Origin: Halorussus sp. MSC15.2
GTDB lineage: Archaea; Halobacteriota; Halobacteria; Halobacteriales; Haladaptataceae
Length of the DNA: 40,470 nt
NCBI RefSeq assembly: GCF_010747475.1
Contig: NZ_VSLZ01000012.1
Location: 1 to 40,470, forward strand
Direction of reading: 5' to 3'
Shown: positions 1 through 40,470 of the stretch, in pieces
Numbering within the stretch: the first letter of the stretch is position 1
Layout of the letters: the number at the start of each line of letters is the position of its first letter
The notes under the pieces: model-generated
Seen by the model: the letters and a program-made list of their open reading frames with translations, nothing else
Databases searched by the model: none
Told to the model about the DNA's origin: nothing
Made by a program: the position numbers and the translations under genes

Positions 1-855
1 CGGTCGCGCGCGCGCGCCGCCGCGGCGGCGGCCGCGGCCGCTGTAGGTGGCCGACGTCGAGGGGGGTAGTGTTGGTTGGCGAGCGAGAAGACGCGAGAGC
101 GGATGGAGAGAAGTGTTGGTCGTCGAGGACGCCAGCGCGAGACGCCGCAGTGGGAACGCACCACTTGACAGGAGGCCTCGCGCCAGCAATGACTACCCTA
201 CGAGGTCGCCTTACTGGAGTTCACGCCTGCAGGAGACAGGCCGGACCCTCCACTAGAACGCGACGGTGGACCCCTCCACCGGAGCGTGACGGCGGAACCT
301 TCGACGAGAACCCTGCCGGAACACTCGCAAGGAACTCTCGGAACAGCGCGCCGCTGATGGACTCCTCGGAACGCTCACTCTATTGTCGAAACCTTGCGCT
401 CGCTCGGCCCTTCAGAGACGCACCTCCTTCGGCGATGCAGGCCAGCGCGCCCCCTCTCGGGATATCCACCACCACGAGATAGAGATACCCACGTCGGAGC
501 TGTCGCTGCCCTCCTCTTCAGCGGAGACCCCACCTCGGCATCGCCACCCTCTCACGCCTCCTCGACGCCGCTGGTCCCGCCGGCGGAGAACTCGGTCCTC
601 GACGAGAACTGCTTCCTCGCGGTGAGACGCTACGGTGGCCTGTCGGCCCTGCACCACGCTGAGGCTTCCTCAGTGAGGTCCTTGGAGACCTGTCGAGATG
701 GTATTCCCGGTAGACTACCAGAACTCGCGCTCAGTTGGACTGCCACAGACACTCACCGCGGCTCGCCTTCCCGCTTCTCTACCTGTTGGGGTATCCACTT
801 TACCACGCTACTGGCGGATATCCCGCTATTAATAGACGGAGCGGGGATTTAGGGG

Positions 856-1085
856 GTGTTAACACATGTTCTCGGCTATCCCTTCGGGGAAGAAATAGGG
901 GTGTTACTACATGTTGTTTGCTTGGGGATAGATGAGCTATGGGTGGTGTACCACCTATAGTTCTACTCGGGGGTAGTGGTGAGACACGGTGGTAACACCT
1001 GTTGTCTGCTCGATGTTGGTGCCCACAACAAGGAAGGAACATGCGTTTTGAAATCGGTGTTTGTTGACAGAATACGTAGTAACAA
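856..1085. repeat. Four copies of a 15-bp motif upstream of the regulator
   Basis: Copy 1 is at 856-870 (GTGTTAACACATGTT), copy 2 at 901-915 and copy 3 at 989-1003; copies 2 and 3 each match copy 1 at 13 of 15 positions. A fourth copy lies inverted at 1071-1085 and matches copy 2 at 12 of 15. Start-to-start distances are 45, 88 and 82 bp, so copies fall at roughly one or two units of 41-45 bp. The last copy lies just upstream of the probable TATA box at 1121. The arrangement suggests operators for the winged-helix protein that follows, or iterons. Confidence 0.6.
937..960. promoter_or_regulatory. 24-bp near-perfect palindrome
   Basis: The halves CTATGGGTGGT and ACCACCTATAG pair over 11 positions with one mismatch, around a 2-bp centre. 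The palindrome lies between the second and third copies of the 15-bp motif, about 190 bp upstream of the regulator gene. A binding site for a dimeric DNA-binding protein is the simplest reading. Confidence 0.45.
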
Positions 1086-1120
1086 CACCTTTAGCTAACT
1101 GGCCTTAATAAAATGCAATC

Positions 1121-1130
1121 TGTATACAAA
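1121..1130 (+). promoter_or_regulatory. Probable TATA box of the winged-helix regulator
   Basis: GTATACAAAT is centred about 24 nt upstream of the ATG at 1149, the spacing expected for a leaderless archaeal transcript. A second A/T-rich stretch (TTAATAAAA, 1105-1113) lies further upstream. The position of this box is the main reason for preferring the start at 1149 over the ATG at 1113. Confidence 0.45.
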
Positions 1131-1148
1131 TACTCTTTCAGAGATAGA

Positions 1149-1709
1149 ATGTCCACGGAGAATCCCGAGGAAACTGATTCGGAGATTGCAAAACCTAACA
1201 TCAGTGGAAAAGACGTAACCTTTCTTCGGACGATTCGGACTCTCAACGCCACTCACGACGTCGGAAATGAAGAAATCGGAGCGCCCGCAACCACGGGTCG
1301 AATTAGAGAACTCTCTGGATTGGTTCGGTCAGAAGTCCAGCATCGACTCAAACGGAGCGAAAAGATGACGGACCTGATTACGGTGCATTCAGCACCGGTC
1401 TACAACAACGGACAGCGCGGGCCTAAGAGTGCAGAGCTTACCGAGGCAGGCGAGCAGGTTCTGGAACAGGTTACTCGTGGCGACCTCTCCATTGAGGGAC
1501 TCGCTACGCCGGAAGACATCGAGCGACTCGAAAAGGAACTCGTTGACATCAAGCAGACGCTGAGCGAGTTCGAGGAAAGTCCGACCGGGGCGTTCGACGA
1601 GAAGAAAACGGAGCGGGTGAACAAGCTTTTTGAGATGATGGTCACGTTCATGAATGCTTTCGAAGCGATGGACGTTGACCTTGACGAGCATCGGCCAGAG
1701 ACTGAGTGA
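1149..1709 (+). CDS. Winged-helix DNA-binding protein of the secretion locus
   Basis: This 186-aa protein has a helix-turn-helix/winged-helix core at about residues 20-108 (VTFLRTIRTL, then LVRSEVQHRLKRS as the likely recognition region, and a wing ending in GPKSAELTEAGEQVL). A coiled-coil-like helix rich in Glu/Lys follows at about 122-143, suggesting dimerisation. An in-frame ATG at 1113 would add 12 residues, but the TATA box at 1121 favours 1149. The gene is convergent with the minus-strand secretion cassette and is the only regulator beside it, so it is the natural candidate to bind the motifs at 856-1085 or the inverted repeats at 1824, 14765 and 17659. That role is inferred; no precise family was recognised. 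Confidence 0.75.
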   Translation: MSTENPEETDSEIAKPNISGKDVTFLRTIRTLNATHDVGNEEIGAPATTGRIRELSGLVRSEVQHRLKRSEKMTDLITVHSAPVYNNGQRGPKSAELTEAGEQVLEQVTRGDLSIEGLATPEDIERLEKELVDIKQTLSEFEESPTGAFDEKKTERVNKLFEMMVTFMNAFEAMDVDLDEHRPETE

Positions 1710-1823
1710 TGTAATTCTCGATTCGGTTGGTATTCCTTCTCTGGGAGTTCTCCTGTCTATGGGTTACTCGATTTGAGTAACGAATGGAGAGCGTCGGTGT
1801 CGGAGCCAGCATTTCCAAGAGTC

Positions 1824-1864
1824 TAACCAATGAATCCGCCCCCTATCACTAGCTTCATTGGTTA
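1824..1864. repeat. Inverted repeat A (TAACCAATGAA ... TTCATTGGTTA)
   Basis: Perfect 11-bp arms (1824-1834 and 1854-1864) are separated by 19 bp, for a total of 41 bp. The repeat lies between the convergent ends of the regulator and the VirD4-like gene. Two further copies of the same architecture occur at 14765-14808 and 17659-17699. No T-run follows, so a terminator is not the obvious reading. Confidence 0.7.
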
Positions 1865-1951
1865 TCAGAAAGGACATGAATACTGACCCACCTACGAAGA
1901 CGCTCTATCGAGGGAAACTGCCAACCACCTCCCGCAAAACGAGACTACCAA

Positions 1952-4900
1952 TTAAAACTGGTCAATAGCTACTCCGACGTTATCCGAGACACCAGCATTC
2001 GTCTCGTCAGTCGTTACTTCCCCGTCCCTCTCGTCTTCGTCTGTATCCGGAGTGGCATCACGCGGTTCTCCATCTGGCGAGAACTCGGTAAAGCAACTAC
2101 TGCAGACCCAGCCAGTCTGAGTCTCGCTGTCTTTCTCATACTGGGCGGCCAGCGACGGTGACTCACAACACTCAACCCCGGGCCGCTCAGTCGTCTCGCT
2201 GGTCGCATCACTCTCGTCTACATCCTCTTGACCGCCTTCGGCTTCGACGGCGTCGGGGGTTGCCGGGGACGCATCCTCCGAGGGGGCGTTCATCGCGGCT
2301 CGAAGGTGTTCCCGGACTGAGCCCCGCGGCATATACCCACAGGAGACGCAGTGGAGATTCTCGGTCTTCGGGTCGTCTTCCCAGTTCCCCTCACCCACTT
2401 CCCCGCAGTCCGGACACTCAATTCCCGCGAGGTCGTCTTGTTCCACCTTCTTCTGTAGGTCATGTCGGTCGTCACGTTCGTCCGAGTCCGAACTTCCCCA
2501 ATCAGCGTCTCCGTCCCCGGAAACATTGCCTTCGGAATCATCGGGGAACAGCGGCCGGAGGTCGCCCCGCTCGTACAGCAGGGGTTCGTCGTACTGGTCG
2601 TTGTCGTCGTTCGGGAAGATTACGAACTCAAAGTCTTCGGGTTCGGGGAGGCGGTCAAACTCGATTTCGGGGATGAACGGCCGGTAGATGAACGCCCACT
2701 CCACCTTCATCTCGTCGCGAGTCCCATAGGTGTACTTCTCGCTCCCGGCGCGCACGATGTACTCGCCGTCGTCCTCCTCGTAGTAGGCCGCCACGTCCGC
2801 CTTCTCCGGGTCATCGACGTCCTCGACCGACGGAAGTTCGGCCTGTACGTTCCCTTCGTGGTCTTCGAGGACGACCGCGCCGTTGCGCTCCTGGCAGGTC
2901 GCGGCCCGCGTCCGACCTTCCTGCTCGGCGTCAGTCTTCGGCCTGACTGCCGTCTCACCCTCGACCGCGAGATAGGCGGCGGTGTTGAAGAACGTCCGAT
3001 TACCGCGTGCATCGACATCCGAGACGAAGGTCAACTGGCTGTAGTCGAGCGTGCCGTCGGGGTTCTCTCCATAGATAATCTGTTCGCCGCGGCGTGCCCA
3101 GTACGCGATATCGCCCCTATCGCTCCCGTCTTTCAAGGCGAACACGCACAGGCGGCCCGCTTCGACAGCCTTCCGGAGGTTGTGGAGCGTCTGCTTCGGC
3201 TTGTCCATCGTGGTGGTTTCGGCCTCGATAGAGACGTGCTGGCCCTGCGTCAACTCCCACAGGTAGGGTTCCTCTTCGCGTAGCCGTCGTTCGCGCTCGC
3301 GCTGGTCCTGATAGGTATCGCCCTCGCGGGGATTCGGGTCCAGCGCTGGCGGCAAGTCGGCGACCCCGTCGGGCTGTTCGTCACCCTCCTGTGTTGGGAG
3401 TGTACAGTGCATCCCGAGTTTCGTGAACGCTTCGTACGCCTTCGTGAGTACCCAGCGGTGGTCGTTCCCACCGCCACTCCCACCACTCCCGGTGTCCTGC
3501 GTAAGTCCTGCCTCCTCAAGCCCGTCCGGGGTCACGCGGAGATATAGGCCGTCCTCGCGGCGCTCGCGTTCCAGAAACTCCTCGGGCACCTGTTCGATGA
3601 TGTTCGCAACCTGACTCTGGTAGCCGAGGTCGCCTGCCCGACGCTCCCACTCGTCCTTCACGTCGTCTACAGGGACGAACTCGCGTTTCGCGTCCTGTTT
3701 GATTTGGACCGCGTACACCGACTCGAACAGCGTATCCCGCTCATCGGTCGAACCGCCACCGTCCGACTCGGGTGCTATATTTCCGGTCGTTGTCTCATTA
3801 CCCGCGACTCCTTGCCGTTCGAGAACACCGGTCCCGAACTGGTACATCAGCTCGTTTTTCACCTCTTGGTTTGTCTTCCGGCGGTGGCCGTACCGCCGTA
3901 GTGATTCCTCAACGAGATTCATCGCCTGCTCTCGGGGTCGAACCGGCGGGTACGGAGGGAACGTGTAGACTTGGAATGCTGGGGAGAGTTCGTTGTTCTC
4001 CAGTGTGAGTTGCATCCACACCTTGTAGTTTGGCGTGCCGAGCAGGGTTTGGGAATCAACGTTAAGGTTTTCTGCGATTGCCTGCGCTTCCTCGATGTGA
4101 CCGGGGTTGAATGAGATAAGCGAGTCCGAGTTTACGAACATCGCCTTGGTTACGTCCTCGGGGAGCATCGACGGGTACTGGGTACAGAACGTAATCGAAA
4201 GCCGGTAGGACCGCGCCTCCGACAGCATCTTCTCGATAGTTCCGTCCTCGTTGGCAACGTTGTCGAACTCGTCCACGAACAGATAGAAGGGGTCACGCTC
4301 TCGCTCGGCCATGTCGGCCCGCGAGCGAACCGTGGCCCAGATTCGTCGCAGGACCGCCATCCCAATCATGCCCTTCAGTTCCTCGGACTCCGACCCCATC
4401 CGCACGATGATGATTTTGTCCTCCTCGATGGCCTCCGGGATGTTGATGTCGGAGTCGCGGAACGCGATAAGTCGGCGGGCAATCGGGTTCTCGACCCACT
4501 CCTGTAGCCGGCCCAGCAGGGGTTCCAGTTTCTCGTCGTCCATGTCCGCAATCTCTTGGAGGTAGACGTCGACGAAGTCGATGCCTTCCTCGGCCATGAG
4601 GTCCGCGAAGTGCTGGCGGCTCTCTTGGTCCGCGAGGATATAGTACATGTCGATGATGTTGAAATCGTGTTCTGACCGATTCATCGCCCGGATGAGCGAC
4701 TGCGAGACACGCTTCATCCGGGCGTAATCGCCGGACCCGAACATCGACACGAGGTCGTTCACTAAGTTCTCGGCCGCCGTCTCGTAGGCTGGGTCGTCGG
4801 GGTCCAGACCGAGTTCGAGGAAATTGAATCCTGAGACGTACTCCCGTGAGGACCCCGGTTCGATCCAGATTACGTCGTCGGTCCGATGCTCGGGGATAAT

Positions 4901-5815
4901 CTCCATGAGTTCCTCGCTGTCGTCGCCCTTCGGGTCGATGAAACAAGCTCCGTAGCCCGCGTTAACCAACTGCTGGAACTCGTTTTTCAACAGCGTCGAT
5001 TTCCCGTAGCCTGTGACGCCGAAGATACCCTGATGCCGGAACAGAATATCCTTCTCGATACCTGCGTCCCGGCCGTTCCGCGTACCCTGTCCAATCCAGA
5101 GCGGCTGTTCGGGGTTCTCGCGCGACGCTTCAATCATCTCGCGGACCCGCGGCCCCGCATAGGTTTCAATCTCTCCGTCCACTTTCTCTTCAACTCCGCT
5201 CTCGTCCGAGAGGGCTTCTAGGTCGATATCGAGTTGTGGTGGGTCGTCGAATAAACCGGAAACCGCGGGGTCGTACCCTCCAATCGTTACCACGTCGTCC
5301 GCATCTTCGTCGTCCTCGTCTTCGTCGATGGCGTCGTATGGGACGCCGTTCGCGATGACGTCCTTGCCCTTAAACTCGTCCACCCCCAGTTCCTCGAACG
5401 CATACGGCCACTCGTCGCTCTCCTCGCTATCCAGCACCTGTTCGATATCGGCAACCCCGTTCTGAATTTCCAAGAGTTGGCTCGTGTCGTGGATTGTGCT
5501 GGTGCGAATCCGGGCAGCGAACTCCCGCAACCGAGCAACCTGCTCGGCTTGGTCGTCCTCTGGCGACCGACTCGTGTTCAACGGATGCCGGTCATCAGTC
5601 CGAGGAATGTACTGTTCAACCTCGTCCAGCGCCGTTTCGAGGTCAGCTATCTGCCCGGCAGTGAGGTTGCGGCGGTCGGCGTCGTTCGCAACCTCGTCGA
5701 ATACGTCCGCCAGTTGGCCATCACTAAGCGGTACCTCCGGAGACTCCTCGGGCTGGTTTGGCGCGCTTTCCTCGGAAGTGTCGTCGTCCTGCAGTATCGT
5801 GGAGAAATCTATCAT
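1952..5815 (-). CDS. VirD4/TraD-like coupling ATPase with C-terminal zinc ribbons
   Basis: This 1287-aa ATPase probably links DNA substrate to the secretion channel, the role of VirD4/TraD in conjugation. The P-loop GVTGYGKST is at about residues 265-273 and the Walker B strand (FYLFVDEFDN) at about 509-518; both are diagnostic of the HerA/FtsK/VirD4 class. The N-terminal 220 residues are acidic and lack the transmembrane pair of bacterial VirD4. The C-terminal half carries two Cys pairs typical of zinc ribbons, CPDCG...CVSC near residue 1135 and ECC...CSSC near 1225, which are possible nucleic-acid contacts. The start ATG lies 6 nt after the stop of the 391-aa gene, so the genes are probably co-transcribed. 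This is the last gene of the cassette, followed by inverted repeat A. Confidence 0.88.
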   Translation of the reverse strand: MIDFSTILQDDDTSEESAPNQPEESPEVPLSDGQLADVFDEVANDADRRNLTAGQIADLETALDEVEQYIPRTDDRHPLNTSRSPEDDQAEQVARLREFAARIRTSTIHDTSQLLEIQNGVADIEQVLDSEESDEWPYAFEELGVDEFKGKDVIANGVPYDAIDEDEDDEDADDVVTIGGYDPAVSGLFDDPPQLDIDLEALSDESGVEEKVDGEIETYAGPRVREMIEASRENPEQPLWIGQGTRNGRDAGIEKDILFRHQGIFGVTGYGKSTLLKNEFQQLVNAGYGACFIDPKGDDSEELMEIIPEHRTDDVIWIEPGSSREYVSGFNFLELGLDPDDPAYETAAENLVNDLVSMFGSGDYARMKRVSQSLIRAMNRSEHDFNIIDMYYILADQESRQHFADLMAEEGIDFVDVYLQEIADMDDEKLEPLLGRLQEWVENPIARRLIAFRDSDINIPEAIEEDKIIIVRMGSESEELKGMIGMAVLRRIWATVRSRADMAERERDPFYLFVDEFDNVANEDGTIEKMLSEARSYRLSITFCTQYPSMLPEDVTKAMFVNSDSLISFNPGHIEEAQAIAENLNVDSQTLLGTPNYKVWMQLTLENNELSPAFQVYTFPPYPPVRPREQAMNLVEESLRRYGHRRKTNQEVKNELMYQFGTGVLERQGVAGNETTTGNIAPESDGGGSTDERDTLFESVYAVQIKQDAKREFVPVDDVKDEWERRAGDLGYQSQVANIIEQVPEEFLERERREDGLYLRVTPDGLEEAGLTQDTGSGGSGGGNDHRWVLTKAYEAFTKLGMHCTLPTQEGDEQPDGVADLPPALDPNPREGDTYQDQRERERRLREEEPYLWELTQGQHVSIEAETTTMDKPKQTLHNLRKAVEAGRLCVFALKDGSDRGDIAYWARRGEQIIYGENPDGTLDYSQLTFVSDVDARGNRTFFNTAAYLAVEGETAVRPKTDAEQEGRTRAATCQERNGAVVLEDHEGNVQAELPSVEDVDDPEKADVAAYYEEDDGEYIVRAGSEKYTYGTRDEMKVEWAFIYRPFIPEIEFDRLPEPEDFEFVIFPNDDNDQYDEPLLYERGDLRPLFPDDSEGNVSGDGDADWGSSDSDERDDRHDLQKKVEQDDLAGIECPDCGEVGEGNWEDDPKTENLHCVSCGYMPRGSVREHLRAAMNAPSEDASPATPDAVEAEGGQEDVDESDATSETTERPGVECCESPSLAAQYEKDSETQTGWVCSSCFTEFSPDGEPRDATPDTDEDERDGEVTTDETNAGVSDNVGVAIDQF

Positions 5816-5821
5816 GAGTAC

Positions 5822-6997
5822 TTACTCCGTGGTGGTCTGGTCGTCGAACTGCGGTGCGTCTGCGGGGACGCCCGGACTCGACTCGGTATAGGTCCAATCG
5901 ACGTTCGGCGTCTCGATATCATCATTCGGGATGTGAGCGATACCCGCCAACTCCGGCGGAGTGAGAATCGTTTTCTCTGACGTAGCGAACTTCTCGCGAA
6001 GGCCGAGTGCTAATGTCCGGCTGGCGGCTTTCTCGACCGTCGCACGTAGTTCGTCCTTGGGCAGGGGTTGGCTGACGAGTCCCTGTTCGGTCACTGCGTT
6101 GTAGTACGTCTCGAATACTTCCGCGACACCGCGGGCGTGGCGCTCGGCAACCTCTCGGTATGGCGATATCGCGAGAACACGAATTCGAGTGTAGAAGCCG
6201 GGTTGTCCCCGCTGTTTCGCAATTTGCTCGCCTGCGTTCTTCATCTTTCGCGAGGCGTCTTGCACTTCGACTTCGCCCGAGAGTTGGCGGCCGAGACTAT
6301 CCTTCAGTCGGCCGTTCTTCAGTTCCATACCGCGGTCCTCGACGTCTATTCCGAACGGGAGTTTCTGGCTCCACGTCCGCTTCGCTGGCTTGAACACCAC
6401 CTGCACCAGCATCCGGCAGTCGTCGCTCGCGACCTGCTGGCCGTCGCTCGTCCGCTCCTCTTGAACGACCATCTCGCTCGTCAGTGGACCATAGGGGTCT
6501 TCCTCGAACGTCTCGACACCCTCTACGGGCGTCTTAATCGGATAATAGAACATCTTCCGAAGGTCCATCGTCGCCCCCGAGATGAAGTCACCTTCTTCGA
6601 CCTCGGGGAACCGCGTGTGGTACTCTTCGATTTTACTGCCGGGGTGCTTGTCCAGTACCTGCTTCTCGAAGCGCTCGCGCAAGACCTCGTCGGCGGGCTT
6701 GAACAGGAACTTGACCTTCGATTCGTCGTACCACACCTCGAACGACTGGACCGGCGACTGGTTCTGATAGTCGAACTGGCCCGTCCGAACCGTGTAGAGG
6801 GTGTTCACGAGGTCGCGGGCCGCGTCGATTCCGTCGTTCTCGGGGCGGGGCGCAATCTTGGTCAGCGGGATGTCGGGTTGCCGGGCCTGAATCGTATTTG
6901 CGAGGTCGGCGTCCACGACGGTCGTCTCGAAGGACTCACCAGTAACGCGGTCCCAGACGGCGTCTTTCAGACGGTTCGTGATATCGCTGGAATTCAT
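5822..6997 (-). CDS. Conserved conjugation-locus protein between VirB4 and VirD4
   Basis: This 391-aa soluble protein has no signal peptide or membrane span. It has a mixed alpha/beta composition, with recognisable stretches such as EVWYDESKVKFLFKPADE, GDFISGATMDL and VFKPAKRTW. It follows the VirB4 ATPase gene by 77 nt and precedes the VirD4-like gene by 6 nt. That fixed position suggests a partner or accessory domain of the coupling ATPase, but this is inferred from context. A C-terminal proline-rich tail ends in TTE. I do not recognise a named family with confidence. Confidence 0.75.
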   Translation of the reverse strand: MNSSDITNRLKDAVWDRVTGESFETTVVDADLANTIQARQPDIPLTKIAPRPENDGIDAARDLVNTLYTVRTGQFDYQNQSPVQSFEVWYDESKVKFLFKPADEVLRERFEKQVLDKHPGSKIEEYHTRFPEVEEGDFISGATMDLRKMFYYPIKTPVEGVETFEEDPYGPLTSEMVVQEERTSDGQQVASDDCRMLVQVVFKPAKRTWSQKLPFGIDVEDRGMELKNGRLKDSLGRQLSGEVEVQDASRKMKNAGEQIAKQRGQPGFYTRIRVLAISPYREVAERHARGVAEVFETYYNAVTEQGLVSQPLPKDELRATVEKAASRTLALGLREKFATSEKTILTPPELAGIAHIPNDDIETPNVDWTYTESSPGVPADAPQFDDQTTTE

Positions 6998-7074
6998 GTC
7001 GAGGCTCCGGTCCCGGAATCGAACCGAGAAACTGCCAACCCGGAGCAGGAGGGACGGCCGAGACCGCTCGCTTG

Positions 7075-9663
7075 CTACGCGGGTGGTTCCTCTGTGCGGG
7101 TGCCGAAGGTCCGCTGCACGTCGCTCGGGTCGACGTCGATATCGAAATCGAGAACGCGGTCCATCTCGCGAAGTTTCTCGATTACCGCGTTCGCAATCAC
7201 CTCGTCCGGATGTTGGTCAGCGTCTTCGGCACGCTCCAACACCTCGTAAGCTTCCTCGACCGAGAGCAGGTCAAGGAGCGCTTCCTGCTCGTCGGTTAGA
7301 TGGCCGTCTGCACCGGGGAACTCGCCCGGAAACGGCTCACCGTCGTCCACGATGTGGGTGGCCTCGTGGTCGCCGTCTCGGAGCTTCCTTTGAAGTTCCT
7401 CGGCGAACGCTGACTGTTGGGCTTCCTGTGCGCCGGGGAGGTCGTCGAGCGAGTCCTCGTCGGCATCGAAGTCAGCCACTGCGAGTTCGCCTTCGAGCGG
7501 TTCGATTCTGGCCGGAACCCATCGGTCATTGAACTGGTAGAGCGCGTTCGAGTACCCGCCGTCGCCCGTGTTGGCGTTCTTCACGAACTGCACCATCTGG
7601 TCGTTCAACCCGAGTTGGTCGGCCCACTCGTCAATCTCCGAGATTTTGTGAAGGACCGTGAACGCCGAGTTATTGATGATAGCCTCCGAGTGAGGGTGCT
7701 GGAAAAAGTCGTTGACGTCCTGCGTCACGAACCGGACACTCGTATCGAAGTGGCGAGCGTGTCGAATCCGCTGGCCGAGCCATGCGAGACTCGTACTGTT
7801 CTTCATAATCTTCTGGGCTTCGTCAATCACGAAGATGACGTTTTTCGGCGTCTCTTTCGCCCGCTCGTACACCATCGAGAACAGCAACTGCATCATAAGC
7901 GAGGTGCCACCGGCCTGTTCCTGCTGGCTTAAATCGAGGTAGATGATATCCTCGTCTTGGAGGTTGAACTCCGAGCGCTGAGCGAGGTTTTCGTACTGGC
8001 CGCCCTCTCGGAACGGCCGCAGGAAGGTCGCGAGGTCGCGGGCGGCTTCCTCGACGTCATCTCTGTCCGCGTCCTGCGCCATTACGGCGTACTCGCCGGG
8101 GTTCTGCTCCATGTCGTCGAGGACCTCGAAGACGGTCTGGAGGGTTGGACTCTCACGGTGATGGGTAGATGGGTCGCTCGTGATGTCTTTCCACTCGTAG
8201 GCGGTCCGGACTGCGTCTTGGAGGAAGAACCGTTCATCGTCAAACTCGACGTTCTCGATGTTCGCGTACGTGTCGAACATCCCCATCACTTCGTCAATCT
8301 TCGCCGAAAGCGGGTCCTTGTCTTCTCCCGTTACCCGCTTCTGTTTGTGTTCTGGCGGCTGGCGAATCTCCAGCGGGTTCAGGCCGCGACTCCCGCCGAC
8401 GGTAATCCACTTCGCCCCGAGTGCTTTGGCAACTCCGGTCAGGCCTTCGAGCGGGTCCAAGAAGATGAGCATCGTGTCTTCGGTGGCCTCGCGTGTCCGA
8501 AGCGCGTTCAGTTTCGTATTCAGGCTCTTGCCCGCGCCGGAGTCACCAATCCACGTATGGTTGTAGTTGGTCTCGCTCTTGAACGGATGCTTGAGAATCG
8601 GACTGTTATTGAAGGCGTGAGACCCCCACTCGATACCGTTCTCCTCGATGAGCGTACTCCGCGAGAGCGAGGCGAACAGCGCGCCGACACCCCGTCCGAG
8701 GACTTGCGTGCTGAATCGGTCGTGGAAATCGAGGGGATTGCGGCCGTCCGGTGCAAGTGCCTGTAACGCCTGTTCCTGTCGGCCGACCGCAGTTTCGAGG
8801 CCAATATCTGCTGGTTCGCGCCAGAACGAGTCTTTCAGATTGTCAGCCTGCCGGGAGAGTTCCTCTTCATCCTCGGCCCGGGCGGCCACCCAGAGCGAGA
8901 TTTCAGCCGGGCGTTCGCCGTTGCTGATAGCGTCGCGATAGGTGCGAAGGCGCTCGATTTCTTCGGACGTTTCCTTAGTCGCTTCCTCGTCTTCGTCGGT
9001 GTCGAAGACGCCGCTCTGGACGGCTTCCAGTCCCTCTTTCCGCATCTTCGCATCGCCCTTGGCGTCCCGGCGGTCTTTCGGGCGAACTTGCAGGGTGAGG
9101 TCGAACTTGAGGTCGGGATTCTGGAAGACGTTCTGGAGTGCGCCCGGTGCAATCACGTCGTTGAAATCGCCGGGTTCGGCGAAAAACACCCGGCGGTGGG
9201 TGTCGCCGGTCTGGACCGACCGATACGACTCGTCGATATCAAGGGGTGCAACTGCCTGCTGGTGGAGGCGCTCGACCTCGTCGGTTGGATTCTCGGGCGC
9301 GGGCAAGCCACCTGCGGGAGCCGTCTCGATAGTCTCGTCCTCGAACTGGCTGAGTTGCCGCGGCACCCCCTCGGTCGGCACGTTCGACCCAGTCGCCGGT
9401 TGACCGTCGGTCTCCGACTGAGATGGGTCGTTTGCGGCCGTGTCGGTGGAATCGACCGATGTGTCTCCGGGTGTAGAGTCGGCTTGTCTGTAGAGGTAGA
9501 AAGCGAGAACGCTGGCCGCGATGAGCAGGTAGAAGCCGACGCCACTGAGCGGTATTGGGCACGTCGCCGTCTCGCATCCCGGCGGCGTCTGGGGAAGCCA
9601 CCTGAACAGTCGATGCCAAATGTCGGCCGGGAGTGAGACGAAGAGGACGGTTTCCCTATGCAT
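7075..9663 (-). CDS. virB4: VirB4/TraC-family secretion ATPase
   Basis: This 862-aa ATPase is expected to energise the type IV secretion machine at the cytoplasmic face. A transmembrane segment lies at about residues 38-56 (GVGFYLLIAASVLAFYLY), followed by a Ser/Thr/Asp linker and the VirB4 N-terminal domain. The Walker A motif GDSGAGKS is near residue 375 and Walker B, VIFVIDEAQ, near 611. An in-frame GTG/ATG region upstream could extend it by 26 residues, but the ATG at 9663 has a good Shine-Dalgarno (GGAGGA, 9 nt upstream) and overlaps the previous gene's stop by 8 nt (ATGCATAG), so that start is chosen. The overlap indicates translational coupling to the PrgI/VirB3-like gene. Confidence 0.92.
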   Translation of the reverse strand: MHRETVLFVSLPADIWHRLFRWLPQTPPGCETATCPIPLSGVGFYLLIAASVLAFYLYRQADSTPGDTSVDSTDTAANDPSQSETDGQPATGSNVPTEGVPRQLSQFEDETIETAPAGGLPAPENPTDEVERLHQQAVAPLDIDESYRSVQTGDTHRRVFFAEPGDFNDVIAPGALQNVFQNPDLKFDLTLQVRPKDRRDAKGDAKMRKEGLEAVQSGVFDTDEDEEATKETSEEIERLRTYRDAISNGERPAEISLWVAARAEDEEELSRQADNLKDSFWREPADIGLETAVGRQEQALQALAPDGRNPLDFHDRFSTQVLGRGVGALFASLSRSTLIEENGIEWGSHAFNNSPILKHPFKSETNYNHTWIGDSGAGKSLNTKLNALRTREATEDTMLIFLDPLEGLTGVAKALGAKWITVGGSRGLNPLEIRQPPEHKQKRVTGEDKDPLSAKIDEVMGMFDTYANIENVEFDDERFFLQDAVRTAYEWKDITSDPSTHHRESPTLQTVFEVLDDMEQNPGEYAVMAQDADRDDVEEAARDLATFLRPFREGGQYENLAQRSEFNLQDEDIIYLDLSQQEQAGGTSLMMQLLFSMVYERAKETPKNVIFVIDEAQKIMKNSTSLAWLGQRIRHARHFDTSVRFVTQDVNDFFQHPHSEAIINNSAFTVLHKISEIDEWADQLGLNDQMVQFVKNANTGDGGYSNALYQFNDRWVPARIEPLEGELAVADFDADEDSLDDLPGAQEAQQSAFAEELQRKLRDGDHEATHIVDDGEPFPGEFPGADGHLTDEQEALLDLLSVEEAYEVLERAEDADQHPDEVIANAVIEKLREMDRVLDFDIDVDPSDVQRTFGTRTEEPPA

Positions 9664-10741
9664 TGGATTCCTCCATGCGGAGACCGTCGGCCGCTGGCTG
9701 GCTTCGGGTCTGGACCGCGTCGTTCGCGGCGTCGACTTCACTCGGTCGCCAGAAACCGCGCTGGAGGGCGAACGCTTCTGCGGTCGAAAGCCGATTGAGT
9801 TCGTACTCTTCGAGTTCCCGATTCAGACTGAGGACCTGTTCGAGTCGGCGATTCAATTTGCGGAGCATCTCCGAGCGTTGCTGGTCGGCCGACTGACTCC
9901 GCTGCCCGGACACGTAGTACCGGAGGACCTCGAAGACGACACCGATTTTGTTAATGTGGGCGAGTTTTTCGAGGGCGGTCTGGTCGGTCGCCGACGAAGT
10001 CGTGACCTCGGTCTCCTCCAGCGGGACGATAAGGTAGAAATGCGAGACCTGTGTGCCAGCGGCCTCGAACTGCGCTGGCCGCTCGGAGAGTCGTTCTTCA
10101 ATTAAGGCTCGCAGGTGGGGGTTCCCGAGGACGTCGGAGTCGTCAAGCCGGTCGCCAAGATGTTTGAGGTGTTGCTCAATTGGGAACGGACGGTTCGTCA
10201 CATGGATGTCGTAGTCGAAGTCGATACGGTTGTTGAACCATGTGGCGATGGAAACCATCGTCTGGTACCAGTCATCGAACTCGGCGAAATCCCGATGCGG
10301 GGGGTCGAGTTCGACGAACGCGACGAGTGAGCCGTCTTCCAGTTCGAGGATGTGGTCTCGGGGGTAGAAGCGGGCGACACCGGTCAGGTCTTGGGTGGAT
10401 TCGCTGGTATCGAACGCGCGATGGTCGGCGTCGGCCGCCGCCTCTTCGACACTGTCGTAGTGGTTGGGAGATTTGGCGTAGTGAACGAGGGTTTTCGTCC
10501 ACTGGACAGCGGCCAGGTAGCTTGGGGCGGCGACGACGTAGAGACCTCCGATGACGAGGAGGGTGAGAGGAAGACCGAGGCCGAGATAGCCCAAATCGAG
10601 GAAGAGCCAGAAGAGAAGGCCAATTCCTCCGGGTAAGAGAACGGTATAGAAATCGTGGGTGTTGATTTTAACTATCGGGACGACGGATGGCTGTCGGAAT
10701 GTTGGGACTGTAACTTGACCCAATTCATCTCGGGGAGACAT
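9656..10741 (-). CDS. PrgI/VirB3-like membrane protein with VirB4-N-like region
   Basis: This is a 361-aa protein from the ATG at 10741; a TTG at 10759 would add six residues. Two closely spaced membrane segments near the N terminus (LLPGGIGLLFWLFLDLG and LGLPLTLLVIGGLYVV) resemble the VirB3/PrgI topology. The cytoplasmic remainder (DGSLVAFVELDPPHRDF and onward) resembles the N-terminal domain of VirB4, and a Leu/Arg/Glu-rich helix near residues 285-330 may be coiled. A strong TATA-like TTAATTAAATTA is at 10787-10798, so a promoter probably drives this gene and the three downstream (VirB4, 391-aa, VirD4). Assignment to VirB3/PrgI rests on topology and its coupling to virB4. Confidence 0.7.
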   Translation of the reverse strand: MSPRDELGQVTVPTFRQPSVVPIVKINTHDFYTVLLPGGIGLLFWLFLDLGYLGLGLPLTLLVIGGLYVVAAPSYLAAVQWTKTLVHYAKSPNHYDSVEEAAADADHRAFDTSESTQDLTGVARFYPRDHILELEDGSLVAFVELDPPHRDFAEFDDWYQTMVSIATWFNNRIDFDYDIHVTNRPFPIEQHLKHLGDRLDDSDVLGNPHLRALIEERLSERPAQFEAAGTQVSHFYLIVPLEETEVTTSSATDQTALEKLAHINKIGVVFEVLRYYVSGQRSQSADQQRSEMLRKLNRRLEQVLSLNRELEEYELNRLSTAEAFALQRGFWRPSEVDAANDAVQTRSQPAADGLRMEESNA

Positions 10742-10786
10742 GATTGAACCGCTTCTCAAACATTCATCTACATTCCAAATCTATGT

Positions 10787-10798
10787 AATTTAATTAAG
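10787..10798 (-). promoter_or_regulatory. TATA-like box of the PrgI-VirB4-VirD4 operon
   Basis: TTAATTAAATTA on the minus strand lies about 46 nt upstream of the ATG at 10741. This predicts a short leader of roughly 20-25 nt. It is the clearest A/T-rich element between the surface-protein ORFs and this operon. Confidence 0.45.
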
Positions 10799-10820
10799 AG
10801 GAACTAACTATCCACGTAAT

Positions 10821-12497
10821 TCACCGGAGTAGTTGCCACGGCGGCCACGTCTCTGCTCCCGGTACCTGATTCAAGAGAAACAAGGCGAACAAGAACGGAA
10901 GCGCAAGAACGAGAATATTGTTCGCGACTCGCCCAAAGCCGACCGCGCTGAAAATCCCAGACCGTGGCAGCGCCCGCGCTCGGTCAGACAGATAACTCAC
11001 CTCACCCGTCCACCACGCCGCAGGCCTATATCTCGCAGTCACTAACCCCGTGTTCTGGACCGTCACAAGCGCCTCACCGGATTCGTTCGTCTCAATCTGA
11101 TACTCTCGGAGCTGAACATAGCCCTCTCGGCCGCTCGTGTTGATTGGGTCGCCGGTCTGGTTATCCCGGAGTCTCACCCGGACGTTCGCGTAGGACGTGT
11201 TCCAGTCTGTAACCGAGAGCGTGAGATTTGCCTTCCGAACCTCGACCGGGTCTTCCGACTGAACAACCTCTCCATTAATTCCCTGAACCACCCCAGTCGC
11301 CGTCGCCGACTGACTAAGATTCGAGTACCGCACAGCGAGCGTTTGAGTCGAATTGTACGACTCGGACGCGACTGGTACAGACACGTTCTCGGGAAGAGCC
11401 AAAGCCGGACTCGCCTGTCGAGACCCCGAAAACGTCGAAACCTCGTAGATGTCTGTTCCACGACTGGTATTCGTCGTCACACCCAACTGGCTCGGGAACG
11501 CCTGTACCCGGGCGGGCACCGTCGGCGAATCCGTCCACGAGGTCTTGTTTTGCGTTGCAGTACCTAACCGTTCCCAGTCGGGATTCTGGACCGAGAAGAA
11601 CTGCCACTGCGTATTGATTGAATCCGAGGACCCAAATCGGATGCCATTCCAGTGGTCCGACGATTGAATGATGACGCCGCGACGGCCGTTGGGGAACTCT
11701 GTCTCACGGAGGGCAGTTCGGAGTTGATAGACGGTTGCGGACACTTGGTCGGTGACCGTCACTCGGTCGGTGACGTGGGTCGAGTTCGAGGTCCACCGCG
11801 TCTCGGTGACTGTCTCGCAGACTGTCTTAGTCCCATTGCCGGTATCGATTTTCCGGCACTTCTCCCTTCTCTCGGTGTACTTGGTCAGGACAGTCTTGTT
11901 CAATTCGGCTTCGATGACAGCGACGAGCGACACCGGCGTTCCCGACCGGGCAGAGGTCCGAGCTGAGTAGCTGATATTTACCGTGTGGCGGGGGTTGCTG
12001 GCGGTTCCGATACGGGCGCTCGACCGCTGGCAGCCGCCTACCTGTCGCGGATTGCTCGGTCCCTGTACGACGCAGACCGACGTAATCTCGTGGTCACGGA
12101 GTGACCAAGAAACCTTCTTGCCATCCGAACCGTCGGTGTCGTCGGCTGGCGGCTGGACGCGATAATCGACGAGTCCGAGAACCCGGCCGTCGGGTGCGAT
12201 GTAGTGGACGGTCTGGTTCGGCGTCTGGTAGAGTTGGGTCGATGGTTGAATCCGATAGAGGGTGGCGTGTGCGTCCTGTATCCATCCGCGGGAACTCCGG
12301 CGGAGATGGGCGTCTTCCGGATGGATTGACTGCTCGGGGTCGGTCGAAAAGTTCTGGGTGTAGGCGGCCCAGTCACGGCGATTCCACTGGCTTGGAAGTG
12401 TGGGTGGAGCTGTCCAGATGTAGTCGGTCCCATTCAGAAGGGCTTCCATCGCAGTACGGTTTTTCCCGGTGAAATTCTGATACTGGGAGTCGTTCAT
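10821..12497 (-). CDS. C-terminal ORF of a split surface protein, membrane anchored
   Basis: This ORF is 558 aa when read from the ATG at 12497. It is rich in Asn, Ser and Thr with many N-x-S/T sequons, has a CRKIDTGNGTKTVCETV cysteine pair and an Ig-like stretch near the end (NLTLSVTDWNTSYANVRVRL), and closes with a transmembrane anchor (ILVLALPFLFALFLLN). It has no signal peptide, which is odd for an extracellular protein. Its frame stays open another 14 or more codons upstream (NETAKLWSLDNDQY), and that peptide matches the style of the neighbouring ORF. It therefore appears to be the continuation of the 12373-14625 ORF after a one-base frameshift at about 12540. Confidence 0.75.
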   Translation of the reverse strand: MNDSQYQNFTGKNRTAMEALLNGTDYIWTAPPTLPSQWNRRDWAAYTQNFSTDPEQSIHPEDAHLRRSSRGWIQDAHATLYRIQPSTQLYQTPNQTVHYIAPDGRVLGLVDYRVQPPADDTDGSDGKKVSWSLRDHEITSVCVVQGPSNPRQVGGCQRSSARIGTASNPRHTVNISYSARTSARSGTPVSLVAVIEAELNKTVLTKYTERREKCRKIDTGNGTKTVCETVTETRWTSNSTHVTDRVTVTDQVSATVYQLRTALRETEFPNGRRGVIIQSSDHWNGIRFGSSDSINTQWQFFSVQNPDWERLGTATQNKTSWTDSPTVPARVQAFPSQLGVTTNTSRGTDIYEVSTFSGSRQASPALALPENVSVPVASESYNSTQTLAVRYSNLSQSATATGVVQGINGEVVQSEDPVEVRKANLTLSVTDWNTSYANVRVRLRDNQTGDPINTSGREGYVQLREYQIETNESGEALVTVQNTGLVTARYRPAAWWTGEVSYLSDRARALPRSGIFSAVGFGRVANNILVLALPFLFALFLLNQVPGAETWPPWQLLR

Positions 12498-14625
12498 GTA
12501 CTGGTCGTTGTCCAGCGACCATAGCTTCGCAGTCTCGTTCGGTGGAATTCCATGTGTACCTCCAGTACTTCACTCCATTAGCGGTGATTTTTCCACGGGT
12601 ATTACCTCGGAACGTGTAGAAGCCACAGTAACCAACATAGGCTTCAAATTTATAATCGACCGTGATTCGATATGTCCCGTCGGAATCTGCGGTCCAGACA
12701 TTCTTCCGCTTTTCTTCCTCCTCTTGGTTGTACGTGTACGACCCTATCCAATCATCGTAGGTTCGTTCGCAGAGGATGTTGCTCCGATATTTTCCCGTCT
12801 CTGGGGCGAACCACCTCTTTGCAGATATCGTGGCCTGCTGGTTCGTTGGACGGAGATTCCCTCCAACACTGACCGACTCGTACACTGAATCCCCAGCGGA
12901 ACTATGATTGGTCTGGAACTGGTCTCGCTCGGACGAACCCGAACTACTCCCGCTCAGACGAACCGACACGTTCGCCGGTTGTTGGTTCCCATGAAACGTC
13001 ACGGTCGGGTCCGTCCCAGTGTAAGTTCCCGTTGCCGAGAATTGGCGCGAGTTCGTGCGACCGGAAAGAAAAAGCGTCGGGTCAGATGGCTGTTGATTGC
13101 CGGTAATCGAGATGGTCGTGTTTGCCTCCGTTCCTTCAACGGTTCTTGTCTGCTGGCTTTCTGTGTAAAGGCCGGTAAGCGAGACCGTGGTGTTATCGGC
13201 GTTCAACGGCTGAGCGAATTGAAGGACTGTCTGCATTGCCGAACCCTTCCCACGAACTGAAATCGGCTGTTCGGGGCGAGTCCGAAGGTGGAGCGAATTC
13301 CCTGAGACGGTCCCGTCAGTTGCCGCAAAGAACGAAACGTGGTCTGGCGACCCGTGAACTCGGAGGTCTCCCGATTCGGTCATCGTGAGGTTGACCGGCT
13401 CGGTCGCGGCGAGCGACGTGTTCGCTGGCGGGTCCACGTAGAGCGTGTGATTGCCCGGCGTGACGTTCTGGAACGTGTACGACCCATTCGGGCCGGTCGT
13501 CGTTGTTCGAAGATTGCTATGGAGGTGGACAGTCGCGCCTTCGACCGCGTCGCCTTCACTGTTCGTGACCGTGCCTCGAACTGAATAGGTTGTCTGTTTC
13601 TCGGATGGGTCGGTTTTGTCTACTGAGTCGTTGTCGTGGTCCCAGTTCCAATCTGGCGAGTCGACGCCGGAAGAACCAGACGACTCGTTCGACTTCCAGT
13701 CGTCGAGGTCCGACCGGACTTCATCGGTCGTGACAGGTTCGACGCTCGGAAGAATCTCAGGGAACTGGTCTTGGTGTACCTCCCAGATGATGATTGCGTC
13801 CTTCGCAGTCGTCTTGTTCTCATAGAAGAAGGGGTCGGTGTGATAGGTTCCGTTCGGAGAGAGGTAGACGACACTGCCGTTGATTTTGCCTCCGACAACA
13901 TAGCTCTCGTTGTGCTTGAATATCGACCAGTTGGCCGTCTGTGTAGTGTTTAGCTCACTTGAGAGTGGTGGGTCCGGTTCTGGATACTTCGTTGGATTCT
14001 CACCGTGTTTCGAGTTCCATGCGAGAATCGCTTTGCGAGCATCCGGCCGTAGGTCGTAAAAATACGGTCTCTGTGTCACATTCCCATCGGGGTTCAAGTA
14101 GACGACGGTGCCGTTGAGTTGTCCCGTAACGACGAATCGGCCGTTGTACTCGTAGATTGTCCAGTTTCCCGTCTCGTTGTACGTATCGAGCGTGGGGTCA
14201 GAGACCTTCGTGAGATTCGCGTACGCACTCGCCGTTGCCGAAGAGCTGCTGCCAAGCGGGAGAGGGAGAAGGCCGATGACTGCGAGGAAAACACCTGTAA
14301 GCAACACTCCGGTGATGGCCACCATCAGGACCCGTGAGCGGTCAATTTCTCTATCGGGGGTGAAATTGAACCTGAGTGATTGGCGGAGTGTCGCAACGCT
14401 CTGTGAGAGTATCGCCAGTGGTCCGGGACCGTCGCTGCTGGCGGTTTCAAGTTGGGAGCGGACATCTGCAGGGTCAACTTGGTCGGTGGAACAGCCGCCG
14501 TTGGGACACCGGCTTGCGTAGATGAGTTCGTGGCGGTGGTCGTCGTACTGGCTGGCAAGCCGGGGGAGTGATGCGAGTGGACTGTTGCAGTCCGGGCACT
14601 GGAGGTCTGAATGGTCACCGGTCAT
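12373..14625 (-). CDS. N-terminal ORF of a split zinc-ribbon/Ig-like surface protein
   Basis: This ORF is 750 aa. An N-terminal zinc ribbon (CPDC at 10-13, CPNGGC at 40-45) precedes a transmembrane segment at about 99-121, so the ribbon is cytoplasmic and the rest probably outside. A carboxypeptidase-regulatory-like/Ig-type domain occurs around residues 345-415 (YSVRGTVTNSEGDAVEGATV, then GSYTFQNVTPGNHTLYV), followed by Thr/Ser-rich beta repeats. The last 55 residues (from ERDCEAMV) abruptly become Arg/His/Pro-rich, typical of an out-of-frame tail. Skipping one base at about 12540 joins WNST to NETAKLW in the next ORF and gives a protein of about 1267 aa with membrane spans at both ends. It may be a surface component of the secretion or mating apparatus. 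Confidence 0.8.
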   Translation of the reverse strand: MTGDHSDLQCPDCNSPLASLPRLASQYDDHRHELIYASRCPNGGCSTDQVDPADVRSQLETASSDGPGPLAILSQSVATLRQSLRFNFTPDREIDRSRVLMVAITGVLLTGVFLAVIGLLPLPLGSSSSATASAYANLTKVSDPTLDTYNETGNWTIYEYNGRFVVTGQLNGTVVYLNPDGNVTQRPYFYDLRPDARKAILAWNSKHGENPTKYPEPDPPLSSELNTTQTANWSIFKHNESYVVGGKINGSVVYLSPNGTYHTDPFFYENKTTAKDAIIIWEVHQDQFPEILPSVEPVTTDEVRSDLDDWKSNESSGSSGVDSPDWNWDHDNDSVDKTDPSEKQTTYSVRGTVTNSEGDAVEGATVHLHSNLRTTTTGPNGSYTFQNVTPGNHTLYVDPPANTSLAATEPVNLTMTESGDLRVHGSPDHVSFFAATDGTVSGNSLHLRTRPEQPISVRGKGSAMQTVLQFAQPLNADNTTVSLTGLYTESQQTRTVEGTEANTTISITGNQQPSDPTLFLSGRTNSRQFSATGTYTGTDPTVTFHGNQQPANVSVRLSGSSSGSSERDQFQTNHSSAGDSVYESVSVGGNLRPTNQQATISAKRWFAPETGKYRSNILCERTYDDWIGSYTYNQEEEEKRKNVWTADSDGTYRITVDYKFEAYVGYCGFYTFRGNTRGKITANGVKYWRYTWNSTERDCEAMVAGQRPVHERLPVSEFHREKPYCDGSPSEWDRLHLDSSTHTSKPVESP

Positions 14626-14764
14626 GGCTTATGCGTTTTCTGATAGGGAAGAGGTTCCGTCGTGGGGAGACGGATAGCTTCAATAGAATTCTCCCACCCC
14701 GGCTTTTTTACGGTTTATTAGGTTGGGTTAAATACCCTGGATTCCGCCGTTCAACCGCTATATA

Positions 14765-14808
14765 GCTAACCAATGAAGACAAGAACAGGCAACGAAACAT
14801 TGGTTAGC
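14765..14808. repeat. Inverted repeat B (GCTAACCAATG ... CATTGGTTAGC)
   Basis: Perfect 11-bp arms (14765-14775 and 14798-14808) are separated by 22 bp. Measured from TAACCAATG to CATTGGTTA the site is 40 bp, against 41 bp for sites A and C. It sits between the end of the VirB6-like gene and the start of the surface protein, about 140 bp upstream of the latter's ATG and 35-75 bp upstream of the A/T-rich TATTTAAC at about 14727. This is consistent with an operator or activator site. Confidence 0.7.
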
Positions 14809-14834
14809 GAAACCGGGCCGTAGACCGCACAGCA

Positions 14835-16583
14835 TCAATCGGCGCTCTGTGTCCAGTCCCCGGCTAACGACTGGGCTTGCGCCTGTTCTCGGCCAGCCTC
14901 TCGGGCAAGCTGGATATACGACGCCTCATCCACCGTCTGCCTCATCACACCCTCACCGTACTCGTCTTTAATATTCTCCAAGAGAACCTGCGCACCATCA
15001 CGGGACAGATTACTCTCCGCGACCACCCGGGCGAACGCTTCTTCATCTGCCCTGACAGCGTCTTGTTCTGGCCCAACCGCTTCAGGTCCATCCGAGTCAG
15101 CATAAGACTCAGATGCGTCGATTCCATCGGTTGGCGTCTGAACGTCCTCAACGAGCGACTCCATCGACTTTCCGGCTTTCTGAACCGACCCAAGCGTCGA
15201 TGTAATCGGCAAGTCTGCGGTCTTCTCAGTACGAGTAGTCATCTGGCTTGCGAGGTTCTGCGAATCTGCACCGCTCTCCCCGAATCCGCCGATTTCCTCG
15301 CGGTCTACATCGTCGAGGTCGCGGCTCTTCACGCCAAGTTGTTTCATCGCTTGCGATGCTGACTTCGGCACGTTCTCGTAGGCGGACAGCGCTTGCTCCT
15401 GCACCGATTTGACGCCTGATTTCGTCATGTTGCGGGCCTTTCCGGGGGCATTCTTCGTCGCGGTTTTCGTCTGGCGGCCTGCTTTCCGCGGGTTCTGCGC
15501 TGCATACTTCGATTTCGTCATGGCCGTCCTCGCAGTCGCTTGTGTGCCTTGCTGGACGCGCTCCTCCAACTGCGCGGCCTTCTCCTCGACCAGCCCACCG
15601 TACTCGTCGCTGGACGCTTCGCCGAGTTCACCAACAGCTGTCCCGTTCGCCGCCGATTCGACCGTACCGAGCGCCTTCGACATACCGGATAGCATCGCAC
15701 CCTTGAGCGAGAGATAGTACAGCCCAAGCGAGGCGAGGGGAAGAATCATCGAGATAATAGCTTTGACGAAGTCCCCGATTTGGGGAAGAAACGTAAGACT
15801 TCCTTCAGATGAAAAGAGGGTAGTTGCGAAGTCGAACATGCCAGCGACTAAGAGCGGAAGGAACGCCATCGCGATGAAGACCTCGAAGATTTTCGTAGCG
15901 ATTCCTTTCAGGACAGGCACGTCAAGCAGGTAGATAACCGCGAACAGGTGGATGTACTGCATCACAAATATCAAGAAGAGAATCCGGAACAGATAGGCTA
16001 ACACGGCTCCGATAATGATAGCTCCATCGAGACCGCTGATACCGAGTGCCAGAACGTTCCCGCCGGGAGTGGCCGCCGCACCGATGAGCGCAGTGAGCTG
16101 GGTGGTGAGGATGGGAAGAAACTCATCGGGAGTCGGCGCGAGTGCCTTTGTCAGTCCGGCAAAGAAGGCGAGAACGCCAGCGCCGAACGGCCATGAGAAC
16201 GGAAGCACGACGAGCGCGCCAAAGATGCTGGTCCGCGCCTGATGGGTTTTCTTGCGTGAAATCGCTGGGATGGTCTCGACGACGCGAATGACGAGATAGA
16301 GAACGAACAGAATAGTAACTGCGGTCGGCAAGACTTCTGTCCACGCAGTCTCGTACACGCTCGACCACGGTGCATTTGCAGGTTGCTGGACGAGTGCGAC
16401 AACGGATGGACAGTCCGGATACGACTGGCTTGCTCCTTCGACACACCGCTTTGGGACGGGCGTATACAGGATAATTTCGAGACCGGTTTCGACGACACCC
16501 TTGAGAAGCTCAATAATGGGTTCGAGAAGCGTCTTGAATATGCCCAGAATAGCGCTTTTAATCGCGCTAACGATATCTGGCAT
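14835..16583 (-). CDS. VirB6/TrbL-like polytopic membrane protein
   Basis: This 582-aa protein has about 310 N-terminal residues with several hydrophobic spans (for example VTILFVLYLVIRVV, ALVVLPFSWPFGAGVLAFFAG, LFLIFVMQYIHLFAVIYLL and IFEVFIAMAFLPLLVAGMF). A hydrophilic tail of about 270 residues follows, rich in Gln, Ala, Lys and Glu. Its size, topology and position in a VirB4/VirD4 locus match the VirB6/TrbL inner channel component, but sequence identity to that family cannot be checked here. Its ATG follows the stop of the lipoprotein gene after a single base (TAAgATG), so the two are translationally coupled. A pair of cysteines (RCVEG...PDC) lies in a short loop near residues 46-58. Confidence 0.75.
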   Translation of the reverse strand: MPDIVSAIKSAILGIFKTLLEPIIELLKGVVETGLEIILYTPVPKRCVEGASQSYPDCPSVVALVQQPANAPWSSVYETAWTEVLPTAVTILFVLYLVIRVVETIPAISRKKTHQARTSIFGALVVLPFSWPFGAGVLAFFAGLTKALAPTPDEFLPILTTQLTALIGAAATPGGNVLALGISGLDGAIIIGAVLAYLFRILFLIFVMQYIHLFAVIYLLDVPVLKGIATKIFEVFIAMAFLPLLVAGMFDFATTLFSSEGSLTFLPQIGDFVKAIISMILPLASLGLYYLSLKGAMLSGMSKALGTVESAANGTAVGELGEASSDEYGGLVEEKAAQLEERVQQGTQATARTAMTKSKYAAQNPRKAGRQTKTATKNAPGKARNMTKSGVKSVQEQALSAYENVPKSASQAMKQLGVKSRDLDDVDREEIGGFGESGADSQNLASQMTTRTEKTADLPITSTLGSVQKAGKSMESLVEDVQTPTDGIDASESYADSDGPEAVGPEQDAVRADEEAFARVVAESNLSRDGAQVLLENIKDEYGEGVMRQTVDEASYIQLAREAGREQAQAQSLAGDWTQSAD

Positions 16584-16584
16584 C

Positions 16585-17388
16585 TTACTGCGGTTTTACG
16601 TACTGCCGACAGGCTTTCTGGGGGTCGTCGGGGTCCTCTGTGACGAGACGATACGAATTTTTGACGTTCGCCCCAATCTTCGTTGACAGGACGACGGACA
16701 GTTCTGTGGAATCACCGCAGGTGAACTCAGTTCCGAAGAGGAACGGTCCGTCCACTGTAAAGAACTGTCTCGTTTCACCGGGGTGAAGAACGACGTTTTT
16801 CAGTCGGTCTCCCTCAAGCGTCTGGAGGCCGGAGAACGACGTGGCGGAGCGCTTCGGCCACGAACCCGGCACTCCCGGCATCCCGAGGAAGGTAATCTGC
16901 TGTGGAGTGGTACCCGTGTTGGAGAGTTCTAAATATGCCTGAAAGTATTTTTCTCCAGTCGGCCACTCGACGTCGTCGGTCTGAAGCCACGTCGCCACTC
17001 GGTCGATTTCCACGTTCGGATGGAGGTCTACCGACGCTTCACCGACAACTTCGCCAGACGAGACGGCGACTGCTCGATGGGTGCCACGCGGGACCGACTG
17101 TAAGACGTTGAACGAGGCTTTGGTTGACCCGGTCGGAATCGATTGTGACCCAAGCGATGGTGAGCCGTTCGGCCCAATGACGTTCACTTTCTCGACGTCT
17201 GCCTCGGAGGATAGGGAGACGACGAGTTTCGTGCCGTCGATAGAGGTGTCTTTGATAGCACCTTGTGTCTGTGTGGTCGGCGTGGTGGTCGAGTTTGATT
17301 CGGACGTATTGGAAAGCATTCCTGCACAGCCTGCAAGAGAGGTGAGTCCGGTCGTTCCGACGGCTTGGAGTAGGGTGCGACGATTCAT
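16585..17388 (-). CDS. Tat-exported lipoprotein of the secretion locus
   Basis: This 267-aa protein begins MNRRTLLQAVGTTGLTSLAG, a twin-arginine signal followed by the lipobox LAGC, so it should be exported folded and lipid-anchored on the outer face. A Ser/Thr-rich linker follows, then a beta-rich domain (KLVVSLSSEADVEKVNVIGP, and RQFFTVDGPFLFG near the end). An upstream in-frame ATG at 17406 would give six extra residues, but the A/T-rich box at 17417-17427 would place the transcript start near 17395, which favours 17388. It is co-transcribed with the VirB6-like gene and could play the part of a VirB7-like lipoprotein; that role is inference. Confidence 0.8.
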   Translation of the reverse strand: MNRRTLLQAVGTTGLTSLAGCAGMLSNTSESNSTTTPTTQTQGAIKDTSIDGTKLVVSLSSEADVEKVNVIGPNGSPSLGSQSIPTGSTKASFNVLQSVPRGTHRAVAVSSGEVVGEASVDLHPNVEIDRVATWLQTDDVEWPTGEKYFQAYLELSNTGTTPQQITFLGMPGVPGSWPKRSATSFSGLQTLEGDRLKNVVLHPGETRQFFTVDGPFLFGTEFTCGDSTELSVVLSTKIGANVKNSYRLVTEDPDDPQKACRQYVKPQ

Positions 17389-17416
17389 TTCTACTCGACC
17401 GGACATACTTTGCTCA

Positions 17417-17427
17417 TATTTTTATTA
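17417..17427 (-). promoter_or_regulatory. TATA-like box of the lipoprotein-VirB6 operon
   Basis: On the minus strand AATAAAAATAT, within a longer A/T stretch, lies about 34 nt upstream of the ATG at 17388 and only 16 nt upstream of the alternative ATG at 17406. This supports the shorter protein. Inverted repeat C lies about 230 bp further upstream. Confidence 0.45.
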
Positions 17428-17432
17428 CTTAA

Positions 17433-18411
17433 TTAACTTGAGTCACCATCTACAAGGGGATCGTCTCTACACGGATGCATCTGGAACCACGACGTACCGC
17501 GACCTCCACACCGAGGTTACAAAATACACGCTTCTCCCCTACAGGGGTAGGTCTGTAACGAGGTGTTGTGAGTCGTTGGTCTGAGCAGGGTCGATGGAAC
17601 GCTAATTCCTGTCCGAGATACCCAAATATATTCGGCACCGGGAGTGTTTGTCTGCCGTTAACCAATGGCAGTTAGACGAACGCTAGCTTGCAGTGGTTAG
17701 CGTAACGCAGTTCGGGTGTGACAGTCACGTCGGTCTTACCAGACGGTAAAAGACCGTCATTTAAATAGTATTTACTGTCTTCTACTATGCGTGGAAGTGA
17801 AAGCATTCCGAGTCAACGACGATGTTAATCTCGCCAGTGCGTGTGTCTTCCGTAATGTAGGAACGAACAATCTCCTAGTCAGTCGTCCGGTTGCCGAACT
17901 AGAAGTTTCATTTGGACTGCTTTCAACAAGTTCTACGACGTAACTTGAAGAACTCTATTGGTTTATAGAGCCACAGAGGAGTCCGAGCTGGCAACATCAA
18001 AAGGTGATATTCGAAAGATTTCCATTGAAGTAGGCTCTCGTTCTGTTGGTCAGAACTTACTATCCAAATTGCGGAGAGCATCTCGGCGGTCTGTATTTCT
18101 ACTTCTCCGGGACCTACTCCTCGCACGTCGTCGGTGCGTTATAACCCTCCATATCGGTCTGGTGTTCTTACCTAGCGAGAACATTCAGTCACCCTTCAGT
18201 CTACGGGTACTGTGCCTTCGTTACACTCTCGAGCGATTGAGAGCGTTTCTACCGTTAATATGACAGGGGTTGGATGTCAAAGGGCACATCGCAGTTGTAC
18301 AGACACGAATCCTGATGTGGTTAGAGCTCCCTGTGGAGAAGCCATTGATAGTCAATGTGAGCAGGGAGATATGCTTGCAACTGCATTCGACCATTCTACG
18401 CCAACAATAAT
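17433..18411. other. Divergent intergenic region of about 1 kb
   Basis: It separates the lipoprotein operon (minus) from the FG-GAP gene (plus). Inverted repeat C is at 17659-17699. A hairpin (CGGTCTTACC paired with GGTAAAAGACCG, about 17731-17756) lies directly before an A/T-rich box (ATTTAAATAG, about 17759) that could drive a short transcript, but only a 13-codon frame follows. No gene of credible composition was found in the rest. Confidence 0.4.
17659..17699. repeat. Inverted repeat C (TAACCAATG ... CAGTGGTTA)
   Basis: The arms 17659-17667 and 17691-17699 pair at 8 of 9 positions, with a total span of 41 bp as in site A. It lies about 270 bp upstream of the lipoprotein-VirB6 operon, at the outer edge of the secretion cassette. 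Together with site A it brackets every minus-strand gene of the secretion locus. Confidence 0.6.
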
Positions 18412-18421
18412 GCTATATGTT
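18412..18421 (+). promoter_or_regulatory. TATA-like box of the FG-GAP gene
   Basis: GCTATATGTT is centred about 26 nt upstream of the ATG at 18443. A Shine-Dalgarno GGAGGT (18433-18438) also lies 4 nt before that ATG. Both point to 18443 rather than to the several ATGs further upstream. Confidence 0.45.
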
Positions 18422-18442
18422 AGCATGCCTTTGGAGGTCTGT

Positions 18443-21253
18443 ATGATTCACGACCCCCACCCGACGGGTGACGACGAGGATGGGCGGAATCAGAGGGGTG
18501 CCGGTCTCCGGAGACGTGAAGTGATGAAGACAATGGGACTTGCTGGCGTCGCCGGACGGATACCAGAGGGGTTGGCATCGACCGTCAAAGAGTTGGCAGA
18601 CACCCCGACCACGGAACGGTGGAGCGAGCTTCAACCCTGTGGTGGTGCGATGAGACAGATTGCCAAACTTACCGCTAGCGATGTCACCTCGCGAGAGGCA
18701 TTCAGCAGCTCAATCGGTGTAAGTGGGGATGCCTCCACTGCCATCATCGGGGCAACCAAGGCCGACACTGAATCCGGTGAGACCGGCGCAGCCTATGTTT
18801 TTGACCGTACAGATGATGAATGGCCCCGAAACGAGACCGCCAAACTCTCGGCCAGCGACCGGCACGCCTCGGACTTCTTTGGGAGTTCAATCGGCGTAGA
18901 CGACGACGGTACGACCGCACTCGTGGGAGCTACTAAGGCCGACACCACGGCGGGACAGACGGGTGCCGCATACCTCTTCGAGCGCACGGACAGCGGATGG
19001 CCGACAACTGAGACTGCCAAGCTCTCGGCCAGCGACCCAGCCATCGACGATGCGTTCGGTTTCGCGGCGAGCGTGAGCGGTGACGCCACGTCTGCCATCG
19101 TGGGCGCACCCCGGGCTGACCCAACCGCCACCGACGAGGGGGCCGTCTACGTCTACGACCGTTCGAACGCCGGATGGCCGGAGACAGAGTCCGCGACTCT
19201 CCCTGTAAGCCGCCACGCCGAGCGAAACTTCTTCGGCTTCTCCGTGGACCTGAACGCCGACGGGACCGCCGCGGTCGTGGGGTCGCCCGGCGTGGACGCC
19301 GACGAGCGGCGAGACGCGGGCGCGGCCTACGCCTTCGAGCGCGCAGACGGCGACTGGACACAAACCGCCGCGTTCACCGCCGGCGACGGTGACCGGCTCG
19401 ACCTCTTCGGGAGGTCTGTCGGTGTGAGCGACGACGGAACGACCGCACTGGTCGGAGCCAGCTTCGGAGACACGGAGTTCGGCGAAACCGGCGCGGCCTA
19501 CGCCTTCGAACGAGCCGACGGTGACTGGTCGAGCGCAACGAAGCTCATCCCGAGTGACGGCGAATCCGAGGATGGCTTCGGCGGAGCAATCGAGTTGTCA
19601 GCCGACGGAACGGCCGCGCTCGTGGGCGCACCGAAGGCCACCACCGAGGCGGGCGAGACGGGTGCGGCCTACGCGTTCCGGCGGTCCGAGAGTTGGTGGC
19701 CGGAAACCGAGACGGCGAAACTCACTCCGAGCGACGCTGGCGCGGGGGCGAACTTCGGTGACACAATGGGGGTGAGCGACGACGTTACTGCGGCACTGGT
19801 TGGGGCCACCGGGGCCGACGCCGCCGGCAGAGACTCGGGGACCGTGTACGCCTTCGGCGGGCGGGCCCGGAGGCTCTCGTCACTCGTGGACGAGAAACGG
19901 ACCCGAATCGAGGCCATCCGCGACATGGTCGCCTCCTCGACCGGCGACGACGGAGTCGAGAATCGGGTCGACGGGGAGGCCGAGGTGTTCCTTGACCGCG
20001 TCACCAGCGAATGCGGGTCCGCGTCGAGTTCGGAACTCCGGCAGTTCCAGGAGGCGCTTGAACGGATGGTCGCCGCCGAAGATGTGACCGAAGCCGCGAC
20101 CGAGGCCGGAACCGAAAGCGGCGGCCTGATAGACAGAACGACCTCGAACATCTGGTCGCTCAGCGTCTCTATCGCCACGAAGTACGTCACAGACAAGGCG
20201 TCCTCCCTTCTCCAGAAAGGTGTCAACTCAATCGTGAAACGCCTCCAGAGCGTCTCGCAGGGGACGCTCGACTCGCTTCTCGGCAAAGGCATCATCGACT
20301 CCGAGACCGCAGACGACGTCCTCCAGCAGGTGTCGACACTCAAGCAGGAACACGCCGATGCATTCAGTTCCATCAGTGAAAACGACAAGGAGGAACTTGT
20401 CAGGGAATTCACGGACAAGGGAACAAAGGAGGCATACGGTCTCGCCGAGAGAAACGGGCTCACGAGCGCGCTGGAGGACGGCACCGAGTTCGCAAAGGGG
20501 AAGATAAATGATGCGTTGTTCGGGTCGGTGTACTTCCTCGACACGCCCGAACCGATACCACCTGTCCACGTCCCGACACCGGACGAGTTGACCATCCCGG
20601 ACCTCCACGTAGAAGTTCCGTTTCCGGACGAACTGGTCCCATGGTGGCTGGAAGGGACGGTCGAGTCGCTCACCTCGCTGGAGGTGCCCGACAACATCGA
20701 TTTCGACCTCAGAACGCCCGACCTTGACCTGCCGGAGATGGGAATTCTCGACGACATCAATGACGTACGAGCCGGCGCGGGCGTCGAACTCGCCGACGTC
20801 GACGGTATCTCGCCGACCATCGACGGCCGCGTCCGCACGCTCAACGATAATCTTGGCGACCTGTCGGAACAGCAGTCGCAGATGCGCGACAGGGTGGTGA
20901 GCATAACGGGTGACGGAATCGGAAACATCGTCAGTTTCACCGAGCGTTTCATAGCCATAATCGAGCAGATAGCCGAGAAGATAGAGGAAAAAGCCAAGAA
21001 CCTGAACCAGCTCGCCATGATTCTCGGACTCGTCGGCGCTGCGCTGTTGCTCACACCGATTGGGCCGGTTCTACTACTCAAAGCGGCTATTGTGCTCACC
21101 AAGGCTGTCGCGGTCCTCTCAAGCCTGCAAATGGCGCTCGACGCGATTCAGATTGCGGTGGGGGCGGGAACGCTGAAGTACGTCGAGACGGTCCACCACA
21201 TCGGCACCGGTGCCGTGGTCGGCTCCCCGTTGGAGGGGGTCACCATTGACTGA
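18443..21253 (+). CDS. Tat-exported FG-GAP beta-propeller surface protein
   Basis: This 936-aa protein starts at the ATG preceded by GGAGGT; longer starts back to 18212 add a Cys-rich, non-haloarchaeal-looking stretch. Residues about 24-50 hold a twin-arginine signal (LRRREVMKTMGLAGVAG), although its hydrophobic core is weak. Residues about 70-500 contain seven or so integrin-type FG-GAP blades, each with a core like DFFGSSIGVDDDGTTALVGA and a closing GAAYxFERxD. A helical region follows, then a Pro/Asp-rich segment and two adjacent C-terminal hydrophobic helices (AMILGLVGAALLLTPIGP, LLKAAIVLTKAVAVL), suggesting a membrane anchor. FG-GAP propellers usually mediate binding or adhesion; no ligand can be named. 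Its stop overlaps the next gene. Confidence 0.85.
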   Translation: MIHDPHPTGDDEDGRNQRGAGLRRREVMKTMGLAGVAGRIPEGLASTVKELADTPTTERWSELQPCGGAMRQIAKLTASDVTSREAFSSSIGVSGDASTAIIGATKADTESGETGAAYVFDRTDDEWPRNETAKLSASDRHASDFFGSSIGVDDDGTTALVGATKADTTAGQTGAAYLFERTDSGWPTTETAKLSASDPAIDDAFGFAASVSGDATSAIVGAPRADPTATDEGAVYVYDRSNAGWPETESATLPVSRHAERNFFGFSVDLNADGTAAVVGSPGVDADERRDAGAAYAFERADGDWTQTAAFTAGDGDRLDLFGRSVGVSDDGTTALVGASFGDTEFGETGAAYAFERADGDWSSATKLIPSDGESEDGFGGAIELSADGTAALVGAPKATTEAGETGAAYAFRRSESWWPETETAKLTPSDAGAGANFGDTMGVSDDVTAALVGATGADAAGRDSGTVYAFGGRARRLSSLVDEKRTRIEAIRDMVASSTGDDGVENRVDGEAEVFLDRVTSECGSASSSELRQFQEALERMVAAEDVTEAATEAGTESGGLIDRTTSNIWSLSVSIATKYVTDKASSLLQKGVNSIVKRLQSVSQGTLDSLLGKGIIDSETADDVLQQVSTLKQEHADAFSSISENDKEELVREFTDKGTKEAYGLAERNGLTSALEDGTEFAKGKINDALFGSVYFLDTPEPIPPVHVPTPDELTIPDLHVEVPFPDELVPWWLEGTVESLTSLEVPDNIDFDLRTPDLDLPEMGILDDINDVRAGAGVELADVDGISPTIDGRVRTLNDNLGDLSEQQSQMRDRVVSITGDGIGNIVSFTERFIAIIEQIAEKIEEKAKNLNQLAMILGLVGAALLLTPIGPVLLLKAAIVLTKAVAVLSSLQMALDAIQIAVGAGTLKYVETVHHIGTGAVVGSPLEGVTID

Positions 21254-22280
21254 CGAGCGACTGGTTGAGTTCCGCGAAGCGCTCCAAGCCGGACGAGTCG
21301 CGGACGCGATGGGACAGTTCGACGCGGTCGAAGCGGCGTTCGGGGACCGCGAAGAGTTCGAGCGTTCGATGCGGACGCTCGCCCGTAGCGTCATCGCTCG
21401 GACCCCCGCGTCGGACCGGGCCAACGCTCGCGCGCGCCAGCTCGTCGTGTCGGCGACCGAAGCCCAGCAAGCGCGGCTCGGATTCAACGTCGGCTTCGTC
21501 GGCTTCGTCGGCGGCAACGTCTCGCCCGAACAGCTGGTCGAACGGGTGAACTCGGTCATCAACGCCCACAAGACCGTCGACGAGGAGGCCGAGCGCCTCC
21601 GGAAGCGGAAGCAGAGTGTCGAGCTTCCGCCGCTGCTGTCGCTCCGCGGACTAACCGAGCGGACCGTCTCGAAGGGGGACGAAATCGCAGTGGAGTACGC
21701 CCTCGATAACATCGGCACGCGCCCCGTTCGCAACGTCACGCTCTCTGTCGAGGGGTACGACCTCGAGCCGACGCCCCGCTCGATGGACAAACTCACCCCG
21801 GACGCGGTCACGTCCATCACACTCGCCGGCACCGCCGTCGAGGCGGGGGACTTCGGGGTCGAACTTCGAGCGTCGGCTGAGCGGGCGACCGACTCCCACC
21901 GGCTGGCGCTGTCGGTGCTCGAAGAGGGGAAGTATCTCGAACGGGCGGTCGCCGCGGTCGGCGACCTTGAAGCGAGGGTCGCATCGCTGGACGGGTCACG
22001 CGATGCCGAGTGGGAGAACGGCGGGCCGGAACTGCTGTCGAAGATACTAGACTCGGTTCGGGAGTCTCTAGAGCAGGCGGTATCCGTCGCCGGAACCGAC
22101 GGTGAGCAGCGCGAAGTCGACGCACACGTTTACGAGGCGAAGCGACTGTTGAAAGTGTTCGTCCGGGTTGTCGAAGGGGCTCCGGACTCAGAGCTCTCGC
22201 CTCAGAACCGGGGCGTCCTCGTCCAAGACGCGCGCGACGCGATAGCAACGCTGGACACCGCGCTCCGAAGCGACCGCTGA
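21246..22280 (+). CDS. Hypothetical protein coupled to the FG-GAP gene
   Basis: This 344-aa acidic protein has no signal peptide. It probably starts with TTG at 21246, which overlaps the preceding stop (TTGACTGA) and has GGAGG about 9 nt upstream; an earlier in-frame start at 21210 lies inside the FG-GAP gene. The N-terminal 130 residues look helical. A beta-rich segment at about 150-225 (GDEIAVEYALDNIGTRPVRN, TLSVEGYDLEP) resembles CARDB/NEW3-type Ig-like folds, and a helical C-terminal end follows. A short hydrophobic GFNVGFVGFVGGN at about 78-90 is too weak for a sure membrane span. Function unknown; the coupling suggests it works with the propeller protein. Confidence 0.7.
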   Translation: MTDERLVEFREALQAGRVADAMGQFDAVEAAFGDREEFERSMRTLARSVIARTPASDRANARARQLVVSATEAQQARLGFNVGFVGFVGGNVSPEQLVERVNSVINAHKTVDEEAERLRKRKQSVELPPLLSLRGLTERTVSKGDEIAVEYALDNIGTRPVRNVTLSVEGYDLEPTPRSMDKLTPDAVTSITLAGTAVEAGDFGVELRASAERATDSHRLALSVLEEGKYLERAVAAVGDLEARVASLDGSRDAEWENGGPELLSKILDSVRESLEQAVSVAGTDGEQREVDAHVYEAKRLLKVFVRVVEGAPDSELSPQNRGVLVQDARDAIATLDTALRSDR

Positions 22281-22310
22281 GTGACCTGGCCCCGACTCCA
22301 AACCGTCCGA

Positions 22311-22535
22311 TTACCCGCCCATACCGGTGCTGGCTGCGATTATCGTGAGCCAAATCCCGACGAGCAGTATCAAGAGCGCGACAGCGCGCCCGACGAAGCG
22401 GCGGAGCACACCCAACTCCGACGGAGTGGGCTTCGGCCTACCGGCGGTGACGATGAAGGGCCACTTCAGGTTCCAGAGGCCGGCGGCGACGAAGAAGAGG
22501 CCGAACGCCAGCAGGACGAGCCAGTCGGTCGCCAC
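22311..22535 (-). CDS. Small two-span membrane protein
   Basis: This 74-aa protein starts at GTG 22535, one base after the stop of the upstream beta-helix gene, and is probably translated by coupling. Two hydrophobic segments (WLVLLAFGLFFVAAGLWNL and VALLILLVGIWLTIIAA) flank a basic loop (RPKPTPSELGVLRRFVGR), giving an N-out/C-out or N-in/C-in hairpin. The same frame is open to 22667, but the extension is Arg-rich and lies inside the upstream gene. Function unknown; it is the last gene of the surface-protein operon. Confidence 0.6.
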   Translation of the reverse strand: MATDWLVLLAFGLFFVAAGLWNLKWPFIVTAGRPKPTPSELGVLRRFVGRAVALLILLVGIWLTIIAASTGMGG

Positions 22536-22536
22536 G

Positions 22537-24933
22537 CTACGGACTCCTCCCCAGCGAGGTACGTCGTGTGGGTGTCCGTTGACCTGCCTGGTCGAGCGGC
22601 GGTTCGCTTCGGGCGGCGGTCGCAGTCGTCTCTGCCGTGGCGTTCGTCCGACCGAGTAGAGCGACAACGACGGTTTCTCCGGCAGGCGTGATGTTCGCGG
22701 ACACGACGTTCCGCTCGGTGTTGACCTCGTTCGTGCTAGGGGCGATCGTCCAAGTACCCTTGAATAGCCACGTGCGAATCGAGTCCTCCGTCACGTTCGC
22801 TTCGGCGACCGCCGCTTGGGGGTAGCTCACGGTCAGCGAGAGCCGCGAGTCCGAACTCATGCCCGTCACGGCGACGAACCGGCCGAGCACCGCGCGGTTG
22901 TCGGGGACGGCCGGCGGGGAGTGAACCGTTCCGAGCGCGATGTCCCGGCCGTCGAACGAGACCGTCGCGGAGTCCAGCGCGAATCCCCGGACGCTGTTGT
23001 TAACGGAGCCGGCGGTTCCGACGAAGTCCCAGCCGGCGCTGTCCGAGACGGTGGTCGCCACGAAGGTGTTGTCCTGCGATTGGAACAGCCGGACGCCGTC
23101 GCCGTTCCCCACGGCCGAGACGTTCGCCACCCTGTTGGCGTCACTGGTAGCAAGGCGGATGCCGGCGTCGTCGTTGCGACTGACGGTGACGTTCCGCACT
23201 CGGTTGCGACGGCTGGCCGACAGGTGGAAACCCGACCCGCCGTTTCGGCTGGCGGTCACGTTCGAGATGACGATGCTCTCCGACCGGAACAGGAGGATTC
23301 CATCGTCGCCGTTCCTGTTCACGGTACTGTTCGACAGCACCGAAATATGGCTATCCCGGATAGAGACGCCGAAGGCGCCGTTTCCGTTGGCGTTGACCTC
23401 GGAGAGCGTGTTGTTCCGACCAGTGACCCGGATTCCGGTTCTAAGGTTCGCCGTGGCGGTGGTCTTAAAGAGGACGTTGTGTCTCCCCGAAAGGTCGACA
23501 CCGCTTTCGGCGTTAGTTGCCGCGAGGTTGTTAATGAGGAAGTTTCCGTGTGACAAGGAGACTACGACTCCGTCTCGATTGGCGACGGCCTTGTTGTCGA
23601 CAAGTCGGTTTCGGTGAGACCCGCGAAGATGAATGCCGACGCCGTTTTTTGAGACGGTGTTGTTGTCTAGGGTGTTCCTGTGCGCCGACGAGAGGCGTAC
23701 GCCGACGGCGTTGTTGGTCGCTCGGTTTGAGCGTATCTGGTTGTCGGAACTGTTGAGGACGATAAGGCCGGCCGAGCGATTCGGCTCTGTAGTCTGGTTG
23801 TTCGGGGGTGTCGCTCTTGACGTACCGGGGACAGGGCCGACAGCCGAGGTGCTTCCTAGATTACGTACGAGTCGGTTTCCGGCGATTAGGTTACTTTCCG
23901 AACCGGCCAGCGCGATACCTGCGGCGTTGTCAGTGGCGGTGTTGTTCCTTACTGTAGTGTCGGCGGCTAGCCGGAGTAAAACGCCCACCGAGTTGTTCGA
24001 AGCCAAGTTCGCCGAGACGGCGGTCTCGGTAGCCCGGCGGACCCGGATACCGCTCTCGGTGTTTCCGCTTACTTCGTTATCAATTAATGAGTTCCCGCCG
24101 CTCTCAGCTTCAACGGCGATACCGTCGCGGCCATTTCGGCTCGCCTCGTTCGCCCGTAATGCGTTGTCGTCCGCGGCAATTAGGAGAACGCCACTGTGTT
24201 CGTTATGGGTCACGTGATTGTCGGTGAGGGTATTGGAGGTGCTATTGAGGAGGAAAACACCGACGCTGTTCTGGGATACGGTGTTTCCTCGCAGCCAGTT
24301 TCCGTCTGCCGAGTTGAGTTCTATTCCGTCGTCGGTGTTCGCAACTACCTCGTTCTCCGACAACGTGTTACTGGTAGCGTTGACAAGAGAGATGCCGTTC
24401 TCTGTATTCCTCGTAACCGTGTTGTCCACGAGTGTCGCGTTCTCGGAGTCGACGACTGCCATGCCGAACGTGTTGTTCACGGCGAGGCTATTTACGACCG
24501 TAACGTCGGCCGAGAACAAGAGTCCGACACCAACGTCGACGTTCGACTGCGTAGTCACGTTCACGATTGTCTTTCCGCTGCCGTTTTCGTAGCGGATGCC
24601 CGTCCCCCAATCGGAGACGGTCAGGTTCTGAACGGTGACGTTCGAGTTGGACTGCGGACCGACGTACACGCCGACCGTCCCATTGGTGTCGCCGCCAGTA
24701 ATCGTGTGATTGCCCCCGTCCAAGACTACGTCGCTCACCTGGATTCGAACGCAGACTTCGGTCGTCCGGTTCACAACGTCGGTCGAAAGATGGTAAGTTC
24801 CCGGTGTATCGATGACGGTACATGAGCGAATCGGCGTCGGGGCCGCAGCGTCGGGACCGGTCGTCGCCGCGGCTCCCGCACCGACCGATACGAGGACCAA
24901 CAGAGAAACGAGAACCGACCAGTAATCGTTCAT
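22537..24933 (-). CDS. NosD-like right-handed parallel beta-helix protein
   Basis: This 798-aa secreted protein begins with a Sec-type signal (YWSVLVSLLVLVSVGAGAAA). About 450-500 residues consist of beta-helix coils of about 22-24 residues, with recurring N-x-T/V-x-x-N motifs such as NTENGISLVNATSNTLSENE and NGGSGFHLSASRRNRVRNV, typical of NosD/PbH1 proteins. The C-terminal 200 residues are Ser/Thr-rich and may link it to the cell surface. NosD-like proteins bind polysaccharide or act as surface or copper-related proteins; no specific substrate is visible. It overlaps the upstream gene by 4 bp (ATGA) and is followed after 1 nt by the 74-aa membrane protein, so all three form an operon. Confidence 0.85.
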   Translation of the reverse strand: MNDYWSVLVSLLVLVSVGAGAAATTGPDAAAPTPIRSCTVIDTPGTYHLSTDVVNRTTEVCVRIQVSDVVLDGGNHTITGGDTNGTVGVYVGPQSNSNVTVQNLTVSDWGTGIRYENGSGKTIVNVTTQSNVDVGVGLLFSADVTVVNSLAVNNTFGMAVVDSENATLVDNTVTRNTENGISLVNATSNTLSENEVVANTDDGIELNSADGNWLRGNTVSQNSVGVFLLNSTSNTLTDNHVTHNEHSGVLLIAADDNALRANEASRNGRDGIAVEAESGGNSLIDNEVSGNTESGIRVRRATETAVSANLASNNSVGVLLRLAADTTVRNNTATDNAAGIALAGSESNLIAGNRLVRNLGSTSAVGPVPGTSRATPPNNQTTEPNRSAGLIVLNSSDNQIRSNRATNNAVGVRLSSAHRNTLDNNTVSKNGVGIHLRGSHRNRLVDNKAVANRDGVVVSLSHGNFLINNLAATNAESGVDLSGRHNVLFKTTATANLRTGIRVTGRNNTLSEVNANGNGAFGVSIRDSHISVLSNSTVNRNGDDGILLFRSESIVISNVTASRNGGSGFHLSASRRNRVRNVTVSRNDDAGIRLATSDANRVANVSAVGNGDGVRLFQSQDNTFVATTVSDSAGWDFVGTAGSVNNSVRGFALDSATVSFDGRDIALGTVHSPPAVPDNRAVLGRFVAVTGMSSDSRLSLTVSYPQAAVAEANVTEDSIRTWLFKGTWTIAPSTNEVNTERNVVSANITPAGETVVVALLGRTNATAETTATAARSEPPLDQAGQRTPTRRTSLGRSP

Positions 24934-27900
24934 TCGATGGTGAACTCCCTAGTGGCGATATGGGTGTCGTTCGCGTAAACCTGGGCCTGCCACGTGCCGG
25001 GCATCGTCGCGGCTTGCGTGCCAGCGATATCTATCCAGCTCCAGACTGGGTAGTCCTCCCACCTCTCGAGGCCCTCCGACTCCGGATTCGGAATTCGGAA
25101 CTCGAAACGGTGATACTGCTCGCCCGAGGGCGCGTACCACTCTACGCGGTGTACCACCTCGGTCGTGACGTTCCCGTACTTCGTCCAAAGGTACGCTGAT
25201 TCGTCCGAAGACGAGAACGAGTTAGTTTCGTCAACACAGTCGTGTGAGTGTGAGTGTCCTCTCCCACGCCGGTGGTTTTCATTCTTAACACTTCTACAGA
25301 ACCGGTGTCCGATAATCTCATAGTCCGTCCCGACCGTAATCGTGACCGAAATTTCGTCTTTGGACTCGGGGGCCTTCCCTGTAATCGTCCCGATGTATGT
25401 TCCAGACTGAACGTCCCCGGGAACCGAAACCGTGACCGTCGTGGTCGTGAAATTGCCCGCCTTAACGTCGAATTGGTTTCGCTCGAACGTGACGTTTGAA
25501 GCAGATATGGTTGCGTCAGCCTCCTTGTGTTGGAATTCGCTAGCTGAGAGTGTGACACCCTCTAAGTCACCTGCCCCGGTTGCCTCGTCGATTGTTAGCG
25601 TCGTGCTCTCGGTATCGCCAGCCGACACTTTGACCGGGAGTTCCGCAGGCGACATTTCGAGTGTCGCAGGTAAGGACGGAGCCGTCATTTCGTTCACGCT
25701 GTAGTCGCTCCCGTCAGCGTCGGTTTCGAGCGCGACTATCTCCACAATGTATTCCGGCGCTGGGTCCGCAACGCTAATTGTCTCGGACCCAATGCCACGA
25801 TCAGGGCCAGAGTAGGTCACGTTCGGAATCTCGTGTTCCACCTCACCACTCTGGTAGTTGAGACCAACGTGATTACCGGCCGGATCTTGGAGGTGTATAT
25901 CGAGATTACTTCCCGGATACGACAGGTGGTAGGTCGCTCTGCTCGTGTCATCGCTGAGCGAGCGCGTTTGTGAGGGTGACTCCCCCTCTGTGACTGAGCC
26001 TTGATTCACAATCCTCGAACTCGCTTGACTGGAGACGCCTGACGTAGTCTTGAAAATCGCAGTACTTTTCGCCTCGTGGACCGTGAGCGAGTTCGCCTTG
26101 ACGGTCACCGTGACCTCGTATTGGCCGGAGAACACGTCGAGCGGTACCAGATACTCGAACTCGATGGTCGCCGTCTCACCAGGGCCGATTTCCGGCATCT
26201 GGTCGGTCGACGGAAATAGTATCTGCCCGTAACCGTCGTACGTCAGGCCGTTGAGACCCACGAGCGCCACACCACTACTTTCGATGACGAAGATGGGCGT
26301 CACCGAGTTCTCAGAACTGGGATTAGCAACCGTCACTTTTCCAGTTCCCCTTGCCATTTGTGTGTCGTCGACGACGGTTACGTTCTCAGAATCGATGTCC
26401 GATACCGTTAAATCGGCGATGGTCACCTTCCTCGTCACGGCGTCCAGTGCCGCAGACCCACCATCTTCGACTAATTTTACGAGGTTTTCGAGGACGCGCT
26501 GGAGAGCCTCCTGCTGGACCTGTTCCTTTTGCCACTTCGGCGATCCGCGCCCAGTCGCCGTTAGATACCAGAATAATTCGGAACTCGTAATCGACTTCCA
26601 GACCGACGATTCCGCTCCGGATAGGGTAAATGCGCCGAACAGCGACGCGCCTGCACCTGCGAGAAGCGCTTTCGCACCTAGTCCGACACTCACTCCAATT
26701 TCGCCGAACGGGCCATCAAACGGAAACGCGACGAGTCCCGCAACAAGCGCGGCATCGCCCTTAGTTATGACCGATCCGTGAGTTTTCATCCCACGTTCTT
26801 CGACTGCCGCCGTGGTTAGTCGGGTCAGATCGCGCTCGTCGGCCTTCGAGAGCCGTTCGACCTCGTTTTTCTTCTTATCTATTGCGCGCTTGAGAGCATC
26901 AAGTCGCTCTTGAGATGGGGTATCGTTCCGCAGTTGCTGGAGCAGCGTCTGCTGTTTCTCGTCGAACGTCGAGTTAAATTGGTCGCGTAATTCCTGAAGC
27001 GTGGATCCCCGTATCTTCAAGGGGTATTGCTGATTCTGAGATGTTCCCATAAAGTGTTCTGCGATGACCTGCGCCATCGCCTCGACCGACGTATTCCGGT
27101 CTACATCCCTGAACAGTTCGTCGGTGAAGAGGTACAGCATCTCGGCACGACCAGGTTCAATCTCATCAACGACCTGATTAAGTTTTCGTTCGACGCTAGT
27201 GTCGACTGGTAATTCACTCGTGGGTGGGATATTTTGATTACTAGACGGGTTGGCTCTCCGGCCGTAGTAGTTCGTTAGATTATCGCTGAAGTCCTCACCA
27301 AACTTCTTATAGACCTGGGCGTATGCGTTGGCTTTCAGGTCAACGAAGTCAGTGAGATGGTTGTCTACCGCAGTCTGGTACTTGTCTAGTGCGGTCTTAA
27401 TAGGTCCGAGGTCAGTGACGGATGGACTGCCCGTACCGTAGTAAGTAACGACCGACCTCGAAGAACTAGGATCGACACCACCGATTTCCCAGTATAGGAG
27501 TCCAGCACTGTCGCTTTCAGGCGAGTTGGTCGTTCCTTCCGTGAAGAACTTGTTGCCCTCATCAGTTTCCATATCTCCGGCGTGTTCGTATTCGTACGGT
27601 TGGGTGACTGCATCTTCCCACTCAACGAAATCGACTATATCTGGTTGAGTGTCCACGGTAGCGAGACCAGTAAGGTCGGGGTTTCGCCGACTGTCGTAGG
27701 TTTCCCACTGTGAGAATGTTGGGGACTCATATCTTGTTTCGCTGGTCATCACCTGATTGTTGACGAGAATTGGAGAGCCATCTTGTACGTTGACCTGATA
27801 GTCGAAGAGGTACCGAATATTGACAGTCCGTGGCTGGCTCCCTTGGTTTTTTACAGTTACCTTGAATTCAGAAGCCTTCCCTTTGAGAGTGATAGTCTGA

Positions 27901-28325
27901 GTAACAAGCATAGAATCAATCTTCCATTTGGTTGTGACTGAATTACCGTCGTCAGAAACTTTCGGGGTCCCTTGAACCACCAAATTGTCCATGCTTTTCG
28001 CGTTGCCAATCTCGGAGGCCATCTCTGAAGTATGCGTGATGTAGTTCTGTCCATCAATCTGTATGGTTAAGTACGACGTGTCCGGGTTTCCAGTTCCGAA
28101 AAGGAGATCACGGCCATCACTGGTCTGCATTGTGAAGGCACCGACAGCCTTGGAGTCGCGGAAAAATAGCTGCAGATGGTCGTTTGAGATTGTTCTCACT
28201 TCTGCACTCGCTTTGTTCGCGAGGGCTGGTAGGCCGAACACTGCCCCGCCAGACCCGATAACAGCTGTCTTAAGCAGTGACCGCCGCGTTGTACCATTTT
28301 TCTCCAATTTATTATCTTTGCTCAT
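24930..28325 (-). CDS. Tat-exported large multidomain surface protein
   Basis: This 1131-aa protein starts at ATG 28325 (in-frame ATGs at 28346 and 28385 exist). It carries a clear Tat signal: TTRRSLLKTAVIGSGG, then a hydrophobic stretch and ANKASA. Residues about 40-290 form a beta-sandwich-like region (SEFKVTVKNQGSQPRTVNIR), followed by a helical region with a Gly/Ala-rich hydrophobic segment (VGLGAKALLAGAGASLFGAF). The rest is Ig-like beta repeats (GETATIEFEYLVPLDVFSGQ, SGTYIGTITGKAPES). The C terminus reads like a further beta domain with His-rich HRRGRGHSHSH. Probable cell-surface or secreted protein of unknown function. It is the first gene of the operon with the NosD-like and 74-aa genes. 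Confidence 0.8.
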   Translation of the reverse strand: MSKDNKLEKNGTTRRSLLKTAVIGSGGAVFGLPALANKASAEVRTISNDHLQLFFRDSKAVGAFTMQTSDGRDLLFGTGNPDTSYLTIQIDGQNYITHTSEMASEIGNAKSMDNLVVQGTPKVSDDGNSVTTKWKIDSMLVTQTITLKGKASEFKVTVKNQGSQPRTVNIRYLFDYQVNVQDGSPILVNNQVMTSETRYESPTFSQWETYDSRRNPDLTGLATVDTQPDIVDFVEWEDAVTQPYEYEHAGDMETDEGNKFFTEGTTNSPESDSAGLLYWEIGGVDPSSSRSVVTYYGTGSPSVTDLGPIKTALDKYQTAVDNHLTDFVDLKANAYAQVYKKFGEDFSDNLTNYYGRRANPSSNQNIPPTSELPVDTSVERKLNQVVDEIEPGRAEMLYLFTDELFRDVDRNTSVEAMAQVIAEHFMGTSQNQQYPLKIRGSTLQELRDQFNSTFDEKQQTLLQQLRNDTPSQERLDALKRAIDKKKNEVERLSKADERDLTRLTTAAVEERGMKTHGSVITKGDAALVAGLVAFPFDGPFGEIGVSVGLGAKALLAGAGASLFGAFTLSGAESSVWKSITSSELFWYLTATGRGSPKWQKEQVQQEALQRVLENLVKLVEDGGSAALDAVTRKVTIADLTVSDIDSENVTVVDDTQMARGTGKVTVANPSSENSVTPIFVIESSGVALVGLNGLTYDGYGQILFPSTDQMPEIGPGETATIEFEYLVPLDVFSGQYEVTVTVKANSLTVHEAKSTAIFKTTSGVSSQASSRIVNQGSVTEGESPSQTRSLSDDTSRATYHLSYPGSNLDIHLQDPAGNHVGLNYQSGEVEHEIPNVTYSGPDRGIGSETISVADPAPEYIVEIVALETDADGSDYSVNEMTAPSLPATLEMSPAELPVKVSAGDTESTTLTIDEATGAGDLEGVTLSASEFQHKEADATISASNVTFERNQFDVKAGNFTTTTVTVSVPGDVQSGTYIGTITGKAPESKDEISVTITVGTDYEIIGHRFCRSVKNENHRRGRGHSHSHDCVDETNSFSSSDESAYLWTKYGNVTTEVVHRVEWYAPSGEQYHRFEFRIPNPESEGLERWEDYPVWSWIDIAGTQAATMPGTWQAQVYANDTHIATREFTIE

Positions 28326-28374
28326 ATGATGGTCACCGACGGTCATGTCACACGTCAACAACCCACATAATCGT

Positions 28375-28383
28375 TTTTTAATC
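28375..28383 (-). promoter_or_regulatory. TATA-like box of the surface-protein operon
   Basis: ATTAAAAAA on the minus strand lies about 54 nt upstream of the ATG at 28325. It predicts a transcript start near 28352, so translation from 28325 or 28346 fits and the ATG at 28385 does not. A GGTGA lies 8 nt before 28325. Confidence 0.35.
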
Positions 28384-28494
28384 ATCCACTAAAATAACTG
28401 GAAATATTTAATACATGTAAACTATCTATCCCTTCATACCCACCGTAGGAATAACGTCGTTCTCTGAATTATATTCTCATCGACCGAATAGATA

Positions 28495-28635
28495 ATCACC
28501 CTCAGACGCTACACCGTCCACCAACTCGAAAGCACCACGCTCGACGTCCGGACCACCCAACTGCATCTCGGACTCCTCGCGGACCGGCGCGATGCACGCG
28601 AGTTGGAGAGAACCTCGAGCGGATTCGATAAATAG
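28495..28635 (+). pseudogene. Coding-like remnant upstream of the CHAT module
   Basis: This is an open stretch of 46 codons with haloarchaeal codon bias (mostly G/C third positions) and a protein-like reading (RRYTVHQLESTTLDVRTTQL and onward), ending in TAG. It has no start codon, and a stop lies immediately upstream. It looks like the 3' tail of a gene whose body was lost, but no family can be named from so short a piece. Confidence 0.3.
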
Positions 28636-28647
28636 AATATGTAAGGT

Positions 28648-28656
28648 TAAGTTATA
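28648..28656 (+). promoter_or_regulatory. TATA-like box of the CHAT module
   Basis: TAAGTTATA is centred about 24 nt before the ATG at 28675, the spacing expected for a leaderless transcript. It is the only clear promoter before the two-gene module. Confidence 0.45.
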
Positions 28657-28674
28657 GAGTTTGAATTCCGTAAT

Positions 28675-29349
28675 ATGGAAGTAACTCGTGGTAGCTGCCA
28701 GTTATTTCGTGGGGGTGGTCAGGAAACCGCGCGAGTGTTTGCACAGCGTCTTGAGGAATTGAAGCAAACAGGGTGCAGTATTCTTGTCACCGGGACAGTG
28801 GACTCAGAGGGGTTTGCCGAACAGTTGTCGCTGTCGCTCGGAAATCAGACGTGCAAGCAGGTGTTGGTGTCGCCGTATCAGCTTTCAACTCCCGGCCAAC
28901 TGCTGCCTGGTGATATCTCGCCAGCTATGGACTCGGTTCGCGTGGTGACCGGTGAGCAAGCGCGGAGTACTGCATCGGCAGGACATGCTGGTGGTGCGGA
29001 TGACCTCGCAACGCTACGGGAGGCTGTTCTCGACGCGATTACCGACTTGAGTGACGAGTTCGAGTTAGGAGATAACGACCTTCGGGTTGGGGTGCAATCG
29101 CTCGACCAGTTTTGTGACTGGGCGGATGGGCGTGATGTACGGCGGTTTGTGCAGGCAGTCTCGAAGTACGTCGGTCTTGTGAATGGGACGTTATACTGTC
29201 AGCTTCGGGGTGACAGCACGCGCGCCAGCGAACTGCTTGATGTCGGACTGTTTGATGCACAGATTGAGTTACGGTCACAGCAAGAGTGTGTTGAGCAACG
29301 GTGGCATCTTCCCGATGAGGAGATTACGACAGAGTGGGTGTCGTTGTAG
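28675..29349 (+). CDS. DUF7504-like protein, partner of the CHAT protease
   Basis: This 224-aa cytoplasmic protein has an alpha/beta core like a degenerate RecA/KaiC-type fold (SILVTGTVDSEGFAEQLSLS, KQVLVSPYQLS, then VRVVTGEQAR) without a Walker A lysine. The second half is mixed helical (LREAVLDAITDLSDEFEL ...). It resembles haloarchaeal proteins classed as DUF7504; the assignment is from memory of the family's look and should be treated as tentative. The CHAT protease gene starts 2 nt after its stop, so the two are co-translated and probably act together, perhaps as sensor and effector. Confidence 0.65.
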   Translation: MEVTRGSCQLFRGGGQETARVFAQRLEELKQTGCSILVTGTVDSEGFAEQLSLSLGNQTCKQVLVSPYQLSTPGQLLPGDISPAMDSVRVVTGEQARSTASAGHAGGADDLATLREAVLDAITDLSDEFELGDNDLRVGVQSLDQFCDWADGRDVRRFVQAVSKYVGLVNGTLYCQLRGDSTRASELLDVGLFDAQIELRSQQECVEQRWHLPDEEITTEWVSL

Positions 29350-29351
29350 GT

Positions 29352-31418
29352 ATGGAGCCGACGGTGACGGCGTTGGACGACAGGCCGGGCGTTCGAGTTG
29401 TCGATCCGATTGAGAGCGCACAGTTTGAACTGTGGACGGCATCGCCAGTGAAGCCGGTGTCAGTCTCACCCGACATGTTCCGATTTCCGGTTGGGAATGC
29501 AGTCGAAATTTCGACGAGTCGGGTGGTGGTGCCGGAGTTGACGAGTATCTACCTGCATGGCGAGGATGGGTTGGCGGAGACGTTTGACCCGTCGGACGGA
29601 CGGCTTCGGGTTGAGGGGGCGCGGACGCTCGAAATCAATAGTGCGCCGACAAAGCTGTATCTGCGAGTTGGGTGTCCGCTAGTAGTTACGCGAGAGGAGT
29701 CACGGGTGGTGGTTCGATTTGACGGGGTGGTTGATGTACAGGTTGGAGTGCGGTCGTTGCATGACCAGCCAGCGGGAACGATTACGACGCCAGAGCGTCC
29801 GGAGGATGTGATGCGGGCGGTGTCGTTGTTGGGGTCGGCGTTGAAGACGACATCGCCGGAGCGGTCGTTTCCGACGTTGCGTGGGCACCCGCCATTGATT
29901 GAGACGGGGGACGTGTTTGCAGTACCGGACAGCATCGAACAGCCGGGGACAGGGATTCAGGTGGAGGTGCCTCCCGAGTACAAGTACGTGTATCCGGCGG
30001 TATCGCTGGCGTATTATCTCGGCGCAGAGATCGTGCCGGGCACCCACCCACAACTGGTGACAGAGAATGGGTTCACGTATGATTTAAAGGGAGGTGTAGG
30101 GTATGAGCGGCGGGTTGGGCGTGTCCTCCGCCAGGTGTTCGTCTTGGATTGTGTGGTGCGGACGGAGGGCTACTACCAGATAGCGTTGCATGAACGCCAC
30201 CGACTAGAGGAGCGACTGGACGTGGATGTTGGCTGGCTCTACGAGTTGCCGCTGGCAGCGCGGCTTGAACAGTATCTCGACGTACCGTATGACGCAGTCG
30301 CGGATGTGATTCCGGCGTGGCCGTTAACTGTCGATGTCGACCCGTCTGTGTCGAGTCTCGACACGATGCCGTTTCTCGCTGCCGAGTTAGCCGTTGTCCG
30401 GACGACTCCTGACCGATCGAGGTCAGCGACGCCGACACCGGACGTGATTACGGACTTCCAACGCACCGACTCCAACTCAGGTTCGGGGTCGGAGGGGGTG
30501 TCGAGTAGGTTTGTGACGCCGGACTCAGTGTCGTTCGACACGGTTGGCCGGGCATGGGTTGGAGATGGGGTGCCGGTTGGCGTGAACAAACTCACGTCTG
30601 GGTCGCTCCACCGTAGTCTCGACGTTGACCCAGACCCGTCGCCAATCCAGATTCACGTCGTCTGCAACGACCCCGCGATGCAGGCCGAACGCACAGTCTC
30701 AGAGTACTACCAGTTGAACGAACGCCACCAATTCGACATCACCGTCCACGCCAATGTTGAAACAGGGGAGTTGCGGGCATTGCTCGAACAGGATGCGGAC
30801 TTCCTCCACTACATCGGCCACGTCACCGACGACGGTATTGTTTGTCCAGACGGCCACCTTGACACAGAGGTGCTTTCGAATGTCTCGGTGAAAGCATTCC
30901 TCTTAAACGCGTGCGACTCCCACGAACAAGGCCGACAGCTCGTCGAGGCCGGAAGCCTCGGCGGAATCATCACCCTCTCCGACGTCGCCGACACCGTCGC
31001 CACACGCGCAGGCACCCAACTCGCCCGCCTCCTCGCCGCAGGCCACACCCTCCACACCAGCACCACCGTCCTCCAAACCCACCTCCTCTCCGGCACCAAC
31101 TGGCTCACCATCGGCAACGCCACACTCTCACTCTGCCACTCACAAAGCGGGGTTCCACTTTATCTCCGTATCTTGGAAGCTGAGGATGGTATATTCAAAT
31201 CAGAGATTTCTACGTTCGTATCACCGAGCCATGGACTTGGTTCTGCTATTAAATTACGTATCGACTCAGAGACTCGTTATTTAGTAAGCGGCAAACTTGA
31301 TACGTTCGACCTCCCTGCGGCAGAACTCGACAAAATACTGGAAGGGGACATTATACCTGTTGATTACGACAAAGAGCGGTACTGGAGCGACGAAATTTCA
31401 GCGGCTGATTTGATTTAG
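29352..31418 (+). CDS. CHAT-domain caspase-like protease
   Basis: This 688-aa protein starts at the ATG 2 nt after the previous stop; an in-frame GTG at 29334 would overlap that gene. The C-terminal third carries the CHAT peptidase core, HYIGH with putative catalytic His490, and LLNACDS with putative Cys521, followed by the usual GxLxxxGxxGGIITL segment. The first 380 residues form a large unrecognised beta-rich region (SIYLHGEDGLAETFDPSDGR, EVPPEYKYVYPAVSLAYYLG), followed by a Ser/Asp-rich linker. CHAT proteases (clan CD) cleave target proteins on activation and are known effectors in bacterial defence (Craspase, gasdermin systems). Here the activator may be the adjacent DUF7504-like protein; that is inference. 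Confidence 0.82.
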   Translation: MEPTVTALDDRPGVRVVDPIESAQFELWTASPVKPVSVSPDMFRFPVGNAVEISTSRVVVPELTSIYLHGEDGLAETFDPSDGRLRVEGARTLEINSAPTKLYLRVGCPLVVTREESRVVVRFDGVVDVQVGVRSLHDQPAGTITTPERPEDVMRAVSLLGSALKTTSPERSFPTLRGHPPLIETGDVFAVPDSIEQPGTGIQVEVPPEYKYVYPAVSLAYYLGAEIVPGTHPQLVTENGFTYDLKGGVGYERRVGRVLRQVFVLDCVVRTEGYYQIALHERHRLEERLDVDVGWLYELPLAARLEQYLDVPYDAVADVIPAWPLTVDVDPSVSSLDTMPFLAAELAVVRTTPDRSRSATPTPDVITDFQRTDSNSGSGSEGVSSRFVTPDSVSFDTVGRAWVGDGVPVGVNKLTSGSLHRSLDVDPDPSPIQIHVVCNDPAMQAERTVSEYYQLNERHQFDITVHANVETGELRALLEQDADFLHYIGHVTDDGIVCPDGHLDTEVLSNVSVKAFLLNACDSHEQGRQLVEAGSLGGIITLSDVADTVATRAGTQLARLLAAGHTLHTSTTVLQTHLLSGTNWLTIGNATLSLCHSQSGVPLYLRILEAEDGIFKSEISTFVSPSHGLGSAIKLRIDSETRYLVSGKLDTFDLPAAELDKILEGDIIPVDYDKERYWSDEISAADLI

Positions 31419-31649
31419 GGGCCGGGGTGCGTATCCGCTAGTGGGCTGATATCGGTGGTCAGCAGGAATTGCCCTACTAGAAGGAACGCTGTGAATACGG
31501 TACTAGTTACCTTTGGGTGGTTCCGTCCGAGGGTGGCTAGTTTCGATTGCATTGCAGGCGAAGTATACTCGTCTACTGTAATACTATTAATGCATGAAAT
31601 ATGGAATTTGACAGCAGTTAGTGAAACCCCTCACCGAATCCCCCCGAAT
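31419..31649. other. Intergenic stretch after the CHAT gene
   Basis: No gene was recognised. It lies between the CHAT stop and the end of the winged-helix regulator on the opposite strand. Its composition is less GC-rich than the neighbouring genes. Confidence 0.3.
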
Positions 31650-31997
31650 CTATTTATGATTCGCGACGCCGTAGAAGTCCTCGATGGCGGTTTCGGTATC
31701 GTTTTCGAGAGCGTTGAGTCGGTCGTGATGGAGGTCTCGCCATTCTTGACCGACCCGAGCAAGCTCCGAATCGGCTAGCTGGTAGCCGTCGATACGGCCG
31801 AGCGAAACGCGGTCGAGGATGCCGAGGTCTACGAGGAAGTCTTTGTGTTGATGGACGGTTGACTCGTCAAGGTCGGACTCAGTGGCAAGTTCGCGGACGT
31901 TGAACGCTTGGTCGGGATGGGCTAGCGCGGTCTCGACGATTCTAAGTCGTGCTGGATGGCCGTAGGTCTTCGTGAGCGGTCCAGCGTCGCCAGTCAT
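31650..31997 (-). CDS. Winged-helix transcriptional regulator (ArsR/MarR-like)
   Basis: This 115-aa protein has a compact winged helix over about residues 12-75: GHPARLRIVETALAHPDQAF, then NVRELATESDLDESTVHQHK (helix-turn-helix) and FLVDLGILDRVSLGRIDGYQ (wing). A Glu/Asp-rich helical tail follows. The ATG at 31997 has GTAAATAG about 20 nt upstream, consistent with a leaderless start. It lies between the CHAT module and the SIR2-TPR gene and is a plausible local repressor of either. No cysteine or histidine cluster typical of metal sensing is seen. Confidence 0.82.
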   Translation of the reverse strand: MTGDAGPLTKTYGHPARLRIVETALAHPDQAFNVRELATESDLDESTVHQHKDFLVDLGILDRVSLGRIDGYQLADSELARVGQEWRDLHHDRLNALENDTETAIEDFYGVANHK

Positions 31998-32409
31998 ATC
32001 TGTTTCTGGTCACTATTTACGACTAAACCTTGGGTTCTCCTACAGAGATTCCTTTAATGGGTTAGCTTATGGGAGTACCGTGTTGGCTCTATTTCGGTCC
32101 GAAGGCCGCAATATGTAGAAGCCTCCGACTATTGCTAGCGCGTCCGCGGGTAGAGTCGTTGTCGGATAGATGCGTGTACTGGAGGTCAGGGGTGCTTGAG
32201 AGTGTCGCCGTGACGGCCTATCTATACGTTTCGACGCTTGACTCTACGAGGTTGTCGCCACCTCAGATGTATCAGATAATCGCCATCGAATCAATGCGCA
32301 AGTAGCACGGGTGTTGTTCTCTCCCATAAGTCTCATCAAGGTTCTCAACTAAGGGGTATGAAGTTAATCCTGCATCTAAGGGATGATGTTAGTGAGAAGT
32401 AGCCCATTA
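31998..32409. other. Gap between regulator and SIR2-TPR gene
   Basis: Nothing that I can support as a gene. The 78-codon plus-strand frame here (32069-32305) has no haloarchaeal character. The region probably holds the 3' end signal of the SIR2-TPR gene. Confidence 0.3.
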
Positions 32410-34377
32410 CTATCCGTCCTCCCGTGGCTCTGCAAGTTCTTCACGACGAGATTTGAATCGTTCAATTTCCTCCTCGTTATCAAGTTTCTCGGCTACATCG
32501 ATCGCTTGACCACACCATTCAATCGCTTCGTCGGTCGCATCTTTTTCCTCGTAAACATCGATACAGTTCTCGACTGCATCGATTGCCGTTAACATCGCTC
32601 CAATATCAGATGACATCTCAAACGCTTTCTCGTGCTGCTCCGCGGCAGTATCCAGCTCACCACGCTCGCGGGCAAGCTGACCGAAGTTATTGAGAACCCT
32701 CGCTTCGCCGTGGCGGTCGCCCACCTCTTGCATAATATCGAGACTCTCCTCGTAGTACTCTTCAGCAACATCCAACTCACCACGTTCGCAGGCAAGCTGA
32801 CCGAGGTTATCGAGAACCTTCGCTTTGCCGTGGCGATCGCCTACCTCTCGCTCAAGAGCAAGACTCTCCTCGTAGTACTCCTCAGCGGCATCTAACTCAC
32901 CACGTTCGTGGGCAAGCTGACCGAGGTTATTGAGAACCCTCGCTTCGCCGTCGTGGTTGCCCACCTCGTGTATAATATCGAGACTCTTTTCGTAGTACTC
33001 CTCAGCGACATCCAACTCACCACGTTTACGGGCAAGCTGACCGAGATTATTGAGAACCCTCGCTTCGCCGTCGTGGTTGCCCATCTCTCGATCAAGAGCA
33101 AGACTCTCCTTATAGTACTCCTTAGCAGCATCCAACTCACCACGGTTGCTGGCGACGACTCCAAGGTTGCTGCGACTCGTTGCTTCGTTTTCAATGTCGC
33201 CCGATTCCTCGAAGTATTCAAGAGCCTTTTTTAAATCGGTAGCAGCTCCATCATATTCCCCTAACCTAATACGTACGCTGCCACGATTGAGGTAGGAAAA
33301 CTGGTCGGCCGGATCAAGTTCAATTGCTTGAGTGTACAAATCGACAGCCTGTTCGTAGTCTCCCTCGTAGTGAAGATTGTCCGCTTTCATTCTCAGGCCC
33401 ACGCTCCGGAGTTCGGCAGGAATTTCGTCGTCGCTTAGTGTTTCCTCATCTACGGATTCTACAGGCAACACTTCTTTGATTTCTTTAGCCCCAATTTCTT
33501 CGTCTTCTTCAGCCACCACCTCTTCGACTTCTTCAGCAACTGATTCGCTCACCTCTTCAGTTAATGCTTCTTCGACTTCTTTGGGTTGCTCCTCCGTCGT
33601 TTCTTCTTTCCCAGATTCGTCAGCTTCATTCGATTCGCTAACTTTTCCGGGCAACTCTCTCGCCCGTGATTCAGCACGTGACCTGATTTCACTAGGTTCT
33701 GGTAGCGCAGGGTCAATTTCGTCCTTCATCTGTTCAAAGAACCGGTCAAATAACGATTCTGCCCCTTCAATTTCGACCACATACGTATTCGGTTTATTGA
33801 GTAACTCCGCCGCCTTCGGTGACAAATCGTCCGCATCAAGTGTACACCAGTACACTCCGTGGCCAGAAATCTCGAAATCATCGTCGTTGATAACACTCAT
33901 AATTGACTCGTCGCGCCCACTATATCCGACGACGATAAGTCCGTATTCACGTAGTGTGCGCTTCAGAGCATCCTCCATGTTCGCCTTTAGTGCCTCTGTA
34001 TTGAGGTTCTGTAAGTTATCATAAAGATAGTCTCCGTGAAGTTGGATAATGGACGCTCGATTCCCCGTCAATTGAAACTGAGGAACGATAGCATTGTGGT
34101 CGATAAGGAGTGGTCTGTCATCGAAATATCGGTAAAACGCATCATAGAGGAGGTCGTCAAAATTCGGCGTAAGGGTGTGTGGGACGTATGCATCATCGCC
34201 TTCCATCAGAGCCGCGAGAATGATATGCTCACGCTTTGGTTCGCTTTCTGCGACAAGGTTGCGAATGAAACGTCTACGTTCTTCATATATCGGATAACGT
34301 TCTTGAAACCAGAATCCGTATTCACCGCCCTTGGGAACATCCTTTTCCATCAATTCAATCCAATTGTCTTTATCCAT
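32410..34377 (-). CDS. SIR2-like/TPR protein, downstream ORF of an interrupted gene
   Basis: This 655-aa ORF is read from an internal ATG. It retains much of a SIR2-like NADase/deacetylase domain: TPNFDDL near residue 72, the HGD motif (His114, likely catalytic) and VVGYSGRDES near 150. A linker of about 100 residues, very rich in Glu/Val (EEVSESVAEEVEEVVAEEDE), leads to at least seven TPR units, with consensus ARVLNNLGQLARERGELDVA. Proteins joining SIR2 to repeat domains are known effectors of bacterial anti-phage systems that deplete NAD. The gene's first 63 codons lie upstream and carry an in-frame TAG, so this ORF lacks the glycine-rich NAD loop and is probably inactive unless the stop is suppressed or wrong. 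Confidence 0.8.
   Translation of the reverse strand: MDKDNWIELMEKDVPKGGEYGFWFQERYPIYEERRRFIRNLVAESEPKREHIILAALMEGDDAYVPHTLTPNFDDLLYDAFYRYFDDRPLLIDHNAIVPQFQLTGNRASIIQLHGDYLYDNLQNLNTEALKANMEDALKRTLREYGLIVVGYSGRDESIMSVINDDDFEISGHGVYWCTLDADDLSPKAAELLNKPNTYVVEIEGAESLFDRFFEQMKDEIDPALPEPSEIRSRAESRARELPGKVSESNEADESGKEETTEEQPKEVEEALTEEVSESVAEEVEEVVAEEDEEIGAKEIKEVLPVESVDEETLSDDEIPAELRSVGLRMKADNLHYEGDYEQAVDLYTQAIELDPADQFSYLNRGSVRIRLGEYDGAATDLKKALEYFEESGDIENEATSRSNLGVVASNRGELDAAKEYYKESLALDREMGNHDGEARVLNNLGQLARKRGELDVAEEYYEKSLDIIHEVGNHDGEARVLNNLGQLAHERGELDAAEEYYEESLALEREVGDRHGKAKVLDNLGQLACERGELDVAEEYYEESLDIMQEVGDRHGEARVLNNFGQLARERGELDTAAEQHEKAFEMSSDIGAMLTAIDAVENCIDVYEEKDATDEAIEWCGQAIDVAEKLDNEEEIERFKSRREELAEPREDG
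32651..33250. repeat. 120-bp tandem DNA repeats encoding TPR units
   Basis: Repeat units start at 32651, 32771, 32891, 33011 and 33131, exactly 120 bp apart, each encoding 40 residues. The first four are near-identical at DNA level; the fifth diverges after its first third. The high identity points to recent duplication or gene conversion within the gene, so repeat number may vary among strains. Confidence 0.8.
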
Positions 34378-34566
34378 GTCGGGGTCCGCATGCTCGTAGC
34401 ATTCAGTTTGCCAATTATCGATTAGGTCATATGCGGTATCGATGCCAGCACGCTTCTACATTCCTGCCCCGATTAAAAAGGCATAATTACCGTTACAGAA
34501 CCTGAACGAGCGAATCAAGTCATCAACAGTGCGTTCTTTTATTTCGCCTTCAGAACCGTCATTCAT
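34378..34566 (-). pseudogene. 5' part of the SIR2-TPR gene, ended by an in-frame amber
   Basis: In the same frame as the 32410-34377 ORF, an ATG at 34566 begins MNDGSEGEIKERTVDDLIRS, then reads FLIGAGM, a TAG codon (34456-34458) and KRAGIDTAYDLIDNW. This is the SIR2 NAD-binding loop, in which GAG is normally followed by one or two residues, then Ser/Thr and later AGI. The TAG stands where a Ser/Thr-type residue is usual; TCG to TAG is one base. The ATG has a TATA box at the right distance (34591-34600), so this is very probably the authentic start. The simplest reading is a nonsense mutation. Confidence 0.75.
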
Positions 34567-34590
34567 TTCATTGTGTATGACAGCATTCGG

Positions 34591-34600
34591 TATATAAATT
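34591..34600 (-). promoter_or_regulatory. TATA box of the SIR2-TPR gene
   Basis: AATTTATATA on the minus strand is centred about 29 nt before the ATG at 34566. This is the canonical distance for a leaderless haloarchaeal transcript, and it supports the upstream start over the ATG at 34377. Confidence 0.6.
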
Positions 34601-34990
34601 CTAGGGGATTTCTCCGACGACCGACTTGGCCAAGAAAATCCCGTGAAGTAGGTAGCTGATTTGATGGTTATTATATATATCGGTTTTTGAATACAACTTA
34701 TACTGCCGTAATAATGGTATCTATAAGAAGTCTTGTCTCAATCCAAGACACCTCTGGATTCTAAACAAGCCAAAATTACAGAGTCAGAACGGTTAAAAAT
34801 ACCAAGCGGTTTCATTTCTGATGTAACGGTTCGCAGGAAGACGAACGCGATGGGTCTAGCATCGCGGCTGAGTTCGCGGACCCTTGGTGACACAGGCTCC
34901 GCGAGTAGTCCTGCACCGACCAGCAACAGCTATCGCCACAGCACCATGCAACACTCCCTAATCCCACCGCAAGAGCGTATCGCTTCCCAA
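34601..34990. other. Intergenic region with a hairpin, no gene seen
   Basis: No protein-coding gene of haloarchaeal character. Bases 34846-34866 form a perfect 7-bp stem (CGCGATG/CATCGCG) closing the loop GGTCTAG; the same loop occurs in the longer hairpin at 35439-35470 on the other side of the repressor gene. Confidence 0.4.
34846..34866. repeat. Hairpin with loop GGTCTAG (left copy)
   Basis: The stem CGCGATG (34846-34852) pairs perfectly with CATCGCG (34860-34866). Its core CGATG-loop-CATCG is shared with the right copy at 35446-35462; only one loop base differs (T versus C). The two copies flank the small winged-helix gene. Confidence 0.55.
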
Positions 34991-35260
34991 TCAGTCGAGC
35001 GTCAACTCGCCCTCAAGGTACGCCCGGCCACGCCAATTAATCGAATAGTAGCCGGGGTCCTCGCGCTCGACCAACTCTGCATCCTCCAACTCTCGACAGA
35101 CCTGACCGATGTAATTGCTGTTTTGATAGCCAGCGCTTCGGGTGAGACATTTCGGAGAGAGACGCATCAAATCAGACCGAGAGCTATCGGGGGTGTCCAA
35201 TGCCAGCAAATCAAGAACAGCCCGATGTGCATCAGTCGGGCCGTCCTTCTCAAGTGCCAT
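34991..35260 (-). CDS. Small winged-helix repressor-like protein
   Basis: This 89-aa protein resembles the haloarchaeal phage phiH1-repressor-like winged-helix family: DAHRAVLDLLALDTPDSSRS, a recognition helix around SAGYQNSNYIGQVCRELEDA, and a wing ending LVEREDPGYYSINWRGRAYL. The start ATG at 35260 has a TATA-like box (TTAATGTAAAG, 35281-35291) about 26 nt upstream, again a leaderless arrangement. It stands alone between two hairpins of related sequence, which may be its operators. Such repressors are common on haloarchaeal mobile elements. Confidence 0.8.
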   Translation of the reverse strand: MALEKDGPTDAHRAVLDLLALDTPDSSRSDLMRLSPKCLTRSAGYQNSNYIGQVCRELEDAELVEREDPGYYSINWRGRAYLEGELTLD

Positions 35261-35280
35261 AATCTGCGATTCTGGGCGCT

Positions 35281-35291
35281 TAACTTTACAT
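35281..35291 (-). promoter_or_regulatory. TATA-like box of the small repressor
   Basis: An A/T-rich TGTAAAGTTA within CTTAATGTAAAGTTA on the minus strand is centred about 26 nt before the ATG at 35260, as expected for a leaderless transcript. Confidence 0.45.
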
Positions 35292-35384
35292 TAAGTGATT
35301 TCGCGCTACAACATTGCATAGGCGTTGCTAGCATTGCAGGTGCAAGGCCAGATTTAAGTTGTGTCAGTTATGAACTGGAAACCA

Positions 35385-35483
35385 ACGGGAACGAGACGCG
35401 GATTCGACGCTCTCGGTTTGACGCATCGCAGAAACGATGCGGACCCGATGGGCCTAGCATCGGGGTCCGCGGTTCGCTCCCGT
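35385..35483. other. Structured element with nested hairpins, possible ncRNA
   Basis: Outer arms ACGGGAACGA (35385-35394) and TCGCTCCCGT (35474-35483) pair at 9 of 10 positions. Inside lie a 6-bp hairpin (GCATCG 35423-35428 with CGATGC 35435-35440) and a strong 12-bp hairpin (35439-35450 with 35458-35470, one bulged C) with loop GGCCTAG. The last pairs of the first hairpin overlap the base of the second, so the two may be alternatives. It could be a folded RNA or a nested operator upstream of the PadR operon. It is not a recognisable tRNA. Confidence 0.4.
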
Positions 35484-35581
35484 ATCTAGGGTACGGAAGC
35501 ATGTTCGCATTCACCGACGCGGGACTTGAATCCCCCGCACGAGTAGCGGATAGTCCGTCAATCGCACTCACCGGCAGTCAG

Positions 35582-35588
35582 GGAGGTG
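35582..35588 (+). promoter_or_regulatory. Shine-Dalgarno of the PadR operon
   Basis: GGAGGTG stands 7 nt before the ATG at 35596. Similar GGAGGTG sites precede the ATGs at 35916, 36311 and 36970, so this operon relies on Shine-Dalgarno initiation, in contrast to the leaderless genes of the preceding island. Confidence 0.7.
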
Positions 35589-35595
35589 TGGCGGC

Positions 35596-35919
35596 ATGAC
35601 GGCCGACACAGTCTCGCTCACCGACCTGCGGGCGTTCGAGCGCGACCTGTTGTACGCTGTCTGCGCGCTCGAAGACGGTGAGCCGCCGAAAGGTCTCACT
35701 ATCAAAGCGCGTCTCGACAGCGAGTACGGTGAGGACCTCAACCATAGTCGGCTCTATCAGAATCTCGACCGACTCGTCGAGCGCAACCTCATCACGAAAG
35801 GCCGGAAGGACGACCGCACCAACGAGTACGCGACGACCGACCACGCCCGACAGCTTCTCGTCGAACACGCCCAGCGCTGCGCCAGCGCGGTCGGCCTAAC
35901 CGGAGGTGACCTCGCATGA
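35596..35919 (+). CDS. PadR-like winged-helix protein
   Basis: This 107-aa protein has a PadR-type winged helix: LRAFERDLLYAVCALEDGEP, then IKARLDSEYGEDLNHSRLYQ as the DNA-reading helices, NLDRLVERNLITKGRKDDRT as the wing, and a dimerising helical tail (ARQLLVEHAQRCASAVG). It is the first gene of a coupled operon; its TGA overlaps the next ATG (ATGA). Two PadR-like proteins in one operon suggest autoregulation or a heterodimer. Confidence 0.85.
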   Translation: MTADTVSLTDLRAFERDLLYAVCALEDGEPPKGLTIKARLDSEYGEDLNHSRLYQNLDRLVERNLITKGRKDDRTNEYATTDHARQLLVEHAQRCASAVGLTGGDLA

Positions 35920-36311
35920 CGCAAGCCATTGAGTTCGGTCCGGACCTAGACGAGGCTATTCCGGAGACGTTCGATGTCTGCGAGGACTGTGGCACGCCCA
36001 CTGTCCAGCTTTCCTCGCACACCTGTCCCGACCCGGATACAGTCGCTGACCCGTCGCGAGAGGAACTCGACCGGCGCACCGAACAAGACCCCTTCCCGGA
36101 CTCCGAGACCGTCCTCATCCAGCAGGCCCGTCGAGCGACGAGTTACGCCTACCACGAAACCGACACGAACAACCAACCGCTCTGTCCGGCGACCACCGAC
36201 AACGGACTCGAGCAACTCACCCGTATCGAAGCCCAAAACAAGCGGTACGCGCCCTGCCAGTTCTGTCACCGCATCCGCCGAGCCAACGCGGACACCGGAG
36301 GTGGCCAGTGA
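35916..36311 (+). CDS. Small zinc-finger protein
   Basis: This 131-aa acidic protein has Cys pairs CEDC at about 22-25, a Cys in HTCPDPD near 37, and CQFC near 116-119 followed by HRIRR, together able to bind one or two zinc ions. The middle is polar (LIQQARRATSYAYHETDTNN). It is coupled on both sides: its ATG overlaps the previous stop and its TGA overlaps the next start. GGAGGTG lies 7 nt before the ATG. No named family was recognised; it recurs by context with PadR and DUF5817 genes in haloarchaeal accessory DNA. Confidence 0.7.
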   Translation: MTQAIEFGPDLDEAIPETFDVCEDCGTPTVQLSSHTCPDPDTVADPSREELDRRTEQDPFPDSETVLIQQARRATSYAYHETDTNNQPLCPATTDNGLEQLTRIEAQNKRYAPCQFCHRIRRANADTGGGQ

Positions 36312-36694
36312 TGTTGAGCCGTCGGAGACGGATTGCGAGCGACCTGACGAGTTACAAGCGCGACCTCCTCTGGGCTGTCCACCGGGCGAACCACACGGAA
36401 GAGAAAGAAACTCCCGTCGGGGCTGACGTCAAACGAGAACTCGAAGCGCTCGGCCAGACGAATACTGAAGGCGGCCAGTTCTATCCCCGTCTGAACGAAC
36501 TCGTCGATAGTGGTCTCGCCACGAAGGACGACCATCCGAACGACGCTCGCGGGTTCACCGTGGAGTTGACCGAGGACGGGAAGGCCATTTTGAGTGAGTT
36601 GGTCCTGCGGACTGCCGAGTCGCTCGACATGGACGTCCCTGAGTGTGCGCTCCCAAGCTCCGACGTTCGCCCACGAACGCGAGGTGAGACCTGA
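36311..36694 (+). CDS. Second PadR-like winged-helix protein
   Basis: This is a 127-aa protein from the ATG at 36311 (GGAGGTG 7 nt upstream; a GTG at 36308 is less well spaced). The winged helix runs from TSYKRDLLWAVHRANHTEEK through VKRELEALGQTNTEGGQFYP to LNELVDSGLATKDDHPNDAR, and is a paralogue in architecture of the protein at 35596. The stop is overlapped by the ATG of a 27-codon ORF. Confidence 0.82.
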   Translation: MLSRRRRIASDLTSYKRDLLWAVHRANHTEEKETPVGADVKRELEALGQTNTEGGQFYPRLNELVDSGLATKDDHPNDARGFTVELTEDGKAILSELVLRTAESLDMDVPECALPSSDVRPRTRGET

Positions 36695-36777
36695 TGGTTG
36701 CGAGTAGAGCGCTGTGGGCCACGCCACGGCGACTTCTCGGGGGTATCGAGGACGGCACGACGTCCAGCAACACGTAG
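36694..36777 (+). CDS. Candidate 27-aa small ORF in the PadR operon
   Basis: The ATG overlaps the previous stop (TGATG) and has GAGGTGA 6 nt upstream, the same start architecture as the preceding genes. The product begins MVASRALWATPRRLLGG and is basic, then Thr/Ser-rich. It may be a real leader or small protein, or the remnant of a longer frame; there is no homology evidence. Confidence 0.35.
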   Translation: MVASRALWATPRRLLGGIEDGTTSSNT

Positions 36778-36796
36778 GCCGTCACTCGCACACCCC

Positions 36797-36973
36797 ATGC
36801 CCAGCGACAAGCTCACCCCCACGCGCAGAGTCCACTCTACGTCCATCGGCCGTCCACGCGCCATCCCGACAGTCCAAGAGTCCGGCGTCCATCCAGACCG
36901 ACCGCGTCTCTCCGCGCACACGTCAGCGGACGGCGTGACTGGCTCTGAGAGCTGTAGGGAGGTGGGTCGATGA
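36797..36973 (+). CDS. Candidate 58-aa protein coupled to the DUF5817 gene
   Basis: The frame begins MPSDKLTPTRRVHSTSIGRP, and its TGA overlaps the ATG of the 1063-aa gene (ATGA), the same arrangement as elsewhere in this operon. Third positions are G/C-rich, as expected of a haloarchaeal gene. It has no Shine-Dalgarno and the product looks unstructured, so it remains a candidate. Confidence 0.4.
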   Translation: MPSDKLTPTRRVHSTSIGRPRAIPTVQESGVHPDRPRLSAHTSADGVTGSESCREVGR

Positions 36974-39900
36974 CCTACCATGTCGTCGGCTGTAGCACCT
37001 GCACCGACTACTGGCTCGCCGAAGATATCCGCGGGCAGGCCACCGCCGACTGCCCGCACTGCGGCACGACTCACGAGACGGCGACGTTAGACAGCAAGTA
37101 CGAAGGCGATGAGCGCGCGGTTGCCGCGGAAGCCCGCGCACAACTGGTTGCACGAGCCGCCGACCACTACGACGCCTACCGTGACTTCAAGGACACCCAC
37201 GGCCCGTACGCCGAGCAAGAACAAGAAGTCGAATCAGGATTCGACCTCGTCGAGTGGCGCACCGACTTCCTCTCCGACAAAGCAGAGAATGTCTTAGCCG
37301 AGTATTACAACCTGCTCGCCGACGACGCCACAGAAATTTTTGCCGAGTACCACAACCTGTACGCCGACGAAGCCACGGATGTTTTCGACGGATATCACGA
37401 CCTGTACGCCGACGAAGCCATAGATGCTTTCGCCGAGTATCACGACCGGTACGCTGCCGAAGTTGAGCGTGCTCTCTCCGAGGACCCCGATGTGGACACA
37501 GAGTTGGACCGTGGAACCGACGGGTCGATACAGGTCAAACACGAGACGCCGCCGGTTGACGCCGTCCCAGTCACAGTAGATAAACCAATCTCCCGGCTTT
37601 CGCGAGTCGTCATCGACAACGACTGTATTCAGCAGGCTATCCTCACCGTCCTCGAGGACCTTGCCGCCGACTACCCATCCCACGAACTCCGGACCGTCCT
37701 CGAAGCGAACGACCTCAACCTCTCCGAGACCGACCTTGCCGCGCTCGCCACCCAACTCCACAAGGGCAGTGAGCGCGCCGCACTCACCATCATCGACCGA
37801 CTCCAGCACGTCGCGACCGGCAGGTCCAGTACCGACGACGCTCATATCATCCCCCGACTACTCGCACTCAGCACCGAGACACCAACTATCGCGGCGACAG
37901 TCACCGACGAGTTCTGGGAATTACGGGCAAGCCAGCGCCGGACTGTCGCGGACTACCTCACCGCCCTGTCCGCTGGCACCGACCTCGTTCTTGTCGGTCC
38001 CCGACTCACACTCCGCAACCTACACGACGACCAAGGCACGCGCCTCCCCGTTAGCCGAGAAGACATCACATCCGCTGGTAGCCACCGGACCGAAACCATC
38101 GAGACGGCACAGCAAGCCCTCAGCCGGGACAGTCCGGAAGAACAAGTCCTACGCTGGCTAGCGGACCAAGATAGCGAGACGCTTAGCTATTCTGCGCTGG
38201 ATAGCAAGCTGACCGTCTCGGATAGTCGCCGCCGCCAACTCGTTGGCCATCTCCGCGACCTTTGCCTCGTTGATACCTTCGGTCCACGAACCAACAAACA
38301 CGTGGAACTCCTGCCCGCGGGCCGCACGTATCTCGACTGGGTGGACGAGCAACTCGCCCGCCAGCAAACCCTCGAAGCGTCCGTTAGCGGCGTGTTGGAT
38401 TCGTCCGACGATAGCCGTGTAACCCCGCGTGCACACGACGGGGGGAGGGAGGAAGCCGCCGACCGCACCCGCCTTCCCCATCTCCACACCGTCCAACCGC
38501 TCCCCCGTTGGAACGCCACTGCATCTGCCGCCTCAACCCCCGAAAACGGCGTTGCCATCGTGGACTACCCTCTTAATCCACAAGCCGACCGCGGCAGTCC
38601 CCGATGGTACTACGACTACCAGCAGGACCGCCTCACTGTCGGTGCAGAATTCGACGGGCCACTCCAATACTGGGTGTGTATTGCCCGAGCGTTAGCAAGT
38701 CCGCGGACGTTCGCCGCCGTCCTCGATGATGGCGACCGCCTCGACGAAGACGACACCTTCTCAACGTTCCTTACGGACCACCGCCACATTCTCCGTGATT
38801 CGCGGTGTCTCGCACATCTCCCCGACGCGGTAGAGGACGGCGCAGACTACCTCGATGAACTCCAAACCGCGGAAGAACACCTCTGCGAGTTGACACGAGA
38901 CCTCGCCCACGGCGACTTCGAAGGCTCCGAAGCCGAGTTCCGTTCGACAATCACCCGCGAAGCCCTCGGTCTCGCTGGTACGATGGTTCATCTGCTCGAC
39001 CTCGTTGACGTTGAGGTCGTCCGGCAGGTCCGGCTCCCCACTCAGAACTCCGGCCGAAACGACATCCTCCGAGACGACCGGCGCGAAACACTCGTCCAAT
39101 CGCTCGCGACCGGCATCGCTATCCAGTCGAAATACGGTCACGCTGCCATCTACCGCCAACTATTCGAAACCCGCGACAAGAAACGTGACGCCGCAATTGT
39201 CCCGTCCGTCGACTACGACGACCCATTCGGCGAACTGATTGGGTCGGTCTGCATCGTCGGCAACCTCGGCGACAGAGAACTCGCACTCGCCGAGGACCTC
39301 CGCAACCGTCTCCGGATGCCACAGGAACTCCACGAGGATGCGCCCGAAATCCAAGTGCGAGTGCCGGTTGTCGCGACGGACGACCTTGACCGGACGGCAT
39401 TCGCAGCGGCGGTCGAACGGATGTGTGCGGCGAAAAACCTCTCGCCGACGCGGAGTGCAGTCTCAGTTCTGCGACTCTTTACTGCCACGCCGTTCGATGC
39501 CGCGGCCGCAATCTGTGGACTCGACCCCGAGAGTCGCCGACGCGATATCCGACTCGACGAAATCCGGTACGGTCTCGCAGTCGTCGGTGACGCCCGGATT
39601 CTCCCGTGGGAAACACCGGGCGTCCAAGCCCTTGTCACGACGCTCCTGACTGCCGAGAACCCGCTGTCCGTGACCGAGTTAACTGACCGCGCAGGCGTCG
39701 ACCGAACAACGTGGTACGACCACCGCGACCGTCTCGTTGCACTCGACCTCGTCCGGGAAACCAGCGCCGGGGTTCGGCTTGCGCTTCCGTTTCGGGGAAG
39801 TGGAGAGTCCGACGTCCGGCCGTGGTTCACTCGCCGCGATACGCGCCGCGATGACGTTCGGGTGGCATCTGTCGGAGGGGTTGTTCTCGAACTACTAGAT

Positions 39901-40161
39901 GAACTCACGCCAGATAGCGAGACAATCCAAACAGTTTCAGCGGCGCTCCAGCACCCAGTCGATATCGACGAGTTACAGGACGCATGGCCGGACCTCGATG
40001 GGTGGCTCTCGACAATCCAAATAGCAACTGCTGAAACTATGGACTCCTTGGATGACTCACCGGAGTTCGTGGTGTTCGGTCGGCAGCCGGACCAGTTCAG
40101 TCTCCAAGTCGCGGCCACAGGGAGAATCCAAGGCCGGGGCAACCATGCATCGTCTCCCTAA
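36970..40161 (+). CDS. DUF5817-type zinc-ribbon/winged-helix protein
   Basis: This 1063-aa protein opens with a zinc ribbon, Cys8, Cys11, Cys28 and Cys31 (GCSTC ... CPHC), like haloarchaeal DUF5817 proteins. Residues about 95-165 hold imperfect 15-residue repeats (AEYHNLYADEATDVF). A winged-helix-like segment lies near 380-460 (EQVLRWLADQDSETLSYSAL, VDEQ) and a second near 895-940 (VTELTDRAGVDRTTWYDHRD). The remainder is large and helical, without ATPase or nuclease motifs that I can see. GGAGGTG lies 5 nt before the ATG. The protein probably binds DNA and is regulated with the PadR genes; its exact role is unknown. Its stop lies 26 nt before the decayed end of the CRISPR array. Confidence 0.85.
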   Translation: MTYHVVGCSTCTDYWLAEDIRGQATADCPHCGTTHETATLDSKYEGDERAVAAEARAQLVARAADHYDAYRDFKDTHGPYAEQEQEVESGFDLVEWRTDFLSDKAENVLAEYYNLLADDATEIFAEYHNLYADEATDVFDGYHDLYADEAIDAFAEYHDRYAAEVERALSEDPDVDTELDRGTDGSIQVKHETPPVDAVPVTVDKPISRLSRVVIDNDCIQQAILTVLEDLAADYPSHELRTVLEANDLNLSETDLAALATQLHKGSERAALTIIDRLQHVATGRSSTDDAHIIPRLLALSTETPTIAATVTDEFWELRASQRRTVADYLTALSAGTDLVLVGPRLTLRNLHDDQGTRLPVSREDITSAGSHRTETIETAQQALSRDSPEEQVLRWLADQDSETLSYSALDSKLTVSDSRRRQLVGHLRDLCLVDTFGPRTNKHVELLPAGRTYLDWVDEQLARQQTLEASVSGVLDSSDDSRVTPRAHDGGREEAADRTRLPHLHTVQPLPRWNATASAASTPENGVAIVDYPLNPQADRGSPRWYYDYQQDRLTVGAEFDGPLQYWVCIARALASPRTFAAVLDDGDRLDEDDTFSTFLTDHRHILRDSRCLAHLPDAVEDGADYLDELQTAEEHLCELTRDLAHGDFEGSEAEFRSTITREALGLAGTMVHLLDLVDVEVVRQVRLPTQNSGRNDILRDDRRETLVQSLATGIAIQSKYGHAAIYRQLFETRDKKRDAAIVPSVDYDDPFGELIGSVCIVGNLGDRELALAEDLRNRLRMPQELHEDAPEIQVRVPVVATDDLDRTAFAAAVERMCAAKNLSPTRSAVSVLRLFTATPFDAAAAICGLDPESRRRDIRLDEIRYGLAVVGDARILPWETPGVQALVTTLLTAENPLSVTELTDRAGVDRTTWYDHRDRLVALDLVRETSAGVRLALPFRGSGESDVRPWFTRRDTRRDDVRVASVGGVVLELLDELTPDSETIQTVSAALQHPVDIDELQDAWPDLDGWLSTIQIATAETMDSLDDSPEFVVFGRQPDQFSLQVAATGRIQGRGNHASSP
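37297..37455. repeat. 45-bp repeats inside the DUF5817-type gene
   Basis: Three full 45-bp units (37297-37341, 37342-37386, 37387-37431) and a partial fourth encode 15-residue repeats of the form AEYxxLYADEAxxxF. They look like a recent in-frame expansion of an amphipathic helix. Confidence 0.7.
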
Positions 40162-40187
40162 TCAAAGACGAGGTCGCGCAGGCCACC

Positions 40188-40468
40188 GTACATCTGGAAC
40201 TCCGCGGACTCTTGGAGGGTGAAAATCACGTCGATGCCGCTTCAGCCCCACAAGGGTACATCTGGAACATTTACTTTCCTACACGTACTTAACTAATGTC
40301 TTAGCTTCAACCCCACAAGGGTACATCTGGAACTCGGACCTGCTGGGCGGTGAGGCCGCACCTCTGGCAGACGCTTCAACCCCACAAGGGTACATCTGGA
40401 ACCCCGCCTGTTTTGGCACAAACCGAGATATAGGCGTTGCTTCAACCCCACAAGGGTACATCTGGAAC
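40188..40468 (-). CRISPR. Leader-distal end of a CRISPR array (runs off the window)
   Basis: Four 30-nt repeats at 40239-40268, 40304-40333, 40373-40402 and 40439-40468 are separated by spacers of 35, 39 and 36 nt. A degenerate terminal repeat keeps only 13 bases (40188-40200) and is followed by a 38-nt spacer. In the haloarchaeal convention (repeat ending GGGTTGAAGC) the array is read on the minus strand, so the leader is to the right, outside the window. The decay is at the left end, as expected for the oldest repeat; the repeat at 40239 has one base change. The repeat family fits type I-B. No cas genes are in this window. Confidence 0.95.
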
Positions 40469-40470
40469 CG

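Follow-up and report, generated by a model that had tools for sequence, protein, structure and literature searches.

Three Palindromes Delimit Two T4SS Units in the Window

The window, which is the entire 40,470-bp contig C12, carries three palindromic sites of the pattern CTAACCAATG-N~21-CATTGGTTA(G), placed around T4SS genes as follows.

1113-1709, plus strand: 198-aa protein, no Pfam or NCBIfam family
1824-1864 (41 bp): alpha-type palindromic site 1, exact arms TAACCAATG/CATTGGTTA
1952-14625, minus strand: T4SS unit between sites 2 and 1, with a surface-type protein, a VirB4-like ATPase, a HerA/TraG-D-like ATPase and others
1952-5815, minus strand: HerA/TraG-D-like ATPase, within the 1952-14625 unit
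7075-9741, minus strand: VirB4-like ATPase, within the 1952-14625 unit
14767-14806 (40 bp): alpha-type palindromic site 2, exact arms TAACCAATG/CATTGGTTA
14835-17406, minus strand: T4SS unit between sites 3 and 2, with a 273-aa protein and a TrbL/VirB6-like protein (Pfam TrbL_3, 1.2e-11)
17659-17699 (41 bp): alpha-type palindromic site 3, right arm CAGTGGTTA, one mismatch

The first-pass annotation had reported the repeat at these three places and nowhere else in the window, and all three were recovered, with perfect 9-bp arms at sites 1 and 2 and a single arm mismatch at site 3; no further paired copies were found in the window. Half-sites with at most one mismatch numbered 9 against 3.2 expected, a count reached in none of 100 shuffles. 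Site 1 lies where the 198-aa gene and the HerA/TraG-D-like gene converge, between their 3' ends, and site 2 lies 28 bp past the stop codon of the VirB6-like gene, followed downstream by a TATA-like element and the 12373-14625 gene. Site 3 is upstream of both the minus-strand gene at 16585-17406 and a divergent plus-strand region encoding an FG-GAP surface protein. Together the sites frame two T4SS transcription units, the longer of which (1952-14625) has Pfam matches to P-loop_TraG (1.3e-10), DUF87 (6.2e-6) and TraG-D_C (6e-5).

Both units have homologues on contig G008:C7 of a related species, the 14835-17406 unit at G008:C7:182761-185407 and the 1952-14625 unit with its gene order unchanged, and all three sites have counterparts around these homologous operons. 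The counterpart of site 1 (G008:C7:166646-166685) lies, like site 1 itself, 115-117 bp past the stop codon of the 198-aa gene homologue; that of site 2 (G008:C7:182695-182733) lies 27 bp past the VirB6-like stop codon; and those of site 3 (G008:C7 185693 and 185820) are upstream of the homologous gene. The interiors of these syntenic sites differ between the two contigs, and two of the sites stand at nearly identical distances from their stop codons.

Elsewhere in the window, a DUF7504 and CHAT-domain gene pair (28675-31418), with close homologues near the G008:C7 T4SS block, and a SIR2-like/TPR protein (32410-34377) are possibly defence genes. At 40304-40468 (minus strand) there are three CRISPR repeats (Rfam CRISPR-DR24 type), in an array cut off by the contig boundary.

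A Family of Sites on Haloarchaeal Plasmids

Over the whole Halorussus genome (4.4 Mb, 25 contigs) there were six exact paired sites, two on C12 and four on contig C6, and 0 matches to a reversed-pattern control. The exact alpha form was listed about 24-25 times on G008:C7, a replicon of about 199.7 kb taken to be circular because its contig ends repeat, and was confined to single contigs in other genomes of the genus (G005:C4, n = 8, among 12 sites in all; G004:C4, n = 1; G015:C24, n = 1). No exact alpha form was found in other genera among 59 genomes. Isolated bacterial singletons of this exact form in a 257-Gb scan and the many matches on viral contigs were taken as chance.

Scanning de novo for inverted repeats near homologues of the neighboring genes turned up this geometry again, with different arms, TAACCAAC(A/G), and a sister form, TTAACCAAC(A/G)-N~22-GTTGGTTAA, is present on haloarchaeal plasmids. 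In 84 of 146 haloarchaeal genomes the pattern TAACCAA-N25..27-TTGGTTA matched, at 739 sites in total, whereas its reversed control matched in one genome only, and a chance origin was rejected on this comparison. Two forms dominate the contigs that we read: alpha, RCTAACCAATG (C12, C6, G008:C7, G005:C4 and G004:C4), and beta, TTAACCAAC(A/G), exemplified by the H. aquaticus plasmid unnamed2 with 19 sites; on contig G002:C3 the form is intermediate. Named counterparts and contig sizes lead us to infer that all site-bearing contigs are plasmids. Searches of the literature with the arm sequences and with haloarchaeal repeat, integrase and plasmid terms found no description of the family, and these 40-base palindromes apparently constitute a large and so far undescribed family on haloarchaeal plasmids. 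A second inverted repeat, equal in span (40-41 bp) but with arms CGTCGACCC...GGGTCGACG, recurs on H. aquaticus plasmid unnamed3 (G004:C4; L155:15269, L155:19865 and L157:9561, among others).

This distribution bears on what the first-pass annotation made of the repeat. The search of the whole genome and of related elements found it in the related T4SS cassette of G008:C7 and also scattered beyond the secretion locus, over plasmid-like contigs, and T4SS loci on other plasmids are often without a nearby site. The proposed locus-wide regulator finds no support in its original form, since the sites are a property of whole plasmids rather than of the secretion locus; a locus-specific regulator of the secretion genes was rejected for the same reason. 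Nor did the 198-aa protein (1113-1709; 1149-1709 in the first-pass annotation), suggested as the binder, follow the sites: among the alpha contigs compared it was found only on C12 and G008:C7, and not on G005:C4 with its 12 sites; its single-sequence fold (mean pLDDT 38) was uninformative.

Anatomy of the Site

Across 49 sites the alpha arms are nearly invariant from positions -1 to +8, and position -2 is a purine on the left and a pyrimidine on the right, the two choices being independent of each other. The interior measures 20-22 bp and the arm centers are about 31-32 bp apart, or three helical turns rather than the four of the first-pass annotation. In the 49 alpha sites the interior and outer flanks showed compensatory pairing only at -3, with a weak signal at -4 and +9. 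Nearly all beta arms are paired: 154 of 159 lie in full sites, and the five singles are at chance level. Because the arms are invariant, nearly always paired and without covariation, we read the palindromes as protein sites on duplex DNA and not as RNA hairpins; the pairing of the arms and the lack of compensatory changes in the interior point to the duplex palindrome as a whole, its arm centers about 31 bp apart, as the probable functional unit.

Placement Relative to Genes and Promoters

Gene calls on unannotated contigs were made by mechanical ORF calling. By these calls, beta sites are mostly intergenic: 10 of 85 fell inside an ORF, and the contexts counted were 42 start/stop, 20 start/start and 12 stop/stop gaps. 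The distance on the stop side was below 25 bp in 29 of 66 cases, and the median distance to a start was 84 bp; in the H. aquaticus plasmid, which is annotated, sites in tandem contexts mostly lie 0-23 bp past a stop codon. Outward of the beta sites, TATA-like 5-mers peaked at 50-79 bp (49 of 70 in that range).

This last result keeps a plasmid-wide transcription regulator as a live rival to the recombination reading developed below. The palindromes would then be operators on which a dimer or tetramer occupies the half-sites upstream of many promoters, coordinating transfer, defence and maintenance genes. Besides the TATA-like elements, the many start codons 50-100 bp from sites, the conservation of the arms as duplex sequence and the retention in two species of sites upstream of homologous T4SS genes are consistent with such a role. 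Operators are less readily squared with the many sites that directly follow a stop codon (0-25 bp) or with the convergent gaps, which beta sites did not significantly avoid (8 of 65, vs. 120 of 573 control gaps; p = 0.10), and no regulator common to all site-bearing contigs was recognized. The regulators KorA/KorB (RK2) and AcaCD (IncC) likewise have sequence-invariant sites scattered near the promoters of transfer genes and of other plasmid genes; unlike these, the haloarchaeal sites also occur in convergent gaps and at the ends of present/absent DNA. On balance we consider the regulator rather unlikely, though the best placed of the alternatives.

Homology Between Plasmids Breaks at the Sites

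When 600-bp flanks were compared, 394 site pairs were homologous on one side only and 118 on both sides. Of the ends of homologous blocks, 163 lay no more than 15 bp from a beta site, against 32.4 (SD 10.3, maximum 63, 500 draws) for other intergenic windows; for alpha sites the figures were 83 against 18.5 (maximum 77); since block ends are not independent events, the draws show an enrichment and not a probability. Homology between plasmids is thus broken 4-5 times more commonly at sites than at other intergenic positions. An excess this far above other intergenic DNA speaks against a regulator; on that reading, junctions at the sites would come from operons moving along with their operators.

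Individual present/absent junctions gave the same picture. A 1.6-kb segment between sites in G001:C6 is absent between the same two genes in G003:C2 (158649) and G009:C7; a 2.1-kb segment present in G001:C8 is absent in G004:C3 (H. aquaticus 39179); and a 27-kb island that stands at the related junction elsewhere in G003:C2 is absent in G009:C7, to which its flanks are 93 and 91% identical. In each of the three cases homology starts no more than a few bases from the arm on at least one side. The interior stays with the upstream gene in some chimeric sites and is unrelated in others despite an 87% identical flank, so that it is not always tied to one side. Flipping of the interior as a general rule was rejected, with only five discordant pairs, near the noise level. 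A 4.2-kb, 96% identical block (G001:C6:33433-37671) is module-like at its left end only, homology picking up again past the right site, and contig C10 of the Halorussus genome was weakened as a clean 4.5-kb insertion, because comparison with H. limi and H. caseinilyticus showed the insert to take in part of the neighboring gene as well. The sites between gene blocks mark where plasmids swapped blocks, and are therefore probably the cut-and-join points of a gene-exchange system.

Repeated Elements and Insertion Sequences at the Sites

A 1.1-1.3 kb element (L016:4330-5640) occurs on G008:C7 in six near full-length copies and one partial copy, with further copies on C6, G005:C4, G004:C4 and G015:C24. 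It usually has one site upstream and two downstream, the latter about 127 bp apart, and homology of the copies at G008:C7:25778 and 99602 to the other copies stops at the outer arm. The element encodes a zinc-finger-like protein of ~124 aa, and on C6 and in one G008:C7 copy there is an extra upstream ORF of ~89-109 aa; the small zinc-finger-like genes (124 and 89 aa) matched no Pfam or NCBIfam family. Also repeated several times on G008:C7 is a block (L097:8940-12918) that encodes a 300-aa coiled-coil protein alongside PadR-like and winged-helix genes; two copies of the block lie just beyond the sites at 108758 and 125767.

IS1595-type terminal repeats were observed at L316:3350-3399 and L319:17034-17105 (H. 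aquaticus unnamed2 183350-183399 and 237034-237105). All three site-adjacent repeats of this type on unnamed2 start exactly 10 bp outside an arm, as if the insertion sequence targeted the site; a copy in G005:C3 is not beside a site.

A Proposed Recombination Site and Its Candidate Recombinase

What has to be explained is that the arms are invariant and paired, that the sites lie between transcription units, that homology breakpoints are enriched at them and that present/absent junctions fall at the arms. As the best explanation, though at no better than even odds, we propose that site-specific recombination takes place at the palindrome, which would thereby form the boundary of gene modules exchanged among haloarchaeal plasmids. 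A recombinase would bind the two invariant 10-11 bp inverted half-sites as duplex DNA, and recombination of one site with another, with strands exchanged at or close to an arm, would excise, insert or swap the intervening DNA; as a result, modules such as operons, T4SS units and toxin-antitoxin or defence genes would end at sites and be shuffled between plasmids. Recombination explains the sites in convergent gaps, the tight spacing to stop codons and the arm junctions on both sides of inserts, and a regulator explains the TATA spacing only. The clustering of TATA-like elements 50-79 bp outside the sites is not required by recombination alone, and both functions may hold if modules start with their own promoters. 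A point against recombination is the ~21-bp spacer between the arms, which differs from the 6-8 bp of known tyrosine recombinase core sites. The interiors that do not always go with one side, and the C10 insertion that proved more complex than a clean one, also count against it.

The exchange would be the work of a dedicated recombinase, and the leading candidate, a tyrosine recombinase (Phage_int_SAM_5, about 408 aa), is encoded on most site-bearing contigs; no solved structure is similar to it in sequence. Five beta contigs carry a copy 90-94% identical to that of Haloplanus, and the alpha contigs C6, G008:C7 and G005:C4 carry divergent tyrosine recombinases. Sites were present in 33 of 34 genomes with a close beta recombinase vs. 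51 of 112 without (Fisher p about 1e-8), an association that is confounded with plasmid type. Given that a close VirB4 predicts sites equally (33 of 35 genomes, hand count) and that several site-rich genomes (G002, G053, G100, and G142) have no close copy, the recombinase is a candidate and not a finding. In most plasmids its gene is not adjacent to sites.

Of the remaining alternatives, a parS-like site, through which a plasmid protein would segregate or fold the plasmid and whose arm types would be incompatibility classes, is improbable. Dispersed, intergenic, orientation-indifferent sites restricted to plasmid-like contigs would suit it, as would the ParA genes on most site-bearing contigs, but no ParA of that cluster was found on G008:C7 with its about 24 sites, and breakpoints at the arms are not predicted. 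Still less probable is an RNA element or terminator whose transcript hairpin ends the upstream unit: many sites directly follow stop codons, some with a T tract within ~25 bp, but 20 of 75 sites lie between divergent units, no Rfam family matched at the sites, and the arms are invariant without compensatory changes around unpaired interiors. A transfer origin nicked by a relaxase, as suggested by inverted repeats near T4SS genes in the window, is scarcely credible when plasmids carry tens of dispersed sites, most of them far from transfer genes, rather than one near the relaxase or transfer genes, and when T4SS loci elsewhere are often without a site close by. The first-pass annotation had offered DNA processing or recombination as one possibility; recombination has gained from the breaking and joining of related plasmids at the sites, and the oriT half of that suggestion has not.

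Comparison With Known Systems

In Acinetobacter pdif sites, which are acted on by XerC/XerD, the XerC arm differs from the XerD arm and the spacer is short, about 6 bp. The haloarchaeal sites have identical arms, an interior of 20-22 bp, an unrelated sequence and archaeal hosts, and they show no XerC/XerD-type arms with such a spacer. They do resemble the plasmid dif modules in that several short bipartite inverted sites per plasmid bound accessory genes in shuffled modules (PMC7399989, PMC6449649, PMC13141974), which in Acinetobacter include toxin-antitoxin modules (same sources). IS1202-family elements lie a fixed few bases away from pdif sites (PMC10132070), a likeness to the IS1595-type ends described above.

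The textbook consensus of the R box of integron attC sites is RYYYAAC / GTTRRRY, of which the arms (R)CTAACCAATG or TTAACCAAC have only TAAC/GTTA in common. Integron attC sites are nonetheless similar in being palindromes just past gene ends, with TAAC/GTTA outer arms, that join modules through a tyrosine recombinase, which is suspected here. What is conserved in attC sites is the folded structure, with its L and R boxes, and they function in single-stranded form, whereas the haloarchaeal arms are conserved as duplex, the interior of the 49 sites has no consistent pairing or covariation beyond the outer arms, and units lie kilobases apart in both orientations. An attC site stands at the 3' end of each cassette gene; of the haloarchaeal stop-side distances 29 of 66 are under 25 bp, and 20 contexts are start/start. 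Tyrosine recombinases are present, though not beside the sites, and no intI-attI platform was seen. Gene cassettes with attC sites are described from archaeal integrons as well, in a paper in which the term "halo" is absent (PMC9668308). By the features tested, the sites appear to work like dif modules or integron cassettes while being members of neither.

Haloarchaeal mobile DNA is also rearranged in the virus phiCh1, by site-specific inversion of an invertible region (cited in the review PMC8371274). That is one region in one virus and, as far as known, not a dispersed family with the sequence of these sites.

Implications for Haloarchaeal Plasmids

Haloarchaeal plasmids are large and mosaic, with fast-changing gene content, and how the mosaics are built is largely unexplained. 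We tentatively suggest that these plasmids, T4SS-bearing ones included, may be assembled from interchangeable modules by a dedicated site-specific recombination system. Its geometry would be unusual, with a variable spacer of ~21 bp flanked by identical inverted arms of 10-11 bp; its specificity classes would number at least two, CTAACCAATG and TTAACCAAC; and in function it would be the archaeal equivalent of integrons and dif modules. Should a regulator prove to be the correct reading, the sites would outline a plasmid-wide regulon that includes archaeal transfer genes, likewise undescribed in the literature searched. A class-wide 40-bp site that marks the joints would make the modules readable from any plasmid sequence.
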